Positions 1 to 37,457 of a DNA stretch of 37,457 nucleotides are shown in pieces. Each line of letters begins with the position of its first letter. Within the stretch, counting starts at the first letter, position 1. The stretch lies in NCBI GenBank assembly GCA_017549605.1, contig JAFYUH010000162.1, positions 1 to 37,457 on the forward strand, written 5' to 3'. Source of the stretch: Bacteroidales bacterium (GTDB taxonomy: Bacteria > Bacteroidota > Bacteroidia > Bacteroidales > F082). The notes below the pieces were generated by a model that was given only the letters and a program-made list of their open reading frames with translations, did no database searches and had not been told where the DNA came from. Both the position numbers and the translations under genes were made by a program.

Positions 1-141
1 ATTGAAATTACATGAAAGACAAAAAAACACCATCGATCCTCAACATAATACTTGCGGTATTTGCATTCATTTGTGGCCCTATTGGCTGGATAATAGGTGG
101 AATGTATTTCTTTTTCAGTTGGTCGAAGAATAACGCAATAA
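1..141. repeat. Terminal direct repeat marking a circular genome
   Basis: Bases 1-141 are identical to 37317-37457. The repeat starts inside the leader of the DUF4041 gene and ends 43 codons into it, so it has no biological boundary. The ribosome site of that gene (AGGAGA) lies at 37311-37316, just across the joint. The simplest reading is the k-mer overlap of a circular assembly, so one copy should be removed to give a 37,316-bp circle. Confidence 0.95.
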
Positions 142-1550
142 GAGATTATCAGTCTCAAATCGATCAAAAGAACGAAATGATAGCTTCTCTCGAAACAGCA
201 ATGGCTGAAGCCGAAGAAAGGATCGAGAAACTTGGCGTTGCGACATATGAAGAAACAATGCAAAAAGTCTCTGAATTAAACGCTCAGTACAACGAAAAAG
301 AAAAGATTATTGTGACTAAAGATCAAAACATTACAGATCTGAACAAGAAAATTGATGCTTTGAAAGCTGAAGAAGAAAAACTTAATAAACAGGTAGAATC
401 ACAGACCAAGCGTGTAAGCAAAATAAAAGAGCTGTATTCTGCGATTTTGTATGCAATAAATAACGAAAGCAGGCTTGCTGATGCTGACGAAGAATTTTCC
501 GGGGAATTGGTTCCGTCTATATCACTTAAATTGCATTGCATGGATTCTCGCGAGCTTCGCAAGGCATATAAGGATAATGACAAGATCATTTCTGAAAGAC
601 TTGAACAATATCAGGCGAGATACACCACTAAGAGCAACAAAACGATATATTCTCTCATGGTTATTGCATTAAAAGCCGAACTGCAGAATATTTTGTATAA
701 CCTGAAATACGAAAAGCTTGCAGATGCAGAAAATCAGGTCAAAGATGTAACAGAAAAATATCTGAAAATTGTTTCTGAAGGTAATTTAAATACAGCTGCA
801 ACAATAGGTAAGTTTATCGGTGAAATCGAATATCTCTTTATAAATGCCGTTAAGATAGAATATAACTACTATGTGAAGAGGGAACAGGCCAAACAGGAAC
901 AGGCTGCAATCCGTGAACAGATGCGACAGGAAGCTGAAGAACGCAAAGCTCTTGAAGCTGAAAAGAAGAAAGTGGAAAAAGAAGAAGAAAAATACAATAC
1001 GGAAATCAACAAGCTCAAAGAGCAGACTATGTCCGCTTCAGATGAAGAACTCAACAAGCTCAACGCTCGTATTCTTGAACTTCAAGCTCAGCTCGCTCAG
1101 GTTGTTGTCAAGAAGGATGAAATCACAGCTTTACAGAACGGAAAAGCCGGCAATATCTACATAATCAGTAACCTTGGTTCATTCGGAGAAAATATGTTTA
1201 AAATCGGCATGACACGTCGTCAGGATCCGCAGGATCGTGTCAACGAGCTTAGCGATGCAAGTGTACCGTTTAAATTTGATGTACACAGCTTCATTTTCTC
1301 AGATGATGCCGTAACCCTCGAACATAAAATACATACGGCACTTAACGATAAGCGCGTAAACAAAGTGAATCTCAGAAAAGAATTCTTCTATTCTACAGTG
1401 GACGAACTCGAACAGCTTGTTTACAAGCTGGACCCGACAGCAAACTTCACTAAGACAATGATTGCGGAAGAATACAGACAGTCACTGTCGACGGATGAAA
1501 TATATTCCGTCACAGCCGAATATGATAGCTTTGACGAAGGGGATGAATAA
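12..1550 (+). CDS. Membrane-anchored DUF4041 / GIY-YIG (T5orf172-MUG113) protein
   Basis: A 512-aa protein with one hydrophobic N-terminal segment (about 9-36), a long charged coiled coil (about 40-140), a DUF4041-like middle (about 140-290), a second coiled coil (about 285-375) and a C-terminal GIY-YIG-like fold of the T5orf172/MUG113 type (about 378-470). In the last part the conserved NIY is at 381-383, FKIG at 396-399, the arginine at R409, E437 in a LEHKIH context, and EFF at 457-459. The family is predicted to nick or bind DNA; no substrate is known to me. The gene lies on the lysogenic strand between repressor and integrase, the usual place for prophage-expressed accessory genes, so exclusion of other phages at the membrane is plausible but inferred. 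The SD AGGAGA is supplied by the end of the contig. No clear promoter was found in 37151-37316. Confidence 0.85.
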   Translation: MKDKKTPSILNIILAVFAFICGPIGWIIGGMYFFFSWSKNNAIRDYQSQIDQKNEMIASLETAMAEAEERIEKLGVATYEETMQKVSELNAQYNEKEKIIVTKDQNITDLNKKIDALKAEEEKLNKQVESQTKRVSKIKELYSAILYAINNESRLADADEEFSGELVPSISLKLHCMDSRELRKAYKDNDKIISERLEQYQARYTTKSNKTIYSLMVIALKAELQNILYNLKYEKLADAENQVKDVTEKYLKIVSEGNLNTAATIGKFIGEIEYLFINAVKIEYNYYVKREQAKQEQAAIREQMRQEAEERKALEAEKKKVEKEEEKYNTEINKLKEQTMSASDEELNKLNARILELQAQLAQVVVKKDEITALQNGKAGNIYIISNLGSFGENMFKIGMTRRQDPQDRVNELSDASVPFKFDVHSFIFSDDAVTLEHKIHTALNDKRVNKVNLRKEFFYSTVDELEQLVYKLDPTANFTKTMIAEEYRQSLSTDEIYSVTAEYDSFDEGDE

Positions 1551-1678
1551 TCACCCTCGCCCAGGCAACCAATGTCCTTTTGTGGGACGGGGACAAGCTG
1601 AGGGGGATGTATGGCAAATAACAAAAGTATTAAATATTAGACATCAAGTTAAAAAAACGCAAATTGCCATGTTTTGGC

Positions 1679-1695
1679 AGTCAAAAAAGTTGACA
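1679..1695 (+). promoter_or_regulatory. Remote repressor operator O4
   Basis: AGTCA-N7-TGACA, 17 bp, matching the three switch operators (TGTCA-N7-TGACA) except for the first base. It shares the wider pattern GTCAAA....TTGACA with O3 and with O2 read on the minus strand. Its right half is part of the -35 box of the promoter at 1690-1718, the same geometry as O2 at the leftward promoter. A second perfect dyad, TGCCA-N5-TGGCA, abuts it at 1665-1679 and could be the site of another regulator. Confidence 0.65.
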
Positions 1696-1718
1696 AACGG
1701 AGAGTGATTGCATATAAT
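1690..1718 (+). promoter_or_regulatory. Consensus promoter of the 1725-1803 RNA
   Basis: TTGACA at 1690-1695 and TATAAT at 1713-1718, separated by exactly 17 bp, a perfect housekeeping-sigma promoter. The -35 box overlaps O4, so in a lysogen it should be repressed. The expected start is about 1725. Confidence 0.85.
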
Positions 1719-1724
1719 GTGGGT

Positions 1725-1803
1725 GAAAGATCGGGCAAGCCTCTGAGAAAACTCATGCTGAAATGGCCCGCCATGGGAACTCACCGTTTGTGGTGAGTTT
1801 TTT
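1725..1803 (+). ncRNA. Candidate 79-nt phage small RNA or int leader RNA
   Basis: Bounded by a perfect promoter (1690-1718) and an intrinsic terminator (1778-1803). Inside, CGGGC at 1732-1736 pairs with GCCCG at 1766-1770, enclosing a TGAG-AAAA-CTCA hairpin (1744-1755). The only ORF is 13 codons (ATG at 1755), has no ribosome site and ends inside the terminator stem, so a coding role is unlikely. It may act in trans, or be an attenuated leader whose read-through reaches int. I do not recognise a known RNA family. Confidence 0.6.
1778..1803 (+). terminator. Intrinsic terminator of the small RNA
   Basis: An 8-bp stem (AACTCACC with GGTGAGTT), a 6-nt loop and six T residues. It can also end transcripts coming from the DUF4041 gene. 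Confidence 0.85.
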
Positions 1804-1944
1804 GTTTATACAGAGGATAGAGAGAAATTTGTTTCGGAAATTAAAACTTTTGCCAACAAATACAGTACCTATAAATCACTGTCTTTGAAAAATGCATATG
1901 GATTTACTGCAGATTGGGAAGATATTTTGATGAAACAAAAATAA
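1801..1944 (+). pseudogene. 3' remnant of an unidentified gene
   Basis: A frame of 47 codons ending in TAA at 1942-1944, with normal amino-acid composition (reads ...LKNAYGFTADWEDILMKQK at its end) but no ATG, GTG or TTG start with a ribosome site. The terminator of the small RNA covers its upstream edge. It looks like the tail of a gene whose front was lost in a recombination that placed the RNA unit here. The parent gene was not recognised, and a chance open frame is possible. Confidence 0.4.
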
Positions 1945-1957
1945 AGCCCAGGGATTC

Positions 1958-1982
1958 AGCTCGTCCCGTATACCGGGAAGCT
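1958..1982 (+). promoter_or_regulatory. Hairpin 1 upstream of int
   Basis: AGCT (1958-1961) and TCCCG (1964-1968) pair with CGGGA (1974-1978) and AGCT (1979-1982) around a TATAC loop. It is the first of three successive dyads in the 180 bp before the integrase start; an operator or leader structure is possible. Nothing else was identified in 1945-2122. Confidence 0.45.
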
Positions 1983-2011
1983 TACTACCAAGGGCATTAT
2001 TAGCACGTTAC

Positions 2012-2041
2012 CCGCCGTATATGTTGGCGCATATATGGCGG
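2012..2041 (+). promoter_or_regulatory. Strong 12-bp hairpin upstream of int
   Basis: Twelve bases at 2012-2023 pair with 2030-2041 with a single G-U wobble and a 6-nt loop. No T-run follows, so it is not a terminator. An in-frame ATG for a longer integrase lies inside this stem at 2021 but has no ribosome site, another reason to start int at 2123. Confidence 0.55.
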
Positions 2042-2046
2042 AAGGT

Positions 2047-2093
2047 CAGAGTGTATATAAACCGGAAATACAATGCCATTATAACACACTCTG
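2047..2093 (+). promoter_or_regulatory. Hairpin 3, next to the int start
   Basis: CAGAGTGT (2047-2054) pairs with ACACTCTG (2086-2093), and TATAA (2056-2060) pairs with TTATA (2079-2083) across a small internal loop. It ends 30 nt before the int ATG, so it could be a regulator site or control translation. Confidence 0.5.
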
Positions 2094-2122
2094 CCGAAAA
2101 AATCAATCTAAGAGAGAATTAT

Positions 2123-3157
2123 ATGGCAAAGGCGAAGAAAAATGATTCCGGCAAATGGGAAATTCAGGCAACGAAGACCATCGACGGAAAGAAGATCCGG
2201 AAGAGATTTTACGGGAAAACGAAGAAAGAAGCGGAGTATAATGCCGCCGTCTGGGCTAATTCCGTTACAGAAGAAAAGGAATCCGACATAAAGCTTGCTG
2301 ATGCGCTTAAAGCATATATTGAAAGCCGTCTCTACATTCTTTCACCTTCCACCATTGAGGGATACGAGAAGATAAAAAGGAACTATTTTCTTGATATACA
2401 AGAGAAAAGGATTTCAGATATTACATTTGAAATGCTACAAAAAGCCGTGAACGAGCTTTCAAAAGACAAATCTGCAAAGACGGTAAATAATGCGTTTGCA
2501 CTGATAAAAAGCGTTTTGAAGCAATATGACATTTCATGCGAGAATATCAGACTGCCGAAAAACGTCAAGCAGATTAAGCAGTATCCGCCATTAGAAGACG
2601 TTTTGCGCGCAATCTACGGGAGTGATGTATTCGTTCCCTGTATCCTCGCCATGTGGCTGAGTCTGAGAATGTCAGAGGTCCGCGGAGTCAAATACGGAGA
2701 TATTCACGATGGGAAGATCTACATAAAAGATACACTCCTACATGTAAACAATGAAGATATATTCATCGAGAACCGTACCAAGTCATACCAGAGCACACGA
2801 ATAATTTCTTTCCCCGAGTCGCTCAGAGCTATGATAGGGGAGGGGGAACCGGGAGAATTTATTGTAAAGGATACCCGCAATTATATTTATAAAAAATTGC
2901 AGAAGCTTCTGACAGATGCCGGAGTTCCGAATATATCCTTTCACGATCTACGCCACTATAATGCGGCAGTAATGGGACAGCTTGGAATATCAGACAAGTA
3001 TGCTATGGAGCGCGGTGGCTGGGATACAGAGAGTATATATCACAAAACATATCAGTTTTCATTTGATGAATATAAGGAAAAGGCGGATAAAAGTATAAAC
3101 AGCTTTTTCGAAAATGCAATTGAAAGTGCACAGCAAAGTGCACAATTTGCTGAATAA
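2123..3157 (+). CDS. int: Tyrosine-type phage integrase
   Basis: 344 aa. It catalyses site-specific integration and excision at attP just downstream. An N-terminal arm-binding domain (about 1-50, basic, K/R-rich) is followed by a core-binding SAM-like domain (55-140) and a catalytic domain (155-330) with R182, K220, H274-D-L-R277, W300 in the usual second-His position and the nucleophile probably Y310 (KTYQF). The ATG at 2123 is preceded by a purine-rich AAGAGAGAA; a longer frame from 2021 starts inside a hairpin and adds unrelated residues. The last residues ESAQQSAQFAE are encoded by two copies of the arm-type site, so the C-terminus and attP share DNA. Upstream hairpins and the repressor-controlled RNA unit suggest tight control. 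It ends 25 bp before the att core. Confidence 0.95.
   Translation: MAKAKKNDSGKWEIQATKTIDGKKIRKRFYGKTKKEAEYNAAVWANSVTEEKESDIKLADALKAYIESRLYILSPSTIEGYEKIKRNYFLDIQEKRISDITFEMLQKAVNELSKDKSAKTVNNAFALIKSVLKQYDISCENIRLPKNVKQIKQYPPLEDVLRAIYGSDVFVPCILAMWLSLRMSEVRGVKYGDIHDGKIYIKDTLLHVNNEDIFIENRTKSYQSTRIISFPESLRAMIGEGEPGEFIVKDTRNYIYKKLQKLLTDAGVPNISFHDLRHYNAAVMGQLGISDKYAMERGGWDTESIYHKTYQFSFDEYKEKADKSINSFFENAIESAQQSAQFAE
3123..3144 (+). repeat. Left pair of integrase arm-type sites
   Basis: AAAGTGCACA at 3123-3132 and again at 3135-3144, a 12-bp period, inside the 3' end of int. An identical pair with the same period and orientation lies on the other side of the att core (3350-3371). Tandem sites flanking a core are typical of the N-terminal arm domain of tyrosine integrases. 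Confidence 0.8.
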
Positions 3158-3182
3158 ATCGCATAAAAAGGCGATTGGCGAT

Positions 3183-3208
3183 GGGTTCGACTCCCCTCGC
3201 CTCCACCA
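3183..3208 (+). other. attP core: 3' end of a tRNA-like gene, probably tmRNA (ssrA)
   Basis: The stretch reads as T-loop (TTCGACT), 3' T-stem, 3' acceptor strand (CGCCTCC), discriminator A and CCA, ending at 3208. No D- or anticodon arm precedes it, so it is not a complete tRNA. CTCCACCA is the usual end of bacterial tmRNA, and A as discriminator argues against tRNA-Ser. The T-stem pairs only for GGG/CCC; the base before it (T3182) would mismatch C3196, suggesting that identity with the host gene begins at 3183. Integration here would restore the host gene with a phage-supplied 3' end. A tRNA target remains possible. Confidence 0.8.
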
Positions 3209-3225
3209 AATCAGTAATTTATTAA

Positions 3226-3250
3226 AAATCGCTTTTCTAAGCGATTTTTT
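3226..3250 (+). terminator. Terminator after int and attP
   Basis: A 9-bp perfect stem (AAATCGCTT with AAGCGATTT), TTCT loop and T-rich tail on the plus strand; A-rich flanks make it partly bidirectional. In the prophage it would lie just downstream of the restored tmRNA/tRNA gene and could terminate that transcript, while in the free phage it ends int mRNA. Confidence 0.8.
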
Positions 3251-3338
3251 ATTTTTACTTTTATTTAAGCCGTTTTTTAACGCGTTAATTTGTATTGCAT
3301 ATAGTACAAAATTCCTGTATATAAGAATAAAGTACTGT

Positions 3339-3370
3339 AAAAAATAAAAAAAGTGCACAGTAAAGTGCAC
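3339..3370 (-). terminator. End-of-late-operon terminator built from arm sites
   Basis: On the minus strand GTGCAC, a 6-nt loop (TTTACT) and GTGCAC form a stem, because GTGCAC is self-complementary, followed by seven T, A and six T. The same bases are the right-hand arm-type pair. It lies 20 bp after the last gene of the leftward operon. Confidence 0.7.
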
Positions 3371-3371
3371 A
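3350..3371 (+). repeat. Right pair of integrase arm-type sites
   Basis: AAAGTGCACA at 3350-3359 and 3362-3371, with the same 12-bp period and orientation as the pair at 3123-3144. It lies about 140 bp right of the att core, against about 40 bp for the left pair, giving an asymmetric attP. Confidence 0.8.
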
Positions 3372-3390
3372 GTTGTGAACGCAATTTGGA

Positions 3391-3582
3391 TTATTCCATC
3401 ATATGAAGGATTTTTTCTAAAGCCATTTTGTGAGTCAGTTCCTCATGCGCAATTTCTTTGAGAAAATGCGCTGATTTGTGCATCCCCATTGAACGGGCCT
3501 TTTCTGCCCATGCTTTATATTTCTGTCTGTCTTCATCTTCTTCTTTGATAGAGTTCATTATGAAAGTTTTAAATTCATCCAT
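3391..3582 (-). CDS. Small ferritin/rubrerythrin-like four-helix fragment protein
   Basis: 63 aa, helical throughout, with EEDEDRQKY near residues 14-22 and IAHEELTHKMALEKIL near 43-58. The EE..H pattern resembles one metal-binding helix of rubrerythrin-like proteins, but 63 aa makes only about half a four-helix bundle, so a dimer would be needed and metal binding is conjecture. The start overlaps the stop of the upstream gene by one base (TAATG), with an AAAGGAGA ribosome site inside that gene, implying translational coupling. It is the last gene of the leftward arm. Confidence 0.75.
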   Translation of the reverse strand: MDEFKTFIMNSIKEEDEDRQKYKAWAEKARSMGMHKSAHFLKEIAHEELTHKMALEKILHMME

Positions 3583-3923
3583 TATCTTTCTCCTTTAATG
3601 TACTGTTTTAACAAAATCACATCCTGATCCGAAAATGTCACAGGGCCTCCGGGGATTTTGTTGAATAATAATTTCCCGTATTTTCTTGCCGAGTCTGTAA
3701 ATGCCTCCGCTACATAGTCAATGTTAATATTTCCGCCTTCATCGACAATTTCAAAAGCTTTTGCCATTTCATTCGTTGAAATTTTTTCAAATACAACATC
3801 AACTTTTTTCATTGCTACATACAATGCGGCACCGCCTGCCCATTGAATAAATGTAGGAACTTTCGGAACGACTTCACAGTCGAAATATCGAATTATCCCA
3901 TTAAGGATCTGTTCTTTATTCAT
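3582..3923 (-). CDS. Conserved phage protein of unknown function (113 aa)
   Basis: Begins MNKEQILNGIIRYFDCEV and has a short apolar stretch (WAGGAALYVAM, about 28-38) too short and mixed to be a clear membrane span. The C-terminal part ends TFSDQDVILLKQYIKG. I have a general impression that proteins of this shape lie between lysis genes and integrase in Clostridia phages, but I know no function. It is the middle gene of the 168/113/63-aa cassette, coupled to the 63-aa gene. Confidence 0.75.
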   Translation of the reverse strand: MNKEQILNGIIRYFDCEVVPKVPTFIQWAGGAALYVAMKKVDVVFEKISTNEMAKAFEIVDEGGNINIDYVAEAFTDSARKYGKLLFNKIPGGPVTFSDQDVILLKQYIKGER

Positions 3924-3975
3924 TAATACGCCCCCATTATTAAGGAAAAGGGAGAATTACTCTCCCTATTTCTTT

Positions 3976-4482
3976 TTAAGCTCCTGTTGTAGATGCCGGT
4001 GCTACTGATACCACAACATCGCCCCAACCCGGACAGACCTTTGAATTATCAATCTTAACAGATGTAAGTGACATAAACTGAGCTGCCTGCGACTGAAGAA
4101 TTCCGATTGCGGAATTGTAACCGCAGTTGATAACCGCCTGAGATGCTGCATTGTCAACGACCTGACGTTCAAGACAAAGGATTCTATCAGAAACTCTGTC
4201 ATAAACTTCATTGATTTTTGCATTTGTAGCGTTGTAAACCTCAACAATTTTTTTCTCAGTGTTAAGTTCCGCTGCGAGCAGAGCATTTGCCCTTTCCGCC
4301 TCGATAAGCTTATTCTGGACATCATAAGTATCTTTCGATACATACTGCTGTCCTCCACCGAAAAGACCGCCTAAAAGTGGCATACCACCGCTGAGAAGGC
4401 TTAATCCGCCCAATGCTGTGCCGACGGTTCCGAGTGCCACACCTGCGTTACCCTGAGAACGAGATGCAAATTCACTTTCCAT
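3976..4482 (-). CDS. Gly-rich, probably virion- or membrane-associated small protein
   Basis: 168 aa. A Gly/Leu-rich segment (about 12-46, with repeats such as GGLSLLSGG and LLGGLFGGG) precedes a long helix (about 50-115) rich in A, E and K and a short beta-like tail. The Gly-rich part could insert in a membrane or pack in a virion. It is the first gene of the cassette, has a good SD (GGAGGA) and lies behind its own promoter (4561-4588) and leader hairpin, apart from the lysis genes. Function unknown. Confidence 0.75.
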   Translation of the reverse strand: MESEFASRSQGNAGVALGTVGTALGGLSLLSGGMPLLGGLFGGGQQYVSKDTYDVQNKLIEAERANALLAAELNTEKKIVEVYNATNAKINEVYDRVSDRILCLERQVVDNAASQAVINCGYNSAIGILQSQAAQFMSLTSVKIDNSKVCPGWGDVVVSVAPASTTGA

Positions 4483-4528
4483 TACTTTTCCTCCGTATTT
4501 TTATTTTTTTCACAATGTCGACTTTGTG

Positions 4529-4552
4529 CAGGTACACGCGCCTTTGTACCTG
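4529..4552 (-). promoter_or_regulatory. Leader hairpin of the three-gene cassette
   Basis: A perfect 8-bp inverted repeat (CAGGTACA with TGTACCTG) and 8-nt loop in the 5' leader of the 168-aa gene. No T-run follows. It may stabilise the mRNA or serve as an operator downstream of the promoter. Confidence 0.6.
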
Positions 4553-4560
4553 TTGAGCTA

Positions 4561-4588
4561 AGTATATCACTACCAAATTACAATTCAA
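4561..4588 (-). promoter_or_regulatory. Probable promoter of the three-gene cassette
   Basis: On the minus strand TTGAAT (4588-4583), 16-bp spacer, TATACT (4566-4561). Bidirectional hairpin terminators at 4885-5038 separate it from the lysis operon, so independent expression is likely. The rest of 4589-4820 is AT-rich with no convincing gene, apart from a 17-bp T/A palindrome near 4734-4750. Confidence 0.5.
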
Positions 4589-4836
4589 TATATCAGAATT
4601 ATGCTTGCACAAATTTGCATTTTTTTCTTTATTTTGCAATAAAAAAAGGCGTTGTAGGTGTAAAACAACGGTTTATAAGATTCTGTGTGAGTTCTTGCAA
4701 TAATGGCCTTATTTTATGCTTCAAACTGTATGTTTTTTAAATTAAAAAATAGGAGGATATTGAACCTTATTCGGCACACCTCGCAAAAATTCATATAAAA
4801 CTATTAAAATTCCCCGATTTATGATAAAATAGATAT

Positions 4837-4911
4837 GCAAGACTACCTTTTGGTTTTGATGTGATTTTTCAGGAAAATGAAAAAGGGCAGGGATCATTCC
4901 CCGCCTTTTTT
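4837..4911 (+). ncRNA. Candidate small RNA A, antisense direction to the late operon
   Basis: An extended -10 (TG-A-TAAAAT, box at 4825-4830) precedes about 75 nt containing a TTTTTCA/TGAAAAA hairpin and a terminator (GGC.GGGA with TCCC.GCC at 4886-4905, then T6). The -35 is poor. It could also be only a bidirectional terminator with a chance -10. Confidence 0.4.
4885..4911. terminator. Bidirectional intrinsic terminator
   Basis: A GC-rich stem at 4886-4905 with one mismatch, flanked by T6 on the plus strand and by CTTTTTCATTTT on the minus strand. It separates the lysis genes from the three-gene cassette. Confidence 0.75.
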
Positions 4912-4968
4912 CTTTACAAAAATGTATTTTTTTAACATAACTTCTTCAAGATGTGCTATAATATAAAT

Positions 4969-5038
4969 ATCTTTTTACTTCATCGCTGTGAGTACAAGAA
5001 AGAAGAAGGAACGGTATGCGGAGAACCGTTCCTTTTTT
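4969..5038 (+). ncRNA. Candidate small RNA B
   Basis: An extended -10 promoter (TGCTATAAT, box 4957-4962; possible TTAACA at 4932-4937 with a long 19-bp spacer) is followed by about 70 nt ending in a perfect 8-bp terminator hairpin (GGAACGGT with ACCGTTCC, 5008-5032) and T6. No ORF. With RNA A it forms two tandem promoter-to-terminator units in about 200 bp. Confidence 0.45.
5008..5038 (+). terminator. Intrinsic terminator of RNA B
   Basis: An 8-bp perfect stem, 9-nt loop, T6 on the plus strand. The minus-strand side is only partly T-rich (TTCTTCTTT), so it may also slow leftward late transcription leaving the holin gene. Confidence 0.8.
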
Positions 5039-5076
5039 CTTTGTGCAAAATAGAAAAACAACAAAAAAAAGAGGGA

Positions 5077-5454
5077 TTATTTATCCCTCTGCGTTCTGAA
5101 AAATGTATTGCGGTAGTATTCTTTCAGTTCCTGAAGATGCTGAGCGTCTACGCTATTCGCACCACGTTTGATATGTTCCTCGAACATCTTGATAGCGTTT
5201 TCGTACTGAATCTGAGTCATTCGCTTGCCGTTCTTATGCTTCTGATAAAAATCATTCAGAAGGAACGCTTCCTGTCCGTCAAGTCTGCTTGAAATATCTG
5301 CATTAAGCTTTTTGCCAAGCCATGCGAGAGCCTTTGAGAGGGGCTGTGCAGCGATTTTCTTGGAGCTGTCGATAATACTGACGATTACGATTAAAAGGGC
5401 TGATAAAGGCGTTATCCACTCTTTCAGGGCGGTAATTAATTCATTTGCTGTCAT
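5077..5454 (-). CDS. Holin-like protein (LLH type)
   Basis: 125 aa with one strong membrane span near residues 13-29 (PLSALLIVIVSIID), then a charged helical C-terminal domain. Size, single span and position right after the M23 lysin match single-span phage holins of the LLH kind, which open the membrane for the lysin. Its ATG overlaps the lysin stop by four bases (ATGA). As the lysin is itself membrane-bound, this could instead be a second or accessory lysis component. Confidence 0.7.
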   Translation of the reverse strand: MTANELITALKEWITPLSALLIVIVSIIDSSKKIAAQPLSKALAWLGKKLNADISSRLDGQEAFLLNDFYQKHKNGKRMTQIQYENAIKMFEEHIKRGANSVDAQHLQELKEYYRNTFFRTQRDK

Positions 5455-6299
5455 TTTGCCCTCATAATATTATACTTCTTGTCCGTATCCTCTCCGACAA
5501 TCTGATCTTTTGCAAGATAACACATTTCAAGCGGATCGACGGATTTCGCATATCTCTGAGAAGACGATGATAAGTCAGCCGTATGACCTTTCCAGATGTC
5601 GAAGTGGAGATGGTATCCGTTTGATGAACTGCCCGTATCGCCCATCTTGCCGATCACTTCGCCCTTCTTCACCTTCTGCCCCTTTTCAACGCTTGTATCT
5701 GAGAGATGGATAAAGCGATATGTATACTTCACTCCGTTAATCGTCGCATAAGCTCTGATGTTACGACCGATGACGGCTGAATTACCAACCTCAACCACTT
5801 CCATATCAGACGGGGCAATAATCGGCTGATTCTTTCCGCCATGTTCTGATGAGAACCCGAAGTCTATAGCCGGATGCTTGGAGCTGTACGGAGTAGTAAC
5901 CCCGACATAGTTCACCGGGAAGATGAGAAAGTCCTTTTCAGGCTCTTCTTTGGGTAACGGTTCAGCCTTTTCGATCATATCCGATACGCTGACAAACATT
6001 TTCCCAAGCATCCCGTCTGAAGCTTTGAGCTTTTCGTAAAAGCCCTGAGAGCCGAGCCATAAGCAGACCGCAAGCCATATGCCCTCTGAGAGGTTCATTT
6101 CCGTAAAGGTATCGGCAAAGCCAAGACCGAACCCTGCTGAAATGAGGATGCTTGCGATAAAGTAAAACCATCCTGCTTTGATTTCCGTCGCTTTGAGGGA
6201 TTCCACTAAATAGCAGACGGGCAGGCTCAGAACAAAGCCGAGCATAAGGATCTGAACGAAGCTTTCAAGTTCTTTCATATAGATAAATTCAATGTTCAT
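5451..6299 (-). CDS. Membrane-anchored M23 endopeptidase (holin-like/endolysin fusion)
   Basis: 282 aa. Residues 13-32, 41-61 and 72-88 are three apolar spans resembling a small phage holin. Residues 125-260 form a LytM/M23 zinc endopeptidase with H142-x3-D146 and the H230-L-H232 pair (HLHFD), plus the GQKVKKGEVIGKMGDTG strand typical of the fold. It should cut peptidoglycan peptide bridges from a membrane position. The start is the ATG at 6299 behind GGAGAGAAA; the frame runs further upstream but through three RNA hairpins. The joining of three spans and a peptidase in one chain is unusual. Confidence 0.85.
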   Translation of the reverse strand: MNIEFIYMKELESFVQILMLGFVLSLPVCYLVESLKATEIKAGWFYFIASILISAGFGLGFADTFTEMNLSEGIWLAVCLWLGSQGFYEKLKASDGMLGKMFVSVSDMIEKAEPLPKEEPEKDFLIFPVNYVGVTTPYSSKHPAIDFGFSSEHGGKNQPIIAPSDMEVVEVGNSAVIGRNIRAYATINGVKYTYRFIHLSDTSVEKGQKVKKGEVIGKMGDTGSSSNGYHLHFDIWKGHTADLSSSSQRYAKSVDPLEMCYLAKDQIVGEDTDKKYNIMRAK

Positions 6300-6320
6300 T
6301 TTCTCTCCTTTATATTTTTC

Positions 6321-6353
6321 AAAAACCCGCCCTTGCACGGGGGCTTGGGCGGT
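6321..6353 (-). terminator. Terminator/attenuator between tail fibres and lysis genes
   Basis: On the minus strand CCGCCC pairs with GGGCGG (6352-6347 with 6332-6327), followed by G and five T. It is the last of three hairpins in this gap and lies just before the lysin ribosome site, so lysis expression may depend on read-through. Confidence 0.6.
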
Positions 6354-6377
6354 AAAAACAAATGAGTTTTTGTCAAC

Positions 6378-6425
6378 CTCCCACCTGTGGGGAGTTAAGA
6401 GTCCGCAACCCCGAAAGAGTTGCGG
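6378..6425 (-). promoter_or_regulatory. Two further hairpins in the tail-lysis gap
   Basis: CCGCAAC (6403-6409) pairs perfectly with GTTGCGG (6419-6425), and CTCCC (6378-6382) pairs with GGGAG (6390-6394). They are more GC-rich than their surroundings. With the terminator at 6321-6353 they make a structured leader ahead of the lysin. No gene is visible in 6300-6480. Confidence 0.5.
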
Positions 6426-6480
6426 TGGGTGTTGTATTGTTATATTGTTTTTACTATTCCATATCTTCCTCAAAATCAGG

Positions 6481-6954
6481 TTAGTCCCCGCCACCAACTG
6501 CAATGTATTGATAACCACTTCCCGTATATAGGTTTGAATTATCTGATATGATTGTAAACCCATCGTCATTAGGAACAATTATTGCATAAGACCCTGCTGC
6601 ATAGAATCTTATATTCGCTGAATTACGCTTCGCAACAGCAGCTTGAGCACTTTCGGGAAGATAATATATAGCACTCAGTACATAATAAGATGTACTCGTT
6701 ATTGCACTTGTGCTTACAGACAATGATACCATTATATACGACGGTTTAAATCCAAGTCCGTTTATGGTCGCAATCGTACTCCCTGACGATTTCACCCCTT
6801 CACTAAGAGATATTTTTCCAGTGGCTACTTTATATCCACCACCTGAACCACCACCTGAACCTGCATCAGGAAGGGCGTTTATCTTCTGCAAGAGTTCGGG
6901 GAGCGTTGTGTTTTTAATTGTATTTATTTTGGTTGTATTGTTTTGTAATGTCAT
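6481..6954 (-). CDS. Fibre-like baseplate appendage protein 4
   Basis: 157 aa. An N-terminal helix (about 1-30, MTLQNNTTKINTIKNTTL) is followed by a Gly/Ser hinge (GSGGGSGGG, about 32-40) and a beta-rich domain with many S, T, Y and G residues. The same plan is found in the next gene upstream. It is probably a receptor-binding tip or decoration joined through its helix. No catalytic motif. Confidence 0.7.
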   Translation of the reverse strand: MTLQNNTTKINTIKNTTLPELLQKINALPDAGSGGGSGGGYKVATGKISLSEGVKSSGSTIATINGLGFKPSYIMVSLSVSTSAITSTSYYVLSAIYYLPESAQAAVAKRNSANIRFYAAGSYAIIVPNDDGFTIISDNSNLYTGSGYQYIAVGGGD

Positions 6955-6964
6955 AAGTCACCTC

Positions 6965-7420
6965 TTATGAGAATGTTATTGTTGCAGGTTCTGTACCTAT
7001 CAAAAATACAGAACGGGTAGGTGCAGTGCCTCCCATGATGGATGTATATCTCGAAGTATTTGACGGTGTGCAAGTAAACATTGAGAAGTCCGAAACATAC
7101 AAACCGAATAAACTGTTCGCTAATACATCGGAGAATGTCATAGTATCAGCGTTCATTGTACCCTGTACTATTTCTGTCCCACCTGAAACAACCTTTGCGT
7201 ATTCATACTTTACGTCACCAAATTCGCCATATCCTGCCGCGCCACCTGTAAATGAAACTGTCACAGTACAAGGCTGAATACCCCCACCACTTCCACCACC
7301 CGCCGCTTTACTATCAAGTAAAGTTAACGCCTGTGTAAGTTGGGATTCGATATCGGATAAACCCATTTCCTGATTATTAACCGCTGTGATAATACGATCT
7401 AATTCTGTCTGAATACTCAT
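6965..7420 (-). CDS. Fibre-like baseplate appendage protein 3
   Basis: 151 aa with a helical N-terminus (MSIQTELDRIITAVNNQEMG..., heptad-like), a Gly-rich hinge (AAGGGSGGG, about 39-47) and a beta-rich C-terminal domain. The helix-hinge-beta plan is shared with the 157-aa protein downstream, while the C-terminal domains look unrelated, suggesting swappable binding heads. Confidence 0.7.
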   Translation of the reverse strand: MSIQTELDRIITAVNNQEMGLSDIESQLTQALTLLDSKAAGGGSGGGIQPCTVTVSFTGGAAGYGEFGDVKYEYAKVVSGGTEIVQGTMNADTMTFSDVLANSLFGLYVSDFSMFTCTPSNTSRYTSIMGGTAPTRSVFLIGTEPATITFS

Positions 7421-7432
7421 ATGAGTACCCCC

Positions 7433-8305
7433 TTAAATCGCCGCAAGTGCTTCTTCAATGTCCGATGTGAGCGATACCGTGCCGCCTGTTGTATATCCAG
7501 CAGGAATTGAGGCACTTGTTGAGGTAATACCGTCAATGGTCTTGTTCATGGCACCATTACTCGCCATAGTTCCTTCGACTTTTGTGCCTGCAACATAAGC
7601 TGTCTTACCGTCGAGGATTTCAGTAGCTTTCGCAGTCGCATCTGTTGTGGTGATATACTCAGCAGGGATCGCTTCAACCTTTACGGAAGAAAGGACTTTT
7701 CCACTTGTCGGTGTAATTGTCTGCACGCTCTTTGTCGGTGTGACAGTCTTTGTCTCTACAGTGAGTTTGACTGTGCCTGTGCCGTCGTGGTAGCCTTTCG
7801 GGATAGTAAACGATACCGTTGTAACGTCAAGTGTCTTGCTGACTGCCCCGTTGTTTGTCATTGTACCTGTGATTACTGTACCGTCTGCGGCTACAAAGAT
7901 TTTACCTGTGAGAACATCACCTGCCGCCGTTGTTACACTTGTAACATCCTGATATGCGTCGGGAATTGAAGCTACTACAACGTCAGATAAACCGAAATAT
8001 CCGCTGTCTGCTGTAATGGACTGCTGTTTCTTTGTCGGAGTTACTGTCTTACTCTGAAGGTTATAGTTGCCCCCACCTGCAACGCCTGAAACTGTACCTG
8101 CACCATTGTGGTATCCTGCCGGAATTGTATATGTCTCGCCTTCTTTTACGCTTACTGCTACAGCTCCCTGATTAATAAGAGCTGCAATAGCCGCTGCAAG
8201 TTTATCAATATTATCTGTGTTGTTTGCCATGCCAAGCTCAACAAGCTTAGCCCTGATAGAGTTTCTTGCCGCTTGTAAACGGCTGATTTCTGTTGAAATA
8301 GTCAT
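7433..8305 (-). CDS. Tail fibre with IPxGYHxGxG repeats
   Basis: 290 aa. The N-terminal helix (MTISTEISRLQAARNSIRAK) is followed by repeated modules: IPAGYHNGAGTV, IPKGYHDGTGTV and the degenerate IPAGYTTGGTV, alternating with TVTPTK.xQxIT and G.V..SV.V..IP strands. Such repeats are common in tail fibres and collars of Bacillota phages and build beta-prism shafts. It probably contacts the host surface. Function is inferred from repeats and position. Confidence 0.8.
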   Translation of the reverse strand: MTISTEISRLQAARNSIRAKLVELGMANNTDNIDKLAAAIAALINQGAVAVSVKEGETYTIPAGYHNGAGTVSGVAGGGNYNLQSKTVTPTKKQQSITADSGYFGLSDVVVASIPDAYQDVTSVTTAAGDVLTGKIFVAADGTVITGTMTNNGAVSKTLDVTTVSFTIPKGYHDGTGTVKLTVETKTVTPTKSVQTITPTSGKVLSSVKVEAIPAEYITTTDATAKATEILDGKTAYVAGTKVEGTMASNGAMNKTIDGITSTSASIPAGYTTGGTVSLTSDIEEALAAI

Positions 8306-8320
8306 GAATAAATACCCCCT

Positions 8321-9052
8321 TTAAATTCTTGAAAGTAATATTTCGATGTTGCCGATTTGCGTAGCCACTGCTGCGGAAGTAATAGGAAGTGTATTATCCT
8401 TATTCGCTTCTGTTGCTGTATTAACTGAAAGCACCTTTGTGACGGGATCGAGATTCAGCGTTTCATCGGTTGTAAAGTCGATACCGCCTGACGGTGGGTT
8501 CTTTTTAAGATAATCTTCAACAAGCCCGGCGATTTTTTCTTCATCAACCTCAACCGATGCTGTCACTTCTGCTATAATCTCCGCTTTCCATGCTTCTAAC
8601 AGATCAGGTGGAACGTTTTTTTTTATGGATTCCGATGTGTCAAGTCTGTCAACTACGGGAATCCCGTCATATGGTTCTGTTGACCAGATATAATCGTCTC
8701 CGAAACGGAACGTAATAGCAATCAGGAATACACCAACATACGTTGTGGCTCCGGGCTTGATTGTATAAGTGAAAAACACATAATCGCAGTCTTCGCCTTC
8801 TCCGATTACTAAATCGGTAATCGGCAAGGCATCCTCATGCTTTTCTCCCGTGTCGGGGTCGATATTCTTATAGAAAATCTTTACATTCTCGCACTCCGAC
8901 ATATCGACACCACTTATAAATCGTGGCATCCTGAATGACAGGACAACCGAGTTTGTGTCATCCCTGACAAGCCGGAAGTCCTTGTATGGAGTAGATATTT
9001 TCTTCGACACGGGGTCGATATTAAACCTTACTCCGGCTTTGTAATTTGCCAT
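8321..9052 (-). CDS. BppU-like upper baseplate protein
   Basis: 243 aa. Residues 1-140 match the plan of BppU N-terminal domains: a beta-sandwich opening with F.ID and D.N...L.F......DLS-type motifs and ending in a D-S-I/L-D linker. A helical stretch (145-190) and a short repeat-rich tail follow. In lactococcal-type phages BppU links receptor-binding proteins to the baseplate, and the fibre genes on both sides fit that job here. Confidence 0.7.
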   Translation of the reverse strand: MANYKAGVRFNIDPVSKKISTPYKDFRLVRDDTNSVVLSFRMPRFISGVDMSECENVKIFYKNIDPDTGEKHEDALPITDLVIGEGEDCDYVFFTYTIKPGATTYVGVFLIAITFRFGDDYIWSTEPYDGIPVVDRLDTSESIKKNVPPDLLEAWKAEIIAEVTASVEVDEEKIAGLVEDYLKKNPPSGGIDFTTDETLNLDPVTKVLSVNTATEANKDNTLPITSAAVATQIGNIEILLSRI

Positions 9053-9072
9053 TTCTTACCTCCTGTATGTTT

Positions 9073-10641
9073 TTAATCAATAAGCCTGTGTTCCCATCCA
9101 TAGGTGGCTACGAGCTTCAACGAAAGGATATTTGACAGATCATAGTCAAAGCCTATGATGCTGAGAAGTCCATCGTCAATCTCGAGCGTAAGGTTGTTAA
9201 TATCCAATACGATATCACCATGTCCGATGGCTGTCCCTACAAAGGAATTGTTCACGAATAAGTCATAAGCGACATTTTCTTCAAATAATCCTCCGATGTT
9301 GTAAGCAAAAATGTTAATCGGAGCTTTTATGTAAAACCCATCCTGCCAAAAATTTGAATCAAGCATCCCATATGAATACATATCCACATCGTCAGATACA
9401 TTATTCTCACTCAGCACAACATTCTTTGTTGCGACATCGGCAGGTAAAAAGTTTTCAACTGGCGGACCCGAAGCACGAGTTGATGGGCGCATATTCTCAG
9501 GCAATACAATCTTTGACAGCACATATTGATTAATGAAGTAATCATCCGTCTTATTCGTCAGCGTAAGGAATCCGAGATAATCTTTCAGAAAACCGAATTC
9601 GAGCTGATATGTTCCCGTTCCGATACTTGTACCGATCAGCTTTCCATCGAAGAAAAGCTGATATTGCATCCCTTCATTAAATACTTCCGCATCCTGAGAG
9701 CCGATGATCAGCGTTCCGTCTGCTGAGTTATAAAGGTATGGTCTCGTTTTTATGTTCTGATACTCAGGTTCTTTCCCCGAAACCCACTCAAGGCTTTTTT
9801 CTCCTTCAAAATACGGTATATTCATATCGCACCATTCTTTTGAAGGCTCATTTCCTGCACCGCAACAAGCCGTTAAATCTATCAGCATTATTCCGTCAAG
9901 ATATACGGTTGATTTCGGATTTACAGCGAATGTTCTGAGAGTGTACGAAGAAGCGTTTACAACATCTATTTCAGCGATACCGCTTATCATAGTCCATTGA
10001 GGGAAATTTCCCGTATTCAATCCGATAACCCAATTCAGCCCAACGCCGTCTCCACCGTAGATTTCAAAACGGCAATCTTCCGGGCTTATTTCTCCCGTGG
10101 ATTTGATATACTCCCTTGCGTAATACTTATGTCCCACAATAGGCGTTGGAATTGCCTGAGAAGCAAGGTTTGATACAGCCATCCTAAACGAACGATTTCC
10201 GTCATATTTTTCCGAAGTGCTGAATGAATTTTCGCCTTCCCATGTTGTCCATGCTTCGTTGGTTTCAAAACTGCCGTTTTTGATTAAATTAACGAATGTG
10301 CTTCCTGTAGGAGCTTTTTCACTCAATGTCCCTTCAACTCCGAGGACAACTACACCTTCTCTTAAATTCTCGGGGATAAGATCTTTGACTGCATTACTCC
10401 CGATACCTACTGAGCCTGCACCGCTGTGATAGCCTTTTGGAATAGTGTATGAAGCTTCGATGGTATTCAGCGGTCTCGAAAGAGCTTCGCCATAAAATTC
10501 AATGTTCTCTACGCTCTCAACACACTTTTCCAAAGATGCTCCATCTTCAACAATGTACATACTTCTCAATTTTGTTCTGAGCCTGTTTCTAAGGTTGGTT
10601 ATGTTATTTATGTTTATCAAAATGCTTTCCAGAATTCCCAT
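9073..10641 (-). CDS. Tail fibre with carbohydrate-binding-like module
   Basis: 522 aa. It has an N-terminal helix (MGILESILININNITNL...), one IPKGYHSGAG repeat (about 68-77), then NLIKNGSFE...W (about 123-135), the typical opening of a CBM4/9-like jelly roll, and further beta-rich domains to the end. A cell-wall glycan ligand is likely but not determinable here. The start overlaps the DUF859-like stop by one base (TGATG) behind GGAGG. Confidence 0.75.
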   Translation of the reverse strand: MGILESILININNITNLRNRLRTKLRSMYIVEDGASLEKCVESVENIEFYGEALSRPLNTIEASYTIPKGYHSGAGSVGIGSNAVKDLIPENLREGVVVLGVEGTLSEKAPTGSTFVNLIKNGSFETNEAWTTWEGENSFSTSEKYDGNRSFRMAVSNLASQAIPTPIVGHKYYAREYIKSTGEISPEDCRFEIYGGDGVGLNWVIGLNTGNFPQWTMISGIAEIDVVNASSYTLRTFAVNPKSTVYLDGIMLIDLTACCGAGNEPSKEWCDMNIPYFEGEKSLEWVSGKEPEYQNIKTRPYLYNSADGTLIIGSQDAEVFNEGMQYQLFFDGKLIGTSIGTGTYQLEFGFLKDYLGFLTLTNKTDDYFINQYVLSKIVLPENMRPSTRASGPPVENFLPADVATKNVVLSENNVSDDVDMYSYGMLDSNFWQDGFYIKAPINIFAYNIGGLFEENVAYDLFVNNSFVGTAIGHGDIVLDINNLTLEIDDGLLSIIGFDYDLSNILSLKLVATYGWEHRLID

Positions 10642-12263
10642 CAGATACCTCCTAAAACATCATTTATCTGTTTAAACATGCTCCACAATGCACCCGAACT
10701 TACGGGTCGTGCATCATTCTGAACGGCTTCATCTGTGGTCTCGACGCTGATAACTCCATCTGACGATATGTCAATTCCATCCCCCTCTGTATACGATCCG
10801 CCACCGCCTGAACCTCCCGGATAAGTTCCCGTTACTTCGAGATTGCCGTTGATCCTGAACGTTCCTTCTTTCCATTGATAAGCGGGGACTGCACGACGGA
10901 TGGTTCCTTTATATACAGTTCCGTCACTCAGGGCATCATCAACCAAGATCTCAAAGGTATAAGTCTCAAGATACGACAATTCAAAAGTGAAGTCAAACGC
11001 AAACCGGACTGCTTCCATCACATCATCTGTGGCGTTGAGGTCGCGTTCTGAGCCTTTAAAAACTTCGTTGGAGCCTTGTTTATATATCTTCACATGCAAA
11101 TTAAGCGTTTTGTTGGCTACACCATCCAAAATGCCTTTAAACCAAGTTCCGATCCCCGACAATGTTATTTCTCCTTTATCAATATCTCTTTCGATATCAA
11201 CACTGCCGATGCTCGGCGGAGCATACGGGATAACATTGTCAATACTGACTGTTTTAGACGAACTTAATCCTCTGCTGTCTGTAACCGTTACTCTGTAAAT
11301 GTTTGAAGTTGCTTTGTCAAAAACAGCGGGATTCGTCGTTCTTATCCGTTCTCCGTCAAAAACCGAGAAATTCAACGATTCCGAAGCTCCAAGTGTAGGA
11401 TAAGCATTTTTAATAGTGACAGTAACTGTGCTGATCCCATTGATCAAGGTTTGTCTATCAGACGAATCTGTCCTGATTTCAACATCGAAAGTGGGGGTTG
11501 CGTTGACATAAACGAGAAGATAAGATGTTGTTTCACCAAGCCGAGTCCCGTTCGAGTCGTATGTCGTAACTATAAGCTTACAAAGTTCCGAGGACGCATC
11601 TTCAGGAATCGCATTACGTAAACGATATGGAACAGTCCACTCTATCTGCGATTGAGCTGTTTTTTCGGCGATTGTTCCCGAAAAGCCGTTACAATCATAA
11701 GTGATATCACAAACATAATCCGGATTTGTTTTTGTAATATACAAAGTGGTCACATCGTCTACATAAGCAGTTCCCTGATGGTTTATCTGTATTAAGCGTT
11801 GAATCGGCGGAAGTGTGATCGCCGCAGTAGTCGTTACCTTCTGAAAGTGGTTCGATGATGCTTCACCTTTGATAAGCCCGACTACGCTGACTGTAGCGGA
11901 TCCGTTATCGTTATGGGAAATCTCGTATTCGACATATTTATTCTCTGCATCGGTCTTTAATGGATAATCCGAGGAAACAGGATAAAGTGTTCCTACGCTC
12001 GCTTTCCTGAAGTCGAACGCTGTTCTGATGGTCTTTTCATTATCTTCGATTTTAAAAGATGATTTTTGCCAATCCGGATTTCGTGTATCATTAATTGGAT
12101 CGCTTACAGCCTTATACTTTATGATATACGGTCTCAGTCTGAGCTTACTCTTATTCGTGGCTGTACGATCTTCGTCGACAACCATCCACTGAAAGCCACC
12201 GCCATATCTGCCTGATGAGGGATAAACGACACCCTCAACTGTTGTCCATACTCCTAATCCCAT
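10641..12263 (-). CDS. DUF859-like siphovirus tail/receptor-binding protein
   Basis: 540 aa, almost wholly beta-strand, with Ig-like repeats (TVTIKNAYPTL..., VTVTDSRGLSSSKTVSIDNVIPYAPPSI at about 290-350) and a C-terminal Gly hinge (GGSGGGG, about 480) before a short helical tail. This matches the DUF859 family of siphovirus minor structural proteins, found in baseplates. It overlaps the hub gene by 10 bases. Confidence 0.75.
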   Translation of the reverse strand: MGLGVWTTVEGVVYPSSGRYGGGFQWMVVDEDRTATNKSKLRLRPYIIKYKAVSDPINDTRNPDWQKSSFKIEDNEKTIRTAFDFRKASVGTLYPVSSDYPLKTDAENKYVEYEISHNDNGSATVSVVGLIKGEASSNHFQKVTTTAAITLPPIQRLIQINHQGTAYVDDVTTLYITKTNPDYVCDITYDCNGFSGTIAEKTAQSQIEWTVPYRLRNAIPEDASSELCKLIVTTYDSNGTRLGETTSYLLVYVNATPTFDVEIRTDSSDRQTLINGISTVTVTIKNAYPTLGASESLNFSVFDGERIRTTNPAVFDKATSNIYRVTVTDSRGLSSSKTVSIDNVIPYAPPSIGSVDIERDIDKGEITLSGIGTWFKGILDGVANKTLNLHVKIYKQGSNEVFKGSERDLNATDDVMEAVRFAFDFTFELSYLETYTFEILVDDALSDGTVYKGTIRRAVPAYQWKEGTFRINGNLEVTGTYPGGSGGGGSYTEGDGIDISSDGVISVETTDEAVQNDARPVSSGALWSMFKQINDVLGGI

Positions 12264-13780
12264 AATTCATCTTCTCCTATCCAAAATGCTCCGACCCACC
12301 ATTCACCGTTCTGTTGGAATCGCTGAAAGAGTGTTCCCGCAGCATTCAAATTCTTCGTTGTGACATTTTTTATTTTCGCACCCTCTTTATTAAATTCCGC
12401 TACCTGTCCTCCGGCAACATTATTAATGTAAAGTCCGGAAGCGTTGATATTTGTAACAACATCTTCGTTGTACTGACCGACCGTAACACCGTTCAGGTCA
12501 ATATCAACCGTTGTATTATTCAATTTAGGAAGTCCATTATTAATAGATTCAGTAATTGAAGTGATACTTGCATGAAGCCCGTCTACATCCTGTGTAAACT
12601 CAGTAAATTTACCCTGAATCCCACTGAGCTGTTCTTCGAGATTGTTTTTCAGATTATCGGAGTTGGTCTTCGCTTCATCCAAAAGCCCCCGCAATACCTC
12701 AATATCTGTGTTTGATTGACTCGCGACCATCTGGATTTCCGCATTGGCTTTATCGACTTCGATAAAGGCTTTTCTTAAAGGATTCGGCTTTTCTATATTG
12801 TAAGAAATAGACGCTTTAACATAGCTCGACGCCTTTAATATAGATTTATTTTCCCCAAGTTCACGATGCAAAACAATAGTCCGTGTTGTTACTCCCTCAT
12901 TATCTGCAATATCTACAATATCTCCGCATTTGATATTCTGAACCGGGAACGCGTCCCTTAACTCAAAGCCTGCATATCCGAATCCTTTTATCTTCTCAAG
13001 AATTGCGGGTGCAAGTGCATTTTTTTTATCGTCAGTGTTGCAGAAGCCGTTATCGCTTATTTTATAGCTGTTTTCTCCGTACTGATTTACACCTTCATCC
13101 CATCGAAAAATCAGCTCTTCGCCTTCTGAATAGCTCTCATCCATGATAAGGACAGTAAATGGGGAGGTGTCTTTCTTATTCGTGAATTTCGAGTAATCAG
13201 CCGGAGTGATGTTTTTAACTTCGGATGAATGAAATTTAAGTTCAACTTTATCGTCTGCCGTGATATTCGCGTAATTGGCGGTAATTTCTGCAATTTTCCC
13301 AAGAACGGTTTGGCAGGATTCCCCGTCAAACTGGTTATCCTCCACAATGAAGTTCCCGTTTATATCAAGGTTTGCAGTTTTTGCCGAAAGACCACATTGA
13401 GAGAGCAAATCTGTGTATATCTCCTGGAGTGTGGCGGGGAAGGGGATATTCGGAGTATATAGGCGAGCTGTTTTTAGCATGTAATCGTAAGCCGTCACCT
13501 TCACTAATCCTTCATTGTCGTTCGGCTGGATATCCGTAACTATAAATGTTCCGATTCTGTCTTCAACCCATAAATGAGTGATTTCGTTATATGCCTCCCG
13601 AATATACACCACCTCTTTTCCCGCATATCTGCGGTCATTCAAAGTAGTAAAATCGAGGACCTTTGCAATTGCTGTTCCGATAAATTTACCGTCGTAATAA
13701 ATCGTGTCAAGAAGAGAGTCGTTTTTTACATAGACAGTAACATCGTCGATGATAATTTTGCTTCTTTGCTTGAATATCAC
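12254..13780 (-). CDS. Tail hub / tail-associated (Tal-like) protein
   Basis: 508 aa. The first 330 residues have the gp27-like hub character (small beta domains; VTAYDYMLKTARLYTPN, FPATLQEIYTDLLSQCG, GDIVDI). Residues 340-410 form a coiled coil (DKANAEIQMVASQSNTDIEVLRG...), and the C-terminal 100 residues are fibre-like and end EWWVGAFWIGEDELWD. It should close the tail tip beneath the distal tail protein. No peptidase motif is evident. Confidence 0.75.
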   Translation of the reverse strand: MIFKQRSKIIIDDVTVYVKNDSLLDTIYYDGKFIGTAIAKVLDFTTLNDRRYAGKEVVYIREAYNEITHLWVEDRIGTFIVTDIQPNDNEGLVKVTAYDYMLKTARLYTPNIPFPATLQEIYTDLLSQCGLSAKTANLDINGNFIVEDNQFDGESCQTVLGKIAEITANYANITADDKVELKFHSSEVKNITPADYSKFTNKKDTSPFTVLIMDESYSEGEELIFRWDEGVNQYGENSYKISDNGFCNTDDKKNALAPAILEKIKGFGYAGFELRDAFPVQNIKCGDIVDIADNEGVTTRTIVLHRELGENKSILKASSYVKASISYNIEKPNPLRKAFIEVDKANAEIQMVASQSNTDIEVLRGLLDEAKTNSDNLKNNLEEQLSGIQGKFTEFTQDVDGLHASITSITESINNGLPKLNNTTVDIDLNGVTVGQYNEDVVTNINASGLYINNVAGGQVAEFNKEGAKIKNVTTKNLNAAGTLFQRFQQNGEWWVGAFWIGEDELWD

Positions 13781-13784
13781 ATTA

Positions 13785-14150
13785 TCACCTCGTTTTCTTC
13801 AGCACCATCGAATAATCGTACAGCACATTTTTCTTTTCTGTTTTTTTTCTTATGCTGTACATTCCCGGCTCCAAGAAAAATACACCTTCTTTTGTCTCGT
13901 TTGTTTTTTCGGAGTAGTATTTTACAGTAGCTTCTCCGCTGGAAAATTGACTCTGAATGTTCAAATATTCATCGCCTTTTAAATTAGAAAACGTAAGGTG
14001 TAATTCCGTTTTCGAGTACGGAGCAAGGCGGATAAGTGATGTCCCATCCGCCATAATGATCTCCGAAAGCTTTACGGGTTCATCGTCGATTATTTCGTAT
14101 TTTGTCAGCCTTGAGCTTACGTCAATGCCGTTAATTATAATCAAACTCAT
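13785..14150 (-). CDS. Small distal-tail-like protein
   Basis: 121 aa, beta-rich (SLIIINGIDVSSRLTKYEI... and a second half with VKYYSEKTNETKEGVFFLEPG). Position between tape measure and hub, and size, suggest a minimal Dit-like or tail-tip adaptor. The start is the ATG at 14150 behind GGAGG; the ATG six codons upstream lacks a ribosome site and lies inside the tape-measure gene. Confidence 0.65.
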   Translation of the reverse strand: MSLIIINGIDVSSRLTKYEIIDDEPVKLSEIIMADGTSLIRLAPYSKTELHLTFSNLKGDEYLNIQSQFSSGEATVKYYSEKTNETKEGVFFLEPGMYSIRKKTEKKNVLYDYSMVLKKTR

Positions 14151-14151
14151 T

Positions 14152-15888
14152 TTAACCTCCGTACGCAAGATTCATTTTTCTATTGTAAGTGTTTACAATT
14201 TCCGTAAGAGTTGAGCCATCAACTTCAAGAACGATTCTCTGAGTAGAATTTAAAGAGTTTTCATCAAACGCAAGGTTGAGTTTTTCTTTTAAATTTACGC
14301 CCTTTGTTGACAATCCCAAATCAACGCCTGCTGTGTAATTGGACAGCCATGCAAGCTGAGAATCGATGTCTCTTTTCAGTGCGGGCATTTCTTTATCAAA
14401 TCCTACTCCGATACCTTTTACAAGGTTTACACCGATCATGTCCCGCATTACTTTCGACGGAGAGGCAATGCCGAAAAGTTTTTTCATGTAGCTTGTCACA
14501 TCGCCAACCCATCCTTTAATCTTATTCTTAATCCATGAAACACTACCGGAGAGGCCTTTCCATAATCCTTCAACAAGATTTTTTCCTGCGTCCTTCATAT
14601 CTTCGAATCCGTCCGAGAACCATTTAACCATGTCGACAAGAAACTTTGCAATCTGATTCATTAACCAATCATATGCGTTTTTAATGCCTTGTCCGATCCA
14701 ATGAATGACATCCGATCCGAAATCGATAATCATGTCAGCTCCTTTTCCGAGCCATAAAGAAAGATCTATGAGAAATTTTGCAACATTGGATGCAAGCCAC
14801 TCACTTGCAGATTTCATCCCATTCCACAACGCTTCGATAATGTCTTGTCCGCATTTTAAAATCAATGCTCCAAGTTCTGCCGACCATTCGAGAATATGCG
14901 CAATAGAAACTGCAAGAAGGTTCATGAATAATTCACCGATATGCACAAGGATTGCAGGCGTGTTTGTGATTATCCCCTTTATAAGAGCTTCAATAATCTG
15001 AATTCCGATCTCCACCAGCTTCGGCAGAGCTTCGGCAGCCTTATCTGCAAGCATCGCAATCAGATCGCCTATGCTTTCCGCAAGTCCCTCAACACCTTCT
15101 TCAGAATATACTTCTGCAATATGCTGAACCATGTTGGTCAGACCCTGAACAGCTTCAAGAGCTACAGGGAGAAGGTCCGCACCGATTGTTGCACTTAACG
15201 ATTCAAATTCAAGCGAAAGGATTCTGAGAGAGTTTGCAAGGCTTGTTTCCGCTGTTTTTGCAAAATCCCCCTGCGCATCGGCTGTAACCGACATAAGATA
15301 GTTATATCTTAACGTCGCCTGCTCTGCCTGAGTCATTGCATTAAACGATTTTGTAATGCCCTGAGAAAGCGCGTATGCTTCGAGATTCGCAACGGACATA
15401 TTAATCCCGAGCTGTTTTAAAGGTTCGGTTTCTCCGCTTATACCCGCTCTGATTTTATTAAAAGCATCTTCATGGTTAAGGTTGTAAAACGATGCAAAAT
15501 CCCCGGCAAGTCCTGTCATGTCTGTTGACATTTCAAGAACAGCATCGTTTGAAAGGCCCATGCTTTTAAGCATAGCTCCCATGGTGCCCGTGTATTTCTT
15601 TGCAGAAAGTTCTGAGAGCCCATAAGCTTCTTTTGCTTTCTTTGCAAAGTCTTCAATCTTATTCGCTCCGTCACCGAATGTTGTATCTACGACGTTCTGT
15701 ACTTCACTCAGATCGCTTGCAGTGTTTACGGAATCTATCCCGAATTTAACAAGCGCGGCGGTTGCTCCGGCAAGAGCTATTTTTAATCCGGATAACGCTT
15801 TTTTCTCTAATGTGGAAAGAGAGGATTGCAACTGGCTTGTATCCAGCTCAGTCGATATTTTGACACTGCCGACTTCCTCAACAGCCAT
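14152..15888 (-). CDS. Tail tape measure protein
   Basis: 578 aa. Typical features are a helical N-terminus, the TASDLSEVQNVVD and MGAMLKSMGLSNDAVLEMS segments of phage TMPs, a Gly/Ala-rich apolar middle (about 275-345) that can cross the host membrane, and W-rich amphipathic repeats (WLASNVAKFLIDL, WLMNQIAKFLVDM). At the usual rough 0.15 nm per residue the tail would be about 85-90 nm, fairly short for a siphovirus. Confidence 0.93.
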   Translation of the reverse strand: MAVEEVGSVKISTELDTSQLQSSLSTLEKKALSGLKIALAGATAALVKFGIDSVNTASDLSEVQNVVDTTFGDGANKIEDFAKKAKEAYGLSELSAKKYTGTMGAMLKSMGLSNDAVLEMSTDMTGLAGDFASFYNLNHEDAFNKIRAGISGETEPLKQLGINMSVANLEAYALSQGITKSFNAMTQAEQATLRYNYLMSVTADAQGDFAKTAETSLANSLRILSLEFESLSATIGADLLPVALEAVQGLTNMVQHIAEVYSEEGVEGLAESIGDLIAMLADKAAEALPKLVEIGIQIIEALIKGIITNTPAILVHIGELFMNLLAVSIAHILEWSAELGALILKCGQDIIEALWNGMKSASEWLASNVAKFLIDLSLWLGKGADMIIDFGSDVIHWIGQGIKNAYDWLMNQIAKFLVDMVKWFSDGFEDMKDAGKNLVEGLWKGLSGSVSWIKNKIKGWVGDVTSYMKKLFGIASPSKVMRDMIGVNLVKGIGVGFDKEMPALKRDIDSQLAWLSNYTAGVDLGLSTKGVNLKEKLNLAFDENSLNSTQRIVLEVDGSTLTEIVNTYNRKMNLAYGG

Positions 15889-15892
15889 TTAT

Positions 15893-16459
15893 TCACCCCC
15901 ATTCGGCCTCAAACTGTCGCATTTCTTCAAGTTCTTCTCTTGTATATCTGACGGGCAATTGCACTGCGTCTTTTGCTTCCTGAAGCTTCACAAGCTGTTC
16001 TCCCTTATAGTCTTTCAAATCCATAAATCTAAGACGTATTTTTTGCCTGAAAGGACATTCATCTGAAAGATTTGATAAAAGGATGATGAATTTGCGCCAA
16101 TGAAGGAAAGGAATATCGACTAAATCTATGAAGTATTCCTTTAAGAAGCTTGCGTAGATCTCTTTTGCATCAAACTCAAAATCAAATTGCTGTTCGCTTT
16201 GAGAATCATTTTCATCAGCAGTTCCCATAAACTGCTTGAAAAGGTCTATTCCTGTTACTTCGTCGATTTCATCGCGGAAAAACCATTTCAAAAGTAAATA
16301 GGGCTTTTGAATTTGCAAAATAGAATCATCGTCATACATTCGCATGATTCTGAGAATATTACGAAAATCCGCATTTATAAAAAAAGTGTTCCCGTCGTAC
16401 TGTATGTAATCGGGGAACACCTTTTCTTTTTGCTTACTTAGTGAGAATGTCGTATTCAT
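15893..16459 (-). CDS. Gp15-like tail assembly chaperone
   Basis: 188 aa, matching the Gp15 family (PF06854) in length, context and the FPDYIQYDGNTFFINADFRNILRI opening. It follows the smaller chaperone and precedes the tape measure, the normal order. The two frames overlap by 26 bases, but this frame has its own ATG and no slippery heptamer lies before the upstream stop, so separate translation is favoured over a programmed frameshift. Confidence 0.75.
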   Translation of the reverse strand: MNTTFSLSKQKEKVFPDYIQYDGNTFFINADFRNILRIMRMYDDDSILQIQKPYLLLKWFFRDEIDEVTGIDLFKQFMGTADENDSQSEQQFDFEFDAKEIYASFLKEYFIDLVDIPFLHWRKFIILLSNLSDECPFRQKIRLRFMDLKDYKGEQLVKLQEAKDAVQLPVRYTREELEEMRQFEAEWG

Positions 16460-16775
16460 CGTTTATCCGTTCATTGTAAGCAATTGCGGTTTCTCTTGCG
16501 ATGGCCGTCATCACATCAACTGCTTTTATGAGACTCACGGGCTTTCCGCCTGATATTTTTTTTAACGCACCTTCTCCAAGCATAGTATCGATATATTGTT
16601 CGCACTTTCTTACAGCTGAAATAATAGCATCTACATCATCTGACTTAATGTTTTTAAATTCAAATGATGCCTTTAATGCCATTTCGACCACATCAATATC
16701 GGATACTTTCAATTCAAAAATGTGCCCGTTTACGTCAATCTGAGGCGTATCAAAATTAAAGGTAAGCTTTTTCAT
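16434..16775 (-). CDS. Small tail assembly chaperone
   Basis: 113 aa, starting MKKLTFNFDTPQIDVNGHIFEL, a beta-hairpin opening common to this family, then helices. It sits directly between the major tail protein and the Gp15-like gene, where the first of the two tail chaperones is found. It would coat the tape measure before tail-tube polymerisation. Confidence 0.7.
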   Translation of the reverse strand: MKKLTFNFDTPQIDVNGHIFELKVSDIDVVEMALKASFEFKNIKSDDVDAIISAVRKCEQYIDTMLGEGALKKISGGKPVSLIKAVDVMTAIARETAIAYNERINDEYDILTK

Positions 16776-16809
16776 GTTCTATATCTCCTTTATATATGTT
16801 TTTGTTAAA

Positions 16810-17304
16810 TTAAGCCTGCGCATCTGCAGTAAATGTCGGTTTGCCTTCCGCAACGGTTGCTGTTCCGAGTGTAACATCGCCTCTCTGAGCGATAGTGTAT
16901 GTGATTGTTCCTGCAACAAAATCATCTGTGTCGATTGTAAGAAGCGCGTTAAACGTTTCTGCAAGGTTTTTGCCTGATGAATCTTTCTGCTGACGAACAA
17001 TCATTGCTTGCACGACCGCATCAAGGCCTGTTTTCTGCTTTCTCGCCATGTCCGCGATGAAATCATAGATTCCGTCGCCGATAATTGCTTTCTGCGTCTG
17101 CGGGATGGACGGGGAGTATCTCTGCAGTTCCGTTGTCGGGTTTTCGTCTGCGATGTAGTCGAATACTTCCGTCTCTCCGTTATATGCTATTGCAAAATCT
17201 GTTGATTTTGAAACTCTTACCCATGCGGGAGTTTCTTTTGTGCCTGTATTGAGAAAAAGATAATTCAGATGCTTCTTTCTCATTTCCTGAACTTTATCTG
17301 CCAT
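16810..17304 (-). CDS. Major tail (tube) protein
   Basis: 164 aa. The pattern WVRVSKSTDFAIAYNGETEVFDYI...E...Y.PS, followed by beta strands with RGDVTLGTATV at the end, is that of siphovirus tail-tube proteins of Bacillota phages. Strong SD (GGAGG). Position between head-tail joining genes and tail chaperones agrees. Confidence 0.85.
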   Translation of the reverse strand: MADKVQEMRKKHLNYLFLNTGTKETPAWVRVSKSTDFAIAYNGETEVFDYIADENPTTELQRYSPSIPQTQKAIIGDGIYDFIADMARKQKTGLDAVVQAMIVRQQKDSSGKNLAETFNALLTIDTDDFVAGTITYTIAQRGDVTLGTATVAEGKPTFTADAQA

Positions 17305-17727
17305 TTATTCCTCCAAATATGTTATTTCGATCCCAAATGAATATTCGGCTTCCGTTCCGTCTTCGCTTATGGATACAAATGTCGGTGTTTCTCTGTTTAC
17401 TTCGATTTGAAATACTGTGATATTATCCCCGAGCGTGGGATAATTACCCTGATCCTCCTGAGATTCAATCCATGATGCAAATTCATCAAAAATTGCAAGG
17501 TTAGACATGTTTTCCCCGTCACGTTCTTCACTATATGGAAGTGACGCTCTCATGGTAAACATCATGCTTTTCCCGCATGAACCGTCTATAAACTCTGACT
17601 CTCGATACATACTGTCAGTCATAATGCCCACAGAAGAGGGAAGGGCTGTATTAAAATAGATGTATTGTTCAAATAACTGTGTTACTTTCGGAAGTAAAAA
17701 TTCCGTTAAGCCTTCGTATATACTCAT
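17305..17727 (-). CDS. Tail terminator / tail completion protein
   Basis: 140 aa: an N-terminal helix (SIYEGLTEFLLPKV), beta strands and a C-terminal FGIEITYLEE. By position between the HK97-gp10-like protein and the tail tube it is the tail terminator; the family is sometimes labelled minor capsid protein. It abuts the tail-tube gene with no gap. Confidence 0.65.
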   Translation of the reverse strand: MSIYEGLTEFLLPKVTQLFEQYIYFNTALPSSVGIMTDSMYRESEFIDGSCGKSMMFTMRASLPYSEERDGENMSNLAIFDEFASWIESQEDQGNYPTLGDNITVFQIEVNRETPTFVSISEDGTEAEYSFGIEITYLEE

Positions 17728-18071
17728 TCATTTTCCTGCCTTATGATTTTTGCGACTGCGTTAAGGTAATGTTTATTTTTTGCTTTTATCATAGCTTCGG
17801 CCCAATGGTCCGTTGCAAGAGGATGGAAGGATTTATTAATTCTCATCCATTTTGCGTGATATAGCTTCTTTGCATACGGCACATTGTAAAGCACATAATC
17901 CGTATGAACTTCCGCTTTGTGAACGGCAAGCATACCCGTTCTGAACGGGACATACGGCTCCATATATTTCTTCATTACCGCGTGAATCTTTTTCCTTACT
18001 TTCGGATCCTCGATATGCAGTTTTTTAATCGTTTCTTTCGGGGCTTGTTTTCTGACGTATGTTATCTTCAT
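17724..18071 (-). CDS. Minor capsid / HK97 gp10-like neck protein
   Basis: 115 aa, basic, with VPFRTGMLAVHKAEVHTDYVLYNVPYAKKLYH (about 41-72), the signature of the Minor_capsid_2/HK97-gp10-like group that joins head and tail. It overlaps the downstream gene by four bases. Confidence 0.75.
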   Translation of the reverse strand: MKITYVRKQAPKETIKKLHIEDPKVRKKIHAVMKKYMEPYVPFRTGMLAVHKAEVHTDYVLYNVPYAKKLYHAKWMRINKSFHPLATDHWAEAMIKAKNKHYLNAVAKIIRQENE

Positions 18072-18072
18072 T

Positions 18073-18420
18073 TTATCCCTCGCATTTTAGATGACGCGGG
18101 CTGTACCGTGAGTTGTCCGCAAAATGTCTGACACGGAACGAGCGGTTTTTATATTTTGCAAGAAGTTTTGCAACTGTAAAATCCTTGTCTATTACATCAT
18201 TTACAGTCCCATGAACTATAATATCCCCTTCGGATACTACCGTAGTAGCAGGAAGCCTTGCAATAAAACTGTTAGCCATTGAAAGAGATGTAGTCTGTGC
18301 ATTTTTAATCACAACTGACTTAAAAAAAGCATTTTCGACTACGTCTCTTGTCCAGCTTTCCGATGTACCTTTTATGGTTCTGTGATAAACAGTTACTGTG
18401 TCCTTCCAAAAGTCCATCAC
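18073..18420 (-). CDS. Head closure-like protein
   Basis: 115 aa, beta-rich, opening FWKDTVTVYHRTIKG and containing IARLPATTVVSEGDIIVHG, typical of the small stopper proteins of siphovirus necks. The third joining gene in order supports the call; sequence alone would not. Confidence 0.65.
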   Translation of the reverse strand: MMDFWKDTVTVYHRTIKGTSESWTRDVVENAFFKSVVIKNAQTTSLSMANSFIARLPATTVVSEGDIIVHGTVNDVIDKDFTVAKLLAKYKNRSFRVRHFADNSRYSPRHLKCEG

Positions 18421-18788
18421 ATCCCCCTGTACATTAAACCGCTGTTTGCAAGATGCGAATAAATAATTCCGTACAGCTTTTTATTTTGAGATTCAAACGA
18501 CATTGATAACGAATCATAAGCGATTGTGACTCCATCATTTGACTGTGAGGCAATCACTCCGCCACCGTTCTCAAATGCCGTATCGTCAAAGATCTTGATA
18601 GCTTCTGCGACTTCGCAAATACAGTCTTTTACGATATCCACTTGTTCTTCTTTATTCGCAAGTCTCCCGAATGTGTACATGTCGACAAGGCGACGTGCTT
18701 TCCTTTCGTACGCCGCCCATTCGTCATCAGAAGAGATTATTGCACCGCCGTATTCATCGTGATAATAGCTGAATCCTGCGTATTTCAT
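18417..18788 (-). CDS. Head-tail adaptor-like protein
   Basis: 123 aa, mainly helical, with YERKARRLVDMYTFGRL and EVDIVKDCI-like helices, as in gp6/gp15-type connectors that sit under the portal. It is the first gene after the major capsid protein and overlaps the next gene by four bases. Confidence 0.65.
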   Translation of the reverse strand: MKYAGFSYYHDEYGGAIISSDDEWAAYERKARRLVDMYTFGRLANKEEQVDIVKDCICEVAEAIKIFDDTAFENGGGVIASQSNDGVTIAYDSLSMSFESQNKKLYGIIYSHLANSGLMYRGM

Positions 18789-18801
18789 ATCTCAAATTAA
18801 G

Positions 18802-19638
18802 TTACGCTGTTGTATGCGCAAAGATACCTTTTGTCTTGTTTTCGTAAACTTCAGCGATACCGACTGTTCTGTATCCGAATTTCCATGCATCTGCATCCTG
18901 GTTTGCTTCCGGAGTAATAACCTTCGGAACTGTGTGTTTCTGGAACTGAATTGTTGCAGACGGATGGATGAGAAGGAAGTTGAGAGCTGAACCGCTTGTT
19001 GTAAATCCATCTGCACCAAGTGTGACTTTGGAATTGAACCTTGCCTGCGGAACCTTAACGACATTTACGTTTTCAAGAACCTGTTTTGATTTTGTTGTGT
19101 CAAGGTCCTGAATCATTCCGTAAAGTGTCGGAGTAATAAAGAGGATTCTGCCTTCTGTCGGTACTTCTTCTTCGTCCATAGCATTATAAGCGTTTCTGAG
19201 AGCTGTGACGACGTTTGCTCCGCTTGTGAGCGCGCCTGATGCTGTCTGAATATTTGACGCTGATGCGTAAGATGAAAAACGATACGCATCGAGTTCCGGA
19301 ACTACTTTTGTTCTGATGAATTCTCCCGCAAGTCTGCCGAACGCAATACCCGCTGTTTCCATGTCGTCGAGAGCGTCAACGACGAACATTCTGCCACGGT
19401 CATAACCGCATTTAACTGTTTCGTATGTAAGTTCCACATCGCCCTGAACGTAGCCTGTTGAACGTGAGTAATCCGCAAGACCTGACATTGTCATTTTCGG
19501 GATTACGAGTTCATTTGCGTTTCTGCCTGCTGACACGAGGTCAGAGTTTCCGTCAAGGACTGAGGAAAGCGATGCATTTTTGTAAATCTCATCGAGAAGG
19601 GGGACATACTGTTTGAAATATTCGATTGTGTTAGCCAT
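18802..19638 (-). CDS. Major capsid protein (HK97 fold)
   Basis: 278 aa. Residues 25-110 contain the N-arm to E-loop region (NELVIPKMTMSGLADYSRSTGY...VQGDVELTYE split by a turn) and the YDRGRMFVVDALDD helix. The C-terminal P/A-domain has EGRILFITPTLYGMIQD and AWKFGYRTVGIAEVYENK. No protease gene or N-terminal delta domain is seen, consistent with a separate scaffold next door. Confidence 0.88.
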   Translation of the reverse strand: MANTIEYFKQYVPLLDEIYKNASLSSVLDGNSDLVSAGRNANELVIPKMTMSGLADYSRSTGYVQGDVELTYETVKCGYDRGRMFVVDALDDMETAGIAFGRLAGEFIRTKVVPELDAYRFSSYASASNIQTASGALTSGANVVTALRNAYNAMDEEEVPTEGRILFITPTLYGMIQDLDTTKSKQVLENVNVVKVPQARFNSKVTLGADGFTTSGSALNFLLIHPSATIQFQKHTVPKVITPEANQDADAWKFGYRTVGIAEVYENKTKGIFAHTTA

Positions 19639-19660
19639 TTATTTTTTCCTTTCTTTTTTC

Positions 19661-20212
19661 TTACTTTTCTGTTATTGGTAAGCCCATAGCTGCGCGAATT
19701 TTATCCATACCGCCGATTGTCGGGCTGCCTACTGAGGGTTTAACAAATGTCGGTTTTCCGGGGTCTTCCGTTGTGAACAGATAGTCATTTTCTTTTTTAA
19801 CAGCCTCGATAGCCAGACTCAAATCGCTGTCGCGGTTTTTGGATGCTTTCAAAGCGTCAATATCAAGAAATGCTTTTACGGCTTTATCGCTTTTTGCACC
19901 GCTTTTTTTAATGGCATCTGTAAGAAATGAATCAAATTCCATGTCTGCAAGCTTAGCCTGATACTCGTTATCCTTGTCTGTAAGCTGTTTTGCAAGGTCT
20001 TTTATCTTTTCGTTAAGCTCGTTTACATCAATACCTTCAAAGCCTTTTAAAGCTTCCTGTGCTGTTGTGAGCTGGTCTTTATAGTTGTCTCTTTCCGCTT
20101 CCATTGCAGAAATTTTATCCTTCTCACGCTGAATGTCTTTGCCGTTTTCGGCCATGACAAACTGAATCTGTTCCTCCGTAAGTCCTTTTGATAATAATTC
20201 GTCTTTTTTCAT
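19661..20212 (-). CDS. GP20-like scaffolding protein
   Basis: 183 aa. Charged coiled coil (about 25-95, ENGKDIQREKDKISAMEAERDNYK...), then a helical part and a basic C-terminal tail ending MDKIRAAMGLPITEK. This is the form of the phage minor structural GP20/DUF4355-type scaffolds that precede the major capsid gene. Confidence 0.8.
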   Translation of the reverse strand: MKKDELLSKGLTEEQIQFVMAENGKDIQREKDKISAMEAERDNYKDQLTTAQEALKGFEGIDVNELNEKIKDLAKQLTDKDNEYQAKLADMEFDSFLTDAIKKSGAKSDKAVKAFLDIDALKASKNRDSDLSLAIEAVKKENDYLFTTEDPGKPTFVKPSVGSPTIGGMDKIRAAMGLPITEK

Positions 20213-20294
20213 TTGCTTTTTCCTTTCTGAGATGTTTTAGGGCTGTATCTTGCGCCCGAAAGTCGACTGTTTAAGCTCTGATCATCTGAGCAAT

Positions 20295-20314
20295 AAAAAA
20301 GCACTATATAGTGC
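20295..20314 (-). terminator. Terminator inside the head operon
   Basis: The 14-bp palindrome GCACTATATAGTGC (20301-20314) is followed on the minus strand by TTTTTTATTG. It lies between minor capsid and scaffold genes. A further weak dyad (GCTC...GAGC) follows before the scaffold start. No strong promoter was found in the 105-bp gap. Confidence 0.75.
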
Positions 20315-20317
20315 CGT

Positions 20318-21514
20318 TTAACTGATTTGTTTTTTTAATTTTCTCTCCGCCCATCGTACTTTCATTGATACTGAGCGATTGTATTTCTGCACGCGGATAC
20401 GTTCTTTCTGTGTTGCAAGTCCCGTCTGCTTGCAGAAGTTTTCATAATCCCGTTCACGCTCTTTCATGCGCTTTGATACTTTTGTGAATCGCGCCTGTGC
20501 TGACGGGTTTTCGTCTTTTATTTCGCTGAGTGCCACAAGTTCCCTGCGGTCTTTGCGTATTTCTCGTTCCGCTTTTCGCTGAAGCTGTGTTGCATCATAT
20601 ACCGACATTTCTTCGCCTTCATAAGTCACTTTTTTATCGTTTAAACCGTTTATTTCCGCCTGCGTGTACATTGGCGGACTGTCTGCCGTCGTAAGATTTG
20701 CGCTGTGACGACAGTTCCAACCTCCGAGCCCGTCGCCTTCTCCGTAATGTGTAGCCGTCGCAAAATGCGGGAATCGTTTATCTTTTCCTGAGATGCAATA
20801 TCTTTTCCCCTGCCACTCTGCATGAGAAGGCCTTGCACCTGCATGGGCGGTCACATCAACGTAATCAAGCTCAAGTTCTTCCGCAAGGTTTAGCATAACT
20901 CTTGTCCCGGTATTCGATACTCCTGTCATAACTGCACGCCTCACTGCTACATCGACATGATCTTTATGTCCTGAAGGATAAGTTACGTATGGGGCACTTG
21001 AATCTATAACCGATTTAACAGCGTTGTAAATTGCTGTATTGTAGTCAAACGCTCCTGAATTAATCTGCAAGTATGCGATGTCAACGGCCGTGAAATAAGC
21101 TGTCTGAACGCTTTCAGCGGTGGAGAGCGTGAAATTCAGAAGAGTGTTGTTTGTCTTCTGCCATCCTGCCTTCAAGATGTCCATGGTTCCTTCGGAAGCT
21201 TTTAAAAACTCTATAGGATCCTCGATTTCGACGGTATCAACATCGTAAAGGTTTTCTACAGCAGACTCCTCAAACAATGATTTAACTTCTTCGGTGCTTT
21301 TGTTTGTAGCTTTTGAAATTTCCTTAAGAATTTCTTTGTACAGCATCCCGCTTTGCTGTAATTTATATGACTGCCATTTCGCAGTTTCTGTAATGGAAAA
21401 ATCCGCCTTTACAATTCGGCGGATTATGTCTTTTAAAATATCTTCCTGAAGCTGTCTGTATACTCCCGAAATAAGGCTGTCTGAAATGTCCTGCAAGAAT
21501 TCCGGAGTAAGCAT
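20318..21514 (-). CDS. Minor capsid protein 2 (Phage_min_cap2, MuF-like)
   Basis: 398 aa. Helical N-terminal half; the segment about 190-300 holds H-A-G-A-R-P-S-H-A-E-W-Q-G and GGWNCRH, the Cys/His-rich MuF-type signature (VTAHAGARPSHAEWQGKRYC is its core). The C-terminus is a basic coiled coil (about 315-398) for head interior interaction. It is probably ejected or needed for head assembly. It abuts the portal gene. Confidence 0.88.
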   Translation of the reverse strand: MLTPEFLQDISDSLISGVYRQLQEDILKDIIRRIVKADFSITETAKWQSYKLQQSGMLYKEILKEISKATNKSTEEVKSLFEESAVENLYDVDTVEIEDPIEFLKASEGTMDILKAGWQKTNNTLLNFTLSTAESVQTAYFTAVDIAYLQINSGAFDYNTAIYNAVKSVIDSSAPYVTYPSGHKDHVDVAVRRAVMTGVSNTGTRVMLNLAEELELDYVDVTAHAGARPSHAEWQGKRYCISGKDKRFPHFATATHYGEGDGLGGWNCRHSANLTTADSPPMYTQAEINGLNDKKVTYEGEEMSVYDATQLQRKAEREIRKDRRELVALSEIKDENPSAQARFTKVSKRMKERERDYENFCKQTGLATQKERIRVQKYNRSVSMKVRWAERKLKKQIS

Positions 21515-22893
21515 CAGAAGCCCTCAAATAATCCTGCTGTGGAAGTTTGTTCCGGCATCATCTCGCGAGCAATTTCTTCTGTAACTCCGTATCGCTTCAT
21601 AAGATACTGGACCTTATTCAAGATATTCGCCTGCACTTCCGAAAGCATGATGGTCTGTTCCTGAGAGGCATCAACAATAATCGAATCATCCCATTTAAAG
21701 CTCGCTTCATACTCGCCTGCAGGGGCAAGGTCGTACAAATCGCAATAAATGTCGTAAACTTCGATAAGGTCTCTCAATGCCTTTTCAAGAGCTTTCTGAA
21801 TGTCTGAGACTGTAGCATAAGAACGCTGTTTCTGAATCTTAATTTCAGTCGCAGTTTTAGCTTCTCCCTGAATATCTGAGAACGTACCATGTGAAAGTCC
21901 ACAAGTATCTTCTATTTTTCTCAAGATCGTATTCAGGCCGTTTACGTATGAATTATCGCGGAGAGCAGGGGAGAATACGTTGTAAAATGTTTCACCACCA
22001 CCGCCATCATATGCATGTCGTCTGAAAAGTCTTTTTTCGAGTTTCGGAATCTTTGAGGGCTTGCCGTCAAGCGTTCCTGCGAATGCTGTAGTGTCAACAT
22101 CAACTGCAAGCGCACCGCCTTCAAATTCCCATAAAAGGCGACTGTATTGTTCGTCAGCATCTTTAATGAGGTCTGTCGCTCTTGAATATACGCTTACACC
22201 AAGTGGCGAACGTGGGTCAATATTATTTGCAAACGGAATTTTGAAATACGAAAACAGCGGTCTGTTTACGTTCCTAATAAATACTTCACTTTCAAGATCC
22301 GCCCATTCAGGAATTGATGAAAGTGAAACGGGATTCATATTGTCCGCGCGATATGCCTCATTTCTGATATGGAGGATATTTCCTTCAGTTCGATGAATTT
22401 CAAGTCTGACATATGAGGTGTTGTCTATAACGACAGTTTCGGTAAATACTGCGCTTTTCAACTCATCATCGAGCGGGAAAAAGTTATCGGAGTGCACGTA
22501 TTCACACTTCAATTCTCCGTCTTTTGTGATATATGGTTTAAAGACAAGCCCCCCGCCTTTGCATCCGTATTCTGTACTGGTCCGAATGCCTGAGAATACC
22601 TTATCAAACTGTGCACTGATAAACTCTGCCCTTGCAGATCCTGTTATCTCAAATTCAGATTCGATAGTTACAAGCATTGCAATTTCGCTTGAAATAGTCG
22701 AAGCAAGCCCAAGCGATTTAACATCGTCGGTCAGCCACGGGGATTTATTTTCATACATTGCATTCCACAGCTTCACGGCTTCGACCATTGAATCACTCAT
22801 TGCTACTTTTACTCTTGCAGCATTCTGTATGCTGTTTTTATTGAACATACTCTTTAACCTCGTTTTTATCCAATTTATTAATCTCTCAATCAC
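21514..22893 (-). CDS. Portal protein (SPP1 gp6-like)
   Basis: 459 aa from the GTG at 22893. It forms the dodecameric DNA gate at one head vertex. Seen are a typical basic amphipathic start (MIERLINWIKTRLKSMF), the stem/wing region (VFIRNVNRPLFSYFKIPFANN, GVSVYSRATDLIKDADEQYSRLLWEFEGG) and the C-terminal helical crown ending in a TSTAGLFEGF tail. GTG overlaps the terminase stop (GTGA) with GAGGG at the right distance; the ATG at 22911 lacks an SD and adds only six residues. Confidence 0.88.
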   Translation of the reverse strand: MIERLINWIKTRLKSMFNKNSIQNAARVKVAMSDSMVEAVKLWNAMYENKSPWLTDDVKSLGLASTISSEIAMLVTIESEFEITGSARAEFISAQFDKVFSGIRTSTEYGCKGGGLVFKPYITKDGELKCEYVHSDNFFPLDDELKSAVFTETVVIDNTSYVRLEIHRTEGNILHIRNEAYRADNMNPVSLSSIPEWADLESEVFIRNVNRPLFSYFKIPFANNIDPRSPLGVSVYSRATDLIKDADEQYSRLLWEFEGGALAVDVDTTAFAGTLDGKPSKIPKLEKRLFRRHAYDGGGGETFYNVFSPALRDNSYVNGLNTILRKIEDTCGLSHGTFSDIQGEAKTATEIKIQKQRSYATVSDIQKALEKALRDLIEVYDIYCDLYDLAPAGEYEASFKWDDSIIVDASQEQTIMLSEVQANILNKVQYLMKRYGVTEEIAREMMPEQTSTAGLFEGF

Positions 22894-24131
22894 TGCCCCC
22901 TCACTCTCCATACGGGATTCATCGAGTATCTTACGGCATCAATGTGATGATTGTCCTTATCCGGATATCCGCTGATGATTTCTCCCGCTTTTGTCTTTTC
23001 ATATTCATATCGTATAAACTCCTTTGCCGTATCGGGGCATCTGACAGGGTCAATCACTATTTCCGTACAGCCTTGCAACCATTTCATTGTGTAATTCACA
23101 CTTCCGGGGAATTTTTCAACACTTCTTATAGCAAAACCATAGCTTTTGTAATCTGCTACGGATTTTTGCTCTGCACTGTCCGCATATATAATGTCATCAG
23201 CAGTTACGTTTTTTTTCTTTACCTTTTCTGCCGATGCTTCGTTCCGGTGTTTATACAGTGTCAGCTCGTCGAATATATACAGCGTGCGTGTATTTGCTTT
23301 GTATGCGCAATTGTTGTAAGCAAATGGGTCTGGATAATATCCCCAGTCAATACCTTTGTATGTCCTTTCAAATCCTGCAATTTCTTCATCCGTAATTTCT
23401 CTGAGTGTGATATTCTCAAATACGGCTCCACCCGTTCCGTTTGCCACACCAAGATATTCGTGTTCGTAGGCTCTCAGGTTCACTTCTTTCAGATATTCCG
23501 CATCGTTAATAAACGTTTCACCGAGCCATTCAGGAGGCGCGTCAAGGTATGTTGAGTGATGAATAAGCTGTCCGGGCTTTTCTGTCATACAGTATTTATT
23601 TGCCCAATTATTAATTGTCTGAGGCGGGTTAAATGTCTTGAATCTGTATGTTATATCTCCACCACGGAGAACAGACTGTTCAATATTTCGGATCTCTTCT
23701 TCGCCTGCAAATTGGTCGAGTTCCTCAAAATGCAGAATCCCAATGTATCCTTTTGCCACCTTCAATGACTTCAATTTCCCCGGATCATCAGCTCCGAAGA
23801 ACATTATTTTTTGTCCCGTAGGTTTATATATAATCTCCATCGGGGAAACAGTGAACTTAAACTTATCATAAAGCCCAAGCATTGTTATGGCCCATGTATA
23901 TTGAGCATACACGCTTGTTCTAAGCGTATTTCCAACCTTACGCATTACGACGGCATTCAAATTTGGGTTCTGGACGATAAGGAGCGGAACTTCGCATGAA
24001 GCACACGAACTTTTCATACTGCCTCGTCCGCCCTTCAATACAAACTCACTGTAATCGCGGTTTTTGATAGCGCGGTGGACATCGTAAAATGCAGGTGCAA
24101 TTATGTCACTTAATCGATTAGATGTCGTCAA
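22890..24131 (-). CDS. terL: Terminase large subunit
   Basis: 413 aa. N-terminal ATPase with Walker A GGRGSMKS (34-41) and Walker B ILHFEELDQ (132-140); C-terminal RNase-H-like nuclease with D262 (GIDWG), D318 (YADSAEQKS) and D398 (HHIDAVRY). It cuts and pumps the genome through the portal. The start is TTG at 24131 behind GAGGTGAT, inside the small-subunit gene with a 14-base overlap. PBSX/Terminase_3 type; headful or cos cutting cannot be told. Confidence 0.95.
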   Translation of the reverse strand: MTTSNRLSDIIAPAFYDVHRAIKNRDYSEFVLKGGRGSMKSSCASCEVPLLIVQNPNLNAVVMRKVGNTLRTSVYAQYTWAITMLGLYDKFKFTVSPMEIIYKPTGQKIMFFGADDPGKLKSLKVAKGYIGILHFEELDQFAGEEEIRNIEQSVLRGGDITYRFKTFNPPQTINNWANKYCMTEKPGQLIHHSTYLDAPPEWLGETFINDAEYLKEVNLRAYEHEYLGVANGTGGAVFENITLREITDEEIAGFERTYKGIDWGYYPDPFAYNNCAYKANTRTLYIFDELTLYKHRNEASAEKVKKKNVTADDIIYADSAEQKSVADYKSYGFAIRSVEKFPGSVNYTMKWLQGCTEIVIDPVRCPDTAKEFIRYEYEKTKAGEIISGYPDKDNHHIDAVRYSMNPVWRVRGQ

Positions 24132-24516
24132 TGATAATCACCTCGCTTCTTGATTCTCCGCCCTCTTTTTCTTTAATTCTCATCTTCTGTTCCTTCTCAT
24201 CAAGATCAGTTTTATCAGAAAGTCCGAGCGTCGCCCTGATCTCCTTATATGCCTGAACGTTTCCGCCGATAGCTTGCATGACAATGGCGAAATTTACGGT
24301 ATTTTCCACAGTAGGATCTATCCCCATATGTTCGAGTAATGAAGTAATTTCGCCTGCATCTATATCCATCTGCATAAGCATATTAAGCGTTTTTTTAAAG
24401 TTTGCTTTTCTTCGACGGGACTCTCCCGACGCTTTCCCGCCCTTGGCTCCTGCAACTCTTGCTTCTTCACTGCTTCTACCTTTGGGGAAAGGCTTTAAGT
24501 TTTGTTCGTTTGCCAC
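24118..24516 (-). CDS. terS: Terminase small subunit
   Basis: 132 aa. The basic N-terminus (KPFPKGRSSEEARVAGAKGG) with KGG repeats and RRRK (34-37), a helical oligomerisation part and an acidic/basic C-terminus are usual for TerS upstream of terL. The GTG start at 24516 has AGGTG eight bases before it; an out-of-frame ATG overlaps it. Confidence 0.8.
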   Translation of the reverse strand: MANEQNLKPFPKGRSSEEARVAGAKGGKASGESRRRKANFKKTLNMLMQMDIDAGEITSLLEHMGIDPTVENTVNFAIVMQAIGGNVQAYKEIRATLGLSDKTDLDEKEQKMRIKEKEGGESRSEVIIIDDI

Positions 24517-24550
24517 ATGGCGTCACCTCGCATTTTTTACGTATAATTAA

Positions 24551-24576
24551 AAGGCCGTCGAGTACATAACGGCCTT
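24551..24576 (-). terminator. Terminator between the late regulator and packaging genes
   Basis: AAGGCCGT pairs perfectly with ACGGCCTT, followed on the minus strand by TTTTAATTATA. It splits early from late leftward transcription. An extended -10 (TGGTAAAAT) on the minus strand about 55 bp upstream could start a short leader that ends here unless antiterminated. Confidence 0.7.
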
Positions 24577-24658
24577 CTTAAAAGGAGAATCACATGAAAA
24601 GCTTATCTTTTCACGATATCATTTTACCAGAGTAATATGTGCAATGGAGTGCAAATGT

Positions 24659-25066
24659 TTATTTTTGTTGTGCAAGTTTCAAAAGAATACTTGCATGCCA
24701 GTAATTAAACGTTCTGAGGCTGATATACAATCTCTTCGAACACTCTTCGCCACTTAGCCCGTCGAAGTATTTGAGGCGTATCAACCGTTGATCTTCAGCG
24801 GAAAGGCGAGATACTTCATCTTCAATCCGTTCTCTGAGAGTTACGATCTCATTTATCTTGTCTTTATATTTCATAATGAGTTTTTCAATCTTCTCAATAT
24901 AAATTTCCTGAGATGACCCGTTATACGATGACTGTACTCTTACGCCATCGAAGGCAATTCCTGATGCGTTTTCCGCCATTGCTCTTAATTCCGCAATTTC
25001 TCTGACAAGATCTTCCTCTTGATCCTGCAGGTCGATATACCGTCTCAACTCTGACTTGGTAATCAT
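24659..25066 (-). CDS. Sigma-70 region 4-like protein, candidate late-gene activator
   Basis: 135 aa: coiled-coil N-terminal half, then a region-4-type HTH (about 88-133: LSAEDQRLIRLKYFDGLSGEECSKRLYISLRTF in two parts). Proteins of the ArpU/RinA/DUF1492 type in this exact position, last early gene next to terS, switch on late transcription. The role is inferred from family and position. Confidence 0.75.
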   Translation of the reverse strand: MITKSELRRYIDLQDQEEDLVREIAELRAMAENASGIAFDGVRVQSSYNGSSQEIYIEKIEKLIMKYKDKINEIVTLRERIEDEVSRLSAEDQRLIRLKYFDGLSGEECSKRLYISLRTFNYWHASILLKLAQQK

Positions 25067-25067
25067 G

Positions 25068-25238
25068 CTATCCCTTCTTCCCGTATTTGGTCTTTAATTC
25101 TATGACCCGTTTTTCGTACTCGTCCGGATTCCATCCGCATGTACTGCATTTTCCTTCATTAATGTCTGATTTGTAACATAAGACACCTATTCGGTTATAT
25201 TTACATACTGTTTGTCTTTTGGTTTTATCGTTGCTCAC
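25068..25238 (-). CDS. Small zinc-ribbon-like protein (56 aa)
   Basis: Starts at GTG 25238 behind AAAGGGGA. Cysteines at 12, 21, 31 and 34, the last pair in CSTCGWNPDEYEKR, a small-phage-protein signature. It is probably a structural zinc site; function unknown. It sits between SSB and the sigma-like gene, ending just before the latter's ATG. Confidence 0.7.
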   Translation of the reverse strand: MSNDKTKRQTVCKYNRIGVLCYKSDINEGKCSTCGWNPDEYEKRVIELKTKYGKKG

Positions 25239-25252
25239 AATAGTTCCCCTTT

Positions 25253-25666
25253 CTAAAATGGGACGTCAAGGTCGTCTATTTCTTCAAAGCTGTAAATGGG
25301 TTCCGGTTCATATGCCCCGTAGGAGCTGTTATTTGGCTCCTGCGATGATTTTTCTTTGTATGTAAGGAATTCCACCTCATCAGCAAAAACTTCTGTCACA
25401 TAACGCTTTGAACCGTCATTCGCTTCATATGATCGTGTCTGAATCCTTCCGATGACTGCGACCTTACTGCCTTTATCGAGATATTTACCGACAGTCTCAG
25501 CCCTTTTGCCCCATGCGACGATGGGGATAAAGTCTGCAGTCTGTTCGCTGTCTTTCTTGTATGCACGGTCGACCGCTATCGTGAAGTTCGCAACAACGTT
25601 TCCGCCTTGTGTCTGTCTGAGTTCCGGCTGTCTGACGAGACGGCCGATAAGGATAACTTTATTCAT
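25253..25666 (-). CDS. ssb: Single-stranded DNA-binding protein
   Basis: 137 aa. OB-fold with MNKVILIGRLVRQPELRQTQGG, VANFTIAVDR, FIPIVAWGKRAE and VAVIGRIQTRSYE, then an acidic tail ending DDLDVPF, the partner-binding tip of bacterial SSBs. It would serve replication and the RecT recombination pathway encoded upstream. Strong SD (AGGAGG). Confidence 0.95.
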   Translation of the reverse strand: MNKVILIGRLVRQPELRQTQGGNVVANFTIAVDRAYKKDSEQTADFIPIVAWGKRAETVGKYLDKGSKVAVIGRIQTRSYEANDGSKRYVTEVFADEVEFLTYKEKSSQEPNNSSYGAYEPEPIYSFEEIDDLDVPF

Positions 25667-25670
25667 TTTA

Positions 25671-26000
25671 TTAATCCTCCCTTATTTCGTTAAATTCCAT
25701 TTTTTCTATTACGACTTTTGCAGGCGGGATATCGTATAATTCACCAAACTGACGCAAACATGTCCCTGTGGCAAGGAATATGTCTGCAAGTTCCGCCATA
25801 AATCCTTCCGGTTTATTGTGGTTTGATTCATCGAACCAGAGCGGATTTTTCGCCTCCACAGCTTCCAGGCATTCGTTCACGATATCCCCGACAGCATCGA
25901 CAAGGCGGTGTTTAAGTTTGCCTCGTCTTTCAGCTGCTTTGTATGCGCGTTCCATGAATAAGTCAAGGGATGAAATAAGCTGTTCATTTTTATTTTCCAT
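25671..26000 (-). CDS. MazG-like all-alpha NTP pyrophosphohydrolase-type protein
   Basis: 109 aa from the ATG at 26000 (SD AAAGGAAA); the longer frame overlaps the upstream gene. LVDAVGDIVNECLEAVE (about 33-49) and GFMAELADIFLATGT (about 64-78) contain the E..E and ExxD metal motifs of the MazG/dUTPase-like superfamily. Likely nucleotide clean-up. Moderately sure of the fold; the substrate is unknown. Confidence 0.65.
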   Translation of the reverse strand: MENKNEQLISSLDLFMERAYKAAERRGKLKHRLVDAVGDIVNECLEAVEAKNPLWFDESNHNKPEGFMAELADIFLATGTCLRQFGELYDIPPAKVVIEKMEFNEIRED

Positions 26001-26352
26001 ATATTTCCTTTCTTTCGTTATAAATTCTGATTGCCCGCGGATCTGTGAAATTTTTAACGCATCCTTCGATAATTCTTCGCACATGTCTCGGAGATAAATA
26101 AACTCTTAATCCTATAGATTCCGCGCTCATACATTCAAGGCAGTACATTCTGAGTATGACATGCTCTCTTATTTCAAGTTTCGCCAATTCGTTCTCAAAA
26201 GCTTTCAAGATATTTGTATAGCGACGACGGTTCTTTTCGTAGATTGCTAAGAGATGTTCCCTGAGCTCGTCATCTCCGCAGGCTTCTTCAATCTGACGCT
26301 TGAGATCTTCGCATTGCTTGATCGCTTTAAAAATGATAGATTGCTCGTTCAT
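25990..26352 (-). CDS. HTH protein resembling sigma region 4 (120 aa)
   Basis: Helical, with a coiled coil (1-55) and an HTH near 60-95 (REHVILRMYCLECMSAESIG and LSPRHVRRIIEG). The plan resembles the 24659-25066 protein, so the phage encodes two such proteins 1 kb apart; one or both may act on late genes. The ATG follows GAGGAATAA. Confidence 0.65.
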   Translation of the reverse strand: MNEQSIIFKAIKQCEDLKRQIEEACGDDELREHLLAIYEKNRRRYTNILKAFENELAKLEIREHVILRMYCLECMSAESIGLRVYLSPRHVRRIIEGCVKNFTDPRAIRIYNERKEIYGK

Positions 26353-26592
26353 TTATTCCTCGCTCTCGTTCGGTTCGATAAATTCCGCATAATATTTTGA
26401 AAACATATAACGGAATTTTTCAGGGTCAACGTGTTTACTTTTCATAAACTCCACAAAATCGGCGTATAACCGTTCCGATTCTTCAAGATGCTTTTGCATA
26501 TCCGCTTCAAACGCTTTGCCGTCAACGTCATATCCGTATTTTGACGATACTTCCCCGACACCTCGTTTTTTAATTGTGCATCTGTTCGCCAT
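26353..26592 (-). CDS. Hypothetical phage protein (79 aa)
   Basis: Begins MANRCTIKKRGVGEV; the rest is helical and acidic (DMQKHLEESERLYADF), ending NESEE. No family recognised. The Glu-Glu end is encoded by the GAGGAA ribosome site of the next gene, four bases from its ATG. Confidence 0.65.
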   Translation of the reverse strand: MANRCTIKKRGVGEVSSKYGYDVDGKAFEADMQKHLEESERLYADFVEFMKSKHVDPEKFRYMFSKYYAEFIEPNESEE

Positions 26593-26811
26593 TTATTCCT
26601 CGCTTTCTTTTCGTTTGAACATTTCAAAAGGTATCTTCGCTGCGTCTATCATGGTTTTATCATATGGCTCCCACGCTTCATATTTAAAAAATTTTAACAG
26701 CATACAGGACTTGCATATATATTTTCTTCCTTTTAGTTTTTGATCCCAATACGGCTTATGGTTATATGAAGGTTCGTTGAAGTAGCCATTACAAATAGCG
26801 CACTTTATCAT
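26593..26811 (-). CDS. Small zinc-binding-type protein (72 aa)
   Basis: Starts at the ATG at 26811, which overlaps the previous stop (ATGA). MIKCAICNGYF and YICKSCMLLKFF give two CxxC pairs (residues 4/7 and about 34/37), an HNH-lacking zinc ribbon. It ends KRKESEE with the next ribosome site in that codon string. Function unknown. Confidence 0.65.
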   Translation of the reverse strand: MIKCAICNGYFNEPSYNHKPYWDQKLKGRKYICKSCMLLKFFKYEAWEPYDKTMIDAAKIPFEMFKRKESEE

Positions 26812-27179
26812 TCTTCGCCCTTCGCTTTCGGTTCGCCGTAACTGCAATAATCGTTTTCGCTTACAAAAGTTTCGTGCGTTAAGCAGCTGTAAGAATTTTC
26901 AAATACAAGCAGTTTTTCAGCATAGGCACACTCCGAACAGCGAACAACGCTGACAATATTGTCTGTTTTTTCGCCCAAGCTTAACCCAACTCGTTCAAGC
27001 TGGTTCAAGGCTGTGTCCCGTTCCCACTTGATTTGCTTGTATAGCTCTTTAGAAACAACCTCATCCGCTATCACAACCCCGTTCTTGATGAGGAAGTCGG
27101 CAAGATATTCTGTAAACGAATCTGTTTCCGGGTCTGTACGTTTCGCTTCGATGATTAAATCAATCAGCTTTTCTCTCAT
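26808..27179 (-). CDS. Phage accessory protein with Cys pairs (123 aa)
   Basis: Helical N-terminal part (MREKLIDLIIEAKR...) and a C-terminal zinc-ribbon-like end with CSECAYAE and two further cysteines (SCLTH, DYCSYGE). Proteins of this plan are frequent in phages and integrative elements of gut Bacillota; no function is known to me. ATGA-coupled at both ends. Confidence 0.7.
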   Translation of the reverse strand: MREKLIDLIIEAKRTDPETDSFTEYLADFLIKNGVVIADEVVSKELYKQIKWERDTALNQLERVGLSLGEKTDNIVSVVRCSECAYAEKLLVFENSYSCLTHETFVSENDYCSYGEPKAKGEE

Positions 27180-27349
27180 TCCTCAACCTCGTATTCTCTG
27201 AATGTTGTTATATCTGCCAACACATCAAACATTACTGCGAATCTCTTCATAACATCGTCTCTGTCGCAGTTGTACTTATCAGCAACGGCAACAAGTTTGT
27301 CTATTACCTCGCAGGAAATCTCCTGCATATCAGTAAATAAGTCGTTCAT
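27176..27349 (-). CDS. Small coupled ORF (57 aa)
   Basis: MNDLFTDMQEISCEVIDKLV..., acidic and helical, ending REYEVEE. Its start overlaps the upstream stop and its stop overlaps the downstream start (both ATGA), strong evidence of translation. No family recognised. Confidence 0.7.
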   Translation of the reverse strand: MNDLFTDMQEISCEVIDKLVAVADKYNCDRDDVMKRFAVMFDVLADITTFREYEVEE

Positions 27350-27534
27350 TCCTTAACCTCGCTTTCAAGCCATGCCTTTATCCCATCCACACAGGTTGTA
27401 AAATTATCACAAAGCTTACCGTAGATATCGTTAGCCAAACACATGAAGCATTCTATTCTCAAATCCTGTAATGTCTCAATAGCCTCCGCCATCTCCTCAA
27501 CGGTCATTTCCTTTATGCGTTCGTAGTTGGTCAT
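27346..27534 (-). CDS. Small phage protein, MTNYERIKxMTVEEMA type (62 aa)
   Basis: Starts at the ATG at 27534 behind GAAGGTGAAGAA. The opening MTNYERIKEMTVEEMAEAI is widespread in Bacillota phages and mobile elements; two cysteines (CFMC) follow and a third lies near DNFTTCVDGIKAWLE. The conserved Cys pattern suggests metal binding. Function unknown. Confidence 0.75.
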   Translation of the reverse strand: MTNYERIKEMTVEEMAEAIETLQDLRIECFMCLANDIYGKLCDNFTTCVDGIKAWLESEVKE

Positions 27535-27611
27535 TTCTTCACCTTCTGAAAAACTACTGCGACCCTCACACAATCAACAGTCGTCATTGAAATGCTGATT
27601 GGTTCAACATT

Positions 27612-27692
27612 TCAATTTATGCACTCTTTTTCTATCTCTTCAAGAACATCCTTGAAGAAATCTTTGATGTAAAATTTAACATAGTTCTTCAT
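27612..27692 (-). CDS. Micro-ORF (26 aa) with strong ribosome site
   Basis: MKNYVKFYIKDFFKDVLEEI, then EKECIN. A perfect GGAGGTGG precedes it and its ATG overlaps the stop of the 157-aa gene (ATGA), so translation is likely. An amphipathic helix is expected. An 8-bp hairpin (TTGAAATG/CATTTCAA) directly follows the stop. Function unknown. Confidence 0.6.
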   Translation of the reverse strand: MKNYVKFYIKDFFKDVLEEIEKECIN

Positions 27693-28162
27693 GCTTCCAC
27701 CTCCACACAGAACCAATATTTCAGCAAGCGTTCTTCGCCGATTGTGTCGATTGCTTTCTGTGCAGCTTCTTCGGTGGAGAACCAAAATACAGGAAGTGTA
27801 TCATCTGTTCTCCAATCTTCAATGTGAAGTTCACCATTAAGAAGCTTGAGGCCATAGGCAGTTTCTTTGCCCCGCTTCGTCTTCCACACCCCACCGCATC
27901 TTTCCATTTCGCGCTTGACTTTGCGAAACTCTCTTTCAAATTCCGCTTCTTCCTTAGTTCGGAAGGCGTTACCACTTTCAACAATATTTATGTCATAGTC
28001 TGTTGTCTCGAATGTTGAGGGTACAATTATGCCATCTGCGACTATATAGTAATAGGTATCCCCATTTTTCGGAAACTCCGCTTCTTCCCGTTCCTCGAAG
28101 CTCCTAATCATCGCTCCGAGTTCTGTATATTTTTGTTTGAGTTCTTCAAGTGTTACTGTCAT
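27689..28162 (-). CDS. Hypothetical phage protein (157 aa)
   Basis: Coiled N-terminus (TLEELKQKYTELGAMIRSFEE), then GDTYYYIVADG and a second half with VWKTKRGKETAYGLKLLNG and FWFSTEEAAQKAIDTIG. Looks like the small phage proteins that describe EE.Y.....G.I......... layouts; no function assigned. Overlaps the methylase stop by four bases. Confidence 0.65.
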   Translation of the reverse strand: MTVTLEELKQKYTELGAMIRSFEEREEAEFPKNGDTYYYIVADGIIVPSTFETTDYDINIVESGNAFRTKEEAEFEREFRKVKREMERCGGVWKTKRGKETAYGLKLLNGELHIEDWRTDDTLPVFWFSTEEAAQKAIDTIGEERLLKYWFCVEVEA

Positions 28163-28998
28163 TTTTCGCTCCTTTCGTCTGCTGTAGCAGAACCGATGCT
28201 CATTCCAGGAAACATAAGCTGTTTTTCTTCCGGAAGAATAAGCATCTTTTCTTTTGCTTCTTTGTAGAAATTACGGTCAATCTCGAAGCCGTAACTTTTA
28301 CGCCCCAACTCTGCCGCCGCTCTCAACGTCGTTCCACTTCCTGCGCAAGGATCTATTACAACGTCTCCTTCATCGGTGAATATTTCAATCAGCCTTTTAA
28401 GAACGTTTACAGGCTTTTGTGTCGGGTGAATTTTCGGATATTGCTTTGAATTATCCCTTTTCCACTCGAACCAATTAAAAACCATGTGTTTCTGTCCGTC
28501 TGCTCCGATGTTGTTAAACTTCGGGAGTTTATCTCTATAAAGCACTAAGGCATATTCCGTAGCTCCGACAATCTTCATATTCGCCTTTAATACCTGTGCG
28601 GAATAATTCTTAATGAAAACAAGCGGATATGAATTTTTGAACCCGTGTTTTTCTCCGTACTGTCTGACTGTTTCCAACTGTTCAAAGGCACAAAAGACAA
28701 TCATTGCCGGGGCTTTTCCTCTTTCTTTCGGCTCTTTAATCAGCAAGCGATTGCAGAAGTGAAAGTATTCCGCAATATTGAAGTTTCCATCGCTGTTAAA
28801 GAATGATTTTTTTGCAAGCTTGCTTTCGCCATTCTTATTATCTCCGCCGTTATACCATGAAGGATTTGAAGCGTATGCATCAACGCCGATGTTGTACGGA
28901 ATATCTGTAATTACCAATTGTGCTTTCGGTATGTTGTATCTCTTGTAATTTTGGAAATTATCATGATACAATTCCATAACTACGTTTTTGTCGCTCAT
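28159..28998 (-). CDS. Orphan N6-adenine/N4-cytosine DNA methyltransferase (beta order)
   Basis: 279 aa from the ATG at 28998 (ATGA coupling, GGGTGAGG before it). Motif IV is at 32-35 as DIPY, not the usual DPPY. The HPTQKP element is at 191-196, motif I DPCAGSGTT at 216-224 and FEID at 238-241. The order IV then I fits the beta group (PF01555). No restriction gene is near, so it may protect phage DNA from host enzymes or mark its own. DIPY is tolerated in some active enzymes, but activity is unproven. Confidence 0.85.
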   Translation of the reverse strand: MSDKNVVMELYHDNFQNYKRYNIPKAQLVITDIPYNIGVDAYASNPSWYNGGDNKNGESKLAKKSFFNSDGNFNIAEYFHFCNRLLIKEPKERGKAPAMIVFCAFEQLETVRQYGEKHGFKNSYPLVFIKNYSAQVLKANMKIVGATEYALVLYRDKLPKFNNIGADGQKHMVFNWFEWKRDNSKQYPKIHPTQKPVNVLKRLIEIFTDEGDVVIDPCAGSGTTLRAAAELGRKSYGFEIDRNFYKEAKEKMLILPEEKQLMFPGMSIGSATADERSEK

Positions 28999-29219
28999 TC
29001 TTGCCTCACCCTTATAATCGTATCGATCACCTTTCTTTTTCTCGCTGAACAAGGATCTCCCTCATCCACACACATATTCACCGCTTCACAGTTATATCCT
29101 TTAATTCTAAGCTCTGCAATAACAGCATCAATTCCACCGCATTTTGCAATCAGCATCGGCGACATGTAGGCGTTGCCGTATTTGTAAAGAAGGTCGTAAA
29201 TATATTCGGGAATTTTCAT
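28995..29219 (-). CDS. Hypothetical small protein (74 aa)
   Basis: MKIPEYIYDLLYKYGNAYMS..., with an internal hydrophobic helix and two Cys (YNCEAVNMCVDEGD). Coupled to both neighbours by ATGA overlaps. No family recognised. Confidence 0.65.
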   Translation of the reverse strand: MKIPEYIYDLLYKYGNAYMSPMLIAKCGGIDAVIAELRIKGYNCEAVNMCVDEGDPCSARKRKVIDTIIRVRQE

Positions 29220-29563
29220 GCTTGTTTCCTCATAATTTCATCAACAAGCTTTGAACACGCCGCCTCGAGTTCATTCCCGATTCCTATCGGATCCTCGAGT
29301 TCAAATTTGCCTGCAGTGTAATCATTGCAGTATCCGTTAAATCTTGCGATTGCTCGAGCAAGACGTTTCGGACCAAATCCAAATTCATCCTGGAGCGTTA
29401 TGAGCCATATGCTATGAGTAAAGAAACATGCATCTGACATCTTGCGTATTGCCGTTTGTTCGATTTGCCTCGTCGCCTGGCGGACTTCGTCGTATGTGTA
29501 AGTTTTGTTTTTCAGCACGTTGCGCAGTGTGTTTTTCTTTTTGATCTTCTTGTCCATACTCAC
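29216..29563 (-). CDS. Conserved early phage protein (115 aa)
   Basis: Basic start (DKKIKKKNTLRNVLKN), then a helix with WLITLQDEFGFGPKRLARAIARF near 53-75. The L.DEFGFG..RL pattern is common in replication regions of Clostridia phages; no activity is known to me. Lies between the DUF1064 gene and the 74-aa gene. Confidence 0.7.
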   Translation of the reverse strand: MSMDKKIKKKNTLRNVLKNKTYTYDEVRQATRQIEQTAIRKMSDACFFTHSIWLITLQDEFGFGPKRLARAIARFNGYCNDYTAGKFELEDPIGIGNELEAACSKLVDEIMRKQA

Positions 29564-29883
29564 ACCTCCCTGAAAAGGATATCCGGATATCGGTATTTGA
29601 ACAGCTTGCGTTTTATGATGTAAGCCTGGGTTTTCATTCCTTTCGCATCTTCGCAGATATATGTTTTCTTTTCTTTGTCGTAGTAATAGAAATCCGCAAT
29701 GTATTTCACCGCTCTTTCCGATCCGTTTTTCGGGATAAGTTCAAATGTTTTCTGAAGTTCAAGACCTTCAATGATTCCTGCGTTTTCAAGAATGGACAGC
29801 TCAGTGAATCTCTGAGCTTCCTTCTTCGAGTCGAATATATGTCCGTCTCTTATGGTGATCTTGTTATGGTATTTGTTGTCCAT
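29560..29883 (-). CDS. DUF1064 nuclease-like protein
   Basis: 107 aa: HIFDSKKEAQRFTEL (about 15-29), YIADFYYYDKEKKTYICEDAKG (about 61-82 read in two strands) and KRKLFKYRYPDI. DUF1064 has a PD-(D/E)xK-type fold related to Holliday-junction resolvases; here E22, D64 and the ED.KG pair are the candidate catalytic residues. Likely recombination or replication end-processing. Overlaps the initiator gene by 20 bases. Confidence 0.75.
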   Translation of the reverse strand: MDNKYHNKITIRDGHIFDSKKEAQRFTELSILENAGIIEGLELQKTFELIPKNGSERAVKYIADFYYYDKEKKTYICEDAKGMKTQAYIIKRKLFKYRYPDILFREV

Positions 29884-30739
29884 ATCGTTCCTCCTTTAAT
29901 TCCCGCTTCCTCGCTTCCACCATCGCATACGTTGCATCGTTTTCCGAAAAGCCCTTGTCCTGCATCATAATGATCATCTGTTGAGGAGTCATCGGCGGAT
30001 TCTTTGCGTGAAAACTTTCTCTGTCTTCTCTGTCCCACTTTCCGAGCATATCCTCCCATCCTTTGATGTTCTTGCCTTTGCAGAAATCGTAGAACCTTTC
30101 CGGATCTACATAAATATATCCGGACTTTCTGCACTGCTCCATAACATCTTCCTTCGATGGGGAGAGGGGAGAGGAGCTCTCTTCTCCTCTCTTTTCATTT
30201 AATTTAATCTCTTCTCTTTTCTTTTCTTTTTCTCTCTTTTCTTTTATGGTATTTCCCGTCGATTTATCGGTATTTTTCTCCGATTTATCGGTATTTTTCT
30301 CCGATTTATTATCATAAGGGCGCACTTTAATAAACTCGTGGGTTTCTTCTTCCTCTAAGAGCCACCAGCTTCGGTTTACATCAACGTCCCGGGCTTTGCC
30401 TTTCATGCTTTCCTGGTATTGATGCTGTATGCCGTGCGAAGTGAGAATTTTGACCGTGTTGAATAGGGTGCTATCAAGCAGTGTCTTGTCCAACAGGTAT
30501 TTCGTCATCAACGCTATTTTCTCTGTGCTGCAGTTTATATCCGTCGCCGCATCCTCTATGAAATCGTCATCATACACGATGTAATAGCTGTTTGAGTAAG
30601 CCTTACAGAGAATGTAGATATAATACAGAGCACCGTCTGCGCCAAACTTAGTGATAAGACGTCTTATTCTTTTATCCTTTTCAAAGAAATCGACAACAAG
30701 CGGGAAGTATTTTAAATTATCTTCTTGTTTTCTCGCCAT
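29864..30739 (-). CDS. Replication initiator (Lin1244/DUF4373 with DnaD-like C-terminus)
   Basis: 291 aa. Residues 1-115 match the Lin1244/Lin1753 (DUF4373) winged-helix domain (DNLKYFPLVVDFFEKDKRIR, FGADGALYYIYILCKAY). Residues 140-195 are a charged linker with the repeat SEKNTDK twice, and residues 197-290 contain a DnaD-like helical part (YDFCKGKNIKGWEDMLGKWD). The linker repeat is the translation of the 21-bp DNA iterons, so the probable origin lies inside this gene as in lambda O. Confidence 0.85.
   Translation of the reverse strand: MARKQEDNLKYFPLVVDFFEKDKRIRRLITKFGADGALYYIYILCKAYSNSYYIVYDDDFIEDAATDINCSTEKIALMTKYLLDKTLLDSTLFNTVKILTSHGIQHQYQESMKGKARDVDVNRSWWLLEEEETHEFIKVRPYDNKSEKNTDKSEKNTDKSTGNTIKEKREKEKKREEIKLNEKRGEESSSPLSPSKEDVMEQCRKSGYIYVDPERFYDFCKGKNIKGWEDMLGKWDREDRESFHAKNPPMTPQQMIIMMQDKGFSENDATYAMVEARKRELKEERYGQQIP
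30178..30247. other. Polypyrimidine/AT tract next to the iterons
   Basis: About 70 bases on the plus strand are nearly pure C/T apart from an AT-rich island (TTTAATTTAA near 30198-30208). Such an easily melted, strand-biased tract next to iterons is the expected place of helix opening in an origin. Confidence 0.5.
30248..30310. repeat. Iteron array, candidate replication origin
   Basis: Two exact 21-bp copies (30260-30280 and 30281-30301; each reads CGATTTATCGGTATTTTTCT plus C), a partial third copy (30302-30310) and a degenerate leading copy (from 30248). Each holds the small dyad CGATTTATCG. They lie in the linker of the initiator gene, the lambda-O arrangement. Confidence 0.65.
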
Positions 30740-30759
30740 AGCACCTTGTCTGGAAGCCG

Positions 30760-30813
30760 TTGTCCGCCGTCAGGGGGATTACTTTCTCATAGCATTGTCC
30801 GCCCTGCGGGGAT
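30760..30813. repeat. GC-rich imperfect direct repeat before the initiator gene
   Basis: TTGTCCGCC-N4-GGGGGAT (30760-30779) and TTGTCCGCC-N3-GGGGAT (30795-30813). They are noticeably more GC-rich than the surroundings and fill the 84-bp gap between the MBL gene and the initiator. A protein-binding site or small structured leader is possible. Confidence 0.5.
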
Positions 30814-30823
30814 CAGCTGTTCT

Positions 30824-31465
30824 TTATTCTTCAATATGTCCATGCAGAAGTACATATTCTGCGTTCTTCGTGTTGTTACGAATCAGAAAATCCATAGCCT
30901 GTTCGTAACTGAGATGATTATTCAGAACGTCGCGTTCATAAATAAATCTTCCGTCAACCTTTTTCTCTGAGATCCTGTCCTGAATCTCATCTTCGCCGTA
31001 ATTGGCTTCGATAAAGTACATGTCGCATCCTTCTGCGGATACGTGGTCCAGATTCCCTGAATCTGTGGCATAGAATATCTTTTTACCTTCGATATTCAGT
31101 ATGTAACCGCAGTTGGGAACATTATGGGGAACGGGGAAGGGAGTAATATTCCACTCCCCGTAATCATAAAGTAAATCGTATCCGTACACATCTACTCTTT
31201 CCGCAGGAATTCCCATTTCCTCCGTCAGAATGTCGTACATATACACCATACAACCGACCCTTAAAGACGGCCGTTCTTTCATAAGCCTTTTCAATGTGGC
31301 TTTATTCAGATGATCTGAATGTCTGTGAGTGAGTAAGATTATCTTAATATCTTTTCTTATGTCATTCAACGACGCAAAACTCACTCCGCAGTCTATGAGG
31401 ATCCCGCACTCCGGAAAGAATACGGCATTTCCCTTAGATCCCGTTGAGATGATCTTATAATTCAT
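30824..31465 (-). CDS. MBL-fold metallohydrolase
   Basis: 213 aa. HRHSDH at 47-52 (HxHxDH), further ligands likely at H in VPHNVPN (about 113), D in ATDSGN (about 134) and H in LHGHIEE near the end. It is a phosphodiesterase/nuclease-type fold, found directly after recT in many gut phages, so a role in DNA or nucleotide processing is likely. ATG at 31465 chosen; a TTG lies one codon upstream. Confidence 0.8.
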   Translation of the reverse strand: MNYKIISTGSKGNAVFFPECGILIDCGVSFASLNDIRKDIKIILLTHRHSDHLNKATLKRLMKERPSLRVGCMVYMYDILTEEMGIPAERVDVYGYDLLYDYGEWNITPFPVPHNVPNCGYILNIEGKKIFYATDSGNLDHVSAEGCDMYFIEANYGEDEIQDRISEKKVDGRFIYERDVLNNHLSYEQAMDFLIRNNTKNAEYVLLHGHIEE

Positions 31466-32384
31466 CAAAGCTTATTTCTTCCGGTTCCTCAGTTTCGCTC
31501 TGAGCTTCGGGGATTTCTTCCTCTTCTTCGACTGTGTAGGAAGGTTCAGTATAAAAATCATCTTCTACGGGATCAGAGCTTTCAAAAGTGAATGTTCCTT
31601 CTTTATCCTGGCTTATAGTTGCTCCGTCAGCAAGATAAGCATTTCTCATCTCTATAGACATATCGACCCATTTTGAGCAGAGCTTTCTGAGAATCGTCTT
31701 GCAGGCCATTACGTCGAAGTTCTTATACCAGAAGGATGAATACTTCCATAAATCATTCTGCGGGATTTCGCCTTTAAGGAGCTTCTCATAAGCTTTTGCA
31801 GAGAATGCAGAAGAATATGTATCCGCGTATATGATCATTTCTTCCTTGCTCATATACATCGTTTTTCGGAATCCGCTGATGTTTTCGTAAATGCCGAAGT
31901 ATCCGATTGTCTTTGCATTGGCCCTTTTCTTCGGGTCCTTAATCGGCTGAAGCTTTACATCTCCCGTAAACGGGTCATATTCGATGAGTTCGCCTTCCTT
32001 TACTTCCTTCGCATCGAGGTTTCTGCATGTTCCGCTTCTGAGTGCGAGCTGAATGTAGCCTTTATACCCGGGAATGAATGTTGCCTTCGTCGTTCCTGAT
32101 TTCTTGTCTTTGAACGGGACAAGATAATACTGTCCGAGCTGAGGAGACGGGGAAAGATTCAGGCTCTCACCGAGGAGCGCACCTGATAGAACCGATCCGG
32201 GCTCACATTCCTGCAGGGCGGGGTTTGTTGAAACGGCAGATGTAATAGCTGCCACAAACTGTCTTGCTCTTTTCGGATCAGAGAGGGTGCCATTGACGAG
32301 TTTCTGATAAGTCGGTGTTGTAATAGCCACCGTGAACGGCACTTTATTCTGTCTCTGTCCAATCTGATTATTTGATTGACTCAT
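31455..32384 (-). CDS. recT: RecT single-strand annealing protein
   Basis: 309 aa. FVAAITSAVSTNPALQECEPGS, GALLGESLNLSPSPQLGQYYLVPF (in two parts) and FIPGYKGYIQLALRSG are typical RecT/Bet signatures; the C-terminus is an acidic tail (about 280-309). It anneals complementary single strands; SSB is encoded 6 kb downstream. No RecE-type exonuclease was recognised; the MBL or DUF1064 protein may replace it. Confidence 0.93.
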   Translation of the reverse strand: MSQSNNQIGQRQNKVPFTVAITTPTYQKLVNGTLSDPKRARQFVAAITSAVSTNPALQECEPGSVLSGALLGESLNLSPSPQLGQYYLVPFKDKKSGTTKATFIPGYKGYIQLALRSGTCRNLDAKEVKEGELIEYDPFTGDVKLQPIKDPKKRANAKTIGYFGIYENISGFRKTMYMSKEEMIIYADTYSSAFSAKAYEKLLKGEIPQNDLWKYSSFWYKNFDVMACKTILRKLCSKWVDMSIEMRNAYLADGATISQDKEGTFTFESSDPVEDDFYTEPSYTVEEEEEIPEAQSETEEPEEISFDEL

Positions 32385-33552
32385 ATGTATATCCTCCTGT
32401 TTCTAAATATGTCTTTAATTCCATAAGCTGTGCTTTTGTGGCTGTCACCTTGAATTTCAGAGAGAAAAGCTTTTCCTGAGTCACTTCCGCAGGCGTCTTT
32501 ACCTCCGGAGCCTTTACGGCAACTCCCGCTGCAGCTCTTGCCTGGGCGATTCTTTCTGCTTCGGCTCTCCTTTGTTCTTCAGCTCTTTTGATATTCTCCG
32601 CTTCTTCGCGTTTACGGCGGTTGCGTTCCGTAACGGTAATTGTCGCATTGGCCGCATTAAAGCCGTTGTTTTTGAATTCGACCATGACCGCGCTTCGCAT
32701 TTCTTCATCAAGCGTTGCTATCATTTTCATGTCTTCCGAAACTTTAGTGAGGAGCTTGTGGACCTTCTCTTTAAGTTTCTTCACACTGTCGGAAAGATTG
32801 ACTTTCAGATTGATCTGTTCAAAGGTGATAAAGCCGATATTGAGGCTCTGAGCGAGTTCATCGAAGTATTCTCTTACTTCCGCTTCCTTTCTGCCTTTCA
32901 GTTCGCTTTCCGTCGCATTGATCTTCTCAGCGAGTTCTTTGTCAGCTTCCTTATATTTCGTCGCAACATGCTGTTTGTAAACGTCCTCAAACGCTTCATA
33001 CGGCTCCATGATTGCAAGCTTTATAAGTTTGCGCTGTTCTTCAAAACTGTCGAATTCTTTGTTCAGGGAAGCTCTGACATCCTTTACAGCCTTCACCGTT
33101 TCTTCGTTGCAGACAAGCGATTTCGCGTGTTGTACCTTTGCTTCGATCTCTGCGCTGAGAGATATCAGTTTTTCCTCAATGATCGGGATCTGAACGAGTG
33201 TGATTATCCCCGTATTCATTTCTTCGGCTTCCGGGATATTTTCATCAATTTGTGTCGCATCTCCTGGAGTAAGAACATTCAAATAAGTGGTTGTTTTTGT
33301 CTTTTTGCTGACAAAAGCGTGAATTTCCTGTCCTGCCTCAATGAGATTGGCTATGATGACATTTCCGCCGTTTCCTGCGGCAATATATCCCATCATTATC
33401 CCGTCGGCTGAAATAACTCTCACAGCGTTTGCATCGTATTCATTATTCGGATCTCGCTGAAGATTTACAGCCTCTCCGACACTCAGCTTTTCAAGCCTTT
33501 CCATGGCTCCGTCGTAATAGTAACTTCCGCTGATTCTGACATCTTTAAACAT
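32368..33552 (-). CDS. HIRAN-DUF1351 fusion protein
   Basis: 394 aa from the ATG at 33552 (GGAGGG before it). Residues 1-85 have the HIRAN plan (VRISGSYYY..., L.VGE.V.L.RDP.NEYDANAVRV, GYIA); HIRAN domains bind DNA ends or damaged DNA. Residues about 105-375 are DUF1351, helical with long coiled coils (ELAEKINATESELKGRKEAE, RRKREEAENIKRAEEQRRAE). DUF1351 proteins travel with recT, so a role in recombination is likely. The ATG overlaps the end of the 58-aa gene by eight bases. Confidence 0.8.
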   Translation of the reverse strand: MFKDVRISGSYYYDGAMERLEKLSVGEAVNLQRDPNNEYDANAVRVISADGIMMGYIAAGNGGNVIIANLIEAGQEIHAFVSKKTKTTTYLNVLTPGDATQIDENIPEAEEMNTGIITLVQIPIIEEKLISLSAEIEAKVQHAKSLVCNEETVKAVKDVRASLNKEFDSFEEQRKLIKLAIMEPYEAFEDVYKQHVATKYKEADKELAEKINATESELKGRKEAEVREYFDELAQSLNIGFITFEQINLKVNLSDSVKKLKEKVHKLLTKVSEDMKMIATLDEEMRSAVMVEFKNNGFNAANATITVTERNRRKREEAENIKRAEEQRRAEAERIAQARAAAGVAVKAPEVKTPAEVTQEKLFSLKFKVTATKAQLMELKTYLETGGYTYESIK

Positions 33553-33721
33553 TTTTGCCCTCCTTAACGATGTAGTCGAGAAGGTCTGTCCATCCGTTCG
33601 GTGCATCGGGAATTACTACGCATCCGTATTCGTCGAGAATGCGTTTTTCACCATCTTGATCGACAAGTATGTAATGGTGCCCTTTAAAAACGGCATATTC
33701 TTTTTGAGCAAGCCTTTTCAT
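33545..33721 (-). CDS. Hypothetical early protein (58 aa)
   Basis: Starts at the ATG at 33721 behind AAGGAGAA: MKRLAQKEYAVFKGHHYILV..., a small beta-type protein ending VKEGKNV. Its last codons carry the ribosome site of the HIRAN gene. No family recognised. The gap 33722-33805 shows no further gene. Confidence 0.65.
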   Translation of the reverse strand: MKRLAQKEYAVFKGHHYILVDQDGEKRILDEYGCVVIPDAPNGWTDLLDYIVKEGKNV

Positions 33722-33805
33722 TGTGATTCTCCTTGATTTAAAATTCATATTCTGTTACAATGGGAGTGAAATTCATTACTTTCTTCCACGCGCCAATCGG
33801 AAGAT

Positions 33806-33979
33806 TTAAATTTCATCCTCCATGTCTCTGTTGACGTGGATAAACTCCAACGCTGTCTCGATTGCTTTGCTAAGAAGCCCGTCGGGGCAGTTTTCTGTTA
33901 TAAGGGCCATAGCCACCATCGGCAACAGAACTGCCCATCCTATCCAGCTCAAGCTGAAAAATTCTTTTACGATTTCCAT
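33806..33979 (-). CDS. Small single-span membrane protein (57 aa)
   Basis: MEIVKEFFSLSWIGWAVLLP, then MVAMALITENC; one membrane span near 10-27 and an acidic C-terminal tail (VNRDMEDEI). The start directly follows the previous stop, with GGAG nine bases away. An early-expressed membrane protein could act in exclusion or host takeover; no function known. Confidence 0.65.
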   Translation of the reverse strand: MEIVKEFFSLSWIGWAVLLPMVAMALITENCPDGLLSKAIETALEFIHVNRDMEDEI

Positions 33980-34195
33980 TTACTGACACTCCTTTAAACT
34001 GTTGAATATTTCTTTATGATTGCTCACAGCATCATTTTCGTTTGTGTAATACTCGCGGTGCACTTCGCTTCTTTTTCCGCGTTTATTGTGCATATATGCG
34101 AACACTACTGTCTCGAATACATTCCGGCAGACGTCCCCGGTGCTGATCAGATACAACGTATCTCCTACACGCGCATGACTTCTCAGCTCAGTCAT
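33980..34195 (-). CDS. Hypothetical early protein (71 aa)
   Basis: MTELRSHARVGDTLYLISTG..., beta-rich, with the pattern of small phage proteins carrying a GD.LY.....G.V motif. Ends next to the ATG of the membrane protein. No function known. Confidence 0.6.
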   Translation of the reverse strand: MTELRSHARVGDTLYLISTGDVCRNVFETVVFAYMHNKRGKRSEVHREYYTNENDAVSNHKEIFNSLKECQ

Positions 34196-34430
34196 AAAAA
34201 TACCTCTCTTCTTCCGAAAGAATCTGCGCTTTCGGATTAGTCTTTACCTGTCTTACAAGCTCCCTGAGCTCCGATTTCTGTTCACGTTCGCATGATGCGA
34301 TGAACATATCAAGCTGTTCTTCGTTCATGTGTGTTATCACCGTGCGCCCTGTAATGGGGCAATCAAGAATCAGTTTTATCGGTTTGTCTTCTGCTTTCTG
34401 TTCCTGAATGATTTCTTCGTTTGTCTGCAT
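34188..34430 (-). CDS. Hypothetical early protein (80 aa)
   Basis: MQTNEEIIQEQKAEDKPIKL..., with an LILDCPITGRTVITHM centre and a helical rest. It has a strong GGAGAAAAG ribosome site inside the 68-aa gene, overlapping that gene by 68 bases. No family recognised. Confidence 0.6.
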   Translation of the reverse strand: MQTNEEIIQEQKAEDKPIKLILDCPITGRTVITHMNEEQLDMFIASCEREQKSELRELVRQVKTNPKAQILSEEERYFYD

Positions 34431-34569
34431 TTCTTTTCTCCTTAATGGCTTTCAGTCCTTTTACTGCTCCGTAAAGGTCGCCTGCAAGTGCCTGTCCCCT
34501 TAATGTCCGGAACTGCTGAGGCGTCAGCTTCGACGCTCTGAGGGCCATAATGAACTGACCTATCTGCAT
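34363..34569 (-). CDS. Small basic early protein (68 aa)
   Basis: FIMALRASKLTPQQFRTLRG followed by QALAGDLYGAVKGLKAI: the LTPQQFRTLRGQALAGD block is common in small Bacillota phage proteins of unknown function. The basic C-terminal third (KEKRNADKRRNHSGTESRRQ) overlaps the next gene out of frame. It starts inside the end of the 85-aa gene. Confidence 0.6.
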   Translation of the reverse strand: MQIGQFIMALRASKLTPQQFRTLRGQALAGDLYGAVKGLKAIKEKRNADKRRNHSGTESRRQTDKTDS

Positions 34570-34817
34570 GAGTACAGATCTCCGTCGATGTAAAGGCCCG
34601 AATCGAGGTATTCTTTTGCGATGATCCCGAAGGCTCTTACGGCGCTTTCAAATTCTTCCTCATCTTCTGCGATAAACTCGAAATCATCTTCCGTCGCCCG
34701 GTCGGGCACAATATAGATCCACTGCATGTACGCATTCAGATTATTGATGCACGTGACGATAGTGTTCATGGCTTTTACGACTTCGATCCGCGCTTTAAGC
34801 GTTTCTGATTTTTGCAT
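34560..34817 (-). CDS. Hypothetical early protein (85 aa)
   Basis: MQKSETLKARIEVVKAMNTI..., helical, with a Trp-containing IYIVPDRATEDDFEFIAEDEEEF acidic centre (23 residues split by the turn at DRAT). Resembles small phage proteins with an EDDF..IA.D...F..A...F pattern. Function unknown. Confidence 0.65.
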   Translation of the reverse strand: MQKSETLKARIEVVKAMNTIVTCINNLNAYMQWIYIVPDRATEDDFEFIAEDEEEFESAVRAFGIIAKEYLDSGLYIDGDLYSCR

Positions 34818-34832
34818 TTTCTGCTTCTCCCT

Positions 34833-34979
34833 TTATCTGCTTTCCTGCTTCTTCAGGTACTGATCAATAATCCTTCGACAAAGTTGTGAGACATTAAGAT
34901 CTTTGCTGTCTGCAATCTCCTTTAACCGTGCCTTCTGCTCACGGTCGATCGGGATCATAAGCCTGTCGTTATGTTTCAT
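34833..34979 (-). CDS. Ribbon-helix-helix (Arc/CopG-like) regulator
   Basis: 48 aa from the ATG at 34979 behind AAAGGAGAAG. MIPIDREQKARLKEIADSKD then LNVSQLCRRIIDQYLKK: one beta strand and two helices, the full RHH fold. It likely dimerises on operator DNA; the target is unknown. It lies just downstream of the 154-bp element. Confidence 0.75.
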   Translation of the reverse strand: MKHNDRLMIPIDREQKARLKEIADSKDLNVSQLCRRIIDQYLKKQESR

Positions 34980-34996
34980 GTTCTTCTCCTTTTTTG

Positions 34997-35005
34997 TTTT
35001 TTTTC
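34997..35005. repeat. Possible 9-bp target-site duplication (left)
   Basis: TTTTTTTTC, repeated at 35160-35168, each copy directly touching an end of the inverted repeats. The low complexity of the 9-mer weakens the evidence. Confidence 0.4.
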
Positions 35006-35159
35006 TCAAGCCCCTTACCGGAACCATGCCAAATGGATAGAATTAACCGAGGGTAATATAGATTTTATGAATGTTCGAAGGAAGTTTTTGGAGGGTACAT
35101 AAATATGGAGGACACATAAATATGCCGATTTCTCCGCATGGTTCCGATGAGAGGCTTGA
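35006..35159. mobile_element. 154-bp MITE-like element or structured RNA domain
   Basis: The ends are 24-bp inverted repeats: TCAAGCC-N6-CGGAACCATGC (35006-35029) against GCATGGTTCCG-N6-GGCTTGA (35136-35159), 21 of 24 matching. Direct 9-bp repeats touch both ends. Inside is a tandem 17-bp repeat (35090-35106, 35107-35123; GGAGG.nACATAAATAT). There is no credible ORF. It sits between two regulator genes in the early operon, so if transcribed the ends could pair into one long stem: two of the three mismatches are G-U in minus-strand RNA. Confidence 0.5.
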
Positions 35160-35168
35160 TTTTTTTTC
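35160..35168. repeat. Possible 9-bp target-site duplication (right)
   Basis: TTTTTTTTC, identical to 34997-35005, directly after the right inverted repeat and just past the stop of the 73-aa HTH gene. Confidence 0.4.
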
Positions 35169-35169
35169 A

Positions 35170-35391
35170 TCAGCTCGCCTGAATGAGCTGCATAATTTCT
35201 GAGTAGGGAAGCTTTGTAAGCTTCTGAATGGCGATGATGCCCTGAGCGCGGATGTTCATGGGTTCGTTAAGTACCGCATACATCCTCGATACGCTCAGTC
35301 CCATTTCCGCCGCCAATTCTTTTTGCGGTACCTTATACCGCTTCAGATCTCCGAGTACAATATCCCGGAATTGCGGAGTTTTTGCTTTCAT
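35170..35391 (-). CDS. Small HTH regulator (73 aa)
   Basis: An HTH near 20-45 (VPQKELAAEMGLSVSRMYAVL) followed by helices. It is a single compact XRE/Cro-like DNA-binding domain. Early position suggests a regulator of early genes or a CII-like role; an excisionase role cannot be excluded. Its ATG overlaps the previous stop (ATGA). Confidence 0.7.
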   Translation of the reverse strand: MKAKTPQFRDIVLGDLKRYKVPQKELAAEMGLSVSRMYAVLNEPMNIRAQGIIAIQKLTKLPYSEIMQLIQAS

Positions 35392-35597
35392 CTTTTAATC
35401 CTTTTCATTCTGTACATGGACTCGTTTGTCATATTCTCTTTCTGCATTTCGAAAGCTCGCTGCATGTATTCGGCATCCTTAATCTTTCTGAATTCCGCAT
35501 ACCTTTCGCATGTTGAGTGGCAGTTGATTATCTTTCCGTCATCTTCGATCTTTGAAATCCGGTCTTTGCAGTTCCGGTCGCATGGGTCTGTGTTCAT
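35388..35597 (-). CDS. Small Cys-rich early protein (69 aa)
   Basis: MNTDPCDRNCKDRISKIEDD, with further cysteines in NCHSTCERY: four Cys and one His in the first 31 residues, likely a zinc knuckle, then a charged helix. No known function. Confidence 0.65.
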   Translation of the reverse strand: MNTDPCDRNCKDRISKIEDDGKIINCHSTCERYAEFRKIKDAEYMQRAFEMQKENMTNESMYRMKRIKR

Positions 35598-35602
35598 TTT
35601 TT

Positions 35603-35788
35603 TTACTCCTGATTTAAATTGGATGAAAAATCCATTACTTGGCAGTCGAATGTCAGCTTGACTGTAAGCTCTGTTTTTCCCGAAGCAGAGCTTTTTATTT
35701 CGTAGTCAGTGATACGGATAATTTCGTTGCCGATTGTCAGGATGCTGACACCATCGATCCTCTGCAGTTGAATACTCGTGTTGTTCAT
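35603..35788 (-). CDS. Hypothetical early protein (61 aa)
   Basis: Beta-strand pattern (VSILTIGNEIIRITDYEIKS, TELTVKLTFDCQVMDF). The next gene upstream (75 aa) has a similar size and pattern (LNLRISGSECRFEIILGY), so the two may be remote duplicates. Function unknown. Confidence 0.65.
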   Translation of the reverse strand: MNNTSIQLQRIDGVSILTIGNEIIRITDYEIKSSASGKTELTVKLTFDCQVMDFSSNLNQE

Positions 35789-35800
35789 TTTTATGTCTCC

Positions 35801-36028
35801 TCAAAGCTCAGATGGGTCTAAAGTAATTTTTTCGTTCTTGGTTCTTCCGGATTTGCGCCCCCAGCTTCTGGGGCTTCCGGAATAACCCAAAATAATTTCA
35901 AACCTACACTCCGATCCTGAAATGCGAAGATTTAACTCTGTTGCGTTTTCGGGTATCTGTTCTCCGTCTATTTTTATAATGCCTTCATCCCTGTTTATTT
36001 CAAGGGTATTAAACGTTTTAGCTCTCAT
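35801..36028 (-). CDS. Hypothetical early protein (75 aa)
   Basis: Starts at the ATG at 36028 directly after the cro stop, with AGGAGGTG encoded by the last codons of cro. MRAKTFNTLEINRDEGIIKI..., beta-rich, with a basic GRKSGRTKNEK tail. No family recognised. Confidence 0.65.
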   Translation of the reverse strand: MRAKTFNTLEINRDEGIIKIDGEQIPENATELNLRISGSECRFEIILGYSGSPRSWGRKSGRTKNEKITLDPSEL

Positions 36029-36030
36029 TT

Positions 36031-36213
36031 TCACACCTCCTGGAAAAGCTCCGTCCAATCGAATCCCAGAACCTCCGCGATCTTCTTGGCGGTGGGGACG
36101 GTAGGTTTTGAGTGTCCGTTTTCCCACATGGTTACTGTGGTCCTTTTCACGCCCACTCGTTTGGCGAGCTCCTCCTGTGTCATATACTTTGACAATCTTC
36201 TATCTTTAAGCAA
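36031..36213 (-). CDS. Cro-like XRE regulator
   Basis: 60 aa. HTH at about 11-32 (MTQEELAKRVGVKRTTVTMW) and a closing helix (VPTAKKIAEVLGFDWTELFQ). It is the first gene of the leftward operon, opposite the repressor. The start is TTG at 36213 with AAGGAGT seven bases before. It probably competes for O1-O3 to shut repressor synthesis, as in lambdoid switches (inferred). Confidence 0.85.
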   Translation of the reverse strand: MLKDRRLSKYMTQEELAKRVGVKRTTVTMWENGHSKPTVPTAKKIAEVLGFDWTELFQEV

Positions 36214-36229
36214 TGTTTTTACTCCTTAA

Positions 36230-36246
36230 TGTCAAGATTTATGACA
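36230..36246. promoter_or_regulatory. Operator O1
   Basis: TGTCA-N7-TGACA, perfect half-sites. It covers the expected start of the leftward promoter PR (about 36242). Centre at 36238, 42 bp from the centre of O2. Confidence 0.88.
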
Positions 36247-36248
36247 CT

Positions 36249-36277
36249 ATTATATTTGCAAAACCCGCATTTGTCAA
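36249..36277 (-). promoter_or_regulatory. Leftward early promoter PR
   Basis: Minus-strand TTGACA (36277-36272), 17-bp spacer, TATAAT (36254-36249): perfect consensus. The -35 lies in O2 and the start in O1, so repressor at either site should block it. Confidence 0.93.
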
Positions 36278-36288
36278 TATGTTTGACA
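36272..36288. promoter_or_regulatory. Operator O2
   Basis: TGTCA-N7-TGACA, overlapping the PR -35 box. The centre (36280) is 42 bp from O1 and 43 bp from O3, four helical turns each, so all three lie on one DNA face, fitting cooperative binding. Confidence 0.88.
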
Positions 36289-36308
36289 TATATTTTTAAT
36301 TTTTTTGC

Positions 36309-36337
36309 TTGCATTGTCAAACGGATTGACATACAAT
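36309..36337 (+). promoter_or_regulatory. Repressor promoter PRM, giving leaderless mRNA
   Basis: TTGCAT (36309-36314), a 17-bp spacer and TACAAT (36332-36337). The start is expected at 36344-36345, on the repressor ATG (36345), and no ribosome site precedes that ATG. The spacer is exactly operator O3, so high repressor or Cro would block it. Confidence 0.75.
36315..36331. promoter_or_regulatory. Operator O3
   Basis: TGTCA-N7-TGACA, exactly filling the gap between -35 and -10 of the repressor promoter, an ideal site for self-limitation. Confidence 0.85.
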
Positions 36338-36344
36338 TTTATAC

Positions 36345-36914
36345 ATGAAGAATATTGCAAATTTAAGAAAAAAGAATGGGCTTACACAATTAGCATTAGC
36401 CCAAAAACTCAATGTATCAAGAAGTACAGTTGCAATGTGGGAGCTTGGAAAATCGGAACCGAGCAATGACATATTGAAGGAGATGTCTAATATATTTAAC
36501 GTTTCGATAGATTTTTTACTCGATAAAGAAGTATCTGAAAAAACAACCCCCGAAACTCTTGAGATCGCAAAACGTGTTACAGAACGCAGAACAGAGCTGA
36601 ATATCACCAGGGAAGAACTCGCGGAGAAAATCGGTGTATCAAAATCCACCATGCAGAGATATGAAAGCGGAGCCGTTCAGCAGATTCCTTTTGATAAGCT
36701 TGAAAAGATAGCCGAAGTTCTGAACACTACCGTTGCTACACTCTCCGGATATGAAGAAGAGGAAAAGAAGGCGGAATCTTTTGCAGACGTCTTCACTGTT
36801 CTTTTGCGGGATGAAGAATTGCTGAACACAGTACTCTCACTTTTGCGCGTAAAAGAGAATAGCGAAGATTCTTACAGGAACCTTACCGCCCTTATTAAGG
36901 GGATGAGCAAATAA
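36345..36914 (+). CDS. Phage repressor with two XRE HTH domains
   Basis: 189 aa. HTH-1 at about 3-58 (GLTQLALAQKLNVSRSTVAM) and HTH-2 at about 73-135 (NITREELAEKIGVSKSTMQR), then a helical tail (about 145-189) probably for oligomerisation. No S24 peptidase domain or Ala-Gly cleavage site is visible, so RecA-stimulated self-cleavage is not expected. It probably binds O1-O3 and O4. The mRNA seems leaderless. It stops three bases before a minus-strand terminator. Confidence 0.9.
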   Translation: MKNIANLRKKNGLTQLALAQKLNVSRSTVAMWELGKSEPSNDILKEMSNIFNVSIDFLLDKEVSEKTTPETLEIAKRVTERRTELNITREELAEKIGVSKSTMQRYESGAVQQIPFDKLEKIAEVLNTTVATLSGYEEEEKKAESFADVFTVLLRDEELLNTVLSLLRVKENSEDSYRNLTALIKGMSK

Positions 36915-36917
36915 AAA

Positions 36918-36937
36918 ACGGCATCACCGGATGCCGT
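36918..36937 (-). terminator. Terminator of the 38-aa ORF
   Basis: ACGGCAT pairs with ATGCCGT around a 6-nt loop and is followed on the minus strand by TTTTTTATT. It prevents the convergent transcript from entering the repressor gene. On the plus strand the same stem lacks a T-run. Confidence 0.8.
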
Positions 36938-36957
36938 ATAAACGGAAGGACGAAAAC

Positions 36958-37074
36958 TCACTGGTCCGAATGCTCGCACAACAGCTTGTAAATAAACATG
37001 AGCAATGTCATGTTCTCGCAGTTCTGCAAGAGCTTGCCGATTTCGGCAACGTAATAAGTTTTCATTCCTTTCAT
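36958..37074 (-). CDS. 38-aa ORF between repressor and DUF4041 gene
   Basis: MKGMKTYYVAEIGKLLQNCE, then NMTLLMFIYKLLCEHSDQ. It is enclosed by a perfect promoter (37122-37150) and its own terminator (36918-36937), convergent to the repressor. The IGKLLQNC...LLMFIYKLL pattern suggests an amphipathic helical hairpin. An AGG-bearing dyad lies before the start; a second ATG (37065) is possible. No operator overlaps the promoter, so it should be on in the lysogen. Function unknown; a regulator of the switch or a toxin-like peptide are guesses. Confidence 0.65.
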   Translation of the reverse strand: MKGMKTYYVAEIGKLLQNCENMTLLMFIYKLLCEHSDQ

Positions 37075-37085
37075 AAATGAACCTG

Positions 37086-37096
37086 AGGTAATACCT
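37086..37096 (-). promoter_or_regulatory. Dyad in the leader of the 38-aa ORF
   Basis: AGGTAATACCT, a perfect 5+1+5 palindrome between promoter and start codon. It could be an operator or hide the ribosome site. Confidence 0.4.
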
Positions 37097-37121
37097 GACC
37101 TTTCTTTGTTTTTTCGAGCGA

Positions 37122-37150
37122 ATTATAGAATACACTGAATTTTCTGTCAA
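37122..37150 (-). promoter_or_regulatory. Consensus promoter of the 38-aa ORF
   Basis: Minus-strand TTGACA (37150-37145), 17-bp spacer, TATAAT (37127-37122). The upstream half needed for a repressor operator (TGTCA) is absent. The region 37151-37316 to its right is AT-rich; apart from the SD of the DUF4041 gene nothing was identified in it. Confidence 0.85.
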
Positions 37151-37327
37151 TAAAAATATGCTGAAAATATGAATAAAAGTAATAATCTTGAATGACAGAA
37201 CATCACATTAAACAAATCTTGATTGCGGACAACCGACATATGAAAGCTCAGTCATACGATGCAACCAAAAATGGGGGTATCATAATAAAAAAATAATAAT
37301 ATTCAAAAAAAGGAGAATTGAAATTAC

Positions 37328-37457
37328 ATGAAAGACAAAAAAACACCATCGATCCTCAACATAATACTTGCGGTATTTGCATTCATTTGTGGCCCTATTG
37401 GCTGGATAATAGGTGGAATGTATTTCTTTTTCAGTTGGTCGAAGAATAACGCAATAA
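37328..37457 (+). CDS. Duplicate start of the DUF4041/GIY-YIG gene (cut by window end)
   Basis: The first 43 codons of the gene at 12-1550, repeated because the circular contig overlaps itself. Here the true ribosome site AGGAGA (37311-37316) is visible 11 bases before the ATG. Not a second gene. Confidence 0.93.
   Translation, partial: MKDKKTPSILNIILAVFAFICGPIGWIIGGMYFFFSWSKNNAI

Follow-up and report, generated by a model that had tools for sequence, protein, structure and literature searches.

What controls the integrase gene (int) of this phage, and does its repressor reach from the lysis-lysogeny switch to a strong promoter just ahead of int? The window, that is, the whole stretch of 37,457 nucleotides that was analysed, is an entire contig (C154) of a draft genome assembled into 205 contigs. 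As the same 141 bases stand at both ends (1-141 and 37317-37457), it was taken to be a circular phage genome, 37,316 bases in size, and distances crossing the junction were shortened by 141 bases. The identified lytic genes (encoding a RecT-like protein, a single-strand binding protein, a methyltransferase, a terminase and an endolysin) are on the minus strand, as is the gene for a Cro-like protein. The plus strand carries, in order over the junction, the repressor gene, a MUG113/T5orf172 gene, the unit at 1679-1803 with which this work is concerned, the integrase gene, and a sequence resembling a tRNA/tmRNA 3' end. The features of this arm are as follows:

12-1550, plus strand: MUG113/T5orf172-domain gene (Pfam; phrog_1847), located between the repressor gene and O4
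1665-1679, no strand assigned: second dyad, TGCCA-N5-TGGCA, with ordinary arms of 5 bp
1679-1695, plus strand: O4, putative remote operator AGTCAA-N5-TTGACA, covering the -35 box of P1690
1690-1718, plus strand: P1690, sigma-70 promoter TTGACA-N17-TATAAT, scoring 12/12 in the promoter scan
1725-1803, plus strand: predicted short transcript, its start placed 7 nt past the -10 box
1775-1802, plus strand: intrinsic terminator between P1690 and int, the first listed past the T5orf172 gene
2123-3157, plus strand: tyrosine-type integrase gene (phrog_1, E 4.3e-42; Pfam Phage_integrase, E 6.4e-6)
3162-3209, plus strand: probable attP core, similar to a tRNA/tmRNA 3' end, directly after int

The Pfam match of the integrase (E 6.4e-6) fell slightly below the family cut-off, and the start of the gene was chosen by alignment with relatives. 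The sequence that follows it, presumably a tmRNA 3' end, probably constitutes the attP core. Of 24 other loci with similar sequence, 22 carry it no more than about 210 bases past int (it is farther away in L121 and L069), and some of the matches reach E 0.01-0.04 only; in a 25th locus (L105) the match was confined to sequence outside the core. No whole tRNA or tmRNA gene was detected at this position by ARAGORN, and the window's own draft genome contained no second copy of the core at E 0.01. Close relatives of the phage proteins were scarce. Single-protein scans of viral contigs produced two loci for the repressor, three for the T5orf172 protein and none for the integrase, while in genomes only the window itself was matched by the integrase at E 1e-40 (family) and 1e-45 (order) and by the repressor at E 1e-10 (family), and the T5orf172 protein had one other match at E 1e-30. 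Four loci (L018-L020 and L022) held no relative of this integrase within the stretches examined.

The switch contains four perfect TGTCA-N7-TGACA dyads (starting at 36178, 36230, 36272 and 36315), compared with the three, O1-O3, of the first-pass annotation. Its features are:

36031-36213, minus strand: Cro-like HTH protein (Pfam, PHROG), first gene of the lytic arm
36178-36194, no strand assigned: switch operator within the start of cro, a perfect dyad
36230-36246, no strand assigned: switch operator O1, downstream of the PR -10 box
36272-36288, no strand assigned: switch operator O2, over the PR -35 box
36315-36331, no strand assigned: switch operator O3, equal to the 17-base spacer of the TTGCAT/TACAAT repressor promoter (read by eye)
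36345-36914, plus strand: repressor with two HTH_3 domains (Pfam)

Only 7 bases separate the TACAAT box from the repressor ATG (36309-36345, by eye), and the repressor mRNA is perhaps autoregulated and leaderless, as read from this arrangement; an operator nested within the promoter in a manner similar to O3 was also found in locus L380. Peptidase S24 was absent from the repressor among the matches listed (25 of 52 Pfam families), which makes induction by self-cleavage doubtful. The recognition helices of the repressor (SRSTVAMWE) and of Cro (KRTTVTMWE) are of the same type, and for this reason O4 would probably be bound by Cro too. Beyond the repressor gene, on the minus strand (36918-37150), a promoter scoring 12/12 and devoid of an operator precedes a frame of 38 codons (start at 37074) and a terminator that is convergent with the repressor gene; Pfam returned a single match below its cut-off (E 0.0054) for this unit, which is probably expressed in the lysogen.

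At 1679-1695 the AGTCA-N7-TGACA dyad that had been proposed as an operator is present, and its claimed geometry was confirmed: O4 lies over the TTGACA box (1690-1695), which is followed by N17 and TATAAT (1713-1718), in a register identical to that of O2 at PR. Three promoters in the circle score 12/12 (1690 on the plus strand, and 36277 (PR) and 37150 on the minus strand), and an operator dyad covers the -35 box in this register at PR and P1690 but not at 37150, where five mismatches were counted. The stretch GTCAAA....TTGACA that O4 was said to share with O2 (on the minus strand) and O3 is likewise held in common, and the match exceeds what chance would give. Relative to TGTCAA-N5-TTGACA, O4 has a single mismatch, at the outermost base, which may weaken binding. 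A matrix derived from the dyads of the switch, all four of them, placed O4 fifth among all positions, so that no site beyond the switch matched better, and sites with its score appeared only twice in 30 simulated genomes (0.07 per genome).

Where TTGACA is given, a left half as good as that of O4 had a chance of 0.0022-0.0029 when three base compositions were tried. Among 11-mers of the phage itself, those of the switch counted in, 227 of 74,610 were as good; when the 11-mers were drawn from two intergenic stretches, O4 itself lying in one, the figure was 11 of 1926 (0.006). TTGACA occurs 27 times in the circle and is accompanied by the full left arm in seven cases (six in the switch, one at 15514) and by four of the five left-arm bases in three more, among them O4. 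The site at 15514-15530 is a perfect TGTCA-N7-TGACA dyad that lies far from the switch, inside a minus-strand frame of 578 residues; shuffled windows contained a mean of 0.02 such dyads. A perfect dyad within a gene indicates that stray sites do arise, and this counts against the reading of O4 as an operator. Taken with the four switch dyads, it also makes O4 at least the fifth site in the phage and not the fourth, as it had been numbered.

These figures bear on the explanation that the overlap is coincidental: P1690 would then be constitutive, perhaps what remains of an accessory gene, since lost, that had a promoter and terminator to itself, and the left half-site would have arisen by chance. 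The dyad TGTCAA/TTGACA amounts to two back-to-back -35 boxes, which in our opinion is part of the reason why isolated dyads are common in viral contigs: a pattern scan, too permissive to be telling when taken alone, returned at least 120 stretches with a dyad on a promoter, and 112 of those listed had no second site (up to two mismatches, within 200 bases). The absence of a recognisable gene from the open frame at 1801-1944 also fits a remnant. Set against this are the conditional chance of about 0.003 given TTGACA, the presence of the exact AGTCAA form in real switches (see below), and the lack of a leftward -10 partner at O4 (read by eye), so that coincidence appears distinctly improbable. 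O4 and its promoter are real and stand out beyond chance.

O4 is solitary, being the one site with up to two mismatches in 1550-2122, and the arrangement present in the switch, two to three operators spaced by about 42 bases, is absent here; as this trait describes switches, O4 was classed as a single remote site and not as a switch. Its distance from the switch operators is 2.68-2.82 kb round the circle, measured from centre to centre, the 2.9 kb given previously having included the terminal repeat. A second dyad at 1665-1679 does abut O4, as had been pointed out, but with arms of 5 bp about one such dyad (gap 3-11) is expected per 110 bases, and it therefore carries no evidential weight.

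A second switch carrying the same dyads came to light in locus L127, through a 25-base blast match to this one. Scanning IMG/VR for pairs of GTCAA-N5-TTGAC dyads at 22-38 bases from each other produced 53 stretches, of which the 15 with a pair at most one mismatch from TGTCAA-N5-TTGACA were kept and the other 38 set aside. A helix of the form R-[STA]-T-[VIL]-x-M-W-E was encoded in frames near the pair in six of these 15 loci and not in the remaining nine, and the dyad is consequently not exclusive to this repressor type. Six whole records, picked for the RxT[VIL]xMWE helix and comprising 243 kb in total (L127 lies in one of them, G566), contained 16 sites with at most one mismatch in their switches and one elsewhere. 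Six of the 16 switch operators deviate at an outermost base, as O4 does, and three of these six have the exact AGTCAA form (two in G564 and one, on the other strand, in G561). The spacing of the switch operators in these relatives was 39-43 bases. Five of the six have a promoter of at least 10/12 with an operator on its -35 box and a 17-base spacer (the gene served was not established for each), and by this likeness O4 and P1690 resemble a PR-type module placed elsewhere. The comparison suggests that the operator TGTCAA-N5-TTGACA is paired with the helix RxT[VIL]xMWE. These sequence comparisons give good support to O4 as an operator at which the phage's repressor acts on a promoter, and the repressor very probably occupies it, on a strong promoter just ahead of int.

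The position ahead of int was not seen as a trait of the family. Beyond the switch, five of the six operator relatives contain no site with one mismatch or none, and in the sixth (G563) the single non-switch site is 22 kb from the located int. Four of the six yielded an integrase, at 21-33% identity (none was found in the stretch examined for the other two), and the 1200 bases ahead of these four contained no site with up to two mismatches apart from the switch itself. When 160 int loci were scanned for dyads together with the window, an operator array with a further copy ahead of int was recovered in the window; beyond it, only repeats ahead of int were seen, in L125 and L147. A different array was observed in the viral contig L241, where tandem TGTCAAAAAATTTGACA-like dyads with a spacing of about 21 bases are joined by two further copies (11006-11232 and 9627).

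As for what P1690 serves, it is the sole plus-strand promoter of at least 11/12 in the arm from repressor to int. No plus-strand promoter of at least 9/12 was found between the terminator and int, and no plus-strand terminator from the start of the repressor gene to 1775 (scans of 1-8000 and 35700-37457). The terminator hairpin itself (1775-1803) has a folding energy of -13.3 kcal/mol and a z-score of -4.19. On the strength of these two absences the unit was read as a PL-like promoter with a default stop, and our main reading, to which we assign a probability of roughly 0.55, is that O4 is a remote repressor operator placing the only strong promoter of the int arm under lysogenic control.

From this arrangement we infer repressor binding, a transcription start, read-through and an effect on int, in the following way. 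In the lysogen, repressor at O4 would cover the -35 box and keep P1690 off, and the terminator at 1775-1802 would halt read-through from the repressor-T5orf172 operon, leaving int silent. Upon infection or induction P1690 would become active; most of its transcripts would stop near 1803, giving a short RNA, and a minority would pass the terminator into int and supply integrase for integration or excision. As the terminator looks strong, passage into int is not certain.

The region between the terminator and int has two further features. The open frame at 1801-1944 has 47 codons with neither a start nor a family match and is possibly the remnant end of a lost gene; a slightly longer version of it had no phage match better than E 0.9. 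On the minus strand (1936-2106), an extended -10 promoter (TTGATT-N17-TATAAT, with TG before the -10 box) is directed away from int, and the sequence downstream of it (1930-2071) folds strongly on both strands (z -2.88 on the minus and -3.72 on the plus strand) and ends U-rich. A minus-strand RNA from this promoter could possibly be antisense to the int leader; searches of 99 other loci and of 172 other genomes of the family gave no relative.

A strong terminator within the leader, and no other plus-strand promoter of at least 9/12 ahead of int, would equally be expected of an antiterminated leader, in which P1690 is again repressor-controlled and a phage or host factor carries polymerase past the terminator for phase-specific expression of int, as in the pL-N-tL1-int arrangement of lambda. 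The first-pass annotation had proposed an attenuator that releases int, and the lack of a promoter between terminator and int does make such a device possible; its folding side failed, however, since no alternative antiterminator fold competes with the terminator, and freeing the 5' arm of the hairpin costs about 11 kcal/mol. Nor was a nut-like site or an N-like protein recognised in passing, and we regard antitermination of this kind as unlikely.

The short RNA itself, by inference induction-dependent, could instead be the functional product. The 79 nt fold with -25.3 kcal/mol (z -2.0; 5 of 200 shuffles equally good), but without the terminator (1725-1774) the z-score is only -0.81 and 42 of 200 shuffles do as well, so that of the structured RNA with a strong terminator that had been described the terminator stands and the structured body does not. 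Two reading frames, both judged by eye, were considered and rejected: a GTG frame at 1719-1796 and a short frame within the RNA that opens with ATG. The GTG precedes the predicted start, and no ribosome-binding site was seen.

Searches for relatives of the RNA were negative throughout. No Rfam family matched at the gathering threshold, and a weak match to the rnk leader in a permissive search (E 1.1, far under the cut-off) was rejected. With blastn, no relative was obtained in 172 other genomes of the family (five short matches, E 0.0015-0.008) or in phages (three short matches, E 0.05-0.6), and one exact core of 26 bases in viral contigs and one of 24 bases in genome contigs also failed to give any. 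The covariance search of 1725-1803 that had been recommended as a check gave, in 172 other loci, nothing under E 0.28, the match at that value (in L101) involving the terminator alone, and the model gave none at E 0.01 under stricter filters in 294 other genomes of the order. Promoter-terminator units ahead of int were found in 1 of 143 integrase relatives, much as in control stretches (5 of 432; 17 of the 160 int loci, with less than 700 bases ahead of int, were omitted, and some of the 143 are near-duplicates); the one relative (L133) is not similar in sequence by eye.

A trans-acting small RNA, produced on induction while int is driven from elsewhere, is thus to be judged on two sides. A promoter followed by a short body and a terminator is the arrangement of StxS and OOP, as given in the accessible part of the source (PMC12197685), and the best duplex formed by the RNA with phage sequence other than its antisense strand (-47.8 kcal/mol) was ahead of those of seven of eight shuffled RNAs (range -41.8 to -51.3). 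The eighth, at -51.3, outdoes it, leaving no clear target in the phage, the body folds no better than shuffles, and neither Rfam nor blastn, the exact cores or the covariance searches yielded a relative. The proposal of a trans-acting sRNA accordingly has little to commend it apart from the layout of promoter and terminator, and we consider it improbable. Both the sRNA and the antiterminated leader are possible but unsupported. It is similarly doubtful that the locus combines the two, with a two-HTH repressor lacking a recognised peptidase domain acting through a single operator 2.7 kb away on an RNA that would be an induction-specific sRNA and an int-gating leader at once. In that event the choice between lysis and lysogeny would be tied to integration and excision through a single promoter, and int would have none of its own.

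Remote repressor-controlled promoters are well known, and in the oL/pL-tL1 arm of lambda such a promoter leads to int via a terminator. If the main reading is true, it would explain, at the level of sequence, how a temperate phage known from a draft assembly alone could silence int in the lysogen and free it on induction, and the pairing of operator and helix could be used to predict switches and their remote targets in other viral contigs. In the open-licence literature, as far as titles and accessible portions go, a repressor operator at an integrase promoter led only to work on Apl of phage 186, nothing on TGTCA with prophage repressors concerned a phage switch, going by titles and the openings of abstracts, and no distal operators of phage 186 were found.

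Among described systems, the repressor of cluster A mycobacteriophages binds as a monomer to more than 20 asymmetric sites of 13 bases, according to the accessible part of the source (PMC9283540). The present phage is similar in having two DNA-binding domains in its repressor and sites beyond the main switch, and differs in that the sites are few and are symmetric dyads of 17 bases. The CI/MOR switch of TP901-1 has a third, distal operator, OD, in the distal part of mor (accessible part of PMC7250872); in both phages the repressor and a Cro-like gene are divergent and are served by several operators, one of which lies past the intergenic region (here, at the start of cro), whereas the additional site of TP901-1 is, in the same part of that source, within mor and not at a promoter ahead of int. 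The predicted RNA of 79 nt is comparable in size to the phage sRNAs StxS (74 nt) and OOP (77 nt), which come from promoter-terminator units (PMC12197685, accessible part), but unlike them it is known from sequence alone and no conservation was found for it.

The closest likeness is to oL-pL of lambda, where another promoter under repressor control lies to the integrase side of the repressor gene and is followed by a terminator and then int; the operator-bearing promoter directed towards int and the intervening terminator are seen here at the level of sequence only. The distance to the switch, 2.7 kb, is similar to the operator spacing of about 2.3 kb in lambda (PMC5880393, accessible part). 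Unlike oL, which has three operators, the present unit has one, no N-like gene was recognised in its leader, and the repressor is without peptidase S24 among the matches listed (25 of 52 Pfam families). As a single remote operator outside any cluster, it is not classed as a member of the oL/pL type, but as a unit that would work like pL.
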